NCBI RefSeq assembly: GCF_006716445.1
Contig: NZ_VFPA01000003.1
Location: 62,001-126,000 of the forward strand
Source: Pseudonocardia kunmingensis
Lineage (GTDB): Bacteria > Actinomycetota > Actinomycetes > Mycobacteriales > Pseudonocardiaceae
Length of the DNA stretch: 64,000 bases
Direction of reading: 5' to 3'
The translations under genes were made by a program, and so were the position numbers. Below are positions 1 through 64,000 of this stretch, piece by piece; position 1 is the first letter of the stretch; each line of letters opens with the position of its first letter. The notes below the pieces were generated by a model. That model saw only the letters and a program-made list of their open reading frames with translations, had not been told where the DNA came from and searched no databases.

Positions 1-29
1 ACTACATGTCGACCCTGCTCGTCAGCTGA
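1..29 (+). CDS. 3' end of an unseen upstream gene (partial)
   Basis: An open frame enters from the left edge and ends in TGA at 27-29, reading YMSTLLVS before the stop. It lies 14 bases upstream of the helicase start, with the helicase ribosome site (AAAGG) just after the stop, so the helicase may be a distal gene of an operon whose first genes are outside the window. Only nine codons are visible, so the coding call rests on frame and spacing alone. Confidence 0.3.
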
Positions 30-43
30 AAGGTACGAAACGC

Positions 44-3000
44 ATGTCGTCGAACCCCTACGGCGTCAACTTGGCCATCCGCGATGCGTACCTGCGCTAC
101 TTCGACACAGCATTCTGGCTTCGCAGCGATGACCTGATGGCAGAGCGCCGTAAGCTGCTCGAGCGGCAAGGGCGGCTCTTCGCCGATCCGCTCCTCGAGC
201 CGGTGATGCCCTATGACGCGACTGTCCCGTTGCTCGACGTGACTCGTGAGGCAGGGATCTCTGACGTGGCGGCCGAGGTCGTTGGCCGCGCTCTGTTTGG
301 TGCGTTCACTGATGACGACCAGCCCATCCTCCTGCGTAGACATCAGGCAGAGGCAGTCCGATACTCATTGACAAGCGGTGTCCACCGTCCGAACGTCGTC
401 GTGACCTCAGGAACCGGGTCCGGGAAGACCGAGAGTTTCCTTCTGCCTCTACTCCTGAGGCTCGTCGACGAGTCACTCGGCTGGGGCACCCCCACAGCGA
501 TCAACGACTGGTGGCGTCCAGTCAACGCGAACCGCTGGCAGCCGATGAGGGGCACGGGCCGCCCTGCTGCCGTGCGTGCGATCGTCTTGTATCCGACGAA
601 CGCGCTCGTCGAGGACCAGGTCGTGCGGCTCCGGCGAGCCGTCCGGCGAATCGCGGAGCGACGGCCCGAGTCGCAGCTCTGGTTCGGGCGGTACACCTCC
701 GCGACACTCGGTGGCGTTGCCCAACCGCAGGGGACATCCGACGAAGCTGCACGCGTAGCAGAGCAGCTTCGGACTATCGCCCGCGAGTTCGACGATCTCC
801 AGGCCGCGGGGTATGGAGCCGAGAACCTCGCCCAGTTCTCCGACCCGCGGCTGCACGAGATGATGGTGCGCTGGGACATGCGGGTCAGCCCGCCGGACAT
901 TCTGGTCACCAACTACTCCATGTTGAACGCGCTGCTCATGCGTGAGGCGGACACCGCGCTCTTTGAGCGGACCCGTTCCTGGCTCAGCGAGAACGCCGAC
1001 AACGTTCTCACACTCGTAGTCGACGAGCTGCACCTATACCGCGGTACTCAGGGCAGCGAGGTCGCGATGATCCTGCGTAACCTCCTAGCTCGCCTCGGCC
1101 TGGAGGCGGACAGCCCCAAGGTTCGCATCATCGCGACGAGCGCCTCGCTCGATGAAGGAGACGCCAGCCGCGCCTACCTGGAGGGCTTCTTCGGCGCGGC
1201 AAGGGACTCCTTCCACATCACGAGCGGCGAGCCCCGCGCGATCGGCAGTCCGCCGACCCTCACACGGCGAGACGTCCTCGAGGCAGCTGCGACAGGTGCG
1301 TGGTTTGCGAGCGGACCGGAACTCTCGCTCGCCATCGCGCAGGCCTGCTACTCCAAGAAGGAGGAGCGCTACCGCGCCACACCGCTCAAAGCGATATCGC
1401 AGCGCCTGTTTCCTGACGGGGACGGCGGCCCAGACGACGAGCGTGCGCTCGAAGCAGTCCTTGCTCGAATCGCCAGTGACCCGACGACGCGCGAAACGAC
1501 CATCCCACTTCGGGCGCACATGTTCGCAAGGACGGTCCGGGGGATCTGGGCCTGCTCGAACGCAGCCTGTCCCGGTGGCAACCCGGACGACTCCGACCGC
1601 ACGGTCGGAAGGCTACTCGACGTGCCCGCGTCGACCTGCCCTGACTGCGGGTCCCGCGTTCTCGACCTCCTCTATTGCTTCGAATGCGGCGATGTCAGCC
1701 TCGGTGGCTTCGTGGTCGACATTCTTGGACACGATGATGGTGGCCCAGGATGGGTGCTGGGGCCGAGTTCGGTCGAAGTGCCGGCCATGGAGCAGCAGCC
1801 GGTCTTCCGACGGAGGTACGGCGACTACATGTGGTTCTGGCCTGGGCAGAAGCCTGTGCGCGCAGACCTCGAGTGGAGCCATCAGGTTCCGTCACGGACA
1901 AGGCCGGCCAACTTCTCGTTCACGCGAGCGTCTCTCGATCCGCGGACGGGTCTGCTCGCCGCCGATCCCTTCAGCACGGCTGGGTGGATCATGACGTACG
2001 GAGGAGTTCCTGACGCCAGCAGCGATGTTCCGCCGGCGCTCCCGGAGGTATGCCCCGCCTGCGCGCAAAAGGGCTTCAACCGCGAGCTCGAGATCTACTG
2101 GCGGGGCGAGGTTCGGACACCTATCCGCGCGCACACCTCCGGCCTTGCACAGTCGACGCAGGTCTTCCTGTCGCAGATCGTCCGCTCGATGGGAGACGCG
2201 CCGTCGGACGGAAAGACGATCGTATTCACGGACAGCCGTGACGACGCGGCACGGACTGCGGCCGGGGTGGCGCGCAACCACTACCGCGACCTTCTTCGTC
2301 AGCTCGTCAGACAGTCGCTGAACGAGGCCGGTCCAGATCCCATTGAGGTCCTTCGTAAGTCGTCCGTTGACCCGACCTCGTTGAGCGATGACGAGCGGCA
2401 GGTCCTGGAGGAGACGGTTCGGCGCTGGCCGGATCTGCTCGGTCTCGTGACGAAGCAGCAGTACGTCGATCTGACCGCCGAGGAACAGGCGCGCCTGGAC
2501 CAGGCAAAGGCCGAGGGGTCGAGCACATCGGCGCCGACCAGCCTAGCGTCCCTCCGCGAGCGGGTGAGCGGACGGCTCGTGGCTCTTGGTGTGCCTCCAG
2601 CTGGTCCAGCCCCTTCGATGGCACGGACGCCGGATGGCTCGCCCTGGTACGCGGCCTACGACCCACCCGAGAAGGGTCTCTGGACGCGCCTCACCCCCGG
2701 CGACCTCGCAGTGGCTCGGCCCATCTACGCGGACAGGCTCAATCTCGGCCTCGCAGCCGCGCTGTTCGACCGCGCAGGCCGAGACATCGAGTCCGCCGGA
2801 CTCGGGTATGTCGCCCCGGCGACGATCCGGGAGCGCCCCGCTCCGGTCGATCGAGAGCGCGCAAACGAGATCCTCAGCTCATGCATTCGCATCCTGGGGT
2901 CCGCACGGCGATACGTCGGCGCTGAGTACGCCGATGCTCGGCCAAGGATCCCCCAGGTCGTTCGTCTGTACCTCGACAGAGTGAGCGAGCAGCTCGGCGT

Positions 3001-5407
3001 CGATAAGGACGAGCTGGTCGAGTGGGCGAGCGAAGAGCTTCTGTTCTCGGTCGCCTCCGACTGGCTGCTCCAGATCCAGACAGGAAGGGCCCCGCTCGTC
3101 ATCGTCCCAGCGGCGGGACGAGTATGGCGATGCCCGTCGTGCTCCTATCGACACCTGCACCGTTCTGGCGACGCCTGCGCGAACCGCGGATGCCGCGGTA
3201 CAGGGCTCGTCGAAGACAGCCTCGATGGCTTGTCGGACGACTACTATGCCTGGCTTGCGCAGCTTGAACCCCGCCGCCTCGCTGTTGCCGAGCTCACCGG
3301 GCAGACGAAGCCCTTGGACGAGCAGCGCCGTCGCCAACGTTGGTTCCGAGGCGTGCTGTTGCCCGAGCCTCGGGAGAATGTGGTCACCTGTGGCCTCGAT
3401 GTCCTCAGCGTGACGACGACCATGGAGGTCGGCGTCGACATCGGGTCCTTGCGCTCCACCCTGATGGCCAACATGCCACCGCAGCGCTTCAACTACCAGC
3501 AGCGGGTGGGGCGGGCCGGTCGTGCCGGGCAGGCCTTCTCCTATGCCGTCACCGTCTGCCGTGACCGGACGCATGACGACTTCTACTTCAACAACACGAG
3601 CCGTATCACCGGAGACATCCCGCCACAGCCGTTCCTCGACCTCGAACGCGAGCAGATCGTTCGCCGAGTGGTCGCAGCCGAGCTACTCCGGCAGGCTTTC
3701 CTGGCCTGTACGCGGCCACCTGCCTGGGCGCCTCAGGCGATCCACGGTTCGTTCGGGCCGACTGTCGACTGGCCGGGCTACCGCGAGGAGGTGGCTACGT
3801 GGCTTAGTTCTGCGCCGCAGGTCGACCGCGTAGTCGACAGGCTTTGCAGCTACACGGGCCTCTCCAGGAGCGGGATCGCTCGCCTCCGCGACTGGGCTCG
3901 CACGCGCCTTGTAGGGGCGGTGGATGCCGCAGTGGACAGAACGTCGCACCGTCCAGATCAGCTGAGTGAGCTTCTTGCTGCAGCCGGCGTCCTCCCGATG
4001 TTCGGCTTCCCCACGCGTGTGAGGTCCCTCTACGGGAAGCAAGTGAGGCGGCGGTCAGACCTCGACACGGCGGAGATCGCCGACCGGTCACTGGACATGG
4101 CGGTCTCAGCGTTCGCGCCCGGAGCGCAGGTCGTACGGGACGGTGTCCTGCACGTCGCGGCCGGCTTCGCCGCGTACGACATCAAGGGCCACCGTGCAGA
4201 AGCGAAGGATCCGCTCGGACAGGCTCTCCAGGTCGGCCGGTGTCTGGATTGCGGAGCCGTGCTGATCAGACCCTCCGGAGACACCTGCGAGTCTTGCCAT
4301 GGGCCTCTGACGAGGTTCGAGATGTTCCAGCCGCTCGGCTTCCGCACCACGTACAACGCCAAGGACTACAACGACGAGAACGAGTTCAGCCCTGGCGCCG
4401 CCCTACCTGTGGTAGCCATGGCGAGTCCGCCCACGAGTGTCGAGGAGGTCGCGGCACTATGCCTCCGGACATTCGAGCAGGCCGAAGTGGTCCAGGTGAA
4501 CGACAATCGCGCGGCATTGTTTCCGCTAAGGACATTGACCGACGGCTCCGTCATCGTGCCGGATCCGTCTCGCTACCCTCCCAACACCTGGCACATTCCA
4601 AACGGCACGGACCGGGAGCCAGCGGCGATCGGGGAGGTCCGGACGACGGACGTCCTACTCATCGAACTGGCCGGAATTGATGTTCCGGGTGGCGTTGTGC
4701 CCTCGACACCTCAGCAGCTGCCAGCAGGGAAGGCTGCTTTCTGGTCATTTGCCGAGGCTATCCGAAGGGCCTGCCAGGTAGAGCTTGACGTCGATCCGCA
4801 AGAACTCGTGGTCGGGCTCCGAGCCGCCCGACGGCATGATAGCCCTACGTACGACATCTTCGTGGCAGACGCGCTCGAGAACGGGGCAGGCTACGCCGCG
4901 GAGATCGGTCATGCACGGGCCTTCAGCGACATCCTCACGTCGACGCGGCAATTGCTCGATGAGCAGTGGGGCAGCAGCGACCATCAGATCTGCACCGCCT
5001 CCTGCCCGGACTGCCTGCGGTCGTACGACAACCGACGCCTGCACGGCGCCCTCGACTGGCGGCTAGCTCTCGATATGCTGGCGCTGGCCGCCGGTGAGAC
5101 GCCGTCGCTCGCACGATGGCTCGAGCGGGGCATGCATCTCACAGACGGACTACTTGACGACGGCTACGAGTTCGGCCTGAAACGCCGAATCCTCGACGGC
5201 GTACCGGTCCTCATGAACGAAGGAGACGGACGCGCTCTTGCAATCGGCCATCCGCTCTGGCGACGGGAGCCTCATCTGATGACGGAAGCGCAGCGCGAGA
5301 TCGGAAAACGAGCCGCCGACCAGCTCAAGTCGTCGTCCCTGCAGTGGACGGACCCGTATGAGCTGGACCGGCGTCCGCTTGCAGTGCTTCGTCGAGTTCT
5401 CGGCTAG
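44..5407 (+). CDS. giant DEAD/DEAH helicase with DUF1998 C-terminal domain (defence-associated)
   Basis: Probable SF2 DNA helicase/translocase of 1787 residues. Visible motifs: Walker [10 protein letters not shown] near residue 122, motif Ia [15 protein letters not shown]-box variant DELH near 326, motif III TSAS near 364, and [12 protein letters not shown] (motif VI) near 1150. The C-terminus (about 1535-1680) resembles DUF1998, with the Cys cluster [14 protein letters not shown] near 1650. Further Cys pairs near 503-550, 1040-1060 and 1400-1420 suggest several zinc sites inserted between the RecA lobes. It is more than twice the length of MrfA/YprA helicases and resembles a fusion of what DISARM splits into DrmA and DrmB. 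It faces the Vsr/methyltransferase operon convergently. The ATG at 44 has AAAGG about 9 bases upstream. A defence role is inferred from neighbours. Confidence 0.85.
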
Positions 5408-5454
5408 AGAGTTCCGTGCCGGCTGCTGCCAGTGGGTGCCGCGCGGCACAAGGC

Positions 5455-6027
5455 TCATCGAGCACTGTCTGTTGCCCACGTCGGGCGCCGATGTTGGGCC
5501 GCGTATGAAGCTGCGCTCCAGACGCCCTTATTCTGATGAGGCGAATTCGACGAGGCAAGCTGCCCGGGCGGGTCAGTTCGTGGGGCGGGGGTAGCGGTAC
5601 CGCTCGGGGCGGTTGACTCGCCGGCGAGAGCGGAGCTGGCCGCAGATGCTGGGTCGGCTCGGATGCTGCACTCCCACATTCGGACCACTGTCCAGCCGGC
5701 CTCAGTAGCGAGCGCGGACGAGCGGACATCACGTTCGCGGTTGCGCGCCATCTTCTGTTCCCATAGGAGCGCGTTCGGGCCGGTGAAGGGTGTCTTGCGG
5801 CCGTGGGCGGGGCAGGAGTGCCAGTAGCAGCCATCGACGAAGACGGCGATATTCCGGCCTGGCATCACGATGTCGGGGGTGCAGCCCTTCGCAATCCGTC
5901 GGTGGAGGCGGAATCGCGCGCCAGCGGCGTGGAGTGCCTTACGGAGGAGTAGCTCCGGGCCGGTGCCGGTCTTGCGCCGGCCGCTGAGGTGCCTGCCCGC
6001 GGTCGTGCTGGACCAGGTCTCGGGCAT
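5455..6027 (-). CDS. vsr: Vsr-type very short patch repair endonuclease
   Basis: T:G mismatch endonuclease that protects DNA from mutation where 5-methylcytosine deaminates. The first about 120 residues carry the family pattern: ELLLRKALHAAGARFRLHR, CTPDIVMPGRNIAVFVDGCY followed by WHSCPAH, then the GWTVVRMWEC strand. The ATG lies 2 bases after the methyltransferase stop, so the two are co-transcribed, the usual pairing for Vsr with a C5 methylase. The last about 70 residues are Ala/Ser/Pro-rich with no family match and extend beyond the usual length of about 140; they are probably a disordered tail or read-through after loss of an original stop. Confidence 0.9.
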   Translation of the reverse strand: MPETWSSTTAGRHLSGRRKTGTGPELLLRKALHAAGARFRLHRRIAKGCTPDIVMPGRNIAVFVDGCYWHSCPAHGRKTPFTGPNALLWEQKMARNRERDVRSSALATEAGWTVVRMWECSIRADPASAASSALAGESTAPSGTATPAPRTDPPGQLASSNSPHQNKGVWSAASYAAQHRRPTWATDSAR

Positions 6028-6029
6028 CG

Positions 6030-7127
6030 CTACTCGAACACGGTGGTCTCGCCCATGATCTCGTCGGGATCGTCCTCACCGACGATGGCCTTGACGACCT
6101 TGTAGGCGAGGTAGGGCGGGACGGAGTTGCCGAGCTGGGACTGGATGGCGTTGCGCGACCCGGTCAGCTCGAAGGTGTCGGGGAAGGTGAACAGCCGCTT
6201 GAGTTCGGGCACCCGCAGACGTCGGTTCTCCCAGTGGAACGGCCCGACGTAGGGGCCGGGCTGGGCCTGGATCGTGGGCGAGGGGCGGGCCGGGTCGAGC
6301 TTGAGCAGGAACGACCAGTATCTCTTGCGCCACCCGAACTGTGGGTCGGGATGGCCGCGCTTCTCGGTGTAGTACAGGTAGTTGTCACCCGGGGGGATCT
6401 CGGGCAGGAGGTGGCCGTAGCGGCCGGCGACAGTCTCGGTCGGCTCGGGCTCGGCCACGACGCTGGCGAGGGCCTGGCTGGTCGTGACGTGTGGTCGGGT
6501 GTCGGCGGTGCCGGTAGCGCGTCGTTCCCACTTGCCGTTGTGAGTCGGCTGTGGGTGCGGGTGCAGGGTCAGGCCCTCGCGGACGCCCATGACGAACAGC
6601 CGCGGGCGGGCCTGGGGGACGCCGAAGTCGGCGGCGTTGAGCACGAGCGGGAACGCGGTGTAGCCGGCTTCTTTGATCTCGCGCATTAGCCGGTTGAACG
6701 GGTCGCTGCTGGCCTTGTTCTTGAAGGTCAGCGCGTAGACGTTCTCGAGGATGAACATCCGAGGCTGCGCCTCGCGCAGCACCTTGGTGTAGGACTGCAG
6801 GAGGCTGGCGTCGGGGTCTAGGCCGTCGCGCTTCCAGTCCAGCCAGAACCCCGACTTCGAAAACGGAGTGCACGGAGGGCCGCCGATGAGCAGGTCCGGC
6901 TCCCCAGACTTCATATTCGCCGCGGCGAGGATCTGCTCGGTGGAGACGTCGAGGATGTCTTCCTGGATGACCGGGCGGGTCAGGGTGTCAAAGTTCTTCT
7001 CCATCGTCGCAGCCGCGTCGCGGTCGTGCTCGACCGCGGCCCGGACGGCGAAGCCGGCTTCATGGGCGCCGAGGTCCAGCCCACCGGCACCCGAGAAGAG
7101 CGAGATGGCCTGACCGCGGAACTCCAC
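6030..7127 (-). CDS. C5-cytosine DNA methyltransferase (Dcm family)
   Basis: Transfers a methyl group from S-adenosylmethionine to C5 of cytosine at a specific site. Motif I is ISLFSGAGGLDLG, motif IV GGPPCTPFSKSGFW contains the catalytic Pro-Cys, motif VI is FILENV, motif VIII is RPRLFVMG, and motif X is QLGNSVPPYLAYK, so the protein is complete. The frame is open to 7172, but the GTG at 7127 just before motif I gives the usual family N-terminus and is preferred. It lies between the restriction-like gene upstream and vsr downstream on the same strand, forming an R-M-Vsr cassette. Target specificity cannot be read from the sequence. Confidence 0.9.
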   Translation of the reverse strand: MEFRGQAISLFSGAGGLDLGAHEAGFAVRAAVEHDRDAAATMEKNFDTLTRPVIQEDILDVSTEQILAAANMKSGEPDLLIGGPPCTPFSKSGFWLDWKRDGLDPDASLLQSYTKVLREAQPRMFILENVYALTFKNKASSDPFNRLMREIKEAGYTAFPLVLNAADFGVPQARPRLFVMGVREGLTLHPHPQPTHNGKWERRATGTADTRPHVTTSQALASVVAEPEPTETVAGRYGHLLPEIPPGDNYLYYTEKRGHPDPQFGWRKRYWSFLLKLDPARPSPTIQAQPGPYVGPFHWENRRLRVPELKRLFTFPDTFELTGSRNAIQSQLGNSVPPYLAYKVVKAIVGEDDPDEIMGETTVFE

Positions 7128-7237
7128 ACAGGCATCGTCCCATGCTCGCAGCGGCGCACCGCATCGCCACACCGTGCAGGCGTCGGGTTGTCCACGGCTG
7201 GGTCCGACGGCATCGAGGCTGAGATCGCTGGACGGCG

Positions 7238-8449
7238 TCAGGAGGCTGACGAGGGCTCAGCCATCGCCTGTTCAAGAGTGTCGACCCAAGCATTGGTGAC
7301 GCGCTGTAGGGGTGCGAGCCGGTCAGAGAACTTGGGGTGGCGGTCGAGCAGGTCGGCGCGGCGGTAGCGGAAGGTCCAGACGCCGGTCGGGCCGTAGACG
7401 CAAGCGGCGACGACGTCGAACTGGTCGGGACGGTAGAGCCGCCCGGCCGGGTCGTTCTGGGTGGCCCGGGTCTTCTGGACTTCGACCTTCATGTCGCCGT
7501 TGGCGTAGCGCTGCGGCGAGCAGTTCTTGCACTCGACCCGCACCACGCGCCCGTCCGCCAGGGTCACGTCGAAGTCATGGCGGCCGTCCTCGTCCAGCGA
7601 CGCCACCTCCGCCACGCCAACCTGCGCGTCGAGGCGCTTCGCGAGGTGGTGCTCGGCGACCCCGCCGCGAACAGCGACCGCGAGCCTGTTCCGCTGCTTG
7701 ATCACCTCAAGGATCTCGACGCTGCTCATGTCGAACTGCTGCTCGAGGTCATGCAGGGTCGGCACCGTCTTGGCTTCAGGCAGCGCGGGCTGGGTGGCGT
7801 CGACGGCGGCGGTGAAGCGCAACGACGGGTCCAGCTCGAGATCACTCGCGGTGCGCTCGAGCCGGACGTAGTCGAGCAGCCGCTCAGGGCGGAACAGCAC
7901 GATTGTCTCTAGGCCGTCGCGCGCTCTCGGGGCGTCCCGGCGGGTGCCGCCGATGTTGTCGCGCTCGAACACGTGCCAGCCGTGCTCGCTGTCCAGCGCG
8001 GCCTCGACCTGGGACTGCTTGAACTCCACCGAGATGCCCATCGGGAACGGGTCGTACAGCTGGGGATCGAGGCCGATGAACAGGTCGATGTTGATATGCA
8101 CGCCCAACACGAGGGTCGTGTCGACGCCAGCCAGGTCACGCCCTACGGGATGGGCGCGCTCGGTCCAGGACTGTTGACCGCCGTACCGAATTTGGAGGCG
8201 GTGCTCGTCCACAGGACGGTTCTTCGTCAGGACCTGATTCGCCGTGAACGGGTAAACGACCAGGCCGAGGCGTTCACCGCCGGGCGTCTCGATTCCGAAG
8301 TAGACCGGCGCGCGGTCAGTCCTGCTTGCATAGAGTACCTGACCGCCAGCGCTCTCGACGGCCGCCGACAGCCGCTCGGCCAAGCCTGCGCGCTCCTTCA
8401 TGACCCGGTAGACAGGCGCGTAAGCCCGATCTGCGATGTACTCGTCCAC
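7238..8449 (-). CDS. PD-(D/E)xK restriction endonuclease-like protein
   Basis: Unrecognised 403-residue protein with a C-terminal nuclease core: HDFDVTLADGRVVRVECKNC (about residues 289-308) gives the D...ExK arrangement of PD-(D/E)xK enzymes, with a predicted helix (EVQKTRATQND) after it. The N-terminal 200 residues (EYIADRAYAPVYRVMKERAG onward) have no family I can name. It is the first gene of the cassette with the methyltransferase and vsr. The GTG start has GAAGGA about 7 bases upstream. It could be the cognate type II enzyme or a methylation-dependent nuclease; the sequence alone does not decide. The gap to the methyltransferase start is about 110 bases. Confidence 0.7.
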   Translation of the reverse strand: MDEYIADRAYAPVYRVMKERAGLAERLSAAVESAGGQVLYASRTDRAPVYFGIETPGGERLGLVVYPFTANQVLTKNRPVDEHRLQIRYGGQQSWTERAHPVGRDLAGVDTTLVLGVHINIDLFIGLDPQLYDPFPMGISVEFKQSQVEAALDSEHGWHVFERDNIGGTRRDAPRARDGLETIVLFRPERLLDYVRLERTASDLELDPSLRFTAAVDATQPALPEAKTVPTLHDLEQQFDMSSVEILEVIKQRNRLAVAVRGGVAEHHLAKRLDAQVGVAEVASLDEDGRHDFDVTLADGRVVRVECKNCSPQRYANGDMKVEVQKTRATQNDPAGRLYRPDQFDVVAACVYGPTGVWTFRYRRADLLDRHPKFSDRLAPLQRVTNAWVDTLEQAMAEPSSAS

Positions 8450-8470
8450 GGGACATCCTTCGCCATCAAG

Positions 8471-8498
8471 TCGTTATCACCAAAGGGGGCGCTTCCAA
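8471..8498 (-). promoter_or_regulatory. candidate sigma70-type promoter of the R-M-Vsr cassette
   Basis: On the minus strand TTGGAA (8498-8493) and TAACGA (8476-8471) are separated by 16 bases, about 20 bases upstream of the GTG at 8449. The 200-base gap here is visibly richer in A/T than the flanking genes and is the only sizeable gap between the ATPase gene and the restriction-like gene, so a separate promoter is plausible. Boxes read by eye. Confidence 0.4.
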
Positions 8499-8650
8499 TC
8501 CGGTTTTACGGGCGAGCTGACTACCTACTTTTCGCCGGGGATGGCTCGCCAGTCGCCCCAAAGAGTATGAGTTCGTTGCGGCCCGCGCCTTCGTCACGCG
8601 TCCTCCAGGTCGGCTAGTTGCTCGATATTATGGCCGAGCCTGCGTCGGGC

Positions 8651-11600
8651 TCAGTCCTTCGCCATAAACACCTTCCGCGCCGCCGCCTGCTCCGGCGTCG
8701 ACACGTAGGCCTGCCCCACCGCCAACTGCTCCAACGCAGCCGACATGTCCTGCCCATCCCTCCCCCGCAGGAACCCAGCCACCGTCCGGCTCTGCGGGTA
8801 GTTGCACCGGAACGCGACCTTGGTGCCGGCATTGCTCAGCACGTCCTTGTGGAAGTCGTCCACCCCCTGGCTCGCGACGACCACGGCGACGCCGTACTTG
8901 CGCCCCTCCTTCATGATCTTCGGGAGGGTCACGTCACGGGCCAGGCGGTGGGCCTCGTCGAGGACGACGGCCAGGCGGAGCCGGCCGGTCTGGCCCCACC
9001 GGAACATCTCCCGGTAGACCTTCCGCAGCACGAACGCGCCGGCTGCGATCTGGACCTGCTCCATCAGGTTGTGGATGTCGAGGACGAGGCCTCGCCGCAG
9101 GAGGTCGGCGAAGGTCTCGCCTGGGTCGTCGGTGAAGAGGCCGAAGTCGCTCAGCGGGCGGATGCGAGCGACGACGTTGCGGCCACGGCCGGTGCCTTCG
9201 ACCTCGGCGACGGCGGCGGCGAGCTCGTCCATCGTCGGGCGGCCAGTCGGGGCGGTGAGGCCGCCGTAGCCGTGCTTCTCGTACACCGCGCGGACGCCCT
9301 CGTAGACCGCGTTGCGCTGGATCTCCCCCAGTCCGCAGACGTAGCCGATCACTTCCGACAGCTCCCACGCCGTCTCGCGGTAGCGACGGGGGTTGTCGAG
9401 CTCGAACGGGGAGATCGGGAGGCCTTGAGAAGCGTCGAGGACCGCGGCACCGCCGGCGGGGGCGGCGGCCATGTCGCCGTGGAAGTCCAGGACGAGGGCG
9501 GGCAGGCCCTGTTCGGCGAACGAGTTCAGGATCCGGCGGGTCGTCACCGACTTGCCCTGCCCGGGGATGCCGAGCACGAACAGGTGCGGGCTGCCGGCGG
9601 TGCTGATCCGCCAGCGGACGTCGGCGGCGTGCCGGTCCTGGCCCAGGACGACATCGACCACCTGCGGCAGCGCCGTCTCGGTGCCGGAGTCCGACGCAGA
9701 CTCTCGGGGGTGCGGCGACGGCCGCGGTGGGACGGCACTCGGTCTGCCGGCCTGCCGATCTGTGGAAGACCGGCCGGCGGGCGCCCGATCAATGCCGTGT
9801 GGGGACTGCGGGGACGGCCGAGGCGGAACCGCGGCGGCGCTCGGCCGAATTCCGGAGAGCTGGTCAGCGGAAGCCCAACCGGTGCTGGGCCGGGAGGGTC
9901 GGGGCGGATCGGCGATAGGCCCGGCTTGCCGGTCCTCAGCGGGCCGACCGGCGGGAGACGCTCCCGACGGCGGCTGCGGCGGCCGAACCGCCGCGGCATT
10001 CGACGCGCCAGGCGGCTGGTCCGCCGCGGCCGCGGCGGAGATCGCCCGTCCGGGGCCGGACGGCGGCATCCCCGCACTGTCCGAGGCGCCAGTCGATGCC
10101 GCCGAGGGCCGCACCGCGGGCAGTGGCGTCGTGTCCGAGACCCGGGACGCCGAGCCGCGCCTGTCCGGGGCCGGCCGCGGGTCTGCGGGGCCCGCCCAGT
10201 CCGACGGCTCGGCTCCCGGGGCATCGATGTCAGCCGACGGACGTGCCGCATCCCGCGCTTCCGTTCCCGTCCCGGGACCCGGTGCGGCCGGAACCACCCG
10301 CGGCCGCGGCGACGGCCGCCGCTCGGCGACCGGCTCGACTGCCCGCTTCTCCCGCCGACTCGGCGTGAACCCGGCCGCTCCGACATCCGTGGCGGACAGG
10401 ACGTAGATCGGCACCCCCCGGTGCTCGCTCGGCAGCCCGGCCCGATCCCCGAGGTTCACGACGTACCCGCGCCGCGCGATCTCCGGCACGAGCGCCCCGT
10501 CCTCGATCCGCTCGACCAGCCGTTCGACATCGGTCCGCCGCCGGTCGTCCAGCAGCCCCATGGCGAGGGCCCGGTCGGCGTGGTGCCGCAGGATCCCGCC
10601 GAGCCGGGCGCGCTGCAACTCCGCGTCGATGCGCGGGGGGTCGGTGCGGAAGAAGGTGCTGTGCAGCATGTCGACGGTGGCGTCGAGCTGGTCGACCATG
10701 TCGTCCACGAGCGCCATCGGCAGGGCGGTGGCCCGGCGGGTCTTGACCTCCACGCAGTCGATCCGCACCGTCCGCGCCGTCGTCCGGACGAGCAGCACGT
10801 CGCACCGCCGCACGCCCGCGTCGCCCGAGCGGTGGTCGCCGAAGACCTCCTGGTGGGCGTCCACGGGCACCACGATCGTGCCGTCCAGCTCGCCGCGCCC
10901 GCGCAGGTGCGCCATCAGCACGGCCAGCCCGACGGCCTCGGTGGCCAGGCTCGACCGGGCGACGAGGCGCAGGGCCAGGCGGCCGGACACCACCTGCAGG
11001 TGGTCGAGCACCGAGCGGACCGAGTTCTCCTCGGCCATCAGGTCGAGCCCGCCCATCGCGTCGGCGAGCAGCCGCTCGACCTCGCCACGGTGGGCCGTGG
11101 TGACGGTCAGGCGGGGGCCGAGGCCGTCGAGGAAGTCGGGGGCGTAGTCGAGGATGTACTCGGGACCGCTGGTGTAGACGTCCAGGCCGAGGTTGCGGTC
11201 GAGGGTCAGCACCCAGTCGGCGCGGTCGTGGGCGGTGCGCAGGGACGCCAGCTCGCCCGCGCCGAGGGTGGCGGTCAGCGCGGGCAGCCCCTCGCCCTGC
11301 TCGAGCGCCGCGCCGAGGGCGGTCTGGTAGGCGCGGTGCGCCTCGACGACGTCGGCGGCGCCCTCGCGGTTGCGCGTGCGCAGCGCCGGGGCGGTGCGCC
11401 ACACCGGCGCCTCGGCCGCGCGGCGGGTCGGGGCGGGGGTCAGCAGGTTCCGGAACGACGCTGCCGCGTCTACCGCGCCCGTGCCGTCGACCCGCAGCTC
11501 GGTGACCGCCAGGTCGGACACGACGCCGAGGTGCGCGGCGCCGGTGTCGGTGGCGAGCCGCTCGTGCGGGCGCACGCTCACCCCGAGCGGCGGGACGAGG

Positions 11601-14026
11601 TGCGACCGGCTGCCGCGGACCTCCTGCGACGCCACGGTGCGCTGCAGGTCGGTCAGGGCCGGGACGGGGTCGGTGAACGAGGGCCGGCGGCTGTACGCGG
11701 TGAGGTCGAGCCGGGCCGGCGGGGTCGCGAGGCCGTCCTCGTCGTCGGTCTCGGTGAGCACCGACTCGGCCAGCGCCCGCGCCAGGAGCTCCCCTGAGCC
11801 GGCGTTGTAGGCGAGTACGCGCAGCGCGTCCTGACCGGGGTTGGCGGCGCGGTAGGCCGCCACCCGCTCGGCGACGGCGGACGGCGGAAGATCGGCCGGC
11901 ACGTCGCGGCGGTCCAGGCCGAGCACCTCGAAGACGGCCTGCACCGCGGCGCCCGGCTCGGCCTCGGCGGCGTGCAGGTAGACGCCGGTGCCGAGCGTCG
12001 CCTCCCGGACGTAGACGAACGGCAGGCCGTCCACGCCGCGCACGGCGAACGGCAGGTTCGCGGGCGTGACCCGGCGGACGAGTCGGGCGTCCACGGACTG
12101 GCGCCGCCGCGCGGTCGCCCGGCCGACGTCCGCCAGCTCGCCGGCCCAACGGGTGAGCGTGGCGTCCAGCTCGGCCGCCCAGGCCAGCCGCATCGGGTGC
12201 AGCGGCAGCACGAGCGTCGCGGCGATCGGCGGGTGCCCGACGGTGTCGACCGACAGCCGCACCGTGTCGAGGGCGAGCAGCCCGCTGCGGATGTCCGGGT
12301 GCACCGTGGAGTCCAGCGCCCGCCGGTAGGATTGGCAGTAGCTGATCACCTCCTGACGCATCTCGTCGTCCCACGCAATCGCCTCGACCACGTCACGGGG
12401 CTTGCGTGCGGCCAGCCGTCCGAACAGGTGCCGACGCCGCTCGGCGAACGTGGGCGGCAGGATCCCGTCCAGCGGGGTGAACGCGGACGAGTCGAGCACC
12501 TCGCCGAGCCGGCCGTCCGCCTCCCACGCCATCACCCGACCGCGTTCGGCGAGCGAGCGCCGCTGCAGGTCGACGAGTGCGGGGCTCAGAGCGAGCTGGA
12601 CCGTGCGCCGCCCGCCGAGGCGCAGCTCGAAATTGCCGCCCGCCCACTGCGGCGCGCTCTCGCGGTGGTCGTCCTGCCCCTCCAGGGCCGCCTCGAGCCG
12701 CGCCTGTGCCAGCGAACGGCTGGACGCACGGCGGCCCGAGGTGGGCAGCGGATCGTCCTCCCAGCGGACGGCGAACTGCTGGCTCTCGTCGACGGCCTCG
12801 TCGCCGTTCTCCAGCAGGACGCGCTGGCCGTTGGCGTCCAGCGCCGTCAGCCGGACGACGAGCAGCGCCCCGTCGGCGAGGTCCTCCTCGGCGATGTCGA
12901 GGCGGAGGGTGCCGCGGGTCTTGTCTCCCTTCACGGTCTGCTTCGCCAGGGGCTCGGTGTCCAGCTCGCGCAGGTCTTCCGGCGGCAGTGCCTCGAGCAA
13001 CCAGCGGTCGACGGCGTCGGTCTTCACCGGGTCGGTCCGCCAGGTCAGCGTGACGGAGCCGGGCGAGCCCTCCCCCGTCTCGACGTACGGAAGGTCGCCC
13101 GCGTTCTCCTGGTGCAGGCGCGTACCCGGGCGCAGCGTGCCGTCGTCCTTGAGGAACGGGTCGAGCCGGAGGCTGGTCAGGTCGACGGGGCGCCGCTCGA
13201 CGAGCGGCCAGTGCTCGAAGGCGAGTGCGGCGGGCGGCTCCGCGAGCGGCGCCGCCCACGACGCCGCGTCCGACAGGTCGACGTCCGGGCGCGAGAGGTA
13301 CCGCGTGATCCGGTCGCGCGCGTCGCCCTCCTGCAGCTCCGCCGTGGTCAGCCGGTCGGCCACCGACGCGACCGCACGGCTCGGGCGGGAGATCGCCCGC
13401 ACGCAGGCGACGTTGCGCGCGAGGCGGCCGACGAGGTCGGGGCCGCCGAGGTCGGGGACCAGCCCGACGACCCAGAGCGCGGCGCCCGCGGTCGTCCAGG
13501 TCGGGTCGTCGGCGACGGTCGCGAGGTAGCGCGCCCAGGCCTCGACGGGCCGGCTGCGCCCCAGCTCCCGGGCGACGCGCCGCACCCCGTCGGCGACGTC
13601 GGTGCCGGCCAGCTCCCCCAGCAGCTGCTCCCCCGCCTCGGCGAGCAGGGCGGTGATGTCGATCCGGGCGAAGCTGTTGTCCAGCGAGCTGGCCGCGACA
13701 CCGCTGCCGACGGGCACCAGCAGCACGAGCCGGCGCTGCTTGCGGTTGCGCAGCTCGATCGCGCGCTCGGCCGGGACGGTCAGCGCACCGTCCACCTGCC
13801 CGGGGTGGTCGGCGAGCACGTGCACGTCCGTGGAACCGGGCGGGAGCAGCGCGGACACGGCCGTGGCGAGCCGGGCCGCGTCCCCGCGCCGGACGCTGTC
13901 GACGCGCAGGCAGTGCCCGGCGCCGTGCTCGTCGAGCCGGGCGGCGAGCAGCCGGGCGAGCACTGCGACCACCTGCTCCGGCAGGTGCGGCTGGGCCGTC
14001 GGCGGGGTCAGGGTCGGCGCGGCCAT
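8651..14026 (-). CDS. HerA/FtsK-type ATPase with internal PD-(D/E)xK nuclease (MAD8/DptH-like)
   Basis: A 1791-residue translocase-nuclease candidate. The N-terminal about 900 residues are of unknown fold, with a PLHPMRLAW motif I associate with DptH-like proteins. Near 1076-1095, CDVLLVRTTARTVRIDC then VEVKTR gives a D-x-ExK nuclease core. Residues about 1220-1455 are a Pro/Ser/Ala/Arg-rich linker. The C-terminal motor has Walker A GIPGQGKS near 1489, Walker B LAVVLDEAH near 1690 and a HerA-like FRCNYPQSRTVAGFLRG segment. The ATG at 14026 shares one base with the TGA of the preceding gene (TGATG), so translation is coupled. It probably threads or degrades DNA under control of the kinase partner; that role is inferred from MADS and Dpt relatives. 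Confidence 0.75.
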   Translation of the reverse strand: MAAPTLTPPTAQPHLPEQVVAVLARLLAARLDEHGAGHCLRVDSVRRGDAARLATAVSALLPPGSTDVHVLADHPGQVDGALTVPAERAIELRNRKQRRLVLLVPVGSGVAASSLDNSFARIDITALLAEAGEQLLGELAGTDVADGVRRVARELGRSRPVEAWARYLATVADDPTWTTAGAALWVVGLVPDLGGPDLVGRLARNVACVRAISRPSRAVASVADRLTTAELQEGDARDRITRYLSRPDVDLSDAASWAAPLAEPPAALAFEHWPLVERRPVDLTSLRLDPFLKDDGTLRPGTRLHQENAGDLPYVETGEGSPGSVTLTWRTDPVKTDAVDRWLLEALPPEDLRELDTEPLAKQTVKGDKTRGTLRLDIAEEDLADGALLVVRLTALDANGQRVLLENGDEAVDESQQFAVRWEDDPLPTSGRRASSRSLAQARLEAALEGQDDHRESAPQWAGGNFELRLGGRRTVQLALSPALVDLQRRSLAERGRVMAWEADGRLGEVLDSSAFTPLDGILPPTFAERRRHLFGRLAARKPRDVVEAIAWDDEMRQEVISYCQSYRRALDSTVHPDIRSGLLALDTVRLSVDTVGHPPIAATLVLPLHPMRLAWAAELDATLTRWAGELADVGRATARRRQSVDARLVRRVTPANLPFAVRGVDGLPFVYVREATLGTGVYLHAAEAEPGAAVQAVFEVLGLDRRDVPADLPPSAVAERVAAYRAANPGQDALRVLAYNAGSGELLARALAESVLTETDDEDGLATPPARLDLTAYSRRPSFTDPVPALTDLQRTVASQEVRGSRSHLVPPLGVSVRPHERLATDTGAAHLGVVSDLAVTELRVDGTGAVDAAASFRNLLTPAPTRRAAEAPVWRTAPALRTRNREGAADVVEAHRAYQTALGAALEQGEGLPALTATLGAGELASLRTAHDRADWVLTLDRNLGLDVYTSGPEYILDYAPDFLDGLGPRLTVTTAHRGEVERLLADAMGGLDLMAEENSVRSVLDHLQVVSGRLALRLVARSSLATEAVGLAVLMAHLRGRGELDGTIVVPVDAHQEVFGDHRSGDAGVRRCDVLLVRTTARTVRIDCVEVKTRRATALPMALVDDMVDQLDATVDMLHSTFFRTDPPRIDAELQRARLGGILRHHADRALAMGLLDDRRRTDVERLVERIEDGALVPEIARRGYVVNLGDRAGLPSEHRGVPIYVLSATDVGAAGFTPSRREKRAVEPVAERRPSPRPRVVPAAPGPGTGTEARDAARPSADIDAPGAEPSDWAGPADPRPAPDRRGSASRVSDTTPLPAVRPSAASTGASDSAGMPPSGPGRAISAAAAADQPPGASNAAAVRPPQPPSGASPAGRPAEDRQAGPIADPPRPSRPSTGWASADQLSGIRPSAAAVPPRPSPQSPHGIDRAPAGRSSTDRQAGRPSAVPPRPSPHPRESASDSGTETALPQVVDVVLGQDRHAADVRWRISTAGSPHLFVLGIPGQGKSVTTRRILNSFAEQGLPALVLDFHGDMAAAPAGGAAVLDASQGLPISPFELDNPRRYRETAWELSEVIGYVCGLGEIQRNAVYEGVRAVYEKHGYGGLTAPTGRPTMDELAAAVAEVEGTGRGRNVVARIRPLSDFGLFTDDPGETFADLLRRGLVLDIHNLMEQVQIAAGAFVLRKVYREMFRWGQTGRLRLAVVLDEAHRLARDVTLPKIMKEGRKYGVAVVVASQGVDDFHKDVLSNAGTKVAFRCNYPQSRTVAGFLRGRDGQDMSAALEQLAVGQAYVSTPEQAAARKVFMAKD

Positions 14027-15684
14027 CAGGAGTCTCCGAGTGGGTGGCGGACGACCTGCACGGAGAAGTCGTCGGAGAGGCTGTCGAAGCAGCCGAGCAG
14101 CTGCAGCCGCAGCGTGAACGCGTCGAGGTTCGCGGTGGCCGCAGCCCGGGCCTCCGCGCCGTCGAGGAACGCGGGCGGGGAGTCGATGAGGATCCCGAAG
14201 CGGTGCCGCAGCGCGTCGAGCACCTCGCGCAGCGGCATCGTCGAGCGGGTGCTGACGCCGTCGGGCTCCACGAACACGGCGAGCAGCAGGGCGGTGAGCA
14301 GCTCGTCGGTGGGGGCGTAGCGCCACGAGCGCCGGCTGCGCGTCGACCCGCGCAGGACGCCGTACGGCTTCTCCAGCCCGCCGACGGACCAGAACCAGCT
14401 GACGGCGTTCCTGACGGCCCTGCTCTGGTTCACGTGCTCCAGGACGTCGAGCAGCTTGTCGAGCTCGCCGTCCTCGCTCGCCTGCACCCGCTGCAGGAAC
14501 TCCAGCTCCGGCTCCGAGGCCTCGCCCGACGCGGTGGCCTCGGCGACGATGTCGTCGATCCGGCCCATCGCGTAGGTCTCGACGCGGCGGTGCTCGCGCA
14601 GCGACGCCAGGTGCACGAGCTGGTCGGCGCGGCTCAGGCCGGCCATGCGCTCGTTCTCTCCCGGGATCCGGGGCAGCGCCTGCTCGACGACGACGAACGC
14701 CATGCGGTCGCGGAACGCCAGGCGGACCCGGTCGAGGTCGCGCTCGACGCAGCGCCGCGACATGCGGTCGGACTCGGAGCCGAGGTCGCCGGTGAAGTCG
14801 CAGTAGATCTCGACCGGGGACGCCGGGGCGGGCCCGGTCGCCATGTCGGCGGGCCGCTCGCCGGTGCGCAGCAGCTCGCGGGCCGCGGCGTCGGCACGCA
14901 GGCTGAACGTGAAGACGCCCAGCGCGAGCAGCGCGGCGAAGCTCGACATCAGCGACGGCACGGGCAGCCGCTCGCCGTAGGCGCGCAGGTGGGCGAGCAG
15001 GATCGCGCCGAGGTCCGCGGCCACACCCGGGAGCGGGCCGTCGGGCGACGCCGCGTCGATCTCGCGGGCGTCGGCCATCGCGAAGCCCTCGACGAACCGG
15101 AACTCCAGCAGCGCCCCGATGTCGAGCCGGTCCGCGTCGGCCAGCTGCGGCTCCCACCGCGGCTCGGGTCCGATCGCGAGGCCACGGCCGACGGTCCGCG
15201 TGACCAGCTCCCGCAGCTGTGCGCGGGCCGAACCCGCGCCGCTCGGCTCGGCGCCGCGGCGCTCCAGCTCCGCGAGCAGCAGGCCGTAGACGACGTCGTC
15301 GACGCCCCGGTGCCGGGTGCGTTCCTTCGGCAGTCCTGCGCGGTAGGCCGCGAGCGTCAGCGGCGCGACGGCCAGCATCTGCTCACCGCCCTTCTTGCCC
15401 CGCCCGGCCCGGCCCATGTCGACCACGCACGAGCGCAGCCAGCCGTCCAGCAGGGCGAGGTCGTCGTCGGTGGTGAAGCCGCGGACGTGCCCAGCCGCCA
15501 GCATCGCGTCGCGGTAGCCGGCGAAGTCGGCCGCGTCCGTCCGCGAACGGCTGGACCGGCCGCCCTTCACGCACATCTCGAACAGCTGCGGCAGCACGCG
15601 GTCGGTGTCGGTGTCCAGCAGGGAGAACACCGTGAGCGGCCGGTACTGGTAGGTCCGCAGCGGCGCGGGCAGCGGGATGCTCAC
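14026..15684 (-). CDS. unknown 552-residue defence protein (MAD7-like position)
   Basis: No enzymatic motif is visible. The N-terminus SIPLPAPLRTYQYRPLTVFS starts a mostly helical protein with acidic clusters and a C-terminal segment ending VQVVRHPLGDS. The GTG start overlaps the TGA of the kinase gene (GTGA) and its TGA overlaps the ATG of the ATPase gene, so the three are translated as one unit. Position and size match the protein between kinase and ATPase in MADS (MAD7) and the DptG position in Dpt restriction; this is inference from order. The frame runs on upstream for another 1340 codons only because the kinase gene's main frame is the same one. Confidence 0.75.
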   Translation of the reverse strand: MSIPLPAPLRTYQYRPLTVFSLLDTDTDRVLPQLFEMCVKGGRSSRSRTDAADFAGYRDAMLAAGHVRGFTTDDDLALLDGWLRSCVVDMGRAGRGKKGGEQMLAVAPLTLAAYRAGLPKERTRHRGVDDVVYGLLLAELERRGAEPSGAGSARAQLRELVTRTVGRGLAIGPEPRWEPQLADADRLDIGALLEFRFVEGFAMADAREIDAASPDGPLPGVAADLGAILLAHLRAYGERLPVPSLMSSFAALLALGVFTFSLRADAAARELLRTGERPADMATGPAPASPVEIYCDFTGDLGSESDRMSRRCVERDLDRVRLAFRDRMAFVVVEQALPRIPGENERMAGLSRADQLVHLASLREHRRVETYAMGRIDDIVAEATASGEASEPELEFLQRVQASEDGELDKLLDVLEHVNQSRAVRNAVSWFWSVGGLEKPYGVLRGSTRSRRSWRYAPTDELLTALLLAVFVEPDGVSTRSTMPLREVLDALRHRFGILIDSPPAFLDGAEARAAATANLDAFTLRLQLLGCFDSLSDDFSVQVVRHPLGDS

Positions 15685-18600
15685 TTCGACCTCCGCTCGA
15701 TCACGCCACCAGGAGCGACACCCGCGACCAGCGAGCTGCCGGAGCCGTCGACGATGCGGACGGTCCGCGCCGGCTCCAGCCGCAGCCGGTTGCCGAAGCC
15801 CTCGATCTCCTGGCGCAGCGCGGCCGACGCGACGTCGCCCAGCACCTCGCCGTCCGCGGAGCGGAACAGCAGCTCGGCGGTGTCGAGGGTGATCCGCAGC
15901 CGGGCCCCGGAGCGGTGCCGCAGCTCCAGCTGGTCGGGGAAGGACTCGACGTACGGCGCCTCCGCGGTGGCGGCGCGCAGCGCGAACTCGTCCGCAGGCA
16001 GCTCCTTGATCACGACGATCGACCGGACCGCCGGGTCGTCGAACACGCGATCGCGCAGCGCGAGCCGGTCCTCCTCCGGGTAGCCGACGAAGGCCAGCAC
16101 CCGCGACACCCCGAGCAGCATCCGCGGCAGCGCCGCGGCGGGATCGCCGAGGGCCTCCAGGTAGGCGTCGAGGTAGCGGTAGCTGCGCACCTCGGCGCGC
16201 GCACCGGCCCCGTCCCAGGGCACCGAAGAACAGCGAGCGCTTCAGCCCGGTCATCGCGGCCGTGTCGAGGGACGCGAGGTCGGGCACCAGATCGCGTCGG
16301 TTGCGCGCGGCGCGGGCGGCGCCGGGTGCGGGCAGGACGGCCGGGTCGAGGTCGGCCCACTCGCGCACCAGGTAGTCACCGCTCTCGGCGGCGAACGCGA
16401 GGTCGAAGGCGCGGCGTCCGGCCGCCGGGTCGAGGCCCTGCTCGACGTCGGCGTGCACGGTCTCGCAGGAGGTGTCGCCGGTGAGGAGCCAGCCGAAGGC
16501 GGACCGCAGGTCGCGGACGGTGGCCCGGCGGCGCCTCCGCAGGTGGCTGGTGAGCAGCAGCTCGGACACCGCGCGGCGGGCGCGGCCGGAGCGCAGCTGG
16601 TCGGCGTTGGCCCGCATCGGGCAGACGTCGCGGGCCTCGCAGCCCTGGCAGACCTCCCAGCGGTGCAGGGACGTCAGCGAGGACAGGATGCTGGCGCCCA
16701 GCGCGGGACCGTCGAGGTCGGGCAGGGCGAGCGCGCGCCGCTTGAGGTCGACGAGCACCACCCGGGCGTCCGGTTCCGCGGGGGCACCGCCGCGCAGCTG
16801 CCGGTCGAGCTCGGCGGTGAGCTCCGGGTAGCGCTCGCCGTGCTCGGCGCAGAACTGCGCGATCCGGCCGTCGTTGGCGGCCAGCAGCACCGTGCGCGGG
16901 CCGGGCTCGTCGACGGCCTGACTGATCAGAGCGTCCGACGAGAGTTTCCCGTGCGACTCGGACGCGTCGTAGACCGCCGCGTAGGTCCGCCCGCCGAGGC
17001 GCTTGCGCCACCCCGCGGCGTCTTCGTGCAACACGGTGGCACCGGCCTCGTCCAGGGCGGCGCCGACGCGCACCAGGAACGAGGTCTTGCCGTCGCCCGG
17101 GTTGCCGGACAGGACGACGACGTCGAGCCGTCCGTCGACGATGGCGGGCAGGAGTTCGGCGTCGAGGCGCGTGGTGGCGTAGGTGTCGCGGGCGAACCCG
17201 TCGTCCAGGCCGCGGTTGCCGGCGTTGCCGATCGCGCTGTGGCGGTACAGCCCGCGCAGCGCGTCGACCGTCGGGTTGACGACGCGGCGCCCCGACGCGA
17301 CGACCGTGTCGCTCGCCCGCAGCACGACCTGCGCGAACGCCGCGGCGTCCCGCGGCCGCTCCCCCGGCTCGTAGGCGACGGCCGAGTACAGCGCGTCCAG
17401 CAGCGCGCGCCCGAAGCGCTGGACGTGCTCGGCCGAGGGCGGGACGAGCGTGCGCCGCTCGTCGAGCCCCGCGCCCGCGTACGGGAGCCGACCAAGCATC
17501 GCCTGCAGCACCGAGGCCGCGGCGCTGTAGATGTCCGCAGACGGCGACCACTGCCGGCGCGCCCACACCTCCGGCGCCGTGTACGGCGGCGAGCCCACGG
17601 CCGACTGGGCGGCGTCCGCCTTCGCCGCCAGCCCGAAGTCGATCAGCACCGCGCGGCCGTCGTCCCGGACGATGATGTTGTTGGGGCTGACGTCGCGGTG
17701 GTACAGCGACTGGGCGTGGGCGTCGGCCAGGCCGTTGAGGACATCGACCGCAATCCGCCGGGCCTCCTCGCGCTCCAGCAGCCGGCTCCCCGCGACCAGG
17801 TCGTGCAGCGTCTGGCCGGGGACGTACTCCTGCACCAGGACGCCGGGCTCCGGGTGCGGCAGGCGGTCGTCCATGCGCGCGCAGTGCAGGCTGCGCAGCG
17901 GCCAGGCGTTCTCGAACTCGGCCTTGACCTGCTCCGGGGACACACGGTCGGGCCGCAGGAACTTCAGCGTGCGGTGCTTGTCGAGGTTCTCGTCGTAGGC
18001 GAGCCAGGTCGTGGCCCAGGCGCCTTCGCCGAGCCGGCGCACCAGCCGGAAGCGGCTCGCGAGCACCGCGCCCTCGGCCAGCTCCTGGTCCGGGACCGGC
18101 TCGGGCGGGGGACGCAGCGCCTCCACCGCCTGCGTGGCGGTGAGGCGCTCCCCGGCGTCGGGCGACAGGCAGCGGGCCAGCACGTGCCCGGCCTCGGGGT
18201 ACGCGGCGGCGCGCTGCCGCGCGACATCGTGGTCGGGCAGGTCGCTCGCGTCGCCGTGCAGCCACTGCACCAGGCACATCGCCAGGCTGTAGACGTCGTC
18301 GGCGGGCTGGTGGAAGGCCAGCGGCACGCCCGGCGGGCGGAAGCCGGCCGAAGGGTGGTCGTCGTCGAGGGACGGGGCGATGGTGGCCGCCGACGGCAGG
18401 TGGGCGCGTCCGAAGTCGCGGAACCGCACCCGGCCGTCCGGGGTCACCTCGACGCTGCGCAGCTGCAGGGCCCGGTGGGTGATCTCGAGCTCGTGGACGT
18501 CGGCCAGCGCGGCGAAGGCGTCGCGGACGACCGGGACGCCCTGGCGCGGCGGCACCCGGCCGCTGGCGTCGTGCTGCGGGCGTGCGGCGTGGGCGAGCCG

Positions 18601-19449
18601 GCCGAGGCTGGCGCGCTCCTCGACGATCACCGGTGTGACGCGGTAGCCGTCCCAGTCGAACCACCCCTGGACCCGGCCGGTGCGCTCCTTCGCGGCCAGC
18701 GCGACCAACGCGTCGTGCTCGCGCCGGGCCAGCCTCCTGGCCTGGTCCGGGTCGTCGACCCCGTCGATCGGCACGCACGTCAGCAGCGCCTGCTCCCCCG
18801 CAGGGGTGCGTGCCGAGAACACGCGGGAGTTCTCCTGCGGAGGCAGCTCGGCCAGCACCTCGTACTGCATGATGTGCGGCGGCAACTTCCCGGGGTCGGG
18901 ATGCGGCAACCCGAGCAGGAAGGTGATCAGCGCCTGCCGCACCTGTCCCATTCCCGGAGGGAAGCCGGCGTCCAGGGCGGTGAGGACGGTCGCGGCGTCG
19001 GCGAGCCGGAGCACCACGTGCTCGCCGAGGTCGGCGGTGTCGTCCACCGTCACGTCGTCGTAGGAGAGCACGACGTGGGCGAAGACCGGACGGGCGTGCT
19101 TCGGCAGCTGCCGCAGCGCCTGCGGCCAGCCCGGCACCTTCTTCTTCAGCCGTCCGGCGAGCACCTTCGCGGCGTGGTTGACCTGGGCGACCGGGTTGTG
19201 TCGGGGCTCGCCTTTGACGTACCAGGACACCTCCCCGGTGATGACGTGCGGCCCCCACGCCTTCTCCTCGCACACGAACACCGCGCGCTCGCCGACCACC
19301 ACCAGGTCGAGATCGGCCGTGCCCATCCCGCTCGGCACGCTCCGTCCGGCGACGACGTCCCACTGCTCGGGCAGGCTCTCGGCCAGCCGGCGTGCCGCCT
19401 TCTCCTCACCCGGACCGTGCCAGTCGGCGAGGACGTGCAACCTGGCCAT
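15681..19449 (-). CDS. NERD-protein kinase-P-loop ATPase (MAD6/PglW/DptF-like), frameshifted
   Basis: About 1256 codons read in two frames. Residues 1-200 resemble a NERD nuclease-related domain (DLDLVVVGERAVFVCEEKAW). About 220-350 is a kinase-like fold lacking HRD (RFRDFGRAH). About 466-700 is a complete Ser/Thr kinase: GEGAWATTW loop, LKFL lysine, HRDVSPNNIIV near 583, DFG near 602. Near 785 is Walker A GNPGDGKTS, then CQGCEARDVCPM near 933, a DptF-like combination. At about 16,220 the reading changes frame: upstream ends in KRSLFFGAL, and the true continuation (WDGAGARAEV...) is in the next frame to the TGA at 15681. Total length is 3n+1, consistent with one extra base, perhaps in the CCC at 16,215-16,219. 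ATG 19449 has GGGAGG upstream. Confidence 0.8.
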
Positions 19450-19687
19450 CAGCCGGCCTCCCGTCCGGGGGCGCGGACGTGCAGGGCTGTGCCGTCGGCC
19501 GGGGGCGCACCGGCCTCGTCGTTCGTCATCGCATCCCGTCTGCCACCGGCGGCTGGGGGCGCCGGAGTGTCGCAGGAAGGCGCGGCGGTCCGCGTGTGAC
19601 GGCCGTCCCCCTGCCCGTGCTGATTCAGGAGTCGGTGAGGGACGACGCTGCGTTACGCCGCGCTTCCTCGCCGTGCAGCACTCTGCG

Positions 19688-20119
19688 CTACTCCGCCGCA
19701 CCCCACGGGCGCACCACGGTGAGGCGGCGGCTGAAAGGGGTGCTCCGCGCCGCTTCCCAACTCTCCCGCGGCCCGCCGAGGGTGAACTCGAGATGGTGGG
19801 CGAGGAACGTGGTCACCGCGCGCTCGTCAGTGAGATCGAGCGTGACGTCTCGCCCGTCGAGGGGCATCACGAAGATCGTCCCGTCGTCGTGGCCGTCGTC
19901 CCAGCGGAACGTGATGACGAGGGTGGTGTCGAGGGCTGCCGCGGCGACCAGGTGCAAGCTGCGGTAGGGCTCGAACATCTGACTCCGCGGGAGCGCCACG
20001 GCGCGCGATCCGTCAGCGAGCTCGACGATGGTCGCCTCGCGCACGCCCGTCTCGAGGCGCTCCGGGGCGTAGGTCTGCTGTACCAACTCAGCGAGAACCT
20101 GCACCTCTGCGGCGTCCAC
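19688..20119 (-). CDS. hypothetical protein, 143 residues
   Basis: No family recognised. The protein begins MDAAEVQVLAELVQQTYAP from a GTG and contains alternating strands and helices typical of a small globular protein (VITFRWDDGHDDGTIFVMPL, then FLAHHLEFTLGG). Coding character is good and nothing better overlaps it. It lies upstream of the kinase operon on the same strand with about 240 empty bases between, so it is not clearly part of that operon. Confidence 0.6.
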   Translation of the reverse strand: MDAAEVQVLAELVQQTYAPERLETGVREATIVELADGSRAVALPRSQMFEPYRSLHLVAAAALDTTLVITFRWDDGHDDGTIFVMPLDGRDVTLDLTDERAVTTFLAHHLEFTLGGPRESWEAARSTPFSRRLTVVRPWGAAE

Positions 20120-20159
20120 GCGAGGACGATATCAACGGCGCCGAGGCCGGGAGCGCGAA

Positions 20160-20693
20160 TCAGAGGGAGTCGTTGACCCAGGCAGGACACTTGTTCTCCA
20201 GATTCGCCTTGCTCGGGACCTTGCAGTAAGCGGTGAGCACGCCGAACGGCTCCTGATCAGGGGCCTTGTCCGAAGGGCTGCGATCGACCTCGACCCAGAT
20301 CGCCATGACCCCGCGACCCTCGACGCGCAACTCCGCGATGTACCGCACGCGGCCCTTCGGGGCACTGATCGGGTACGCGCTGCTGACGACGCGCTCTACC
20401 GCCGTGTCGCTGACGTTGTGATCGTAGAGGGCGTGCAGCCAGCCGAATCCGCTCTCACCAGATCCGTCCGACTGTCCCTCCCGGAGGATGACCGTGTTCC
20501 CGAGCGGATCTACGACTGCCGAGTAGCATCGGTATGGCGCTGCCGCGCCCCGGTAGCTCGGACCTCCGGCCGTTCCAGCCGGACACGGCGTGTAGATTGC
20601 GGGACCCAGCGGGACGTCGGCAGATGCCAACCCTGGCGTCACGACTGCAGTCAGCAGCACTGCCAGCAGCACGGCCGCGATCCGCGAGAACAT
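20160..20693 (-). CDS. secreted hypothetical protein, 177 residues
   Basis: The N-terminus MFSRIAAVLLAVLLTAVVTP with a following LASAD is a clear Sec signal peptide with an AxA-type cleavage site near residue 25. The mature part has four Cys that may form disulfides (TPCPAGT, YRCYSAV, AYCKVP, NKCPAW). No enzymatic motif is seen. It is transcribed divergently from the CRP-type gene, and a GTTC-N8-GAAC palindrome lies 89 bases upstream of its start, at 20782-20797. Function unknown. Confidence 0.65.
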   Translation of the reverse strand: MFSRIAAVLLAVLLTAVVTPGLASADVPLGPAIYTPCPAGTAGGPSYRGAAAPYRCYSAVVDPLGNTVILREGQSDGSGESGFGWLHALYDHNVSDTAVERVVSSAYPISAPKGRVRYIAELRVEGRGVMAIWVEVDRSPSDKAPDQEPFGVLTAYCKVPSKANLENKCPAWVNDSL

Positions 20694-20781
20694 GCCCTCC
20701 GCCCTTCCGAAGGCCTGACCGCCTCCTCGCTGCCGAGGAGAGCACGGCTCGTACCCGATTCGTGGGCGAACGGAAGAACTT

Positions 20782-20797
20782 GTTCACGATTGCGAAC
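20782..20797. promoter_or_regulatory. palindromic operator candidate, copy 1 (GTTCAC-N4-GCGAAC)
   Basis: Reads GTTCACGATTGCGAAC; the reverse complement is GTTCGC-N4-GTGAAC. The same 12 fixed positions recur at 46261-46276 (exact) and 45029-45044 (one change). It lies in the gap between the secreted protein at 20693 and the CRP-type regulator at 20924. The arms match at 5 of 6 positions. The binding protein is unknown. Confidence 0.5.
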
Positions 20798-20923
20798 GCT
20801 GGGACCAGGGCACCACTCGCCTCACGTACCCACGATGTCGTCATCGATCCATCGAAACGCCCGCGCGACGCCGACCGACTGTGCCAGGGTGAGCTCACGA
20901 GGGTGGGTGGGCTTGGGGCGGCT

Positions 20924-21634
20924 GTGGACGATGTCGAAGTGCGAAGGTCAACTATCAACTGGCCGGCCGGGAGCCTCTTGGCCCGGCTACTGCCCGCGCC
21001 CCGCGACGCCCTGCTCGCACAGGCTCACGTCCGCCGTTTCGCACCGGCGGACGCGCTCCTTCGCCAAGGTGCGACCGACCGACATGCCTACCTGATCCTC
21101 GCCGGCGACGTGGCCGTCCACGTCATCGACAGCAGCGGGATCGACGCGATGTTGGCGGTGCGACGTCGTGGCGACATCGTCGGAGAACTGGCCGCACTCA
21201 CCGGTGAGCCGCGTAGTGCAACGGTGGTCGCGATGACACGAGTCACGGCAGGAGTGATCACGGCGAGCGCCTTGACGAACGTCCTGACGACGTATCCGAC
21301 GGCGGCGTGGGAGCTGGTACGGACCCAGGCGCACCGGCTGGACTGGGCGAACCGGCGGCGGGTCGACTTCGTATCACGACGGGCGACGGCCCGTGTGGCC
21401 CGGGTTCTCGCGGATCTTGCCCACGAGATCGGCTCGGGTAACGAGCAGCCGATCCGCGTCGAGCTCAGCCAGCGTGACATCGCCTCGATCGTCGGGATGG
21501 CCCTCAACACCGCCGAGAACGCACTGCGCAGCCTCGCACACCACGGCTACATCGAGCGCCGCTACCGCGCGGTGCTGATCGTCGATCTGGCCGGCTTGGC
21601 CGAGTTCGCGGACTGGGATCGCGACAACCCGTAG
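20924..21634 (+). CDS. CRP/FNR-family transcriptional regulator
   Basis: Cyclic-nucleotide-type effector domain followed by a winged helix. The phosphate-binding cassette RRGDIVGELAALTGEPRSATV keeps the Gly-Glu-Leu and Arg-Ser pair that contact cNMP in E. coli CRP, so ligand binding is plausible. The C-terminal helix-turn-helix is LSQRDIASIVGMALNTAENA. The frame is open back to 20534, but the GTG at 20924 after a G-rich stretch gives a protein of 236 residues, close to the family size; the longer N-terminus has no CRP character. The next gene, 42 bases downstream on the same strand, is cyclase-like, which suggests a sensor-cyclase pair. Confidence 0.8.
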   Translation: MDDVEVRRSTINWPAGSLLARLLPAPRDALLAQAHVRRFAPADALLRQGATDRHAYLILAGDVAVHVIDSSGIDAMLAVRRRGDIVGELAALTGEPRSATVVAMTRVTAGVITASALTNVLTTYPTAAWELVRTQAHRLDWANRRRVDFVSRRATARVARVLADLAHEIGSGNEQPIRVELSQRDIASIVGMALNTAENALRSLAHHGYIERRYRAVLIVDLAGLAEFADWDRDNP

Positions 21635-21676
21635 TTCTCCGGAGTTCCGCACGCCGATCGCGGCGACGATCGCCGC

Positions 21677-22495
21677 ATGAACGACTCCACGCAACCCGCC
21701 CTCGTCCGCCGGACGTGCATCACGGTCGATCTGGAGAACTACAGCAAGCTCGACATGCCGACGCAGGAAGCCGCGCAGCAGGGCCTCGCCGAGGCACTTG
21801 CCTCGGCAGCTGCCGAGGTCGGGCTGCGACGGCTGGACTGGCAACTGCAGGACGGCGGGGACGGGGAGCTCGCGGTGCTCCCACTCGGCGAGAACGAACC
21901 GCTCGCCGTCGGCGCGTTCCCGCTCGCGCTCGACGAGCAGTTCCGCAGGCTCCACGAGCGCGACGCGCTGCATCTGCGCGCTCGAATGGCGATCAACCAC
22001 GGCATGGTCGCCCCGGGAGCCAAGGGGTTCGCCGGCTGGGGGCCCGTCGACGTCACCCGGATCGCAGACGCGCCTGCGGTCCGTGCGGCTCTGCAGAAGA
22101 TCGACGAAGCGCGGGTCGTCGTCGCGCTGTCTGCTGCCCTGTACCGCGACATCGTGCAGCAGGGGCACGCCGTCGTGCGGCCGGATCAGTTCCGGGAGGT
22201 TCGGGTCCCACGGATCGGCGCGACAGCGTGGGTCATGGTTCCCGGTGTCGATGCCGGGCGGATCCCGGTAGAGGCCCCCGACACGGAACCGGACGAGCAG
22301 GCCGACAGCGTGCGCCAACGGGTCGACGCGACGCACTCCTCGGTCGCCCAGTCCGGTCGGGACACCATCGGCAACGCCGTCGGACCGAACAGCAACGTCT
22401 CCAACGTGAGCGGCACGAACAACACCGTCACCAGTGCCGCCTTCCACTCTCCTGTGCACACGAACACGATGCACTTCGGACCGAGACATGGCTGA
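21677..22495 (+). CDS. class III nucleotide cyclase-like protein with Asn/Gly/Thr-rich tail
   Basis: 272 residues. ITVDLENYSKLD fits the first catalytic strand with its metal-binding Asp, DGGDGELAVLP the second Asp hairpin, and INHGMV...GWGPVDVTRIADA the substrate/transition-state region (normally VNxAAR). The usual Lys before GDG and the Asn of VN are not obvious, so substrate and even activity are uncertain. From about residue 215 the chain is low complexity: AQSGRDTIGNAVGPNSNVSN and onward, resembling amyloid-type signalling tails. QSGRDT recurs at the end of the 138-residue protein at 25486. The stop overlaps the next gene by 8 bases. Pycsar cyclases are soluble proteins of similar size, but assignment is not possible by eye. 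Confidence 0.6.
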   Translation: MNDSTQPALVRRTCITVDLENYSKLDMPTQEAAQQGLAEALASAAAEVGLRRLDWQLQDGGDGELAVLPLGENEPLAVGAFPLALDEQFRRLHERDALHLRARMAINHGMVAPGAKGFAGWGPVDVTRIADAPAVRAALQKIDEARVVVALSAALYRDIVQQGHAVVRPDQFREVRVPRIGATAWVMVPGVDAGRIPVEAPDTEPDEQADSVRQRVDATHSSVAQSGRDTIGNAVGPNSNVSNVSGTNNTVTSAAFHSPVHTNTMHFGPRHG

Positions 22496-24497
22496 CGAGG
22501 ACGACGAGCGACCCGGTGACGGGTCAGCGGAGGCGAGCGACCCGGGGCGCGATCACCCTCCGCCGTCATCGACGGCGGAGGACGCCGGACCCGAGCCTGG
22601 CTTCGAAGCCCTCCGAGAGCGGGCCGCGCGTTACTCCACGGTCTTCAACGGGACAGTCTACGCAGCCGGCGGCTTCGCGTTCGGCACGAGCATCGACGGG
22701 AGCGGGGCCGCGACGAGGATCGTCGGTGACGACGATCTCCGAAGGGAGCTGCAGTACTTCCTCGGTCAGGAAGCGGTGGTCACCGCCACAGAACAGCTGC
22801 GGCGCCGGCGCATCGTCGTCTTGACAGGGCCCGCCGGGACCGGCCGCCGGTGCGGAGCTCTCGCGCTGCTCAGTAGGTCAGCGCCGCCCGACATCCTCGG
22901 AGAGGGACCCATCGTCGAGCTGGAACCCGGCGCGACAACGGCGATGCTGAGTAGTCACGAGTTCGATCGGGGCACCCGCTACCTGCTCACGGCCTACGAC
23001 CCCGGTGACGTCACGACCGAGCAGTTGAGATTCAGTCTCGACCGACTCCGCTCGCGCCTCGTCGAGCGCGGTGCCGTCCTCGTGATGACCAGCAGCTCCG
23101 CCGCTGTGTCTGCTCACGACCTCGCCGTGGCGTGGCAGCGGATACCGGGCCGGAGGATCCTCGACCGACACCTAGACGGCCGACTCCACGATGACGAGGA
23201 AACCCTGTCCCGGCTACGGCAGAGTGCGGACGGATGTCGGCTGAGCGACATGCCGAACTTCCTCCGCACCCTGGATCAGGAAGGGCCGCACGCGGCCATG
23301 AAGCACTTCGATCATGAGAAGCAGGCGGAGCTGCGCAACCGGGTCTCGCAGATCAAGGATATGCACTGCTTGCTTTCGGTCGTCACCGCTGCGTTCCTGC
23401 CAGACGCTGACGAGCGAAGCTACGAGAGACACCTCGACCGGCTCCGCGAACTGGTGGACGAACACGGCTGTCAGAGCCCGTGGACCCGCGACTACACCGA
23501 GGACGCCGCGCTGTCCAGATCGAATCGCTCGACGTGGGTCACGGTCACATCGCAATCCGGAACCTCCGGCCGCAAGGTGGTGTTGAGCGATGCCATGTCC
23601 CCCGAACTCGTGCTTGCCGAGCTGCAACACCACCATGGACGAGAGCTGTGGGCGCCGGTACACGATTGGCTGCTGCAGCGGCCGGACATGATCAGCGACC
23701 TGGACGACGAGCAGGCGCTCGCCACCGGCATGGCGGCCTTCTTCCGGGTCGATCCCGTCGACGCGCGCTCCGTGCTCGAGGCCTGGGCGAACGACCCCTC
23801 GCTGCCGCATCGGATGGCCGCCGCGGCGACAGTTTCGGCGCTGTGTGCGGAGCAGGCCGAGGACGCACTCCGAATCGCTGTCGGGTGGCTGCACAACAGC
23901 CCGCGTCTCCAGGTCGCCGCGGCGATGGCGTTCGGCCAGACGCTCGGCCGGAGCTTCCCTGTCGAGGCACTCAGCTACCTCTGGTACCTCTGCCTCGGGA
24001 ACGCCGCAGTGGCCAATGCCAGCCGAAAGCAATTCGTCGCACTCGTCCGGATCGATCCCGACGACAGCCGGATGCGTCTCCTTCTGTCGATCCTTGACTG
24101 GCAGTTGAAACAAGTCCTGCAGTTAGACGCTGCTACCGAGAGCAGAATCGGACGCGCAATCGATACAGTGTGCGCGCTTCTCACGGCCGAGCTCTCCTAT
24201 GGCGTGCGCGTGACGCCACACGTCTTGCGTCATATCCCAGACGAAAGTCGTCGTCTCGGAGCATTGTGGGCAGAAGTCCTACGCAGCTGGCCGCACCGGG
24301 CTGATGCGCTCGATGCATTGCGCGACGCGCACAACGCGCTGCAGCCTGCCGAGCGAGATGCACCGTTTGCCGAGCTCGGCGACGCGCTACAGGCGCATCT
24401 CAGCGCATCGGAGTGGGCGTGGGTGTGCCGTGATCTCGGTATACCGCTCTGGCCGGCGACTGGTCCGGACGACAGCACCGCGGAGGCTGCGGCATGA
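22488..24497 (+). CDS. P-loop-like/HEAT-repeat-like protein with degenerate Walker A
   Basis: 669 residues, starting at an ATG inside the end of the cyclase-like gene. An acidic disordered N-terminus is followed by VYAAGGFAFGTS and, near residue 112, VVLTGPAGTGRRC, which sits where a Walker A should be but has Arg-Arg in place of Lys-Thr/Ser. The second half (about 400-669) consists of repeated helical units (MAAAATVSALCAEQAEDALR, then VAAAMAFGQTLGRSFPVEAL), like HEAT repeats. The overall plan recalls STAND-type signalling proteins, but ATP binding is doubtful. It overlaps the following gene by an ATGA. Confidence 0.55.
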   Translation: MADEDDERPGDGSAEASDPGRDHPPPSSTAEDAGPEPGFEALRERAARYSTVFNGTVYAAGGFAFGTSIDGSGAATRIVGDDDLRRELQYFLGQEAVVTATEQLRRRRIVVLTGPAGTGRRCGALALLSRSAPPDILGEGPIVELEPGATTAMLSSHEFDRGTRYLLTAYDPGDVTTEQLRFSLDRLRSRLVERGAVLVMTSSSAAVSAHDLAVAWQRIPGRRILDRHLDGRLHDDEETLSRLRQSADGCRLSDMPNFLRTLDQEGPHAAMKHFDHEKQAELRNRVSQIKDMHCLLSVVTAAFLPDADERSYERHLDRLRELVDEHGCQSPWTRDYTEDAALSRSNRSTWVTVTSQSGTSGRKVVLSDAMSPELVLAELQHHHGRELWAPVHDWLLQRPDMISDLDDEQALATGMAAFFRVDPVDARSVLEAWANDPSLPHRMAAAATVSALCAEQAEDALRIAVGWLHNSPRLQVAAAMAFGQTLGRSFPVEALSYLWYLCLGNAAVANASRKQFVALVRIDPDDSRMRLLLSILDWQLKQVLQLDAATESRIGRAIDTVCALLTAELSYGVRVTPHVLRHIPDESRRLGALWAEVLRSWPHRADALDALRDAHNALQPAERDAPFAELGDALQAHLSASEWAWVCRDLGIPLWPATGPDDSTAEAAA

Positions 24498-25471
24498 GCA
24501 ACGAGAGATTCCCGGTCGTGGACGAGCGTCCGCTGCCGCCTCCCGAGCGCCGCTGGTGGCGACCGTGGCGCAATCCTGCTCTGCTGCCGGCCGTCCCACC
24601 CGGCTGCGTCCTCGTCCTGGTGACCGACGACCGGTACGTGACGTACCGGGATCCGAGCCGCTTGCGGGGGACCGAGCCCGACTTCGTCCGGGCCACCTGG
24701 GTGAGCATCGTGAGCGTCCGCTACCGGCGGATCGTCTCAACCACCTGGGTCCCGACGACCGACCCCGCCGACGACTTCCTCATCCGAGCGGTGTTCGGAT
24801 GCACGGTCGTGCAGCCGGAAGCCGTCGCATGCTCGGGCCTCACCGACCTGCAGGGCGATCTCGACATCCGGCTTCGCCTCGACGAGCACCTCATGGGGCT
24901 CCAGCACCGGTTCAGCACGGAGCAGATCGCCGACGTCCGCGCGGCGGTGACCCACGATCTCGCCAACGCCTACCAGCAGCGCCCTCCGACAGTCGACGGC
25001 ATGAACATCCGGTTCGAGGGCGTCCATGTCTGTCCCCCACGTGCGCTGCGCGAGCAGCACGCCGAGCTGCGCGACATGGTCTGGTCGTGGCACACCGAAG
25101 CGCTGCGCGAGGAGATCGAGACACGACGGGTGGACCACGTCGCGGGACTGTTGAGCACACCCGAGCGCGCCGAGGCGGCCGCGATCGCCCGTGAGGAGAG
25201 GGTTGCGAAGGACGCCGCCGATCGCGCTTTCCAGGAGCGGGAGATCCGAACCCAGCAACTGATCGACCACGTGACCGAGTGGATGAAGACGGACAGCGTC
25301 AAGCGAGCTCCCGTCGATCGCCGCTACTTCGCCGATGCGTTGTTCGAACAGCTGACCGGCAAGCCTGCACCTGTCGTTGTCGCGCCCGTGACCGTTCCGA
25401 GGAACGGGAGCTCCGAACGACCGAAGGACGGCCCACGCATCCCGCCACCGGGGCTCGTCGACGGCATCTGA
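24494..25471 (+). CDS. SPFH/band-7-like hypothetical protein
   Basis: 325 residues. A basic Trp-rich N-terminus (RRWWRPWRNP) precedes VPPGCVLVLVTDDRYVTYRD, a short strand pattern like the start of SPFH/prohibitin domains, then a DLDIRLRLDEHLMGLQHRF region and a long charged helical segment (REEIETRRVDH...ERVAKDAADRAFQER) suitable for coiled-coil assembly. No predicted transmembrane helix. The ATG overlaps the previous stop (ATGA), so it is co-translated with the P-loop-like protein. The band-7 similarity is a pattern impression. Function unknown. Confidence 0.5.
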   Translation: MSNERFPVVDERPLPPPERRWWRPWRNPALLPAVPPGCVLVLVTDDRYVTYRDPSRLRGTEPDFVRATWVSIVSVRYRRIVSTTWVPTTDPADDFLIRAVFGCTVVQPEAVACSGLTDLQGDLDIRLRLDEHLMGLQHRFSTEQIADVRAAVTHDLANAYQQRPPTVDGMNIRFEGVHVCPPRALREQHAELRDMVWSWHTEALREEIETRRVDHVAGLLSTPERAEAAAIAREERVAKDAADRAFQEREIRTQQLIDHVTEWMKTDSVKRAPVDRRYFADALFEQLTGKPAPVVVAPVTVPRNGSSERPKDGPRIPPPGLVDGI

Positions 25472-25485
25472 CTTGAGGAGGACAC

Positions 25486-25902
25486 ATGGACGAGGACATG
25501 ATTCGCGCCACCGCGTCGGCCGCAGCTGGCGTGATCATCAGGGCAATCGGCACCACCGCGTGGGACGCGATGCGGGACCGCTGGTCTCGCACCCTGGGGC
25601 AGGGTCTGCCGGACGAGGAAGCGGTGGTCGCCGATCAGCTGGACGAATCGGCGGAGGCGATGACCTCGACCGACCCGGCTGAGCGCGAGCAACGGGCCGC
25701 GGAGCTCGAAGCCGAGTGGCGCGGGACGCTGCGCGCGCAGCTCCGATCTGATCCGGACCTGGTTGCGGCGGTGCGCGAGCTCGTCGCCGCAGATTCGCCG
25801 ACCGCCCGGGTGGGAACTGGCCCCCTCACCCAGACGGCGAACGTCCGTAGAGGTGTGAGCATCCAGTCCGGGCGGGACACGACGATCACATCGGCCCGGT
25901 GA
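25486..25902 (+). CDS. small protein with QSGRDT tail, possible adaptor or effector
   Basis: 138 residues, 14 bases after the SPFH-like gene with AGGAGG upstream of the ATG. The N-terminal third (ATASAAAGVIIRAIGTTAWD) is a hydrophobic helix that could contact membrane. The middle is acidic and helical. The end GVSIQSGRDTTITSAR shares QSGRDT with the tail of the cyclase-like protein (22349-22366 and 25864-25881, 16 of 18 bases identical). Such shared tails occur in bacterial amyloid-signalling pairs, where they bring sensor and effector together. Function inferred only. Confidence 0.5.
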   Translation: MDEDMIRATASAAAGVIIRAIGTTAWDAMRDRWSRTLGQGLPDEEAVVADQLDESAEAMTSTDPAEREQRAAELEAEWRGTLRAQLRSDPDLVAAVRELVAADSPTARVGTGPLTQTANVRRGVSIQSGRDTTITSAR

Positions 25903-26385
25903 AGGGGTCCCGCCGCCGCTTGCTTGCGTGCTCATCGTGGCGATCATCCCGGGCCCAGCTTGAGCTTTCCGCCTCCGTCGATCTGCGCGCTCTCGATGTC
26001 CCGGTCACGTCGGGAGGACCCGGACGGGGAGTTCGGGTAAGTGATCACGGGCGACCAGCGGATGTTCGTCGACGGATACACCCCATACGGAGGCGTAGGG
26101 ACCGGTCGAGGGCATCGAGCACGGCTGGGAGCCCCCACGGCTGGCCTACGGCGTGATGCGCGTCCGCCGACCGAACATCGGTGACGAGCGCGATATGCCC
26201 GCGGGAGACAGACATGGATCGGGAGGTCCATTACACCCGTACCGGGGACCGGCACCTGCTGCCGGCCCAGACGGCGAGGAAAAGACCCGAACAGTCCTGC
26301 GCAAGGTGGGTCATGCCCTTGACCCCGGCGCTTGATCCGGCAGGGCTCACCGGTCCTGTCGGTGTCCCTCGCTAGCCTCCCCGCC
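25903..26385. other. gene-free gap between the cyclase-like set and Wadjet
   Basis: About 480 bases without an intact gene. It contains short protein-like stretches in two frames (see 26041-26200) but no clear promoter, terminator hairpin or repeat that I could verify. The jetA start lies at its right end without an obvious Shine-Dalgarno sequence. Confidence 0.4.
26041..26200 (+). pseudogene. possible decayed gene remnant
   Basis: One frame reads VITGDQRMFVDGYTPYGGVG after a stop at 26038-26040. From about 26099 a second frame continues as GPVEGIEHGWEPPRLAYGVM. Both look more protein-like than the surrounding frames and join with a one-frame shift. No family recognised; chance cannot be excluded in high-GC DNA. 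Confidence 0.25.
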
Positions 26386-27918
26386 ATGACCCCGCCGGCC
26401 TCCCTCACGCACACCGAGCGCGTGCGGCTCGAGGCGCTGCGCTACGCCACCGGCGAGGAGTCCACCACCTACGTGGCGATCATGCGGACGTTCACCGGGG
26501 AGATCGCGGGCCTCCTCTCCGACCAGTCGGCGTCGGAAGTCGGCACGCGGGTCGCCGAGCAGGGCATCGAGCTCGAGCAGGACACGGTCGACGACCGGCT
26601 GTCCTACCTCGTCGAGCACGGCAACCTCGCGCGCAGCCCGCGGGAGACCGAGGCCAGGAGCCTGCGGGAGTACCTCCAGAACCGGGCCCGCTACCAGCTC
26701 ACCCAGCGGGGCGAGCTGGTCCACCGGTTCGTCGAGGAGCTGCTGGGCCACACCGAGTCGGCCCGCGAGGTGTCCACCGAGATGCTCGGCGGCATCCTCG
26801 ACGGGCTCTCGGCGCTGGCCGACCTCGACCGGAGCGCGATCGGGTCCGCCGCTCCCGAGGCGCTCGCCCGCGACATCGTCACCGTCTTCGCCCAGTTCGA
26901 GCGGCTCGTCTCGTCCACCCGCGACTTCTACACGTACCTGTCGCAGGTGCTGGTGCGCTACGACCTCGACAGAGCCGAGTTCGCGGTGTTCAAGACGGCG
27001 CTGCTCGACTACCTGCAACGCTTCGTCGACGAGATCGCCCGCCACATGCCGCAGATCGCCGATGTGCTGCAGCGGGTCGAGCCGAATGTCCCCGCCCTGT
27101 GCACGCGGGCCAACACCGGGCAGCGGCTCCGCGGCGTCGACGGCGAGGTCGCACGGCGCAGCGCCGGGCTGGATCCGGCCGACTGGCCGAGCCTGCACGC
27201 CTGGTTCATCGGCGGTGCCGGGCGCGACTCGGACGCGGCGGGGGTCCGCCGCCTGGCCACCGACGCGATGCGCGCGCTGCTGGTCAACCTGCGTCGCATC
27301 GCCACCGGCGGCCGCGAACAGAGCCGGTACTCCGACCTGCTCACGCTCGCCGGATGGTTCGCCGAGGCCGACGACGACACGGCGCACGCGCTGTGGGCCG
27401 CCGCCTTCGGCCTCTACTCGTGCCGTCACCTCGCCTTCGTCGCCGACGACGACGGTGACCCGATCCCGCCCACCGCCTCGTGGTGGCGCACCCCGGTCGC
27501 CGACGTCCCGCTCGCCCTGCGCCGCACCGGCGCCCGCACCGTCCGCGGCCGGGCCGGCAGGCGGGAGGACTACGCGGCAGCGAAGGCTGCCCGGATCGCC
27601 GAGCGGGCACGTGCGGAGCAGCGGCAGGCGGCTGCGCTCGCCGAGATCGGTTCCCACCCCGGGCGGCTCGGCACGATCCGGCTCTCCGACGACGCCCGCA
27701 CCGTGTTGCTCGACCTCTACGCCCGGGCGCTCGTCGGCCGCGGGCGCCCGCTCGCCGAGGGCGACATCGCACGAGCCGCGGTCGGCGACTGGGAGCTGTC
27801 GGTCCGCCGCGCGCCGGGGGCCGGCACCACGGTCGTCAGCCCGGCCGGCCGGCTCGAACTCCACGACCTCGCGCTCACCGTCCAGCCGGTCGAGTACCAG
27901 CGGCAGGAGACGGGATGA
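26386..27918 (+). CDS. jetA: Wadjet type II JetA (DUF2397/TIGR02677)
   Basis: 510-residue kleisin-like subunit of an SMC-type anti-plasmid complex. It starts MTPPASLTHTERVRLEALRY at the ATG 26386; an upstream in-frame start at 26332 adds no family sequence. The first 150 residues look like a winged-helix segment (DDRLSYLVEHGNLARSPRE, YQLTQRGELVHRFVEELLG), typical of DUF2397. The C-terminus overlaps jetB by ATGA. Identification rests on the fixed order with DUF2398, TIGR02680 SMC and DUF2399 genes, all adjacent and overlapping. In Wadjet, JetA bridges the SMC heads with JetB and JetC. Confidence 0.85.
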   Translation: MTPPASLTHTERVRLEALRYATGEESTTYVAIMRTFTGEIAGLLSDQSASEVGTRVAEQGIELEQDTVDDRLSYLVEHGNLARSPRETEARSLREYLQNRARYQLTQRGELVHRFVEELLGHTESAREVSTEMLGGILDGLSALADLDRSAIGSAAPEALARDIVTVFAQFERLVSSTRDFYTYLSQVLVRYDLDRAEFAVFKTALLDYLQRFVDEIARHMPQIADVLQRVEPNVPALCTRANTGQRLRGVDGEVARRSAGLDPADWPSLHAWFIGGAGRDSDAAGVRRLATDAMRALLVNLRRIATGGREQSRYSDLLTLAGWFAEADDDTAHALWAAAFGLYSCRHLAFVADDDGDPIPPTASWWRTPVADVPLALRRTGARTVRGRAGRREDYAAAKAARIAERARAEQRQAAALAEIGSHPGRLGTIRLSDDARTVLLDLYARALVGRGRPLAEGDIARAAVGDWELSVRRAPGAGTTVVSPAGRLELHDLALTVQPVEYQRQETG

Positions 27919-29132
27919 GCCGCGTCGAGCGGCCGGCACCGGCCGAGGACGTCCAGGCTGTCGCCGAGCGCCGGCGCGCCGCTCGCGCGCTGTTGCGCAC
28001 GCCGCTGCTGCACGCCGACGGGCCGGGATCCGACGACTTGCGGCTCGTCCGGCGCCACCGTGGAGAGCTCGAGCGACTGTTCGCCGACGGCTTCGGCTAC
28101 CGCCTGGTCGTTGATCCGGGCGCGGCGCGGCTGTTCAAGACCGGACTCGGGCGCGACGCCACCCGCCCGCTGCGCCGACGCGGCGGCAAGCCGTTCACGC
28201 CGCGCATGTACGCGCTGCTCTGCCTCACGGTGGCCGCACTCGGTCGCGGCAAGTCACAGCTCCTGGTCGACGAGCTGGTGGCGCAGGTCCGGTCGGCGGC
28301 CGTCGACGCCGGCCTGGACGTCGACCTCGACGCCATCGCCGACCGCCGCGCCCTCTACGCGGCGATGTCCGCGCTGGTCGACCTCGGCGTGCTGCACGAG
28401 CGCGACGGCGACCTCGAACACTGGGCCGACCAGCGCGCCGCCTCGCTGCTCGACGTCCGCCGCGACCGGCTCGGGCTGCTCGTCTCCGCCGTCGTCGCCG
28501 GCTCGGGCGGGCCGGACGAGCTGATCGACCGTGCCGCGCTCCCGTCGGCGGCCGGTGGGGCCCGGGTCGCGGTGCGCCGCCGCCTCGTCGAGTCGCCGGT
28601 CCTGTCGGTCGACACGCTCACCGAGGAGCAGGCCGAGTGGTGGCGGCGTGGCCGCAACCGGGAGCGTGAGTGGTTCGCCGACCGGCTCGGGCTGCAGGTC
28701 GAGCTCCGCGCCGAGGGCGCGCTCGCGATCGACCCGACCGGTGAGCTCACCGACGTCGAGTTCCCGGCGGGCGGCTCCGGCCGGCACCTGGCGCTGCTGC
28801 TCCTCGACGCGCTGGTCACCCGGCTCCGCCCGAGCGCCCGGGAATCCGCGGCGCCCGAGCGGGTGTGGCGGCGGGCCGATCCAGGGCTGGTCGAGGGGGT
28901 GTCGGCCGAGGTACTGGCCGAGTGGGGCGCCGGGCTGAAACGGGAGCACCGGGAGAACGCGGAGGCCGCCGTCGCCGAGGCCCGGCAGGTGCTCGTCGAC
29001 TTCGGGCTGGTGCGGGTCGAGCCCGACGGCGGGTGGCTGGTCCACGCCGCCGCGGCCAGGTACGCCGTCTCGGCCACGCTGGCCGAACCGGCAGGCGGCG
29101 GGCAGCCGTCACTGTTCGAGGAGGACGGATGA
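27915..29132 (+). CDS. jetB: Wadjet type II JetB (DUF2398/TIGR02678)
   Basis: 405-residue KITE-like subunit. The frame is open far upstream (to 27480), but the protein begins at the ATG 27915 that overlaps the jetA stop. Family-like features include RHRGELERLFADGFGYRLVV and FTPRMYALLCLTVAALGRGK, consistent with tandem winged helices that bind the SMC-kleisin arms. The end QPSLFEEDG overlaps jetC by ATGA. It acts in the cytoplasm as part of the JetABC motor that loads on circular DNA. Confidence 0.85.
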   Translation: MSRVERPAPAEDVQAVAERRRAARALLRTPLLHADGPGSDDLRLVRRHRGELERLFADGFGYRLVVDPGAARLFKTGLGRDATRPLRRRGGKPFTPRMYALLCLTVAALGRGKSQLLVDELVAQVRSAAVDAGLDVDLDAIADRRALYAAMSALVDLGVLHERDGDLEHWADQRAASLLDVRRDRLGLLVSAVVAGSGGPDELIDRAALPSAAGGARVAVRRRLVESPVLSVDTLTEEQAEWWRRGRNREREWFADRLGLQVELRAEGALAIDPTGELTDVEFPAGGSGRHLALLLLDALVTRLRPSARESAAPERVWRRADPGLVEGVSAEVLAEWGAGLKREHRENAEAAVAEARQVLVDFGLVRVEPDGGWLVHAAAARYAVSATLAEPAGGGQPSLFEEDG

Positions 29133-32100
29133 GCGGCCGTTTCCACCTCTCCCGCGCGGGCGTGCTCAACGTCTGGCAGTACGACGACCAGGTCTTCGAG
29201 TTCGCCGAGGGGCGGCTGCTGCTGCGCGGCTCGAACGGCGCCGGCAAGTCGAAGACGCTCGAGATGCTGCTGCCGTTCGTCCTCGACGGGGACAAGGCCC
29301 GCATGACCGCATCCGGGCGGCACCACACCAGCCTGCTGTGGCTCATGCTCGACGGGTACTCCGGGCAGAACCGCGCCGGGTACCTGTGGGTCGAGTTCGC
29401 CACCTCCGACGAGTCCTTCACCTGCGGCATCGGCGTACGGGCGTCGCAGTCCGCGCGCCAGGCGACGGCCTGGTACTTCACGGTGCCCGGACGCGTCGGC
29501 GAGGACCTGACGCTGGAGGACGACGCCGGCCCGCTCGCCCGCGAGCGGCTGCGGGCGGCGGTCGAGGAGCGCGGCGGGCACTTCTTCGACTCACCGCGGG
29601 CCTACAAGCAGCACGTCGGACGCACACTGTTCGGGCTGGAACCGCTGCAGTACGACGAGCTGCTGCGGCTGCTGTACTGGCTGCGCCAGCCGCAGGTCGG
29701 CGAGGACATCGAGCCGGCCCGCCTCGCCGAGCAGCTCGTCCAGGCGCTGCCGCAGATCGACGACGACGCCGTCCGGTCCGCAGGCGACACGTTCGACGAG
29801 CTCGCGGCGTTCGGCGAGCAGCTCGATCGGCAGCGGCGCAGTGCCGACGGCGTCGCGGCGTTCGCCCGCGTGTACGCCGACTACGCCCGCGAGGTGCTGC
29901 GCGCGCGTGGATCCGAGGTGGCCGCCTCCCATTCCGAGCGCACCCGGCGGGCCCGCGAGGTGGATCGGTGTGCCGCGCAGCTGTCGGAGATCGTCTCGGA
30001 GCGGGAGTCCGCCCAGGGAGAGCGGGCCGAGGCCGGGCTCGAGCGGTCGAAGATCAACGCGCGGCTCGCCGAGCTGCGTGCCGACCCGCTGATGCGCACG
30101 GAGCGCGAGCTGGCCGGCCGCCGATCGCTGGCCACCGAACGCCAGCTGGCCGCGGAACGCGCCGCAGCGGCCGCGGCATCGGCCCGGCACCGCGCCGAGC
30201 AGTCCGGCGCCCGGGTCCGCACCGACGCCGATCAGCTGGGCAGGGATCTGCGCGGGTTCGCGGGCGCAGCCGGCGGGCACGCCGCCGAGCTGTCCCGCGT
30301 GGGCGCGCGCGCCGTGCCGGTGATCGCCCCCGCGCTTCACGAGCCCTCGCTGTCGGAGGCCGCCGACGCCCACGCCCTGGTCGACGCGACCGACCGGCAC
30401 AGGGCCTCGATCGACGCCGTGCGGCCAGCGCTCGGCGAGCTGCGCGCCGCCGTGCAGGTCGTGGAGGAGGCGCTCAGCGCGTTCGACAAGGCCGCCGCCG
30501 AGCGGGAACGCGCCGAGGCGGCCGCGGCCACGGCAGAGCAGCAGGCCGAGGCCGAGCGCGGCAGGCTCGCCGACGCCCGCGGTAGCGCCGAACGCGCCGA
30601 GTCGGCCTACTCCGCGGCGCTGGACGGCTGGCGGGCGGCGCCGGAGGCCATCGGCTTCGAGCTGCCCGGCGAGCTGACGGCCGAGGCGGTCGCCGCGGTC
30701 CCGGCCGCCGCACGGGCCGCGGCCGAGCCGGTACGGGAACGGCTGCGGGCAGAGCGGGCCGGCGCCGCCGCGAACCGCACGGCAGCCGAGCGCGCGCTGG
30801 ACGAGGCCGGTCGCCGGCGCGCCGGGATCCTCGCCGAGGCCGACCCCGCGCCTGCCGATCCCACCTGGGCACGCTCCCCGCGCGACACCGCCGACGGTGC
30901 ACCGCTGTGGCGTCTGATCGACTTCACCGAGGGCCTCGAGGATGCGAAGCGTGCCGGCGTGGAGGCGGCGCTGGAGGCGTCCGGCCTGCTCGACGCCTGG
31001 GTGCGCGCCGACGGCGCCGTGCTCGACGCCGCGCGCAACGACACGGTGCTGCCCGCCGGACCCGCGGTCGCCGGACCGACGCTCGCCGCCCTCGTGGTGC
31101 CTGACCCGCCGGATGCGGGCCCGGTCAGCGCCGATGTCGTGGCCGGCGTCCTGGCCCGCGTCGCCGTCGTCCCGCATGCGGGCGCCGAGCCGCCGGCGGA
31201 CGCCGTCGTCGCGGTAGACGGCGGCTGGCGGCTCGGACCGCTCACGGGCCGCGCCACCAAACGGGCTGCCCAGTACATCGGTGCCACCGCACGAGCGGCC
31301 GAACGGGTGCGCCGGCTGGCCGAGCTCGACACGCTGATCGCCGTGCACACGGAAGCCCGGGAGTCGGCCGCACTCGCCGAACAGGCGGCGGCGGAGTCCG
31401 CTCGCGCCGTCGAGGGATGGCTCGCCACGGCACCGCCCACCGACGAGCTGATCGCGGCCTGGACCCGGCTGGAGGAGCGCACGCGCGCCGCCGAGCGCGT
31501 CGAGCGCATCGCGTCCGAGGCGGAGGAGACGGCCACTCGCGCCCGATCGGTCGAAACCGGGAAGCGTCGCGAGCTGCACGAGATCGCCGCGGGGCATGGT
31601 CTCCCGACGGAGGCGGGGTCGCTGGCCTCCCGCCGAGAGGCGCTGCGGGCTCTCGACACCGCGCTCGCCGCCCACCTGGAGCGCGGGAATGCGTTGGCCA
31701 CCCGGTTGCTCCGCTGGGCCGACGACGCCTCCGCCTACGAGATTCTGCTCGCAGAGGCCGACGACACGGCGCGGGAGGCCGCCGAGGCCGAGGGCCGCGC
31801 CGCGGAGGCGCGAGCGGCCGCCGACGAGCTGGAAGTGACCATCGACGCCCCGCTCCGGGAGATCCGCCACCGCATCGAGCTCGCCGAGCAGAGCGACGCC
31901 CGGCTGCGACGCCGCGAGGGTGAGCTCGGTACCCGCATCGAGGCGCTGCTCACCGCGGGCGGCGCGGCCGAGCAGGCGCTCCGCGACGCCGAGGGTCGGC
32001 TCGCCGAGCACGAACCCGTGCTGGCGGCGGCGGTCGCGGCGATCGCCGCCCTCAGCGAGGTCCCCGGCCTGCTCGAGTCGGGTGACGATCGGGCCGGCGT

Positions 32101-33199
32101 CGTGCGGGCGGCACCCACGCCCACCGAGGTGGACGAGGTCGCCGCGACACTCGGAGTCGCCAGGGGATTCAGCGCGGGCAGCCCGGTACCGGCGGCGGTA
32201 CTCGCGTTGGCCCGCCGCTTCGCGGCCCTGCCTGCTCCCAGCCGGCCCGGCACCACCACCGCGGTCTTCGCGGCCTGGCAGGAGGCGGCCAGCGGCCCCG
32301 CCGGTGATGTCGATCCGCGCGTCGTCGACGAGGGTGTGGCGCTCGCCGTGATCGGTCGCGACGACGCGGGCGAGCACCCGATCGGGGTGCTCGCCGAGCG
32401 GCTGACCGCCGCTGTCGCCCGCGACGCCGACCTGCTCACCGAGCGGGAACGGCGGCTGTTCGAGGAGCACATCCTCGGTGACCTCGGCGAGTCGTTGCGG
32501 TCGCGACGGCTGGAGGCCGAGGAGCTGGTCACCGAGATGAACAACCAGCTGCGCGGGGTCAGCACCAGCCAGGGCATCCAGGTGCAGCTGCGGTGGACGC
32601 TGCGCGACGACGTGTCCGGCGACGCCCGCCGTGCCGTCGAGCTGCTCGGCCGGCCCGTCGGGGCGCTGCTGCCCGGCGAGCGCCGCGAGCTGCGGGACGC
32701 GCTGCACCGGTTGATCGAGGCCTCCCGCGCCGACGCCCCCGAGGACTCCTACACCGAGCACCTCACGCGCGCGCTGGACTACCGCCGCTGGTTCGCCTTC
32801 CTCATCCGCTACACCCGCCCCGAGACCACCGGCACCTGGCACGACCTGCACCGGCGATCGCCGTTGTCGCAGGGTGAGCAGAAGGTCGTCTGCTACCTGC
32901 CGCTGTTCGCCGCGGCGGCGGCGCACTTCAGCTCGCTGGCCGGCGCGGCCCCGCACTCGCCTCGGTTCGTGCTGCTCGACGACGCCTTTCCGAAGATCGA
33001 CATCCGGACCCACCCGCTGCTGTTCGGTCTGCTCGTGCAGCTCGACCTGGACTTCGTCATCACCAGCGAGCGGCTGTGGGGCGACCACGCCACCGTGCCA
33101 TCGCTGGCGATCTACGAAGCGCTGCGCGACCCGAACGAACGTGGGATCGCCCAGTACCGGCACACGTGGGACGGCCAGCGCCTGCACGCGATCGGATGA
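29129..33199 (+). CDS. jetC: Wadjet type II JetC, SMC-like ATPase (TIGR02680)
   Basis: 1356-residue SMC/MukB-like motor. The N-terminal head has Walker A GSNGAGKSKT near residue 38. A long Ala/Glu/Arg-rich coiled coil spans roughly 260-1150, with a hinge-like globular stretch around 590-700 (RSPRDTADGAPLWRLIDFTE). The C-terminal head has the ABC signature LSQGEQK near 1246 and Walker B FVLLDDAF near 1280. Wadjet complexes are reported to extrude DNA loops and recognise small circular DNA, after which JetD cuts. The gene is complete and overlaps both neighbours by 4 bases, implying stoichiometric translation. Confidence 0.9.
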   Translation: MSGRFHLSRAGVLNVWQYDDQVFEFAEGRLLLRGSNGAGKSKTLEMLLPFVLDGDKARMTASGRHHTSLLWLMLDGYSGQNRAGYLWVEFATSDESFTCGIGVRASQSARQATAWYFTVPGRVGEDLTLEDDAGPLARERLRAAVEERGGHFFDSPRAYKQHVGRTLFGLEPLQYDELLRLLYWLRQPQVGEDIEPARLAEQLVQALPQIDDDAVRSAGDTFDELAAFGEQLDRQRRSADGVAAFARVYADYAREVLRARGSEVAASHSERTRRAREVDRCAAQLSEIVSERESAQGERAEAGLERSKINARLAELRADPLMRTERELAGRRSLATERQLAAERAAAAAASARHRAEQSGARVRTDADQLGRDLRGFAGAAGGHAAELSRVGARAVPVIAPALHEPSLSEAADAHALVDATDRHRASIDAVRPALGELRAAVQVVEEALSAFDKAAAERERAEAAAATAEQQAEAERGRLADARGSAERAESAYSAALDGWRAAPEAIGFELPGELTAEAVAAVPAAARAAAEPVRERLRAERAGAAANRTAAERALDEAGRRRAGILAEADPAPADPTWARSPRDTADGAPLWRLIDFTEGLEDAKRAGVEAALEASGLLDAWVRADGAVLDAARNDTVLPAGPAVAGPTLAALVVPDPPDAGPVSADVVAGVLARVAVVPHAGAEPPADAVVAVDGGWRLGPLTGRATKRAAQYIGATARAAERVRRLAELDTLIAVHTEARESAALAEQAAAESARAVEGWLATAPPTDELIAAWTRLEERTRAAERVERIASEAEETATRARSVETGKRRELHEIAAGHGLPTEAGSLASRREALRALDTALAAHLERGNALATRLLRWADDASAYEILLAEADDTAREAAEAEGRAAEARAAADELEVTIDAPLREIRHRIELAEQSDARLRRREGELGTRIEALLTAGGAAEQALRDAEGRLAEHEPVLAAAVAAIAALSEVPGLLESGDDRAGVVRAAPTPTEVDEVAATLGVARGFSAGSPVPAAVLALARRFAALPAPSRPGTTTAVFAAWQEAASGPAGDVDPRVVDEGVALAVIGRDDAGEHPIGVLAERLTAAVARDADLLTERERRLFEEHILGDLGESLRSRRLEAEELVTEMNNQLRGVSTSQGIQVQLRWTLRDDVSGDARRAVELLGRPVGALLPGERRELRDALHRLIEASRADAPEDSYTEHLTRALDYRRWFAFLIRYTRPETTGTWHDLHRRSPLSQGEQKVVCYLPLFAAAAAHFSSLAGAAPHSPRFVLLDDAFPKIDIRTHPLLFGLLVQLDLDFVITSERLWGDHATVPSLAIYEALRDPNERGIAQYRHTWDGQRLHAIG

Positions 33200-34377
33200 C
33201 CGTCGACTGGCTCGACGACCCCGCACTGCGCCGGGTCTGGGAGGTGCTGCGCGAGCGGCTGGAGTCCCGTGGCCTGCGCGCCGAGGGGCGGGTCGTGGTG
33301 GGTGGGCTCAGCCGCGAGGAGCGCCACGCCGTCGCCGGGCTGCTGGGACGATCCGTCACCCGCGAGCGGGTCGCCATCGATCTCGCCGACCTCGACGCCG
33401 ACCTCGCGGCACGGTCCGGGGTCGGCGGACTGGTCGCCGTGGTCGAGCACGTCACCGGTGCGGCGCTGCGCGACCGGCCCGGGGAACGGGCCCGGCACGC
33501 GGTGCAGCGAGAGGCGCCCGTCGAGCTGGCCCGCACGCTGCTCGCAGGGCGCCCCTGGCTGGAGGTCTGGCTCGAGGACGTCCGCCGATCCGGAGTTCTC
33601 ACCCGGGCCACGGATGCGGCGGCGGCGGTCCGCACGGCGGCCGCCGCGCTGGTGCGCCTGCCCGGGCCCGCGCTGTCGCGCACCGAGCTGGCCGTGGCAG
33701 CCGGGGGTCACGCGCACGCACTCGACGACGGCACCACGGCGGCCGCGCTGGTGCTCCGCGCCCTGGCGGTCCACGCAGGCGAACCGGTACCCACCACCAC
33801 ATCGGGGCGCCGCGACCTGTGGGAACGCTCCGGTGTCCGGGTCGACCTCGTCTCGGCCACCTGCCTCACCCTCGGCTTGCGCGGCCACACCGGATCGGTC
33901 GCCGCCCGGCTCGGCCTCGCCGCCGACGCCGGTGACCCGGTGCACCTCACCGCGTGGGACCTGCGCCGGTGCTCGCTGCGCGTACCCGAGGTCGTGCTGG
34001 TGTGCGAGAACCCCCGCGTCCTGGAGGCGGTGGCCGAGCGCGGCGGCCGCACACCCGTGGTGTGCACGAGCGGGCAGCCCGCGCTCGTCGTCCTGGACGT
34101 GCTCGCCGCCCTGCAGGGCGCGGAGCTGCGCTATCACGGAGACTTCGACTGGGCGGGCGTGGCGATCGCCAACCGCCTCAGGGCAGTGGCCGGGGTGACA
34201 CCGTGGCGGATGACAGGCGCCGACTACGAACGCGGGCTCGCGGGCGCCACGCTCCCACTCACCGGTGCCCCGGTGGAGCCGGAGTGGGACGCCGAGTTGG
34301 GCGCGGCGATGCGGCACCACCGGATCGCCGTGCACGAGGAAGCCGTGTTGTCCGACCTGCTCGACGGGATCGTATGA
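33196..34377 (+). CDS. jetD: Wadjet type II JetD, Toprim nuclease (DUF2399/TIGR02679)
   Basis: 393-residue nuclease subunit related to topoisomerase VI/Spo11 Toprim domains. The N-terminal part corresponds to the DUF3323-like arm. The Toprim core shows VVLVCENP with its Glu, then LRYHGDFDWAGVAIANRL with the DxD pair (GDFDWAG) near residues 315-320, so catalytic residues are present. The ATG overlaps the jetC stop. It cleaves DNA captured by JetABC. With the other three subunits intact and overlapping, the operon appears functional. Confidence 0.9.
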   Translation: MTVDWLDDPALRRVWEVLRERLESRGLRAEGRVVVGGLSREERHAVAGLLGRSVTRERVAIDLADLDADLAARSGVGGLVAVVEHVTGAALRDRPGERARHAVQREAPVELARTLLAGRPWLEVWLEDVRRSGVLTRATDAAAAVRTAAAALVRLPGPALSRTELAVAAGGHAHALDDGTTAAALVLRALAVHAGEPVPTTTSGRRDLWERSGVRVDLVSATCLTLGLRGHTGSVAARLGLAADAGDPVHLTAWDLRRCSLRVPEVVLVCENPRVLEAVAERGGRTPVVCTSGQPALVVLDVLAALQGAELRYHGDFDWAGVAIANRLRAVAGVTPWRMTGADYERGLAGATLPLTGAPVEPEWDAELGAAMRHHRIAVHEEAVLSDLLDGIV

Positions 34378-34396
34378 GTCCGATTCCCCGCGGAAG

Positions 34397-34768
34397 TCAG
34401 CCGGAGGTGTTCGCCCGTCGCGCGGCGACGAAGGACCGGATGCCCATCACGAGGTAGCCGACGAGCAGCACGAACATCAGCGTGCTGACGACGACCGCCG
34501 CCGGACGTTCCGCCGTGCCGGCGAACACCTCGCCGATCCGAACCACGTTCATCAACGTCCCCAACGCACCGACCAGGGCGACGACGAGCGCGGCGTGGAT
34601 GCCATGGCGATGCCACGCCGGCTTCCGCGCCGCGGCGGCGCAGAGGAGCAGCAGGACACCGACGAAGGTCGGGATGAGTGCGGTCACGCTCGCCGCGGCG
34701 GTCATGACGTAGGCGACGACACCCAGGACCACGAGCACCGCACCGATCACGACGGTCAGCCTGGTCAT
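34397..34768 (-). CDS. small integral membrane protein, 123 residues
   Basis: Four hydrophobic helices are evident: LTVVIGAVLVVLGVVAYVMT, VTALIPTFVGVLLLLCAAAA, GIHAALVVALVGALGTLMNV and VVVSTLMFVLLVGYLVMGIR, ending in a basic RSFVAARRA. No family recognised. The start could instead be an in-frame ATG at 34789. It converges on jetD with 19 bases between stops, which places it outside the Wadjet operon. The frame extends upstream to 35566 only as an antisense shadow of the antiporter gene. Confidence 0.6.
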   Translation of the reverse strand: MTRLTVVIGAVLVVLGVVAYVMTAAASVTALIPTFVGVLLLLCAAAARKPAWHRHGIHAALVVALVGALGTLMNVVRIGEVFAGTAERPAAVVVSTLMFVLLVGYLVMGIRSFVAARRANTSG

Positions 34769-34885
34769 GCGCACCAACTTACGCGTCATCACCGGTGCGT
34801 CCCGGCATTGACCCCCGTCACACCTTTGGCTGACCATCAGACAAGACCAGTGCTTCCACACGCTCCCCAATGACGAGGAGATCCG

Positions 34886-36457
34886 TTGGAACCGTCGCTG
34901 CTGTCCCTGCTCCCGCCGCTCGTCACCATCGCGTGCGCCATCGCCACCCGCCGGATCCTGATCTCCCTGGCACTGGGCATCGTCCTCGGGGCGCTCCTCT
35001 ACACCCAGGGGAACGTCCTGGTCGCAGGCGCCTTCGTGTTCGACGTCGCCGCCGGGCTCGTCATCGACGACGGGGCGGTGGCGGAGGAGGTGTACATCCT
35101 CGGTGTCGTCCTGCTCCTGGGCGTGCTGACGTCGTTCATCTACGTCTCCGGTGGCCTCGTGGCGTTCGCGTCCTGGGCTATCACGAAGGTCCGGACGCGG
35201 GTGCAGGCCCAGCTGGTGCCGGTGGTCCTGGGCATCGTGATCTTCTTCGACGACGCGTTCAGCTCGCTGGTCGGCGGCAACGTCAGCCGGTCCATCACCG
35301 ACCAGCACCGCATCTCCCGCGCGAAGCTGTCCTACCTGGTGGACTCGACCGCCGCGCCGGTGATCATCCTGGTGCCGATCTCGGGGTGGGCCGCGTTCAT
35401 CGCAGCCACGATGACGGGCATCCTCGACGCCAACGGCGTCACCGGCATCTCCGGTTACGAGGCGTTCCTGCAGTCGATCCCGATGAACCTGTACGCGATC
35501 ACGGCGCTCCTGCTGGCGGTCGCGGCGGCGGTCCTCAGCCTCGCCTTCGGCCCGATGCGCAGGCACGAGCGGCTCGCGGTCGAGGACGGCGTGCTGTTCG
35601 ACTCCTCACGCGGCCCCGTGCCCGGCGAGGCCGACCGGAACCTGCAGGCGCGCGGCGACGGCCGCGTCGGCGACCTGCTCTGGCCGGTGCTGGTGTTCAC
35701 CGGCGTGACCGTGGCGTGCGCCCTCTGGATCGGCATCGCCGGCACCGACGGGCCGCTCTCCCCGATGGAGGTCCTCGCCAACACCGACGTCATCTTCTCC
35801 CTGTTCGTCGGTGTCGTCGTCGCCTGCGTGCTCTCGGCGGCAACGCTGCTGCGGCGCCGCACCCCTGGGGCCCTCGTCGGCCGGGCGGCGGTGTCGGGCC
35901 TGCGGTCGATGCTGATGGCCGCGGCGGTGCTGTTCCTCGCCTGGGTCACCGCCGGCGTGATCTCCGAGCTCGGCATCGGCGAGTACCTGGCCGGGTTGAT
36001 CGACGCTGCGCTGCCGCTGGCCGTGCTGCCCGTCCTGCTGTTCGCGTTGGCCTCGTTCATCTCCTTCTCGATCGGCAGCACGTTCGGGACGTTCGGGCTG
36101 CTGCTGCCGATCGCCGCCGAGATCGCCCTGGCGCTCGACCCCGGCCTCCTTGTCCCCGTGTTCGGCGCCGTGCTCGCCGGAGCGATCTTCGGCGACCACA
36201 CGTCCCCGCTGTCGGACACCACGATCCTGTCCTCGATCGGCTCGGGCATCCACCTGGTCGACCACGTCACGACGCAACTGCCGTTCGCGCTGGTGGCCGC
36301 GGGTGCCTCGGCGGTCGGCTACCTCGCGCTGGGGGTCACCGGCAGCGGTGCCGCGGGCCTGCTCGTCGCGGTGGTGGTGCTGGCCGTCGCGGTCGGTGTG
36401 CTCTGGGCGCGCTCGCCCCGGGTGACCGCCCGACCCGGGGAGCGATCGGGGAGCTGA
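34886..36457 (+). CDS. nhaC: NhaC-family Na+/H+ antiporter
   Basis: 523-residue transporter with about 11-12 hydrophobic segments. Family landmarks include IVIFFDDAFSSLVGG, IILVPISGWAAFIAATMTGI, FISFSIGSTFGTFGLLLPIA and IFGDHTSPLSDTTILSS, which match conserved NhaC core regions. The start is TTG at 34886, supported by GAGGAG about 6 bases upstream and the immediate MEPSLLSLLPPLVTIACAIA helix. It probably exchanges Na+ for H+, or an organic solute pair as in MleN-type relatives. No obvious operon partner. Confidence 0.85.
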   Translation: MEPSLLSLLPPLVTIACAIATRRILISLALGIVLGALLYTQGNVLVAGAFVFDVAAGLVIDDGAVAEEVYILGVVLLLGVLTSFIYVSGGLVAFASWAITKVRTRVQAQLVPVVLGIVIFFDDAFSSLVGGNVSRSITDQHRISRAKLSYLVDSTAAPVIILVPISGWAAFIAATMTGILDANGVTGISGYEAFLQSIPMNLYAITALLLAVAAAVLSLAFGPMRRHERLAVEDGVLFDSSRGPVPGEADRNLQARGDGRVGDLLWPVLVFTGVTVACALWIGIAGTDGPLSPMEVLANTDVIFSLFVGVVVACVLSAATLLRRRTPGALVGRAAVSGLRSMLMAAAVLFLAWVTAGVISELGIGEYLAGLIDAALPLAVLPVLLFALASFISFSIGSTFGTFGLLLPIAAEIALALDPGLLVPVFGAVLAGAIFGDHTSPLSDTTILSSIGSGIHLVDHVTTQLPFALVAAGASAVGYLALGVTGSGAAGLLVAVVVLAVAVGVLWARSPRVTARPGERSGS

Positions 36458-36782
36458 CCTCGACCGCGACGCGTGCACGGTCTGCGGGGCGCCCCGGTCG
36501 AGCGGTGCACCCGGAGATCGTTTACCCGTCGCGTACGGCTCGCGATGATCACCACGAGCTGATCGTTCCGAGGCGTGCGTGAGCGCGCCGGGTACGGCCG
36601 TGGTGTGCGCCTCGTCGTGGTCAGCCCGCGCTGATCAACCCCGCGCGTACATGAGCGTGGGTGCTGCCACCGTCAGGTACGTCTCGCCGCGATCACCAGG
36701 CCGCGGAGACCCCCGCGCCTGACCCCACCGCCCTCGGCTTGTCGGTGCCCGCCCCTACCCTTCTGCCACGACTCCGACGCGC
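36458..36782. other. intergenic gap, nothing recognised
   Basis: About 325 bases between the antiporter and the DUF2786 gene. I found no convincing ORF, terminator with T-tract, RNA gene or repeat. Confidence 0.5.
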
Positions 36783-38141
36783 ATGGGGGCACGGGTGAGC
36801 AAGCGGAACCGCGAGAAGCGTGCGGCGAGGAAGCGCGCACGCCAGCAGCGGGGCCCCACCCCGCCGCGCCACGAGTTCGGCGACCGGCCGCACGGCCCCG
36901 GTTGCCCGTGCGGCGAGCACGACGGCCCGCCACCGCTCCCACCTGCCGAGCAGCTGGCGCGCACGCTGCTCGCCGTCGCCCGCACCGGCGACCCGGCCGA
37001 GGCGTCGGCCTGCGCGTCCGAGCTCGCCGGCACCCACTTCTCGCGCGACCCGCAGGCGGTCGGTGCCGCCGCGAGCATGATCCTCACGCGCACGCTCGGG
37101 TTCATGTGGCGCGGCGGCTGGCTGCCGGCCGACCTCTGGGAGATCACCCGCCGCCGCGCCGATGCGGTGGTCGCCGGCCTGCTCGTGGACATGATCGCCG
37201 CCGACACCACGCAGCACGCTCCCCGGACGGTCCACGAGCGCTGGGCCGCGCAGGTCCGGCAGCTCGACGCGGACGTCTGGTGGGAGCGCGACCGCCCGCA
37301 CCTGCCGCAGTGGGCGCAGCGCCACCGGCTCACCGTCGAACGGGCCGTCCTCGCGACGATCACCCTGCTCGCCGAGCTCGTGACGCTGCCGAGGCTGCCG
37401 CAGATCCTGCCCCCGCCCGGCAGCGCGACGCAGCGCGCCACGGCGGCCGCGGGCGTCGACCAGAAGGTCCTCTCGCGGGTGCGCGCGCTGCTGGCCAAGG
37501 CCGAGTCCACGCAGTTCCCCGAGGAGGCCGAGGCGCTCTCGGCCAAGGCGCAGGAGCTGATGAACCGGCACGCCTTCGAACGCGCCCTGCTGGACGCCGA
37601 CGAGCACCGGCCCCAGGCGGCGACGTCCACCCGGCTCTGGCTCGAGGCTCCCTACATCGAAGCGAAGTCGCAGCTCGTCGCCGCGATCGGCGCGGCCAAC
37701 CGGTGCAGGTCGGTCTTCCACCCCGACCTCGGCTTCGTCGCGCTGATCGGCGACCCTCTCGATCTCGACATCACCGAGCTGTTGGCCACGTCCCTGCTGG
37801 TCCAGGCCACGCGGGCGATGGTCGCCGAGGGGAGCCAGACCAGCCGCACCGGTACCTCACGCACCCGGTCCTTCCGGCAGTCCTTCCTCCTCGCCTACGC
37901 CACCCGCATCGGCGAGCGGCTGCAGGAGGCGGCCACCACGGCGGCCGAGCCGCAGGCCGACGAGCGTCTGCTCCCGGTGCTGGCCGACCGCTCGCGCGTG
38001 GTCGAGGAGACCTTCCAGGAGATGTACGACCGCACCGTGGCGAAATCGGTGTCGATCACCAACGGCGCGGGCTGGCAGGCGGGGCGAGCGGCCGCCGACC
38101 GCGCCGACCTGAACATCGAGCGCACCGCGGTGTCCGCGTGA
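36783..38141 (+). CDS. DUF2786 domain protein
   Basis: 452 residues. The DUF2786 core is visible near 240-270 (VRALLAKAESTQFPEEAEAL then SAKAQELMNRHAFERALLDA). A strongly basic N-terminus (SKRNREKRAARKRARQQRG) precedes a CPCGEH motif that could bind metal. Two starts are possible: ATG 36783 and GTG 36795, the latter having GGGGGC just upstream and a more natural N-terminus. Overlaps the acetyltransferase gene by GTGA. The biochemical role of DUF2786 proteins is not known to me. Confidence 0.75.
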   Translation: MGARVSKRNREKRAARKRARQQRGPTPPRHEFGDRPHGPGCPCGEHDGPPPLPPAEQLARTLLAVARTGDPAEASACASELAGTHFSRDPQAVGAAASMILTRTLGFMWRGGWLPADLWEITRRRADAVVAGLLVDMIAADTTQHAPRTVHERWAAQVRQLDADVWWERDRPHLPQWAQRHRLTVERAVLATITLLAELVTLPRLPQILPPPGSATQRATAAAGVDQKVLSRVRALLAKAESTQFPEEAEALSAKAQELMNRHAFERALLDADEHRPQAATSTRLWLEAPYIEAKSQLVAAIGAANRCRSVFHPDLGFVALIGDPLDLDITELLATSLLVQATRAMVAEGSQTSRTGTSRTRSFRQSFLLAYATRIGERLQEAATTAAEPQADERLLPVLADRSRVVEETFQEMYDRTVAKSVSITNGAGWQAGRAAADRADLNIERTAVSA

Positions 38142-38716
38142 GCCCGTCGCGGCCGATGCCAGGCCGCCTCGGGGGCGAGACGGGCCGCTCCTCCGGCTAC
38201 GAGGTGCGTCCCGCCCAGCCCCACGAGCTCCCGGCGGCCGGTGAGCTGTGCGCGGCCGGCTACCGCGCCGACGGGTTCCTGAGCCCCGGCAGCACGGACC
38301 ACTACGAGGCTGCGCTGCGCGACGCCGCCGGCCGCGCCGCCGAGGCGGCGGTGCTGGTGGCCGCCGAGCCCGACGGCCGGCTGCTCGGCACCCTCACCTG
38401 GTGCCCGCCGGGCTCCGGGCTGCGGGAGGTGGCCACCCGGCCCGACCAGGGCGAGTTCCGCATGCTGGCCGTACACCCCGCGGCTCGTCGCCGTGGTGTC
38501 GCCCGCACGCTGGTCGAGCACTGCCTGGCCGACGCCCGCCGCCTGGGCCTCGCCGAGCTGGTGCTGTCGTCGCTGCCGGAGATGACCGCCGCGCACGCGC
38601 TGTACCGGGGTCTGGGCTTCCACCGGTCGCCCGAGCTCGACTGGAGCCCGGTGCCCTCGGTGCGGTTGTGGGGCTTCCGCCGGACGCTGACAGCGCCCTA
38701 CCCCGGGCGGGCATAG
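38138..38716 (+). CDS. GNAT-family N-acetyltransferase
   Basis: 192 residues with the GNAT acetyl-CoA signature: FRMLAVHPAARRRGVARTLV (motif A, RRxGxA) followed by the conserved HALYRGLGFHRS motif B. The GTG start overlaps the DUF2786 stop. Substrate cannot be read from the sequence; related actinobacterial enzymes act on small amines or protein N-termini. Confidence 0.8.
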   Translation: MSPSRPMPGRLGGETGRSSGYEVRPAQPHELPAAGELCAAGYRADGFLSPGSTDHYEAALRDAAGRAAEAAVLVAAEPDGRLLGTLTWCPPGSGLREVATRPDQGEFRMLAVHPAARRRGVARTLVEHCLADARRLGLAELVLSSLPEMTAAHALYRGLGFHRSPELDWSPVPSVRLWGFRRTLTAPYPGRA

Positions 38717-38835
38717 GGCCGCCCGCAGGCGGACGCCGACGACACCCGTTCCGAGCAGCCTCCTCTCGTCCGACCGATGCGTTTCGGTCCGGCCGCCGGT
38801 CACTACCGGCAACGAGACGGACCGAGGAGGCGGCG

Positions 38836-40101
38836 ATGAGCATCCCGACGCTGCGGACGGCGGAGGCACCGGGCCTCGGCCAGACCCTGCACCAGCTGGA
38901 GACCCAGGTGCAGGGCCCCGTGCACCTGCCCGGCGACGACGAGTACGAGCAGCAGCGCGCCGACTTCCGCGGATCACCGGTCGCCGTCGTCGACGCCGAG
39001 ACGGCGGCCGACGTCCAGGCCACCGTCCGCGCCGCCCGCCACGGCGGCCTGCCCCTGACCGTGCTCTCCACCGGCCACGGCACGGTCGCCGGGACCGACG
39101 GCGGGCTGCTGCTGCGGACCTCGCGGATGGCACAGGTGCTCGTCGACCCTGACCGGCGCACCGCCCGCGTCGGGCCCGGCGCCCGGTGGAGCGAGGTCGT
39201 CGCGGCCGCCGAGCCGTTCGGGCTCGCGCCGCTGTCCGGGGACACCCCGTCGGTCGGCGTCGTCGGCTACACGCTCGGCGGCGGGCTGTCCTGGCTGTCG
39301 CGCAAGTACGGGTTCGCCGCCGACAGCCTGGTGAAGGCCGAGCTGGTCACCGCCGACGGCCGGCTCGTCGTCGCCGACCGGCACCGGCACGCCGACCTGT
39401 TCTGGGCGATCCGCGGGGGCAGCGGCAACTTCGGCGTCGTCACCTCGCTCGAGCTGGCGCTGCACCCGGTCCCGCGCGTCTACGGCGGCACCGCCGAGTT
39501 CCCGGCCGACGCCGCCGCGCCCGCGCTGCGCTACCTCGCCGCCCACGGCGACGAGCTGCCCGACGAGCTCTCGGTCTCGCTGGTCGTCAGCGCGGACTCG
39601 CTGGTCGTCCGCGCCGTGTACGCGGGGGACGACGGGCGGGCGGCCCTGCAGCCGCTGCTCGACGCCGCCGGCACGCCGGTCACGAGCTCCCTCCGCGCGA
39701 TGCGCTACTCGGAGGTGCCGACGATCGGGGGCACGCCGCCGATCACGTTCGCCATGTACGACGAGCTCTCGCCGGCGACGATCACGGCGGTCGTCGAGAG
39801 CGGTGCCACCGTCGAGGTCAAGCAGTGGGGCGGCGCGATCGCGCGCCCGTCGCACGACGACCCGGGACCGGTCGGCCACCGCGACGCCCGGTTCGTCATG
39901 AAGATCGCCGCTCCGGCGCCCGCCGCGTCAGCGATCACCGCCTCCGCCACCGGCGGCACGTTCCTCAACTTCCTGCACGACACCACGCGCACGCACACCG
40001 CGTTCACGCCGGACAACTTCCGGCGGCTGCGGGAGGTCAAGCGGGCCTACGACCCGGGCAACCTGTTCCACCGCAACCACAACATCCCGCCGCTGCCGTA
40101 G
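38836..40101 (+). CDS. FAD-linked (berberine-bridge/6-hydroxynicotine oxidase type) oxidase
   Basis: 421 residues. The PCMH FAD-binding half shows VLSTGHGTVAG with a His at the usual covalent site, GYTLGGGLSWLSRKYG and FWAIRGGSGNFGVVTSLELA; the C-terminus FLHDTTRTHTAFTPDN then YDPGNLFHRNHNIPP is the BBE-like end. The second covalent site Cys of bicovalent enzymes is not seen, so single His attachment is likely. ATG 38836 has GAGGAGG upstream. Substrate unknown. It converges on the next gene with only a few bases between. Confidence 0.85.
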   Translation: MSIPTLRTAEAPGLGQTLHQLETQVQGPVHLPGDDEYEQQRADFRGSPVAVVDAETAADVQATVRAARHGGLPLTVLSTGHGTVAGTDGGLLLRTSRMAQVLVDPDRRTARVGPGARWSEVVAAAEPFGLAPLSGDTPSVGVVGYTLGGGLSWLSRKYGFAADSLVKAELVTADGRLVVADRHRHADLFWAIRGGSGNFGVVTSLELALHPVPRVYGGTAEFPADAAAPALRYLAAHGDELPDELSVSLVVSADSLVVRAVYAGDDGRAALQPLLDAAGTPVTSSLRAMRYSEVPTIGGTPPITFAMYDELSPATITAVVESGATVEVKQWGGAIARPSHDDPGPVGHRDARFVMKIAAPAPAASAITASATGGTFLNFLHDTTRTHTAFTPDNFRRLREVKRAYDPGNLFHRNHNIPPLP

Positions 40102-40107
40102 CGGCGG

Positions 40108-42414
40108 TCAGCCCACCGGGCTCACCGACTCGATGCTCGAGACGGTGAACTCGCGTTCCGCGGAACGCAGGTGGCACCACGCGTGCAGCCACCTCCCGTA
40201 CAGCTGCTGCGGCCGGATCTCCCGGACCGTGCGGTTGCCGGCCTGGTTCCGGTAGCCGATCCGCACGTCGCGGTCGTGGTCGAGGGCGTCGGCGAGCAGC
40301 GCCACCTCGGCCGCGTCGAGCCCGGTGTCGAGGCGGGCGAGCTCGACCTGCGCCGCGCCGGCCGGGGGCGGCTCCGGGGCGTCGGTGAGCAGCCGGGCGG
40401 CCAGGTCCGCCGCAGCCACCCGGGCCCTGGCCCGCGGCGCCGGGGCGTGCGGCACCTGGTCCCCGGTGCGCTCCGGCAGGACAACGACGCCGTCGGCGTC
40501 CTCCGGGATCGGCGCGAAGCCGGCCGCGCGCAGCACGGACAGCACGTCGGTGACGTCGGCCGCAGTGGTGAGCACCGTCGGCGCGAGCCGGCGCAGGTGC
40601 AGAGACCGCAACGAGCGGGTGTGGAAGATCTCGCTGATCTCCGCCTCCGTGCCGGTGACGCACGTGTGCACCTCGCGTACGCGCACCGCCCCGTGCCGGC
40701 GGGCGACATCGCCGATCAGGTAGTCCAGGGGCTGCGGCAGCGGGCGATCGCACGCCGCGACGAGCCCGGCCCGCAACTCGCCGGCCGTCCAGCCGTCGTC
40801 GAGCGCGCTCCGGACGCTGTCCGGGGTGAACCGCCAGGTGGTGGCCTCACCGGGCGCCTCCGCGACGGCCGCGGCGGCGAGCAGGCGAGCGGCGGCGGCG
40901 CCCGTCTGGCCCGACACCACCGCGGTGAGGTCGGGCTGGAGCACGAGCAGCCCACGCGCGGCCGGCAGCAGGTCGGCACACCGGCGCGCCAGCTCGTCCG
41001 CGGCGTCGGGGCGGCCCGCCACGGCGACGAGGTGTTCCCCGAGCTCCGTCAGCCGGTCCGCGGCGACGACCCCGAGGAGCTCCGCCTCGAGCCGCGCCGC
41101 CGCGAGTTTCCGCGAACGCCCCACGTCGTCGTAGGGGTGGAGCGGGCAGAACCAGTCGATCTGCTCGGTCGCCGCCCGCAGCGACCGCCCGCCCGCGGCG
41201 GCCCGCAGCAGAGCCCGGCGCAGCAGTCCCGCGCCGGAGACCATCGGCACGGGCGGGGCGACCTCGCCGTCGTCGGTCTCGCGGCTGGTCGGGGCCACGT
41301 CGAGGGCGAACCAGGCGAGCAGGCTGCGCGCCCAGCGGACGCCGGGGTCGGCCTCGCGCCAGGTGTCGTAGGCGTCGGTGGGGGCGTAGCCGCCCGGGGT
41401 CTGCGCGAGCAGGCCGGTCGCGGCGGCGACGTCGATCCACAGGGCGATCTCGGCCAGCCCCAGCCGCTTGCCGAGCCGCGTCCGTTCGCGCGCGCCGACG
41501 CCGCCCTTCTTGATCCGGGCGAGCGGGCGGTGGCGCGCCTCGTCGAGGAGCAGGGTGAGCGCGCGCAGCCCGGCCTCGGCGGCCGCCCGGCCGTCCTCGG
41601 CGGCATCGTCCGCCGGCGGGAGCGACGGTGGTCCGGTCATGCCGGGCACGTCGTCGAGGTGGATCAGGACGGCCACCTCGCGCGGAAGTTCCTGCCGGTG
41701 GGACGGCCCGTCGAGGAGCAGGCCCGCGCGGACCAGCTCGGCGGTGGGACCGGCCTGCCGGCCGAACCCGCCGAAGTAGATCTCCCCGCTCGCCATGCCC
41801 GCGAGGTGCCGCCGCGCCGCGGGCGACCGGTCGCGAACGGCCCGGGCGACGGTCTCGGGGTCGGTCAGCAGCGCCTCGAGCCGCGCGATCAGCTCGGGCT
41901 TGCGCAGCCCATCCGGATCGGCTCCGAGCCCGGCTACGGCGGTCCGCAGGTGCTCGACGTGGGAGTTCCGCGCGATGACCGCGAGCGGCCGGAGCGGGCC
42001 GAACTCCGCTCCGAGGTGCTCCGCGAGGCGCGGCGGCAGGCCGACCCGCCCGCCGACGTCCCACGCCAGGCCGCGGGCGCACAGCGCGCCGACCACCTCC
42101 CGGACCCGCGCCTGCGGCGCCTGCAACCGTGACGCGAGCGCGGCGGGCTCCATCTCCCCCAGCACCGCGACGACCCGGGCGACGGCGAGCTCGTCACGGT
42201 TCACCCGCTGCAGCGCCTGCGACAGCGAGTCGACACCGTTCAACCGCTGCGCGAGCTCGTCGAACGTGCGCGGTACCGGCTCGGCCAGGACGTCGGGCCG
42301 CTGCTCGAGGAGCTGCGTCAACCGGGACGGATCGAGGGCGGCGAGGTGGGTGGCGAGCGACACGACCGCGATCGCACCACGGCCCACATCCGCCTCGACA
42401 TCCACCCTCGACAA
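40108..42414 (-). CDS. helicase-associated (XPB N-terminal-like)/WYL-type protein
   Basis: 768 residues. The long first part matches the actinobacterial helicase-associated family that usually neighbours XPB helicase genes (LATHLAALDPSRLTQLLEQR, RRHLAGMASGEIYFGG). The C-terminal 100 residues (VRIGYRNQAGNRTVREIRPQ, LYGRWLHAWCHLRSAEREFT) form a WYL-like domain. The family normally begins close to SLATHLAAL, so GTG 42363 may be the true start rather than 42414; the longer form would run into the iron box. No XPB gene is visible in this window. Confidence 0.8.
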   Translation of the reverse strand: MSRVDVEADVGRGAIAVVSLATHLAALDPSRLTQLLEQRPDVLAEPVPRTFDELAQRLNGVDSLSQALQRVNRDELAVARVVAVLGEMEPAALASRLQAPQARVREVVGALCARGLAWDVGGRVGLPPRLAEHLGAEFGPLRPLAVIARNSHVEHLRTAVAGLGADPDGLRKPELIARLEALLTDPETVARAVRDRSPAARRHLAGMASGEIYFGGFGRQAGPTAELVRAGLLLDGPSHRQELPREVAVLIHLDDVPGMTGPPSLPPADDAAEDGRAAAEAGLRALTLLLDEARHRPLARIKKGGVGARERTRLGKRLGLAEIALWIDVAAATGLLAQTPGGYAPTDAYDTWREADPGVRWARSLLAWFALDVAPTSRETDDGEVAPPVPMVSGAGLLRRALLRAAAGGRSLRAATEQIDWFCPLHPYDDVGRSRKLAAARLEAELLGVVAADRLTELGEHLVAVAGRPDAADELARRCADLLPAARGLLVLQPDLTAVVSGQTGAAAARLLAAAAVAEAPGEATTWRFTPDSVRSALDDGWTAGELRAGLVAACDRPLPQPLDYLIGDVARRHGAVRVREVHTCVTGTEAEISEIFHTRSLRSLHLRRLAPTVLTTAADVTDVLSVLRAAGFAPIPEDADGVVVLPERTGDQVPHAPAPRARARVAAADLAARLLTDAPEPPPAGAAQVELARLDTGLDAAEVALLADALDHDRDVRIGYRNQAGNRTVREIRPQQLYGRWLHAWCHLRSAEREFTVSSIESVSPVG

Positions 42415-42432
42415 GCAAGGCCAGCCTTACTT
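42413..42432. promoter_or_regulatory. IdeR/DmdR-type iron box
   Basis: A 20-base inverted repeat AAGCAAGGC-CA-GCCTTACTT with 8 of 9 arm positions matching. On the minus strand it agrees at about 13 of 19 positions with the actinobacterial DtxR-family box TTAGGTTAGGCTCACCTAA. It lies 13 bases before the siderophore-binding protein start, so iron-bound repressor would block that promoter. Confidence 0.6.
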
Positions 42433-42444
42433 AATCTCTCGCTC

Positions 42445-43458
42445 ATGTTCCCGACCGTGCTCGCCCGGCCCGTCGTCACCAGCGCGACCCGCCGCGAGTT
42501 CCTCGCCCTCCTCGGCGCCGCCGGGCTGCTCACCGCCTGCTCCTCCGGCCCCGCGGACGGGCCCGCCGCGCCGGCGACCCGCACCGTCACGCACCCCCTC
42601 GGCACGGCCGAGGTGCCGGTGGCGCCGACCCGCGTGCTCGCGCTCGACCGGCGGGGCGCGCTGCCGCACCTGCTCGCGCTCGGCGTCACGCCGGTCGGGG
42701 CGCTGACCGCCGAGAGCATCATCGGCACGCCGTTCCCGGCGCTCGTGGCCGAGCAGGCGCGGGACGTGACCGTGGTCCCCACCGGGGGCGGCGCCGACGA
42801 CGTGAACCTGGAGGCCGTCGCGGCGCTGGAGCCGGACCTGCTGATCGGCTGGACCGGGGGCATCGAGGAGCAGTACGCGGCCCTGTCGGGGATCGCGCCC
42901 ACCGTCGCCGTCGACGTCGACTTCACCGACGCCGCGGCGAGCCTCCGGGCGATCGCGGCCGCGATGGGGCGGGAGGCCGAGGCCGACGCCGTGATCAGCG
43001 CGTTCGACGAGCGCCGGGCGGCGCGGCTGGCCGAGCTCGGCGACATCGGGGCCGTGTCGATCGTCCTGGGCATCGGCGGCCAGCAGTTCCGCGTCTACCA
43101 GCCGACGGGATCATCCGTCGCGCGCTGGCTCGCCGAGGCCGGCGCCCGCATCGTCCCGGACGTGAGCTCGATCAGCGGCGAGCCCTACGGCGACGGCGAG
43201 TTCGTGCTGATCAGCCCGGAGAGCCTGGGGCAGGTCACCGGCGACACGATCGTGGTCATGACGAACACCGGCCCTGCAGGCGAGGCCGCGGTCGCGGAAC
43301 TGGAGGGCTCGCCGCTCTGGCCGACGCTGCCGGCCGTGCAGGCGCGCCGGGTCGTGCGGATCAACTCGCAGGAGTCGGTGGGGTCGTACGGGTTCCAGGG
43401 CTACGACGCCGTGCTCGACACGCTCGTCGACCAGTGGACGGGGCTCGGGCCGCGCTGA
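42445..43458 (+). CDS. iron-siderophore ABC transporter substrate-binding lipoprotein
   Basis: 337 residues. A twin-arginine-like TRREFLALLGAAG leads into lipobox LLTAC near residue 32, so the protein is lipid-anchored outside the membrane. The fold is FecB/FhuD type: ALEPDLLIGWTGGIEEQYAA and SSVARWLAEAGARIVPDV. The ATG follows an iron box by 13 bases, which fits iron-repressed expression. No permease or ATPase gene is adjacent. Its last codons (GFQGYDAVLDTL) are partly duplicated at 45100. Confidence 0.85.
   Translation: MFPTVLARPVVTSATRREFLALLGAAGLLTACSSGPADGPAAPATRTVTHPLGTAEVPVAPTRVLALDRRGALPHLLALGVTPVGALTAESIIGTPFPALVAEQARDVTVVPTGGGADDVNLEAVAALEPDLLIGWTGGIEEQYAALSGIAPTVAVDVDFTDAAASLRAIAAAMGREAEADAVISAFDERRAARLAELGDIGAVSIVLGIGGQQFRVYQPTGSSVARWLAEAGARIVPDVSSISGEPYGDGEFVLISPESLGQVTGDTIVVMTNTGPAGEAAVAELEGSPLWPTLPAVQARRVVRINSQESVGSYGFQGYDAVLDTLVDQWTGLGPR
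43391..43413 (+). repeat. direct repeat, left copy (within siderophore-binding gene)
   Basis: A 23-base segment encoding FQGYDAV is identical to 45100-45122, and similarity continues about 18 bases further with four mismatches. The left copy is part of the intact gene. The two copies bracket a 1.7 kb lower-GC patch. Confidence 0.75.
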
Positions 43459-43615
43459 GTGCGCTTGCGCGAGCTCACCGCGGTCGATCGCTGTCCGAGC
43501 CCACCCGGTCGACCATCTCTTACGTGGGCGACGGGACGAATCGATCATCCCAGGATGATCTCCGGCGTCAGTCACGGACCACCTCTCGTCGTGTCCGCCT
43601 GACGCCGGCCGACCG

Positions 43616-44005
43616 TCAGCATGCCTCCAGTCCATCGAACCTCGCAGAGTTGGCGTACTCGTACTCGCGAACACCTCTCGGAGGGACGATCAGGCAGGCA
43701 CTGTCGAACCAGAAAGCAACGATGACCTTGACCCGCTCAGAGCCCGGACACTCGTTCCGGATCGCAACCCGCGCCAGACCCACCTCTGGATGCTCATCCT
43801 CCGCACCGACGCACACCGGCGGCAACTCCGCTGCGGATCGTCGATAAGCAGGATTGAGCAGAAACCCGTCAGGATCAATTGATCTATCTACGGATATCCT
43901 CGGTCCGGACTCCGCCACCGCCCAACCCACCCCCAACGCCGGTGGAGCTACCGCGAATCCGAAAACACTAACGGCGGACGCGCACGCTGCCAACCAGAAC
44001 CGCAT
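43616..44005 (-). CDS. secreted hypothetical protein, 129 residues
   Basis: The N-terminus MRFWLAACASAVSVFGFAVA is a signal peptide, cleaved perhaps near APPALG. The mature part has Cys residues (PPVCVGAED, RNECPGSE, SACLIVPP, LEAC) that could pair, and an Asp/Glu-rich surface. No family recognised. It lies in the lower-GC patch between the direct repeats, and base composition differs visibly from neighbours, suggesting acquisition. Confidence 0.55.
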   Translation of the reverse strand: MRFWLAACASAVSVFGFAVAPPALGVGWAVAESGPRISVDRSIDPDGFLLNPAYRRSAAELPPVCVGAEDEHPEVGLARVAIRNECPGSERVKVIVAFWFDSACLIVPPRGVREYEYANSARFDGLEAC

Positions 44006-44053
44006 CCGGTACCCACCCTTCTATACGTCCCTCCAGGAGCGCAGACGGGAGTC

Positions 44054-44356
44054 CTAGCTCGGATCGAGAAACCGCTCATCCACGGCGGGGTCTCCACCAT
44101 CGGCGAGGTCCGACTCGTGCACTTGTCGCGCAAGTTCGTCGAACTCGTCACGATCTATTACTGCGAGCCACTCAGCTTCGAAGACGCTTTGCTCTGCAAG
44201 CGTGTGCTGCCGACGGACCCAATCGACGAGGACATGTCGAGGACCGACGGAGACGACCATCCCCGGATGGTCTCGGCGCAGTGGCACCGCGCTTCGGAGA
44301 CTCTCACGAGGAGGAGCCCACTTCACCAACACCCCCTCCACAAGGCGCTCAACCAT
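44054..44356 (-). CDS. hypothetical protein, 100 residues
   Basis: Begins MVERLVEGVLVKWAPPRESL at ATG 44356 with GAGG 6 bases upstream; a TTG start at 44371 is also open. Strand-rich first half (HPGMVVSVGPRHVLVDWVRR) and acidic C-terminus. No signal peptide and no family I know. It sits 15 bases after the stop of the 182-residue lipoprotein-like gene and 48 bases before the next gene, so the three may form one transcript. Confidence 0.5.
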   Translation of the reverse strand: MVERLVEGVLVKWAPPRESLRSAVPLRRDHPGMVVSVGPRHVLVDWVRRQHTLAEQSVFEAEWLAVIDRDEFDELARQVHESDLADGGDPAVDERFLDPS

Positions 44357-44371
44357 TGAGACCTCGCGCAA

Positions 44372-44920
44372 TCACGCCGCTGCCGAGCATTCGATCCAAG
44401 TTTCTTCGAGACCATCGGTAGGATAAGCGGTGATCACACTATACTCGCCTACGACCACCACCATCACTTTCTCCCCGAACCGCCAGACATACTCAGTTCG
44501 CCCCCTCCCTGGAGCGGGCTTCCCGTTAACGATGGCGTTCCCCATGCAGTTGAGCGCATCACTCCAGTTCGGAACATCGTGCTTGACCTCGATGTGCACC
44601 GCCCCGGTCGTCTTTCCGTTTCCGCAGAGCAGTTCGATTGGGTCGGCGGCAGTCGGCACCGGCATGAAGTACCCATCCACATACTCGGCCGGCACATCTG
44701 CTTCCCTCGCAGCCTCGTTGATATTTGTCGCACGACACGCTCGAACGGCATCGTCCGCACGAGCAGGTCGCAATTCGGCAACCGAATACTCAGCCATCGC
44801 CGGGGTCACAGCGGGCGCCACGACAGGCATCGTGCAGGCAGCCGTTGCAACTGTTCCCACGAAGGCCGCAACCGATACGCGCCACCACACTAAACGCATC
44901 GACCATCGGCGCATCAGCAT
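44372..44920 (-). CDS. secreted/lipoprotein-like hypothetical protein, 182 residues
   Basis: The basic N-terminus (MLMRRWSMRLVWWRV) plus hydrophobic stretch ends in TVATAAC, a possible lipobox. The mature region has three further Cys (RACRATN, LLCGNGKT, LNCMGNA) and ends in WIECSAAA. No enzyme motif is seen. First gene of the three in the lower-GC patch. A copy of the GTTC-type palindrome lies about 109 bases upstream at 45029-45044. Confidence 0.55.
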   Translation of the reverse strand: MLMRRWSMRLVWWRVSVAAFVGTVATAACTMPVVAPAVTPAMAEYSVAELRPARADDAVRACRATNINEAAREADVPAEYVDGYFMPVPTAADPIELLCGNGKTTGAVHIEVKHDVPNWSDALNCMGNAIVNGKPAPGRGRTEYVWRFGEKVMVVVVGEYSVITAYPTDGLEETWIECSAAA

Positions 44921-45028
44921 CCCCCCATTTACACCGCGCTCGTCGCATCAACGGATCGCCAGTAGGCCTCGAGCGCAGCACCAACATTAGCAGGAGGTCG
45001 TCGACTCGGGGTGCGTTCGACCGAAAAC

Positions 45029-45044
45029 GTTTGCGATTGTGAAC
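45029..45044. promoter_or_regulatory. palindromic operator candidate, copy 2 (GTTTGC-N4-GTGAAC)
   Basis: GTTTGCGATTGTGAAC, one substitution from GTTCGC-N4-GTGAAC. It lies upstream of the 182-residue secreted protein on the minus strand, in non-coding DNA. Confidence 0.45.
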
Positions 45045-45099
45045 ACCACTGCGCCAGCGCGACGGCCGGATCACCTCTCACGAGCTCGTGGATTCCTGC

Positions 45100-45122
45100 G
45101 GTTCCAGGGCTACGACGCCGTG
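45100..45122 (+). repeat. direct repeat, right copy (remnant of siderophore-binding gene end)
   Basis: Identical for 23 bases to 43391-43413. Here the sequence reads FQGYDAVPDTLAA in an otherwise non-coding stretch, so it is a fragment of a gene end without the gene. It marks the right edge of the lower-GC patch. Confidence 0.75.
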
Positions 45123-45167
45123 CCCGACACCCTCGCCGCCGGTGGGGGCGCTCGGCTGCGGGGAGCC

Positions 45168-46208
45168 TCACGCCGTCGCCACTACCAGCTCAGCCATCCG
45201 CTCCGGTGCCCGTGCTGCGGCCTCCTGACGGACCGCCTCATCGAAGTGGGTGCGCGCGTGCTCCATCCACTCCACCTCGTCGCACCCCGGGTCGAAACCA
45301 CATTCGAGATGGGTGGCGTGCAGCGCCGCCAGCGCCTGGATCCCACCGACGAGGCCGTCCAACAGGCAGCGGGCGGGGCGCGCGGGGTCCAGCGCGGTGA
45401 AGCAGGGGCCGTCCTGGACCGGCTCGTTCGGGGCGATGAGCAGACCTCGCGACGCCATGACCGCCATCTGCAGCAGCTCCTGCGCGATGGCCAGCGGCGT
45501 CCGGTCCGGCCGCCCGCCGGCCACCATCCGCACAACGGTGTGGGCGACCGCCGAATCGAAGTACTCCACCTGTTCGGCCTTGTCGAGGGCGCCCTCGCCG
45601 GTGGTGTCGGCGAGGCGTTCCATGACGGAGACCGCCGCCAGGAACCAGTGGATCGCGGCGACGCCCGCGGCCGCGGGCTCGACGTCCGTGTAGAGCCTCG
45701 GGCTGCACATCGGCACCTCGTGCAGCATCCGGTCGGCCTCCACGATCTGCGCCGGCGACGGCGCGACCCGGGTGAGCATCACCGCCTGGCGTGCGCGGGC
45801 CGAGAGATCGCCGCGCTCGGCGTTCCCGGCGGCAGCCATCTCCTCCTCGACGTCCGCGATCACCGCTCGGGTGACACCGGCGCTGCCCACCTCGCGCAGC
45901 TCCCGTCCGACCCGGTGCGCGCTGTCCACGACCGGGTGCATCTCCACGCGCACCAGGCCTGCCTCCGGGAGGTGCGGGCGACGCATCGCCTGGACGGCCG
46001 CCGACACCGGAAGGTCGAAGATCTCCGGTCGGACGTAGCTCAACCACACCGCTTCCGACATCCGGGTCAGGGCCTGGGCCAGGTGCAGGCCGACCGTCTC
46101 CTGGGTGGCGGCGTTCAGCCGCGCGACGGTGTGGGCGCCGGCTCCCATGCCGGTGTCCCACACCGCGAGGAGCTGATGGGTGCTGGTGTCGTAGGCGTAG
46201 GTCGTCAT
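45168..46208 (-). CDS. conserved-looking hypothetical protein, 346 residues
   Basis: Starts MTTYAYDTSTHQLLAVWDTG at ATG 46208; an upstream in-frame start at 46268 would run into the palindrome. Mostly helical, with a His/Glu/Cys-containing C-terminal part (LHATHLECGFDPGCDEVEWM) that could bind metal. No family recognised. It is divergent from the LLM oxidoreductase with 88 bases between them, where the third palindrome copy lies. Confidence 0.6.
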   Translation of the reverse strand: MTTYAYDTSTHQLLAVWDTGMGAGAHTVARLNAATQETVGLHLAQALTRMSEAVWLSYVRPEIFDLPVSAAVQAMRRPHLPEAGLVRVEMHPVVDSAHRVGRELREVGSAGVTRAVIADVEEEMAAAGNAERGDLSARARQAVMLTRVAPSPAQIVEADRMLHEVPMCSPRLYTDVEPAAAGVAAIHWFLAAVSVMERLADTTGEGALDKAEQVEYFDSAVAHTVVRMVAGGRPDRTPLAIAQELLQMAVMASRGLLIAPNEPVQDGPCFTALDPARPARCLLDGLVGGIQALAALHATHLECGFDPGCDEVEWMEHARTHFDEAVRQEAAARAPERMAELVVATA

Positions 46209-46260
46209 CGGCGCAGGATGGTCCGGCCCCACCCGTCCGCGGGGCGGAACGCGCGATTTC

Positions 46261-46276
46261 GTTCGCACCTGTGAAC
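46261..46276. promoter_or_regulatory. palindromic operator candidate, copy 3 (GTTCGC-N4-GTGAAC)
   Basis: GTTCGCACCTGTGAAC in the 88-base gap between divergent genes at 46208 and 46297, so one bound regulator could control both. It matches copy 1 (reverse strand) at all 12 arm positions. Confidence 0.55.
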
Positions 46277-46296
46277 GCCGTGGCAGAGTGGCGCAG

Positions 46297-47196
46297 ATGC
46301 GGATCAGCGTCCTGACCTTCCTCGGGGGCCGCTCCCCCGTGGACCGCTACGTCGAGCGCCTGGGGCGCCTGCGCGACGAGGGCTTCACCCGCGCGTGGAC
46401 CTCGCAGCTCCCCCAGGACCCCGACCTGCTGACGACCCTGGCCGTCGCCCTCCGCGAGGTCGAGGGCATCGAGGTCGGCACGGGCGTGCTGCCGATCCAG
46501 GTGCAGCACCCGATGCAGCTGGCCCAGCGCGCCCTGACCGTCAACCTGATCTCCGGTGGGCGGCTGCTGCTGGGGCTCGGGCTGAGCCACAAGATGGTCG
46601 TCGAGAACGTCTGGGGCATGTCGTGGGAGCGGCCCGTGCGCCGCATGTCCGAGTTCCTCGACGGGCTCCTGCCTCTGCTCTCCGGCGACGCCGCCGACGC
46701 CACGGGTGAGTTCACCAGCACGCGCGGGCGGCTCACGATCTCGGACGCCCCGACGCCCCCGGTGTACGTCGCCGCCCTCGGCCCGCAGATGCTGCGCCTC
46801 GCCGGGCGCCGCACGGCCGGCACGATCACATGGATGACCGGGCCCCGCACGCTGGCCGAGCACACCGGCCCCGGGCTGCGCGAGGCCGCAGGCGACCGTC
46901 CGGTGGAGGTGATCGGCGCGCTGCCGATCTGCGTCACCGACGACGCCGCGGCAGCCCGCGCGCAGGCGGCCGAGGACTTCGCGATCTACGGGAAGCTGCC
47001 CTCCTACCGCGCGATGCTCGACCGCGAGGGCTGGGCCGGGCCCGAGGACGCGGCGCTGATCGGCACCGAGTCGCAGGTCGCCGCGCGGATCGAGGAGATG
47101 CGCGCAGCGGGCGTCGACGAGTTCGTCGGCTCCCCCTTCGGGCCCTCGGAGCTGCAGGCCCGCAGCCGCGCGCTGCTGCTGCACTGCCGTCCGTAG
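46297..47196 (+). CDS. LLM-class (F420/flavin-dependent) oxidoreductase
   Basis: 299 residues of the bacterial luciferase-like TIM barrel family. Landmarks: LREVEGIEVGTGVLPIQVQH, RALTVNLISGGRLLLGLGLS then HKMVVENVWGM, PPVYVAALGPQMLRLAGRRT and GPEDAALIGTESQVAARIEE. In actinomycetes such enzymes commonly use F420. ATG 46297 is preferred over the in-frame GTG 46288. Substrate unknown. It is 11 bases upstream of the class IV aminotransferase gene. Confidence 0.85.
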   Translation: MRISVLTFLGGRSPVDRYVERLGRLRDEGFTRAWTSQLPQDPDLLTTLAVALREVEGIEVGTGVLPIQVQHPMQLAQRALTVNLISGGRLLLGLGLSHKMVVENVWGMSWERPVRRMSEFLDGLLPLLSGDAADATGEFTSTRGRLTISDAPTPPVYVAALGPQMLRLAGRRTAGTITWMTGPRTLAEHTGPGLREAAGDRPVEVIGALPICVTDDAAAARAQAAEDFAIYGKLPSYRAMLDREGWAGPEDAALIGTESQVAARIEEMRAAGVDEFVGSPFGPSELQARSRALLLHCRP

Positions 47197-47207
47197 GCTT
47201 GCCGTCC

Positions 47208-47993
47208 GTGGACGAGCTGGCATCGGTGAACGGCACCATCGGCCGGGCCGAGGAGATGACGATCCCGGTCACCGACGAGGGGCTGCTGCGCGGGGACGGC
47301 GTGTTCGAGGTCGCGCGCCTCTACGCCGGGCGCCCCTTCGCCTGGGACGAGCACCTCGCCCGCCTGCTGCGTTCGGCGGCGAACGTGCGGCTGGAGTTCG
47401 ACCTCGGGGCTGCCCGGGCCGAGGTCGACGCGCTGCTCGCGAAGGCGGGCGCCGTCGACGGCACGATCCGGTTGCTGATCACCCGCGGCGGGCGTCGGGT
47501 GGCCGTGCTCGCCCCGCTCCCCGAGAGAGGCGAGTCCGTGACGCTGGGCACCGTCGAGTACGCCCCGACGCGCGTGCTCGACGCGGTCAAGTCGCTGTCC
47601 TACGCGGCCAACATGCTCGCGTCCCGGCTCGCGCGCGAGGCGGGCGCGGACGAGGCGCTCCTGGTGACGCCGGACGGCCGGGTGCTCGAGGCGCCGACCT
47701 CGGCGTTCTTCTACGTAAGGGGCGGCGCCCTGCACACCCCGCCGCTGGCGGACCACATCCTCGACTCGATCACCCGCCGCCACGTCCTCGCACTCACGGG
47801 GGCGAGCGAGCGCGGCCTCGCCCGCGACGAGCTCACCGGGCTGGACGAGGCGTTCCTGGCCTCGACCACGCGCGAGGTGCAGCCGGTGTCCGCGATCGAC
47901 GGCCGCGCGCTGCCGGCCGTTCCCGGCCCGGTGACGGCGGCGGCCGCCGAGGCCCTGCGCCGCTACATCGACGAGCGGACCGCGGCGAGCTGA
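47208..47993 (+). CDS. class IV aminotransferase (aminodeoxychorismate lyase/BCAT-like)
   Basis: 261 residues, PLP-dependent fold type IV. GLLRGDGVFEVARLYAGRPF is the family N-terminal motif; the Lys in VKSLSYAANMLASRLA is the expected Schiff-base residue; EAPTSAFFYVRGG and FLASTTREVQPVSAIDGR are the phosphate-cup region. The size and KSLSY context favour 4-amino-4-deoxychorismate lyase (PabC) in folate synthesis, though a D-amino acid or branched-chain aminotransferase is possible. GTG start at 47208; the stop overlaps the next gene (TGATG). Confidence 0.8.
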   Translation: MDELASVNGTIGRAEEMTIPVTDEGLLRGDGVFEVARLYAGRPFAWDEHLARLLRSAANVRLEFDLGAARAEVDALLAKAGAVDGTIRLLITRGGRRVAVLAPLPERGESVTLGTVEYAPTRVLDAVKSLSYAANMLASRLAREAGADEALLVTPDGRVLEAPTSAFFYVRGGALHTPPLADHILDSITRRHVLALTGASERGLARDELTGLDEAFLASTTREVQPVSAIDGRALPAVPGPVTAAAAEALRRYIDERTAAS

Positions 47994-48700
47994 TGATCGA
48001 TCGGGAGCAGCTCGGGGAGCTGCGAGGCGCGCTCCGCCTGGGCGACGGGGCCACCCTCGTCGCACTCGTGCGCGACGGGCGGCTGCTCGCCGAGGCCGGC
48101 GCGCTGCAGATGATCGGGGACGGCCTGGTCGCCGCCCTCGCCGACCAGGTCGACGGGGCGGCCGAGCTCGCCGCCGACTGCGCCGCGCGGCTGCGCGCAC
48201 GGGGCTGGACGGGTGATGACGAGCTCGCCGACCAGCTCGAGGGCCGCTCCACCCGCGAGCTGCGGCCCGTGCCCATCGACCTCGAGCAGCTCATCATGGT
48301 GTTCGAGGACTCCGAGGGCGGGCGGCTCGACCTGCAGACCGGCGAGGCGTGGCCCGAGTACACCTTCGACTACGCCACGACCGGTATGGAGACGACCGAA
48401 GAAGAAGAAGAAGAAGAAGACGAGGACCGCTGGCTGTACATCGACAGCGGCTCCCACGACGGCTACCTCGACATGCAGGAGTTCATCCGGACCCGGGTCG
48501 ACGGCAGGCTGGCCGAGCGCCTGGAGGAGGCGATCCGTGGCCGAGGCGCGTTCCGGCGGTTCAGGGACGTCCTCGCCGATCACGACCGCATCCACGAGTT
48601 CCATGTCTTCTCCGACGAGCACCTGCGCGGCCGGGCACGGGCCTGGCTGGCGGACGCGGGGATCGCGGTGGCTCCGCGACGACCGCGCCCGGCGCCCTGA
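47993..48700 (+). CDS. UPF0158 family protein
   Basis: 235 residues. The C-terminal half fits UPF0158: WLYIDSGSHDGYLDMQEFIR, GRGAFRRFRDVLADHDRI and the aromatic/helical end RARAWLADAGIAV. A run of Glu (TTEEEEEEEDEDRW) is encoded by a GAA microsatellite at 48398-48420. The function of the family is not established to my knowledge. The ATG overlaps the aminotransferase stop. Confidence 0.75.
   Translation: MIDREQLGELRGALRLGDGATLVALVRDGRLLAEAGALQMIGDGLVAALADQVDGAAELAADCAARLRARGWTGDDELADQLEGRSTRELRPVPIDLEQLIMVFEDSEGGRLDLQTGEAWPEYTFDYATTGMETTEEEEEEEDEDRWLYIDSGSHDGYLDMQEFIRTRVDGRLAERLEEAIRGRGAFRRFRDVLADHDRIHEFHVFSDEHLRGRARAWLADAGIAVAPRRPRPAP
48398..48420 (+). repeat. GAA trinucleotide microsatellite
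   Basis: Seven GAA units plus GA, encoding a poly-Glu stretch inside the UPF0158 gene. Slippage would change length by whole residues, not frame. Confidence 0.8.
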
Positions 48701-48717
48701 GGCCCCGAGTGGAACGA

Positions 48718-48756
48718 ACGGCACATTCGTACCGCTCTATCGAACGAACGTGCCGT
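48718..48756. terminator. hairpin downstream of the UPF0158 gene
   Basis: Arms ACGGCACATTCGT (48718-48730) and ACGAACGTGCCGT (48744-48756) pair at 12 of 13 positions around a 13-base loop, 18 bases after the UPF0158 stop. There is no T-tract, so it may be an actinobacterial-type terminator or an operator. Confidence 0.45.
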
Positions 48757-48764
48757 CCGTCCGG

Positions 48765-49050
48765 CCCGTCGCACGTGTTCGCCCCTCAGCATCGTGCCCC
48801 TCGATGATGACGAGCTCGCCGAGGGCTCGCTGCTCAGCGCGGTGGAGCATGAACACGTCGTCGCGAATCCGGCGGTCGGTGGAGCAGACGTCCGCCGCTT
48901 CGCCGAGTACGGCCGGACCAGCGGCTCTTGATACCGCAGCACCAGCGCTCGTTGCCGGCTCACGTCGTCCAACTCCCGACTCAGCTTCTCGACCTCGGCC
49001 TGGGTGCGGTTTTGCGCCCTGCGCGGCTCCTCCGTCCGGAGCCAACCCGT
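48765..49050 (-). pseudogene. frameshifted remnant of a small coiled-coil protein
   Basis: One minus frame reads EVEKLSRELDDVSRQRALVL then RYQEPLV; the next frame continues as AVLGEAADVCSTDRRIRDDV and FMLHRAEQRALGELVIIEG. Joined, they give a coherent helical protein of about 85 residues, and neither frame is protein-like beyond the join near 48,910. No family recognised. The remnant ends near the hairpin at 48718-48756. Confidence 0.35.
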
Positions 49051-49106
49051 TCCGCGACGGCTTCCCCGGCGCCGCCGCCGCCTCCACCGGGCGCCACCGC
49101 ACCGGC

Positions 49107-49316
49107 TCAGCCCTCGTCGAGCCGGAACCCCACCTTCATCCCGACCTGGAAGTAGCTCACCCGCTCCTCCTGCACGGCCCCGCGGATCTCGGTGACCTCG
49201 AACCAGTCCACGTTGCGCAAGGTCTGCGTGGCGCGGTCGATGCCGTGGCGGATGGCCTCGTCGAGGCTGGTGGAGCTGCTGCCGACGATCTCTGTGACGC
49301 GGTACACGTGGTCCAT
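49107..49316 (-). CDS. dodecin, flavin-binding protein
   Basis: 69 residues: VYRVTEIVGSSSTSLDEAIR and TLRNVDWFEVTEIRGAVQEE, then VSYFQVGMKVGFRLDEG. The GSS-S-S-DEA and W-F-V-E-R-G positions are characteristic of dodecins, dodecameric hollow spheres that store flavins (FMN/FAD in actinomycetes). ATG 49316 gives the standard length. It is divergent from the M13 peptidase gene, with 96 bases between. Confidence 0.9.
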   Translation of the reverse strand: MDHVYRVTEIVGSSSTSLDEAIRHGIDRATQTLRNVDWFEVTEIRGAVQEERVSYFQVGMKVGFRLDEG

Positions 49317-49412
49317 GACCCGAGCGAACCACGGGTGGCCCCGCGGCGCCGGGTACAGGCCGACGTCGCGAGGCGTGTGCGCGGCCCGGGTGGCGACGGG
49401 CAGGATGGGGGC

Positions 49413-51380
49413 GTGACCACCTCGACGCGCCCGGCGCACTCCGGCCTGGACCTCCGGTGGGTCGACCCCGCCATCCGCCCGCAGGACGACCTGTTCGGCC
49501 ACGTCAACGGCCGCTGGCTGAGCACCCACGTGATCCCCGACGACCGGGCGCAGGACGGCGCGTTCCGCGCGCTGCGCGACCGGGCCGAGGAGGACGTGCG
49601 CGCGATCGTGGAGCAGGCCGACGGCGAGCCCGGCACCGACGCCCGCAAGATCGCCGACCTGTACGCCTCCTTCATGGACGTCGAGCGGATCGAGGCGCTC
49701 GGCACCACCCCGCTGCAGCCGCTGCTCGACCAGGTCGCGGCCGCGGGCGACAAGGCGGCGCTGGCCGCCGTGCTCGGGCGCAGGCAGCGGGAGGGGCGCG
49801 CGGCGCTGGCCGCCGCGTTCGTCAGCACCGACCCGAAGAACGCCGAGCGCTACCTCGTGCAGCTCGAGCAGTCCGGGCTCGGGCTGCCCGACGAGTCCTA
49901 CTACCGCGAGGACGCCCACGCCGAGACCCGCGCCGCCTACGTCGCGCACCTCGCCCGGCTGGCCGAGCTGGTCGGCCTGCCCGACCCGGCCGGGCTCGCC
50001 GACCGCGTGATGGAGCTGGAGACCGCGCTCGCGGCCGTCTCGTGGGACCGCGTCACCAACCGCGACGCCGAGAAGACCTACACGCTGATGACGCTGCCCG
50101 CGCTGCGGGAGAACGCGCCGGAGTTCGACTGGGAACCGTGGCTCGCGGCGTTCGACGCCCCCGCCGGTGCGTTCGACGAGGTCATCGTGCGGCAGCCGAG
50201 CTTCGTGGCGGCGGCCGCGAAGCTGTGGGCCGAGCGGCCGCTCGCGCAGTGGAAGGAGTGGCTCGCCATCCGCACCGCCTCGGCGTGCGCCGACCACCTC
50301 ACCGAGGCGATCGTCGAGGAGGACTTCGCGTTCTACGGCCGCACCCTGTCGGGCACGCCGCAGCTGCGGGAGCGGTGGAAGCGCGGGGTCTCGGTCGTCG
50401 AGGGCGCGCTCGGTGAGGCCGTCGGCGCGCTCTACGTCGAGCGGCACTTCCCGGCGGCGGCGAAGGAGCGGATGGTCGAGCTCGTCGCCCACCTCGTCGA
50501 GGCCTACCGGCGAAGCATCTCGGAGCTGGACTGGATGAGCCCGGCCACGCGGGAACGGGCGCTGGCGAAGCTCGCGAAGTTCACGCCCAAGATCGGCTAC
50601 CCGGACCGCTGGAAGGACTACTCGGCGCTGGAGATCCGCGCCGACGACCTGCTCGGCAACGCGCTGCGCGCCGCCTCCTGGTACACCGACTTCCAGCTCG
50701 CCAAGGTCGGCGGCCCTGTCGACCGCGACGAGTGGCTGATGACGCCGCAGACCGTCAACGCCTACTACCACCCGCGCCTGAACGAGATCGTGTTCCCGGC
50801 CGCGATCCTGCAGCCGCCGTTCTTCGACCCCGAGGCCGACGACGCCGCCAACTACGGCGGGATCGGCGCCGTGATCGGCCACGAGATCGGGCACGGCTTC
50901 GACGACCAGGGCTCGAAGTACGACGGCGACGGCACCATGACCGACTGGTGGGAGGCGGGCGACCGCGCCGAGTTCGACCGCCGCTCCCAGGCCCTGATCG
51001 CCCAGTACGACGCCCTCTCCCCCGCCGGGCTGCCCGACCACACGGTCAACGGCGCGCTCACCGTCGGGGAGAACATCGGCGACCTCGGCGGCCTGACGAT
51101 CGCGATCAAGGCCTACGAGATCGCGCTGGACGGCGCCGAGGCGCCCGTGCTCGACGGCTTCACCGGACTGCAGCGCGTGCTGATCGGCTGGGCGCAGGTG
51201 TGGCGGGCGGTCACGCGCGAGGCCGAGGCGGTCCGCCGGCTGACCATCGACCCGCACTCGCCGCCGGACCTGCGCTGCAACGCCGTCGTCGCCAACCTCG
51301 ACGCGTTCCACGAGGCGTTCGACGTGCAGCCCGACGACGCGCTGTTCCGGGCGCCGGAGCAGCGGGTGCGCATCTGGTGA
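49413..51380 (+). CDS. M13-family zinc metallopeptidase (PepO/neprilysin type)
   Basis: 655 residues. The zinc site VIGHEIGHGFDDQGSKYD (HExxH near residue 490) and the distal GENIGDLGGL with its Glu/Asp ligands are intact, and NAYYHPRLNEIVFPAAILQP is the conserved substrate-binding segment. There is no signal peptide, so the enzyme is probably cytoplasmic and acts on peptides. GTG 49413 gives the usual N-terminus (DLRWVDPAIRPQDDLFGHVN). The stop overlaps the small HTH gene. Confidence 0.9.
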   Translation: MTTSTRPAHSGLDLRWVDPAIRPQDDLFGHVNGRWLSTHVIPDDRAQDGAFRALRDRAEEDVRAIVEQADGEPGTDARKIADLYASFMDVERIEALGTTPLQPLLDQVAAAGDKAALAAVLGRRQREGRAALAAAFVSTDPKNAERYLVQLEQSGLGLPDESYYREDAHAETRAAYVAHLARLAELVGLPDPAGLADRVMELETALAAVSWDRVTNRDAEKTYTLMTLPALRENAPEFDWEPWLAAFDAPAGAFDEVIVRQPSFVAAAAKLWAERPLAQWKEWLAIRTASACADHLTEAIVEEDFAFYGRTLSGTPQLRERWKRGVSVVEGALGEAVGALYVERHFPAAAKERMVELVAHLVEAYRRSISELDWMSPATRERALAKLAKFTPKIGYPDRWKDYSALEIRADDLLGNALRAASWYTDFQLAKVGGPVDRDEWLMTPQTVNAYYHPRLNEIVFPAAILQPPFFDPEADDAANYGGIGAVIGHEIGHGFDDQGSKYDGDGTMTDWWEAGDRAEFDRRSQALIAQYDALSPAGLPDHTVNGALTVGENIGDLGGLTIAIKAYEIALDGAEAPVLDGFTGLQRVLIGWAQVWRAVTREAEAVRRLTIDPHSPPDLRCNAVVANLDAFHEAFDVQPDDALFRAPEQRVRIW

Positions 51381-51751
51381 CGCAGACCTGGAGCAGCGCC
51401 GAGTGCGCGGCGGCCTGGGGCGTGAAGCCCGCGACGTGGCTCGGCTACGTCTCGCGCGGGCAGGCCCCGGCCCCGCTCCCGGAGCCGGACGAACAGGGGC
51501 GCAAGCGGTGGGACGCCGACGAGGTCCGCCGCTACCCCCGCCCCGGGGCCGGTCGCAGCCGCAGCGGTGCCGGGCCCGAGGCGGAGGCGCTGCTCGCGCA
51601 GATGCGGGAGGTCGCCGAGCGCCTGGAGGAGCTGCGCGGCCGCCAGCAGGAGCTGCTGGCAGCCGGAAAACAGCAGGGCCTGGAGCTGAGCGCGATGGCG
51701 AAGGCCCTCAACATCTCCCGCCAGACGGCGTACGCCTGGCTCAAGGAGTAG
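51377..51751 (+). CDS. small HTH DNA-binding protein
   Basis: 124 residues from a GTG that overlaps the peptidase stop. The N-terminal half reads like a MerR/AlpA-type reader (SSAECAAAWGVKPATWLGYV, RWDADEVRRYPRPG); the C-terminal half is a helix pair ending in ALNISRQTAYAWLKE, a resolvase-like helix-turn-helix. Translational coupling with the peptidase is evident; its targets are unknown. Confidence 0.65.
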   Translation: MTQTWSSAECAAAWGVKPATWLGYVSRGQAPAPLPEPDEQGRKRWDADEVRRYPRPGAGRSRSGAGPEAEALLAQMREVAERLEELRGRQQELLAAGKQQGLELSAMAKALNISRQTAYAWLKE

Positions 51752-51766
51752 CCCGGCGCCACGGCC

Positions 51767-52990
51767 TCAGCCGTGGCGTTCCGCCTGGCGGCGCAGCTCG
51801 TTGCGGGCGAGCGCGTTCTTGTGCACCTCGTCGGGCCCGTCGGCGAACCGCAGGGTGCGGATGCTCGCGAACAGCTTGGCCAGCGGGAAGTCCTGGGACA
51901 GCCCGCCCGCGCCGTGCACCTGGATGGCCTTGTCCACGATCCACTCCACCGTCTGCGGCGCGGCGATCTTGATGGCCTGGATCTCGGTGTGCGCGCCCTT
52001 GTTGCCCGCGGTGTCCATCAGCCAGGCGGCCTTGAGCGTCAGCAGCCGCAGCTGCTCGATCCGCACCCGGGCCTCGGCGATCCAGTCCCGGATCACGCCC
52101 TGCTCGGACAACTTCTTGCCGAACGCCTCCCGCTGCGCCGCGCGGGCGCACATCAGCTCCAGCGCCCGCTCCGCGACGCCGACCACGCGCATGCAGTGGT
52201 GGATGCGGCCGGGGCCCAGCCGTGCCTGGGCGATCGCGAACCCGTCGCCCTCCTGCCCGATCAGGTTCGCCGCCGGCACCCGCACGTCGGCGAGCTCCAG
52301 CTCCGCGTGCCCGCCCTTCTCCCGGTCGTCGTAGCCGAAGACCTCCATCCCGCGCTTGATGGTCAGCCCCGGGGTGTCGCGCGGGACGAGGATCATCGAC
52401 TGCTGTCGGTGCCGCGCCGCCTCCGGGTCGGACTTGCCCATGACGATGAAGACCGCGGCGTCCGGGTTGAGCGCCCCGGTGATCCACCACTTGCGGCCGT
52501 TGAGGACGTAGTCGTCGCCGTCGCGCTCGATCCGCGTGCTGATGTTGGTGGCGTCCGACGACGCGACGTCGGGCTCGGTCATCGCGAACGACGAGCGGAT
52601 CTCACCCGCGAGCAGCGGGTCGAGCCACTCCTTGCGCTGCATCTCCGAACCGAACATCGACAGCACTTCCATGTTGCCGGTGTCGGGGGCCGAGCAGTTG
52701 ATCGCGGCCGGAGCGATGCCGGACCGCCCGGTGATCTCCGCCAGCGGCGCGTACTGCAGGTTGGTGAGGCCTGCGCCGTGCTCGCCGGGCAGGAACAGGT
52801 TCCACAGCCCGCGTGATCGCGCGGCCGCGCGCAGCTCCGCAAGGACCGGGACCGTCGACCAGGCCCACGGGTTCTCCAGCGCGTCGAGCTGGTCGTGGAA
52901 GGTCTGTTCGGCCGGGTACACGGCCTCGTCCATGAACGTGAGCAGCTGCGCGCGCAGCTCCTCGGTACGGGCGTCGAAGGCGAACTCCAT
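51767..52990 (-). CDS. ACAD11-like acyl-CoA dehydrogenase
   Basis: 407 residues. AINCSAPDTGNMEVLSMFGS, FAMTEPDVASSDATNI, NGRKWWITGALNP and GPGRIHHCMRVVGVAERALE closely resemble the dehydrogenase half of human ACAD10/ACAD11. ATG 52990 has GAGGAG upstream and shares a base with the stop of the SDR gene. The same operon carries a kinase of the ACAD10/11 APH type at 54536. In mammals that pair phosphorylates 4-hydroxyacyl-CoA and then eliminates phosphate to give an enoyl-CoA; P. putida LvaA/LvaC act similarly. FAD cofactor expected. Last gene of the operon. Confidence 0.85.
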   Translation of the reverse strand: MEFAFDARTEELRAQLLTFMDEAVYPAEQTFHDQLDALENPWAWSTVPVLAELRAAARSRGLWNLFLPGEHGAGLTNLQYAPLAEITGRSGIAPAAINCSAPDTGNMEVLSMFGSEMQRKEWLDPLLAGEIRSSFAMTEPDVASSDATNISTRIERDGDDYVLNGRKWWITGALNPDAAVFIVMGKSDPEAARHRQQSMILVPRDTPGLTIKRGMEVFGYDDREKGGHAELELADVRVPAANLIGQEGDGFAIAQARLGPGRIHHCMRVVGVAERALELMCARAAQREAFGKKLSEQGVIRDWIAEARVRIEQLRLLTLKAAWLMDTAGNKGAHTEIQAIKIAAPQTVEWIVDKAIQVHGAGGLSQDFPLAKLFASIRTLRFADGPDEVHKNALARNELRRQAERHG

Positions 52991-53784
52991 CACTGCTCCT
53001 CAGGATCGGGGTGGTCGAGGCGACGTTGCAGCTTGCGCATGCCCGCGAGCCACCGCTCGTGCTCGGCGGCGCGACGGACTGTGTAGTCGCGCACCTGCGG
53101 GTGCGGCAGCACGAGGAACTCGCCTGCCGTCATCGCGTCCCACAGCGCGCCGGCGACCTGCTCGGGCTCGAGCGCGGTGTCGCGGGTGAGGATCCCCCGC
53201 CGGCTCCCGGCGTTCGCGAGCATCCGCGTGTTGACGCCCTGCGGGCAGATGCAGTGCACCGCGAGCCCGCGGTCGCCGTAGGTGGCGGCGAGCCATTCGG
53301 CGAACGCCACGGCCGCGTGCTTGGTCACCGCGTACTGCACGCTGCCCAGCGAGGTCAGCAGGCCGGCCGCCGACGCGGTGACGACGAACCGCCCGTCGCC
53401 GCGCTCCACCCAGCCGGGGACGAGCAGGCGCGCCGCGCGCACGTGCGCCATCACGTTCACGTCCAGCATCTCGGCCCACCGGTCCTCCCCGGTGGTGACG
53501 TCGCCCGCGCCGGCGATCCCGGCGTTGGCGCAGAAGACGTCGACCTCCCCGACCGCGTCCCGGGCCGCCGCGATCAGCGCCTCCACCCCGGCCTCGGATG
53601 CGGCGTCGCCCGGGACGGCGTGCCCGCCGACCTCGCGCGCCACCGATCCGGCCGCCTCGGCGTCGAGGTCGTTGACGACGACGCGAGCCCCGCGCGTCGC
53701 GAACAGGTCCGCGATCGCCCGCCCGATCCCCCGCCCGGCACCGGTGACGACCACGCCCTTCCCGGAGAGGTCCACGCCCGTCAC
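52990..53784 (-). CDS. short-chain dehydrogenase/reductase (SDR 1)
   Basis: 264 residues, NAD(P)-dependent Rossmann enzyme: GAGRGIGRAIADLFA glycine motif, NAGIAGAGD, and YAVTKHA with the catalytic Tyr-x-x-x-Lys near residue 155. A basic C-terminal extension (RRAAEHERWLAGMRKLQRRL) goes beyond the usual core. GTG start overlaps the SDR 2 stop (GTGA). In the operon it could oxidise a hydroxyacyl-CoA or reduce a keto intermediate. Confidence 0.85.
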   Translation of the reverse strand: MTGVDLSGKGVVVTGAGRGIGRAIADLFATRGARVVVNDLDAEAAGSVAREVGGHAVPGDAASEAGVEALIAAARDAVGEVDVFCANAGIAGAGDVTTGEDRWAEMLDVNVMAHVRAARLLVPGWVERGDGRFVVTASAAGLLTSLGSVQYAVTKHAAVAFAEWLAATYGDRGLAVHCICPQGVNTRMLANAGSRRGILTRDTALEPEQVAGALWDAMTAGEFLVLPHPQVRDYTVRRAAEHERWLAGMRKLQRRLDHPDPEEQ

Positions 53785-54536
53785 CGTTCGCGGGTGAGCG
53801 TGACGCCGCCGTCGAGCACGACGAGCTCCCCGGTCATCCAGGAGGCGTCCTCGGACAGCAGGAACGCCACGGCGCTGCCGATGTCCGCGGGCACGCCGAG
53901 CCGCTTGAGCGGGTAGGCCTGCGCGACCTTCTCCTCGCCCTCGGCGTAGAGCGCCTTGGCGAAGTCGGTCTTGACGACGGCCGGGGCGACCGCGTTGACC
54001 CGCACCGACGGCCCGAGCTCGACCGCCAGCTGCCGGGTCATGTTGATCAGCATCGCCTTGCTCGCGCCGTAGAACCCGATCCCCGGCGACGACCCGAGCC
54101 CGGCCACCGAGGCGACGTTGACCACCGATCCGCCGTGCTCGGCCATCCAGCGGTGGTAGGCCCGCTGCGTCCACGACAGCGCGCCGAGGCAGTTGACCTC
54201 GACGATCTTCCGCGCGGCGCCGAGGTCGAGGTCGATCAGCCGCCCGTACACCGGGTTGATCCCGGCGTTGTTCACGAGGCAGTCGATCCGGCCGAACGCC
54301 TCCAGCGTCGCCTCGACCGCCGACTCCTGGTGCCCGGTGTCGTCGCCCTTGCCCGCCACCGCGATCGCCCGTTCCGGGCCCAGCGCGGCGACCGCCTGGT
54401 CCAGCGCCTCCTGCTTGCGCGCGGTGAGGCACACCCGCCCGCCCTCGTCGACGATCCGCTGCGCGATCGCGAGCCCGATGCCCCGGCTGGCGCCGGTGAC
54501 GATCGCGGCCTTGCCCTCGAACCTCGTCGTGTCCAC
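53781..54536 (-). CDS. short-chain dehydrogenase/reductase (SDR 2)
   Basis: 251 residues with GASRGIGLAIAQRIV, NNAGINPVYG, the catalytic YGASKA motif and C-terminal ASWMTGELVVLDGGVTL, a standard classical SDR close to 3-oxoacyl reductases. GTG start overlaps the TAG of the kinase gene. It probably interconverts ketone and alcohol on a CoA or acid substrate, the step preceding phosphorylation in a LvaD-like scheme. Confidence 0.85.
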   Translation of the reverse strand: MDTTRFEGKAAIVTGASRGIGLAIAQRIVDEGGRVCLTARKQEALDQAVAALGPERAIAVAGKGDDTGHQESAVEATLEAFGRIDCLVNNAGINPVYGRLIDLDLGAARKIVEVNCLGALSWTQRAYHRWMAEHGGSVVNVASVAGLGSSPGIGFYGASKAMLINMTRQLAVELGPSVRVNAVAPAVVKTDFAKALYAEGEEKVAQAYPLKRLGVPADIGSAVAFLLSEDASWMTGELVVLDGGVTLTRER

Positions 54537-55564
54537 TAGCGACGTCCTCCCTGGTCGATGCTCTGCAGCCCGGCCGCCAGCAACGGTTCGACGGCCCGCC
54601 CGACGGTGTCGAAGCCCTCCCCCACGGTCTGCCCCTGCTGGTACCGGTAGTGGATGCCCTCGCAGATCACGGCCGACTTGAAGTAGCCGAGCGCGAGGTA
54701 GAACCCCAGCCGCGACAGGTCCCGCCCGCTCCGCTCGGCGTAGCGCGCCACGACCTCCTGCGGCGACGGGAACCCGGATGCGGTCGCGACGCCGCCGACG
54801 AAGGTGCCGCCGAGCTCGTGGCGGCGCTGGTAGACCAGCAGCAGCCCGACGTCGGCCAGCGGGTCGCCGATCGTGGCCATCTCCCAGTCCAGGACCGCGC
54901 GGACCTGCCCGTCGTCGACGAGCACGTTGTCGAGCCGGTAGTCGCCGTGCACGATCGCGGCGGGCTGTTGCTCCGGCACGCTCTCGGCGAGCCGCCGGTG
55001 CAGCGCGTCGGCGCCGGCGAGGTCGCGGCTGCGCGACGCGTCGAGCTGCTGCTTCCAGCGCTTCACCTGCCGCGCGAGGTACCCGTCGGGACGCCCGAAG
55101 TCGCCCAGGCCCACCCCGGCCGGATCCACCGCGTGGAGCTCGGCGAGGGTGTCGACCAGCCGCAGGGCGATCGCGCGGACCTCGTCCGGGCCGAACCGGG
55201 CGAGCTCGTCGGCGGTCCGGTACGGCACGCCCTCGACCTTCTCCATCACGTAGAAGGGCGCGCCGATGACGTCCGGGTCCGTGCACAGGGCGAACGTCCG
55301 CGGCACCGGCACCGCGGTGTCACGCAGCGCGGTGATCACGCGGTGCTCGCGGGCCATGTCGTGCGCCGTGGCCAGCACGTGTCCGAGCGGGGGCCGGCGC
55401 ACGATCCAGGTGGAGTGCCCGTCGCCGACCTCGTAGGTCAGGTTGGACCTGCCGCCTGCGACGAGGTGCCCGCGCAGCTCGCCCCGCACCATCCCCGGCC
55501 GCTCGGCGTCGAGGTGGGCCCGCAGACGGCCGAGATCAAGGCCGGGCAGGTCGCGCCCCGTCAC
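54536..55564 (-). CDS. ACAD10/11-type APH-fold kinase (LvaA-like)
   Basis: 342 residues, aminoglycoside-phosphotransferase fold. Phosphate-binding segment VAGGRSNLTYEVGDG, VMEKVEGVPYR, catalytic IVHGDYRLDNVLVDD and metal site AVLDWEMATIGDPLADVG. These features are those of the kinase domain of ACAD10/11 and bacterial LvaA, which phosphorylate the hydroxyl of 4-hydroxyacyl-CoA. GTG start overlaps the CoA-transferase stop. An antibiotic-resistance role is unlikely given its neighbours. Confidence 0.85.
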   Translation of the reverse strand: MTGRDLPGLDLGRLRAHLDAERPGMVRGELRGHLVAGGRSNLTYEVGDGHSTWIVRRPPLGHVLATAHDMAREHRVITALRDTAVPVPRTFALCTDPDVIGAPFYVMEKVEGVPYRTADELARFGPDEVRAIALRLVDTLAELHAVDPAGVGLGDFGRPDGYLARQVKRWKQQLDASRSRDLAGADALHRRLAESVPEQQPAAIVHGDYRLDNVLVDDGQVRAVLDWEMATIGDPLADVGLLLVYQRRHELGGTFVGGVATASGFPSPQEVVARYAERSGRDLSRLGFYLALGYFKSAVICEGIHYRYQQGQTVGEGFDTVGRAVEPLLAAGLQSIDQGGRR

Positions 55565-56766
55565 CTGGTGTCCACCGGGCCCGCCGCGCCGGTGATCCCG
55601 GCCGAGCGCAGCCCGGCGACGGCGGCGGCGGAGTAGCCGAGCTCGGCGAGCACGGCGTCCTCGTCCTCGCCCAGCGCAGGCGACCGGTCGCCGGGCCGGG
55701 CCGGGGTTGCGGCCAGGCGCAGCGCGGGACCGGCCATGGGCACCGTCGCCCCGCCCGCCAGCTCGACGTCGTGGGTCATCCCGCGTTCGCGGACGTGCTC
55801 GTCGGCCAGTACGTCGCCCACCGACTGCACGGGCCCGCAGACCACGTCCGCGTCCTGCAGGACGGCGACGATCTCGGCCGTGGTCCGCTCGCGCGTCCAG
55901 GCCGTGACCACGGGGTTGAGCTCGGCCCGGTGGTGCACCCGCCAGCGCGGCTCCGCGGCCTCCCGCTCCGCCCACTCCGGACGGCCGAGGATCGCGCTGA
56001 ACCGCGCCCACATGCGCGGCGTCACGGGCGCGAGGTAGACCCAGCCGTCCGCGGCGGGGTAGAGCCCGCAGAACGAGGTGGGCAGCTCGCTGCCGAACCG
56101 GGTGGGCGCATGGCCGGTCGCGGACGCGGCGACGTGGTGGCCGAGCAGCGGCAGCAGCCCGTCGAGCATGCCGACGTCGACGAGCTGCCCGACGCCGGTG
56201 CGCTCGCGCGCCGCGAGCCCGAGCAGCACCGCGATGGTGGCCTGCAGGGCGGCGACGTTGTCGGCGACGAACGGCCCGGCGACGGTCGGCGGCCCGTCCG
56301 GGGAGCCGGTCATGTCGGCCAGCCCGCTCATCGCCTGCACGATCCCGTCGTAGGCGACCCACCCCGACTTCGGGCCGGTGCGCCCGAACCCGGTGACGTG
56401 CACGACCACGGTGCGCTCGTTGACCGCGTGCACGTCGTCCACGCCGAACCCGAGCTTCTCGGGCACGCCGGGCGCGTAGTTGGTGACCAGCACGTCCGCC
56501 GTGCGCAGGAGGTCGTGCAGCACCTCCCGGCCCTGCGGGCGCGCCAGGTCGAGCGTGACGCTGCGTTTGCCCCGGTTGTTGGCGGCGAAGTAGAGGCTGT
56601 CGCCCTCGTGCATCGGCCAGGACCGGCGGCCCTGCTCGCCCGTCCTCGGCTCGATCTTGACGACGTCCGCGCCGTGGTCGGCGAGGATCTGGCAGCACTG
56701 CGGGCCCGCGATGTAGTGCGCGATCTCGAGGACGCGCACCCCGTCCAGGGCGCTCATTCCGGTCAC
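55561..56766 (-). CDS. family III CoA-transferase (CaiB/BaiF)
   Basis: 401 residues. LDGVRVLEIAHYIAGPQCCQ, ADHGADVVKIEP, NNRGKRSVTLDLARPQGREV and GFGRTGPKSGWVAYDGIVQA are family signatures, and the catalytic Asp is in the MLDGLLPLLG region. Transfers CoA between acids and so could activate the pathway substrate. GTG 56766 is favoured by GGGGG 8 bases upstream; ATG 56757 is in frame. Confidence 0.85.
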   Translation of the reverse strand: MTGMSALDGVRVLEIAHYIAGPQCCQILADHGADVVKIEPRTGEQGRRSWPMHEGDSLYFAANNRGKRSVTLDLARPQGREVLHDLLRTADVLVTNYAPGVPEKLGFGVDDVHAVNERTVVVHVTGFGRTGPKSGWVAYDGIVQAMSGLADMTGSPDGPPTVAGPFVADNVAALQATIAVLLGLAARERTGVGQLVDVGMLDGLLPLLGHHVAASATGHAPTRFGSELPTSFCGLYPAADGWVYLAPVTPRMWARFSAILGRPEWAEREAAEPRWRVHHRAELNPVVTAWTRERTTAEIVAVLQDADVVCGPVQSVGDVLADEHVRERGMTHDVELAGGATVPMAGPALRLAATPARPGDRSPALGEDEDAVLAELGYSAAAVAGLRSAGITGAAGPVDTR

Positions 56767-56779
56767 GGTCGGCGCCCCC

Positions 56780-57012
56780 TCAGGACTCGACGACGGCGAT
56801 GAGGTCGCCCTCCTGCACGGCGTCGCCCTCGGCCACGGCGATCCGGGCCAGGACGCCTGCGGTCTCGGCGACGACGGGGATCTCCATCTTCATCGACTCC
56901 AGCACGCAGATCTCGTCCCCGACGTCGACCGCGCTGCCCTCGGCTGCCACCAGCTTCCAGACGTTCGCCACCATCTCGGCTCGGATCTCGGCCAACTGCT
57001 GCACCTCCTCGA

Positions 57013-57016
<4 letters not shown>
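56780..57016 (-). CDS. biotin carboxyl carrier (biotinyl-domain) protein
   Basis: 78 residues. The biotin attachment site CVLESMKMEIPV lies mid-chain in a standard barwin-like biotinyl domain that carries carboxybiotin between carboxylase and transferase. The GTG overlaps the biotin carboxylase stop. It is much shorter than AccB because it lacks the N-terminal linker, as in small BCCP-like proteins of actinomycetes. Confidence 0.9.
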
Positions 57017-58346
<1,330 letters not shown>

Positions 58347-58350
<4 letters not shown>

Positions 58351-59009
58351 GGTGCTCCCTCCCCGGATCCCATGTCCCCGCGCGCCTGCTCGCTGAAGGT
58401 CCCGACGGCCCAGACCTTGGCGAGCTCCCGGCTGACGTCACCGAGGTCGCGCTCGGGGTAGCGGTGCAGGACGAAGCGGTAGTAGGCGTAGTGCTCGGTC
58501 ATGCCGCCGAGCAGCGCCGCGCCGAGCTCCGGGTCGACGTCCGCGCGCATCAGCCCCTTCTCCACGGCCCGCCGGATCATCCGCGTGATGCGCTCGTGGA
58601 AGTCCTTGCGGTTGTCCGCCTGCATCGCCTCGATCTCCGGGTGCGTCTGCATCGTCTCGTGCAGCACCCCGAACAGGTCGGCGTTGCGCGCGTAGAAGCG
58701 GAAGTACCGCTCGGTGGTCACCACGACGGAGTCGACCGGGTCCCGCGGGCTCCACCGCGCCTGGGACTCGTCGTAGAGCTGCTGCAGCAGCATCGTGACC
58801 AGCTCGATCAGGACGGCGTTCTTGTCCACGTAGTAGCGGTAGAAGGCGCCGTTGGACATGCCCGCCTCGGCCGCGATGTCGCTGACCCGGGCGGCCGCGA
58901 AACCGTCCCTCCCGAAGACCACGCGCGCCGCGCGGAGCAGCGCCTCCTTCGAGCCCCGGCCCTTCTTGGTCCGCGGATCGGCGACCGGGAGAGCTCGTCC
59001 CGCCGTCAC
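58347..59009 (-). CDS. TetR/AcrR-family transcriptional regulator
   Basis: 220 residues with the TetR HTH (ALLRAARVVFGRDGFAAARV, SDIAAEAGMSNGAFYRYYVD) and a helical ligand-binding half. First gene of the minus-strand operon, its stop overlapping the biotin carboxylase start, so it is autogenously controlled. GTG start with GAGG upstream. The divergent ABC importer may share its operator. Likely ligand is an acyl-CoA or pathway substrate. Confidence 0.85.
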
Positions 59010-59078
59010 GTCCCACCTCGCCTTCGCTGCCGCAGTGGTGCGACGCGAGCGTAACCACGGCCCGCGGAAAAAGCGATA

Positions 59079-59108
59079 TTGACGTCACTTTCACGGACTG
59101 CCTACCGT
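59079..59108 (+). promoter_or_regulatory. candidate promoter of the ABC importer operon
   Basis: TTGACG (59079-59084) and TACCGT (59103-59108) are separated by 18 bases, about 40 bases upstream of the first ATPase start. The -35 region overlaps TGACGTCA, an 8-base palindrome that could be a TetR half-site. It lies in the 140-base divergent gap with the TetR gene. Confidence 0.45.
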
Positions 59109-59149
59109 GGTCGGCGTCACGCAGTCCCGCAATGGAGGGGGCAGGCCAC

Positions 59150-60145
59150 GTGTCACCGGTGCTGGAGGTCGACCACCTGCACGTGTCCTTCCCCGCAGCC
59201 GCAGGCCGTCGCAACGCCGCGGTGCGCGACGTGTCGTTCGCGATCGGCGAGGGCGAGATCCTCGGCATGGCGGGCGAGAGCGGCAGCGGCAAGTCCCTCA
59301 CGGCGCTGTCGGTGATGGGGCTCGTCCCCCGGCCACCCGCCGAGATCACCGGGAGCATCCGGTTCGAGGGCACCGACCTGCTCGGGCTCCGGCCCGCGGA
59401 GTGGAACCGCCTGCGCGGGGACCAGATCGGGATGGTCTTCCAGGAGCCGATGACCGCGCTGGACCCGGTCTTCACCGTGGGCCGGCAGCTCACCGAGACC
59501 CTGCGGGCCCACCGGCGGACGACCCGTCGCGCCGCCCGCCGCGCGGCCGTCGAGATGCTCGAGGCCGTCGGCATCCCGCTCCCGGACCGCCGGTTCGACG
59601 AGTACCCCCACCAGCTCTCGGGCGGCATGCGGCAGCGGGTCATGATCGCGATCGCGCTCATCTGCGAACCCCGGCTGCTCATCGCCGACGAGCCCACCAC
59701 CGCGGTCGACGTCACCATCCAGGCGCAGATCCTCGAGCTCCTGCGCGCGCTGTCCCGCGACCGCGGCACCGCCGTCCTGTTCATCACCCACGACCTGGGC
59801 GTGGTCGCCGAGCTGTGCGACCGGATGGTCACGCTCTACGCGGGCGAGGCCGTGGAGGCCGGTGCGGTCGACGACGTCCTGCGCTCCCCGCAGCACCCCT
59901 ACACCTCCGGCCTGCTGCAGGCGATCCCCCGCATCGAGGACCGGCACCGGGTCCTGCGCACGATCCCGGGCCGCGTCCCCGCCCCGAGCGCGGTGCCGAC
60001 GGGGTGCGTGTTCCACCCCCGGTGCGGCCACGCCACGACCGAGTGCGCCGACCGCAGACCCGAGCTCGCCGCGCTGCCCGGCGGTTCGCCGCGCCTCGTG
60101 CGGTGCGGCCGCTCCGCCGAGCTCGACCTCCCGGGAGCCCGCTGA
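59150..60145 (+). CDS. Dpp/Opp-type ABC importer ATP-binding protein 1
   Basis: 331 residues. Walker A GESGSGKSLTA, Q-loop, signature LSGGMRQRVMIAIAL, Walker B RLLIADEPTTAVDV, and the C-terminal oligopeptide motif with Cys (GCVFHPRCGHATTECADRRP) typical of the OppD/DppD Fe-S-like extension. GTG 59150 has GGAGGGGG upstream; ATG 59132 lacks a ribosome site. Co-translated with the second ATPase (TGATG overlap). Energises import of peptides or similar solutes. Confidence 0.85.
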   Translation: MSPVLEVDHLHVSFPAAAGRRNAAVRDVSFAIGEGEILGMAGESGSGKSLTALSVMGLVPRPPAEITGSIRFEGTDLLGLRPAEWNRLRGDQIGMVFQEPMTALDPVFTVGRQLTETLRAHRRTTRRAARRAAVEMLEAVGIPLPDRRFDEYPHQLSGGMRQRVMIAIALICEPRLLIADEPTTAVDVTIQAQILELLRALSRDRGTAVLFITHDLGVVAELCDRMVTLYAGEAVEAGAVDDVLRSPQHPYTSGLLQAIPRIEDRHRVLRTIPGRVPAPSAVPTGCVFHPRCGHATTECADRRPELAALPGGSPRLVRCGRSAELDLPGAR

Positions 60146-61122
60146 TGACGCCCCTGCTCGACGTCGAGGACCTGTACGTCTCCTACGCGACCCGGCGTCG
60201 CGACGAGCGGGTCAAGGCGGTCGACGGCGTCTCCTTCGCGGTGCACGAGGGCGAGACGCTGGGGCTGATCGGCGAGTCCGGGTCCGGGAAGTCGACGCTC
60301 GGACGGGCCCTGATGCGCCTGGTGCGGCCCACCGCGGGCACGGCGCGCCTGCGCGGCACCGACCTGGTCACCCTGCGGGGGCGAGCGGGCCGGGAGATGT
60401 CGGCGCACCTGCAGATGGTGTTCCAGGACCCGCACGCCGCGCTCGACCCCCGGATGCGGGTGCTGGCGAGCATCGAGGAGCCGCTCGCGATCCGCCGGAC
60501 CGGTGACCGGGAGCGCCGTCGCGCCCGTGCCCTGGAGCTGCTCGACCTCGTGGGGCTGTCCCGCGAGCTGGGCGCGCGCTACCCGCACGAGCTGTCCGGC
60601 GGGCAGAAGCAACGGGTCAACATCGCCCGGGCGCTCGTCCTGGACCCGGCGCTCGTCGTCTGCGACGAGGCGGTGTCGGCGCTCGACGTGGCGCTGCAGG
60701 CCGAGATCCTGGAGCTGCTGGCCACGCTGCAGTCCGAGCTGGGGCTGGCCTACCTGTTCATCACCCACGACCTGTCGGTGGTGGCCAACATCGCCGACCG
60801 GGTCGCCGTCATGTACCTGGGCCGGTTGATGGAGCTCGGGCCGGTCGAGCAGCTCGTCACGCGGCCCCGCCACCCCTACACCGAGGCGCTCGTGTCGGCG
60901 CAGCCGCGGGTCGGCGGCGACGACGGGCGCGAACGGATCGTCCTGCAGGGCGACATCCCGAGCCCGGTCCACCCGCCGTCGGGCTGCCGGTTCCGGACGC
61001 GCTGCCGCTACGCCACGCAGCGCTGCGCGGAGGAGGTGCCCGCATGGCGGGAGCTGGGCCCGGGCCACCGGGTCGCCTGCCACCACGCCGACGTGCTCGC
61101 GCTCACCGGGGTCGGGTCATGA
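60145..61122 (+). CDS. Dpp/Opp-type ABC importer ATP-binding protein 2
   Basis: 325 residues. Walker A GESGSGKSTLGRAL, signature LSGGQKQRVNIARAL, Walker B ALVVCDEAVSALDV and the C-terminal Cys motif CRFRTRCRYATQRCAEEVPA of OppF/DppF. ATG overlaps the first ATPase stop; its own stop is overlapped by the substrate-binding protein. Forms a heterodimer with ATPase 1 beneath the two permeases. Confidence 0.85.
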   Translation: MTPLLDVEDLYVSYATRRRDERVKAVDGVSFAVHEGETLGLIGESGSGKSTLGRALMRLVRPTAGTARLRGTDLVTLRGRAGREMSAHLQMVFQDPHAALDPRMRVLASIEEPLAIRRTGDRERRRARALELLDLVGLSRELGARYPHELSGGQKQRVNIARALVLDPALVVCDEAVSALDVALQAEILELLATLQSELGLAYLFITHDLSVVANIADRVAVMYLGRLMELGPVEQLVTRPRHPYTEALVSAQPRVGGDDGRERIVLQGDIPSPVHPPSGCRFRTRCRYATQRCAEEVPAWRELGPGHRVACHHADVLALTGVGS

Positions 61123-62645
61123 CGCGCCTCTCCCGGCTCCCCGTGCTCGTCGTGGGCATGGTGCTCGCCATCGTCAGCGCCGGCTGTGCCGGGACCGGCA
61201 CGGCCGCCACACCCGGCGTGCTCGAGGTCGCCTGGCCGTCGAACCCGTCCTCGCTCGACCCGCAGCGCGGCAACTCCGGCTCCGACCACGGCGTCCTGTT
61301 CACGATGTACGACACGTTGGTCTCGTTCACCCCGGAGACGCTGGAGCCGGCGCCGGGGTTGGCGGAGTCCTGGGACCAGAGCGACCCGACGGCCCTCGTG
61401 CTGCACCTGCGCCGCGGCGTCACCTTCCACGACGGCACGCCCTTCGACGCCGAAGCAGTCAAGTACAACATCGAGCGCGCGCAGGGCGAGCTGTCCAACA
61501 TCCAGGCCGACGTCCAGGCGATCGCGGGCGTCGACGTGCTCGACGCGCACACGGTCCGGCTCAACCTCACCGCGCCCGACTCGTCGCTGCTGCTGACGCT
61601 CGCCGACCGCGCCGGGATGATGGTCTCCCCCACCGCCGCCGAGCAGCACGGGGAGGCGTTCGAGCGCAACCCGGTGGGCACCGGACCATGGCGGTTCGTC
61701 GAGTGGCAGAACGGCGCGCGGGTGCGGGTCGAGCGGTTCGGCGACTACTGGCAGCAGGGGTTGCCCCACCTCGACGGGATCACCTTCACGATCATGACCG
61801 ACGACTCGACGGCGGTGAACGCGCTGCGGTCGGGCCAGCAGGACTTCGCGTTCGACCCGCCGCCGCAGGACATCGGCAACCTGGAGGAGTCCCCCGGCTT
61901 CGACGCGAGCGTCAGCCCGCAGCTCTACCAGAAGATCGTCTACCTCGACGTCGCCGCACCCCCGTTCGACGACGTGCGCGTGCGGCGGGCGCTCAACCTC
62001 GCGATCAACCGCGAGCAGCTGCTGGAGGTGGCGCACTTCGGGCGCGGCGAGGTCGGGTGGACGCCGCTGCCCTCGGCCCACTGGGCCTACCCCGAGCCGC
62101 TGGTGCCCACCTACCCCTACGACCCGGAGCAGGCGCGCCGCCTGCTGGCCGAGGCCGGGCACGCCGACGGCGTCGACTTCCCGATGATCGTGTACACCGA
62201 CCCGACCAGCATCCGGCTGGGCGAGGTGCTCAAGTACCAGCTCGGCAAGGTCGGGATCCGGGTGGACCTCATCCCGACCGAGCTCACCCAGGGCAGCAGC
62301 GAGTTCTTCAACGAGCGCCGCTTCCCGGCCATGCTGTCGGCCTGGACCGGCAGGCCCGACCCCGCCCTGACCTACAAGCTGATGTTCACCGCGGAGGGCT
62401 ACTACAACACCGGTCACGTCGGCACCCCGGGCATCGACGAGGCGCTCGCCGCGGCCAACACCGGCACGGACCTCGCGCAGCGGCGGGAGGGGCTCGCCCG
62501 GCTCGCCGCGATCGTCGCGGACAACGCGCTGTTCGTGCCCCTGTTCTTCCCGGCGAGCGCCGCCGTCTACAGCGACGACGTCAGCGGCTACCAGCCGAGC
62601 CTGCTGGGCAAACCGAAGTTCACGACGGTGAGGATCGCGCGATGA
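61119..62645 (+). CDS. Dpp/Opp-type ABC importer substrate-binding lipoprotein
   Basis: 508 residues, family 5 solute-binding protein. The N-terminus MTRLSRLPVLVVGMVLAIVS ends in lipobox VSAGC. WDQSDPTALVLHLRRGVTFH, DGTPFDAEAV and VGTGPWRFVEW are family motifs. Solute unknown; the divergent catabolic operon suggests its substrate may feed it. ATG overlaps the ATPase 2 stop. Confidence 0.85.
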   Translation: MTRLSRLPVLVVGMVLAIVSAGCAGTGTAATPGVLEVAWPSNPSSLDPQRGNSGSDHGVLFTMYDTLVSFTPETLEPAPGLAESWDQSDPTALVLHLRRGVTFHDGTPFDAEAVKYNIERAQGELSNIQADVQAIAGVDVLDAHTVRLNLTAPDSSLLLTLADRAGMMVSPTAAEQHGEAFERNPVGTGPWRFVEWQNGARVRVERFGDYWQQGLPHLDGITFTIMTDDSTAVNALRSGQQDFAFDPPPQDIGNLEESPGFDASVSPQLYQKIVYLDVAAPPFDDVRVRRALNLAINREQLLEVAHFGRGEVGWTPLPSAHWAYPEPLVPTYPYDPEQARRLLAEAGHADGVDFPMIVYTDPTSIRLGEVLKYQLGKVGIRVDLIPTELTQGSSEFFNERRFPAMLSAWTGRPDPALTYKLMFTAEGYYNTGHVGTPGIDEALAAANTGTDLAQRREGLARLAAIVADNALFVPLFFPASAAVYSDDVSGYQPSLLGKPKFTTVRIAR

Positions 62646-63628
62646 CGACGACGTCGGCCGCCGCTCCCCGGACCCGGCGGCAGCTTCCCGGGGTGCGAGG
62701 GGTGGGCAAGCGGCTCGCCGGGGTGGTCCCCACGCTGCTGCTCGCGACGTTCCTCGTGTTCGCCCTGCTGCACCTCATCCCCGGCGACCCGGCCCAGGCC
62801 ATCGCGGGCGAGAACGCCACCCCGGAACGGCTGGCCCAGCTGCGCGAGCAGCTGGGGCTCGACCGCCCGTTCCTGCTGCAGTACGTCGACTGGCTCGGGG
62901 GCGTGGTCACCGGGGACCTCGGGACGTCGCTCGCCACCGGCGAGCCGGTCCTCGACCTGATCGGGCAGCGGCTGCCGACCACGCTGACGCTCGGCGCGGC
63001 ATCGCTGGTCGTCGCGGTGGGTATCGGCGTGCCGCTGGGGATCGCGGCGGCGCAGCGGCGGGGCCGCAGCTCCGACTCGGTGATCACCGGGGCGGCGACG
63101 CTGGGCATCGCGGTGCCGAACTTCTGGCTCGGCATGGTGCTGGTGCTGGTGTTCGCCCTCACCCTCAAGTGGTTGCCCGCCACCGGGTTCGTCCCGCTCA
63201 CCGACGACCCGCTGCGGTCGCTGTGGCACCTGGTGCTGCCCGCGATCGCGCTCGGCGCGGTGGGCGCGGCGGAGGTGTGCCGGCAGCTGCGCAGCGCGAT
63301 GATCGAGGTGCTGCAGTCCGACTACATGCGCACCCACCAGGCCAAGGGCCTCTCCCGGCGCACCCGGATCTGGCGGCACGCCCTGAAGAACTCCGGGCTG
63401 CCGCTCGCCACGATCATCGGCCTGCTGGTGAGCCGGGTCCTCGGCGCCACGGTCGTGGTCGAGGCCCTCTTCGCCATCCCCGGCATCGGATCGCTGGTGG
63501 TGCAGTCCACCACGCAGCGCGACTACCCGGTGATCCAGGGGATCGTGCTGGTCACGGCGTTGCTGGTGCTGGCGACGAACCTGCTCGTGGATCTCGTCTA
63601 CCGGGTCGTCGACCCCCGGATCGCGTGA
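62642..63628 (+). CDS. Dpp/Opp-type ABC importer permease 1
   Basis: 328 residues, DppB/OppB type: LLHLIPGDPAQAIAGENATP, six hydrophobic spans, and the ATPase-coupling loop RTHQAKGLSRRTRIWRHALK. The C-terminus VDLVYRVVDPRIA is the family end. ATG overlaps the binding-protein stop. Transports solute with the DppC-type permease that follows. Confidence 0.9.
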   Translation: MTTTSAAAPRTRRQLPGVRGVGKRLAGVVPTLLLATFLVFALLHLIPGDPAQAIAGENATPERLAQLREQLGLDRPFLLQYVDWLGGVVTGDLGTSLATGEPVLDLIGQRLPTTLTLGAASLVVAVGIGVPLGIAAAQRRGRSSDSVITGAATLGIAVPNFWLGMVLVLVFALTLKWLPATGFVPLTDDPLRSLWHLVLPAIALGAVGAAEVCRQLRSAMIEVLQSDYMRTHQAKGLSRRTRIWRHALKNSGLPLATIIGLLVSRVLGATVVVEALFAIPGIGSLVVQSTTQRDYPVIQGIVLVTALLVLATNLLVDLVYRVVDPRIA

Positions 63629-63637
63629 GGAGCGGCC

Positions 63638-64000
63638 ATGTCCGTCGAGATCCGGCCCGCTGCCCCCACCACCGCCGTCGCGCCGCCTCCCACTGCCACC
63701 GCCGGCGTGCTGTCCCGGCTCGCCCGCGACCCGCGCGCGGTCGCCTGCGCGGTGTTCCTGCTGGTGCTGGTCGCGGCCGCGGCGCTGGCCCCGTGGCTCG
63801 CCCCGCACGACCCGAACGCCCAGAACTACGAGGTCATCCTGCAGCCCGCCGGGACGCCCGGGTACCTGCTGGGCAGCGACGACCTCGGCCGCGACATCCT
63901 CAGCAGGCTGCTGCACGGGGCACGGGCCTCGCTGCTGGCGAGTGTGCTCGCCGTCGGCGTGGCGCTCGGGATCGGGATCCCCCTCGGGCTGGCCGCGGGA
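63638..64000 (+). CDS. Dpp/Opp-type ABC importer permease 2 (partial, runs off right edge)
   Basis: The visible 121 residues match the N-terminus of DppC/OppC: first transmembrane helix AVACAVFLLVLVAAAALAPW, LAPHDPNAQNYEVILQPAGT, and LLGSDDLGRDILSRLLHGAR, the DppC signature, then the start of the second span. ATG 63638 has TGAGGAG 5-8 bases upstream. The remainder is beyond 64000. Confidence 0.9.
   Translation, partial: MSVEIRPAAPTTAVAPPPTATAGVLSRLARDPRAVACAVFLLVLVAAAALAPWLAPHDPNAQNYEVILQPAGTPGYLLGSDDLGRDILSRLLHGARASLLASVLAVGVALGIGIPLGLAAG

Follow-up and report, generated by a model that had tools for sequence, protein, structure and literature searches.

A probable stand-alone DndFGH-type restriction module with a NERD-kinase-kinase DndF beside a C5 methyltransferase cassette in Pseudonocardia kunmingensis

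The DNA analyzed here, referred to as the window, is a stretch of 64,000 nucleotides from Pseudonocardia kunmingensis (assembly GCF_006716445.1, contig NZ_VFPA01000003.1, positions 62,001 to 126,000 of the forward strand); the estimated contamination of the assembly is 6.83%. Positions 8651-19449 of the window are filled by three minus-strand genes, which we call K (15681..19449), G (14026..15684) and H (8651..14026). An earlier sequence-only reading had described them as three coupled adjacent genes, and this is indeed their layout, each gene overlapping the next. The GC3 of the trio is host-like (0.94-0.97, with a median of 0.96 for the 26 window genes beyond 26 kb).

K encodes a NERD nuclease-like domain, a pseudokinase, a Ser/Thr kinase and a DndF/SspF-type P-loop core. 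The NERD and protein kinase domains are recognized by Pfam, an SspF-like stretch is recognized by PADLOC (8e-19), and the DndF core retains the Walker A motif GNPGDGKT and an ND motif in 17 of 17 rows of the clade. The domains anticipated by the sequence-only reading are thus present, but they do not lie in a single unbroken frame: a one-base shift near 16.2 kb divides the gene into a 5' part from 19449 to about 16224 and a 3' part at about 16223-15681. The shift is seen both as a change of GC3 phase and by comparison with the intact frame of relatives; a mechanically called open reading frame at 14026-19701 fuses K and G. Because of the frame shift, the copy in P. kunmingensis may be dead or misassembled, and a working system at this locus can only be inferred. 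A programmed frame shift was considered and rejected, as K of P. nigra breaks elsewhere and H of P. nigra is broken as well. PglW of BREX type 2 shares with K the succession of a NERD domain, a pseudokinase and a kinase, as described in PMC12839542, whereas the C-terminal half of K is DndF-like. The trio was rejected as a PglW/BREX system, since K scores 65.8 bits against the NCBIfam PglW model, far under its cut-off of 990.

G encodes a MAD7/DndG-type protein of 552 amino acids, and its GTG start overlaps the stop of K. It had been labeled an unknown partner, a label that can now be replaced by a named family: G passes the MAD7 equivalog NCBIfam NF047733 with 467 bits (cut-off 410), and the SspG profile matches part of it. 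The only PDB match of its AlphaFold2 model at E below 0.001 is DndG (7exx, E 3.5e-5, TM 0.44/0.53), and this predicted fold suggests that G is likely a DNA binder.

H encodes a DndH/MAD8-type protein of 1791 amino acids with a PD-(D/E)xK-like motif and a C-terminal HerA/FtsK ATPase. Its earlier description as a HerA-nuclease agrees with the Pfam match to HerA/DUF87, with PADLOC matches to DndH (1e-23) and mad8 (1e-21), and with the nuclease motif, of which the D and the E-V-K are invariant in 15 aligned rows; the HerA sensor Q is kept in 17 rows. DndH of stand-alone DndFGH is also expected to carry inactive methyltransferase and target-recognition domains, an N-terminal SWI2/SNF2 domain and beta-sandwiches (PMC10853773). 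For residues 440-1226 of H the top two PDB matches are methyltransferases, but they are weak (E 0.007 and 0.0098) and do not confirm the expected domains.

A search with G yielded 32 other trio loci, of which 24 were read with at least 4 kb on both sides; in the other 8, one or both flanks were shorter. Two of the 32, from Armatimonadota (L085 and L087), have a G that is only 24-27% identical to that of the window. No match to G was found on plasmids at E 1e-5. K, G and H occur together in all 32 loci, two of which are cut by contig ends, so that the genes form a tripartite operon. The motifs of the NERD domain, second kinase, P-loop, nuclease and HerA domain are kept in 16 aligned relatives, with the exception of the R of HRD in three. 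A UvrD-like helicase gene lies upstream of the trio in 14 of the 32 loci; the word UvrD is absent from the main text of PMC10853773, and our literature search found no paper treating DndI, DndFGH and a helicase together. The two genes directly upstream of K in the window match genes upstream of the P. nigra trio, and in MH-G8 the genes adjoining the trio match window genes about 15 kb from K.

The trio lacks a methyltransferase encoded alongside it in nearly all relatives. Neither C5 methyltransferase nor Vsr genes were detected in the stretches read around the 32 other trios, with profiles that matched loci outside their training (G733, L024, L025 and G043 for C5; L024, L025 and G043 for Vsr). 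Ssp-type phosphorothioation genes were found in 0/32 of these loci and in 5/5 control loci, and an N6 methyltransferase was found in 1/32, compared with 7/7 MADS loci. In all, none of the DNA marks that were sought is seen at 31 of the 32 loci of the window's clade.

The kinship of the trio to MAD6-7-8 and to the DptFGH/DndFGH type, suggested by the sequence-only reading, is right. MAD6-7-8, the MADS genes with the order K-G-H, are a sister of the trio. The mark of MADS is N6-methyladenine. Profile searches of the trio gave a divided result: the MAD7 cut-off is passed, those of MAD6, MAD8 and PglW are missed, and SspF and DndH match. We considered whether the trio could be what is left of a MADS system after loss of MAD1-5, which would agree with the shared gene order, with the presence of the same domains in K of a MADS locus, with the MAD7 score, and with the matches of the MAD6 and MAD8 profiles below their cut-offs. 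Since G passes the MAD7 equivalog, its NCBI name would be MADS, which counts against a stand-alone reading. However, G shares only 23-24% identity with the four MAD7 proteins of MADS compared, and in a tree of G a branch with 100/100 support separates 32 non-MADS rows (including the window and leaving out L068) from 4 MADS rows, although branches are long and the root was placed at the midpoint. Moreover, the missed cut-offs are shared by relatives: K scores 349 of 460 bits for MAD6, close to two intact relatives at 345 and 349, and H scores 50.7 of 175 bits for MAD8, close to the one relative tested at 51.9, whereas a MADS locus of the same gene order passes both with 791 and 223 bits. The scarcity of N6 methyltransferases in the clade speaks against a lost MADS system as well. 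With seven MADS-flank proteins as queries, neither the MADS N6 methyltransferase nor other MADS flank genes were found in 164 kb around the trio; three of these queries match 5/5 other MADS loci and four match 2/5. A single MADS N6 methyltransferase used as a query had no match in the genome of P. kunmingensis, a negative that carries no weight without a control. Beyond the loci read, G537, G548 and G556 turned up as further genomes of MADS type, and our literature search found no paper joining MAD7, MAD8, MADS, phage and defense. A clade this wide excludes a recent loss of MAD1-5 while leaving room for an ancient one, and overall we regard descent by such a loss as very unlikely.

The trio is followed by a cassette of three genes on the same strand, predicted in the sequence-only reading as a cytosine methyltransferase, a PD-(D/E)xK nuclease and Vsr. 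The C5 methyltransferase (6030..7172; Pfam DNA_methylase 5.9e-55) and the Vsr mismatch endonuclease (5455..6027; Pfam Vsr 62 bits, cut-off 27) are clear, and the nuclease match is weak: the protein encoded at 7238..8449 matches Pfam MTaX1 (1.5e-16), and its PD-(D/E)xK-like C-terminus matches PDDEXK_5 at 0.014, below the cut-off, with a visible D...ECK motif. This protein probably supplies the nuclease activity of the cassette, and we regard it as a neighbor of the trio rather than a part of it. The idea that it regularly accompanies such trios was rejected, since it is present in only 1 of 394 genomes of the class, its own. The closest plasmid relative of the C5 enzyme is 65% identical and comes from Amycolatopsis (12 plasmid records carry the enzyme, four of which were read).

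The trio and the cassette could constitute one restriction system, in which C5 methylation would mark the host, Vsr would repair deamination damage, and K-G-H would cut DNA lacking 5-methylcytosine or carrying it in a foreign form. This agrees with the common strand and the 201 bp between H and the nuclease gene, with the presence of C5 and Vsr genes next to kinase-less FGH trios in three other actinobacterial genomes, and with the harm that SspFGH does to its host when its mark is missing, as stated in PMC8092258. Nevertheless, the proposal that the trio restricts by reading 5-methylcytosine is unsupported in this clade: the neighborhood survey revealed no recurrent association, and among the loci read the C5 placement is unique to this genome. 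Furthermore, the C5 enzyme shares only 25-29% identity with its counterparts at the three kinase-less trios and is nearer to restriction-type enzymes, the cassette already includes a nuclease-like gene, its GC3 (0.75-0.89) differs from that of the trio, and the seven plasmid-borne kinase-less trios read are accompanied by phosphorothioation-type genes and have neither C5 nor Vsr. We consider a single system quite unlikely.

The C5 genes also have another neighbor than the trio, because the YprA-type helicase gene druE of Druantia lies at 44..5407 on the plus strand (PADLOC DruE2 1633 bits), convergent with the cassette, and druF ends at 1..29 on the same strand; the call of this gene crosses the window edge, starting at about C3:58937, and its part left of the window matches PADLOC DruF2 with 974 bits. 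The sequence-only reading did not mention these two genes of Druantia type II, which are present only as neighbors outside the trio, with the cassette in between. Their GC3 is also below host-like values. The methyltransferase might be the DruM of this Druantia II system, with Vsr and the nuclease as accessories. Its best PADLOC model is DruM2 (332.6 bits), and C5 genes lie near DruF-DruE in six of the eight other loci read (Vsr in two), while its identity to six Druantia C5 enzymes compared is only 26-30% over 185-430 residues, the MTaX1 nuclease is found in none of the eight loci, and DruG is unmatched among the proteins scanned. We see this assignment as possible without favoring it; it concerns the neighbors and is compatible with a stand-alone trio. 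None of the eight Druantia loci carries the trio, one having a lone 24% kinase match; DruE occurs in 153 plasmid records, the first three of which were read. The nuclease-like, C5 and Vsr genes appear to be a separate restriction-type cassette adjoining a Druantia II-like DruF-DruE pair.

SspFGH and DndFGH systems coupled to phosphorothioation resemble the trio in that parts of K, G and H give hits to the SspF, SspG and SspH/DndH profiles, while the NERD and kinase domains are additions of the trio. The earlier statement that MADS and dnd genes are not visible held where it was searched, namely in 164 kb around the trio and, for DndC, in its own genome. DndC had no match there (5 of 14 control genomes were matched, none above the cut-off), and seven Ssp-type proteins found no relatives in the 164 kb while matching 5/5 controls. 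Ten kinase-less FGH trios were read. Three actinobacterial ones adjoin C5 and Vsr genes in three different arrangements, one of which is C5-F-G-H-Vsr on one strand; the remaining seven, on proteobacterial plasmids, have phosphorothioation-type genes alongside (16 plasmid records contain a distant F match, and the eight that were read comprise these seven Ssp/DndFGH loci and one MADS). FGH trios therefore occur with different DNA marks, and the 5-methylcytosine idea, while failing for this clade, stays conceivable through the three actinobacterial trios. In its broadest form it would hold that FGH trios swap their self-mark among phosphorothioate, the N6-methyladenine of MADS and 5-methylcytosine, that the actinobacterial C5-FGH-Vsr loci are guarded by 5-methylcytosine, and that the window is a kinase-bearing instance with a recruited C5 cassette; we find this combined proposal unlikely. 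Among candidates examined for C5-linked FGH, 145 stretches of viral contigs fit a pattern, none of them a relative, and another 12 genomes from the genus to which G291 belongs contained none. A literature search whose ranking favors papers matching more terms listed no paper joining DndFGH or SspFGH, cytosine and Vsr.

We conclude that the trio is probably a restriction module of the stand-alone DndFGH type, with a DndF that carries a NERD nuclease domain, a pseudokinase and a predicted active kinase at its N-terminus, and that the adjoining nuclease-like, C5 and Vsr genes form a separate cassette. It belongs to a kind already described: a NERD-kinase-kinase DndF within stand-alone DndFGH was reported by Rakesh, Aravind and Krishnan in 2024 (PMC10853773). 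Common to both are the order of the three genes, the fusion of NERD, pseudokinase and kinase to DndF, a DndG, a DndH with nuclease and HerA domains, and the dispensability of modification genes; no architectural difference is apparent. In such a module, G and the P-loop core of DndF may recognize invader DNA or a signal of infection, the HerA motor of H would pull the DNA while its PD-(D/E)xK domain cuts it, and the kinase and NERD domains could either control these steps or serve as a second effector.

Between MADS and DndFGH, the trio occupies a clearly distinct branch, with no modification gene found alongside in nearly all loci read. Its placement sharpens the question of how DndFGH discriminates self from non-self, and the C5-FGH-Vsr loci provide a direct test case for the idea that phosphorothioate could be substituted by a base mark.

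The interval 8651-19449 of the window is filled by three minus-strand genes, K (beginning at 19449 and ending at 15681), G (15684-14026) and H (14026-8651), and the nearest relatives of this trio are found in Pseudonocardia. A mechanically called open reading frame (14026-19701) fuses K and G, which is solely the effect of a one-base frame shift in K near 16.2 kb (within 16200-16224), where the GC3 phase switches as well. When compared with the window, MH-G8 and similar relatives show a single K frame across this site; in P. nigra (L063), K is broken at a different spot nearby and H carries a second break. The change of GC3 phase and the intact frame in relatives suggest that the window copy is either broken or misassembled; the source genome comprises 9.14 Mb in 10 contigs, with an estimated contamination of 6.83%. 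Intact copies of the trio are present in other species.

Domain analysis agrees with the sequence-only reading that these genes form a MAD6-7-8/Dpt-like trio. K contains NERD and protein kinase domains together with an SspF-like stretch. When window K is aligned with 16 relatives of its clade, NERD retains its acidic and E-K residues, the P-loop core its Walker A and ND motifs, and the second kinase its lysine, HxD and DFG; the R of HRD is replaced by another residue in three rows. No catalytic aspartate is present in the first kinase. G exceeds the NCBIfam MAD7 cut-off (467 vs 410 bits), and DndG (7exx) is the sole PDB match with E < 0.001 for its AlphaFold2 model (mean pLDDT 85.4). The HerA part of H matches DndH and mad8, and the aspartate and E-V-K of its PD-(D/E)xK nuclease motif are invariant across 15 aligned sequences. 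The first and second PDB matches of a model of H 440-1226 (pLDDT 84.3) are methyltransferases, and since these weak matches have E values of just 0.007 and 0.0098, an inactive methyltransferase domain in H is only suggested.

The same reading had also suggested a restriction system that reads 5-methylcytosine marks, for which a recurrent association of such trios with C5 genes would speak. A G alignment run against genome contigs yielded 28 other trio loci. Another four came from 394 sampled class genomes, among which 15 matched a broader alignment with MADS included. K, G and H are all present in each of the 32 loci. Flanks of 4 kb or more on each side are available for 24 of them, L083 and L087 are truncated by contig ends, and L067 and L068 appear to be near duplicates; G of the two Armatimonadota loci is 24-27% identical to window G, i.e. 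as distant as MADS. Neither the C5 methyltransferase profile (built from six proteins) nor the Vsr profile (from three), both trained with the window's proteins included, matched in any of the 32 loci. Outside the training loci, the C5 profile detects genes in G733, L024, L025 and G043, and the Vsr profile in L024, L025 and G043; within 164 kb around the window trio, the two match nothing beyond the genes already known. Recurrent pairing is therefore not borne out for this clade, and placement beside C5 is unique to the window genome among the genomes read: of these loci only the window has C5 and Vsr beside such a trio, a uniqueness that the reading itself had named as counting against its proposal. 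Ssp-type phosphorothioation proteins were matched in 0/32 loci and in all five controls. The MADS adenine methyltransferase was matched in all seven MADS loci (two being the training set), in an eighth (G501), and, among the 32 trio loci, in L076 alone, where the match falls at the end of the sequence read. Directly after H, L076 encodes a CHAT-domain protein that matches NB-ARC weakly (16577-20827).

MADS is a known system whose last genes, MAD6-7-8, resemble K-G-H. A midpoint-rooted tree of G, which has long branches, separates 32 rows (the window among them, L068 omitted) from four MADS rows with support of 100/100. Like the window, intact relatives score below the cut-off for MAD6 (345 and 349) and, in one case, for MAD8 (51.9); the corresponding scores of a MADS locus from the same order are 791 and 223. 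The trio clade is either sister to MADS or branched off from it long ago; it is not a recent MADS wreck. In 14 of the 32 loci (e.g. L070:4589-6196), and in none of the seven MADS loci, K is immediately preceded by a gene for a compact UvrD-like SF1 helicase (~520 aa); the window has no such gene at this position, nor have the Pseudonocardia and Actinomycetospora loci read. Two small genes without a Pfam match lie upstream of K in the window (19688-20693) and also upstream of the P. nigra trio, where a GmrSD-like gene separates them from K.

An FGH trio beside C5 and Vsr was seen in three loci with kinase-less trios (F, G and H), but in none of the 32 other loci of the window clade. Weak MAD7 matches in G174 (same family as the window genome; L025:5996-16422) and G291 (same order; L024:9590-19998) proved to be such trios amid C5 methyltransferase and Vsr genes. 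A profile of their F proteins matched 16 of the 394 class genomes, namely the 15 found with the MADS-inclusive alignment of G plus G043 (L145:10300-20595), which has the one-strand order C5-F-G-H-Vsr. The three loci have three different gene orders. Over 316 residues, F of G043 shares just 23% identity with F of G174; the C5 enzymes of these two genomes are ~28% identical. In PADLOC, the G174 and G043 trios fall into the SspF, SspG and SspH/DndH families. No Ssp-type phosphorothioation genes were found in the three loci (40-60 kb), and no MADS N6 methyltransferase near the trios. The F query returned 16 distant plasmid records. Among the eight that were read, seven hold kinase-less FGH loci, each of which has a gene of the phosphoadenosine phosphosulfate reductase family along with further Ssp-type neighbours, and lacks both C5 and Vsr; the eighth, from Piscinibacter, is a MADS-type locus with N6 methylase and kinase. 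Among ten kinase-less trios read, three thus have C5 and Vsr and seven have phosphorothioation-type genes. These three loci, a small number that includes two chance finds, are the best support for a link between FGH and C5, yet not for the window locus.

The minus-strand C5 cassette itself consists of the nuclease-like MTaX1 gene (7238-8449), the C5 methyltransferase gene (6030-7172) and Vsr (5455-6027). DruF (974 bits) lies to the left of the window and is followed by DruE (1633 bits; 44-5407 of the window). We read eight other DruE/DruF loci, namely those of the five other genomes with full-length DruF2 (17/394 having any match) and of three plasmid records, the first of 153; a C5 gene is nearby in six and Vsr in two, and neither the trio nor the MTaX1 protein occurs in any of the eight. 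The window C5 enzyme is 26-30% identical to these Druantia C5 enzymes; in the plasmid set, the closest enzymes are from Amycolatopsis (65%), Paracoccus (38%) and a Haladaptatus plasmid (38%), the last adjoining a SacI-type nuclease. The Amycolatopsis record provides no nuclease-methyltransferase-Vsr cassette, because the neighbouring genes lack Pfam matches and are not Vsr by the Vsr profile. For the MTaX1 protein, the 393 other class genomes contain no relative, and its PD-(D/E)xK match is weak. We interpret 5455-8449 as a cassette of restriction type, lying close to a Druantia II-like locus or within it. Left of DruF, an SNF2 helicase matches DrmD with 681 bits (L009:11501-13711, contig positions 53501-55711), and the island holds more defence genes. 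In three other genomes (L044, L048, L052), distant DruE-like helicases (30-34% identity) are encoded no more than ~20 kb from the trio.

DruF, DruE and Vsr have the lowest GC3 (0.75-0.77), the nuclease and C5 genes are intermediate (0.86-0.89), and the trio (0.94-0.97) lies around the host median of 0.96. Some genes near the trio recur in P. nigra and MH-G8, which favours the trio as the older resident.

DndFGH is described as a stand-alone system by Rakesh, Aravind and Krishnan (2024, PMC10853773), where some DndF proteins bear NERD with inactive and active kinases; the window trio corresponds to such a stand-alone DndFGH with a NERD-kinase DndF. The same source ties cytosine methylases to DndDE/CxC modification systems, and the term Vsr is absent from its main text. 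PMC12839542 gives PglW and DndF the same kinase architecture; DruE is treated in PMC12458937, and SspFGH by itself harms cells according to PMC8092258. The locus is an ordinary defence island, in which a trio of known kind, belonging to a well-separated clade, has unrelated defence genes beside it.
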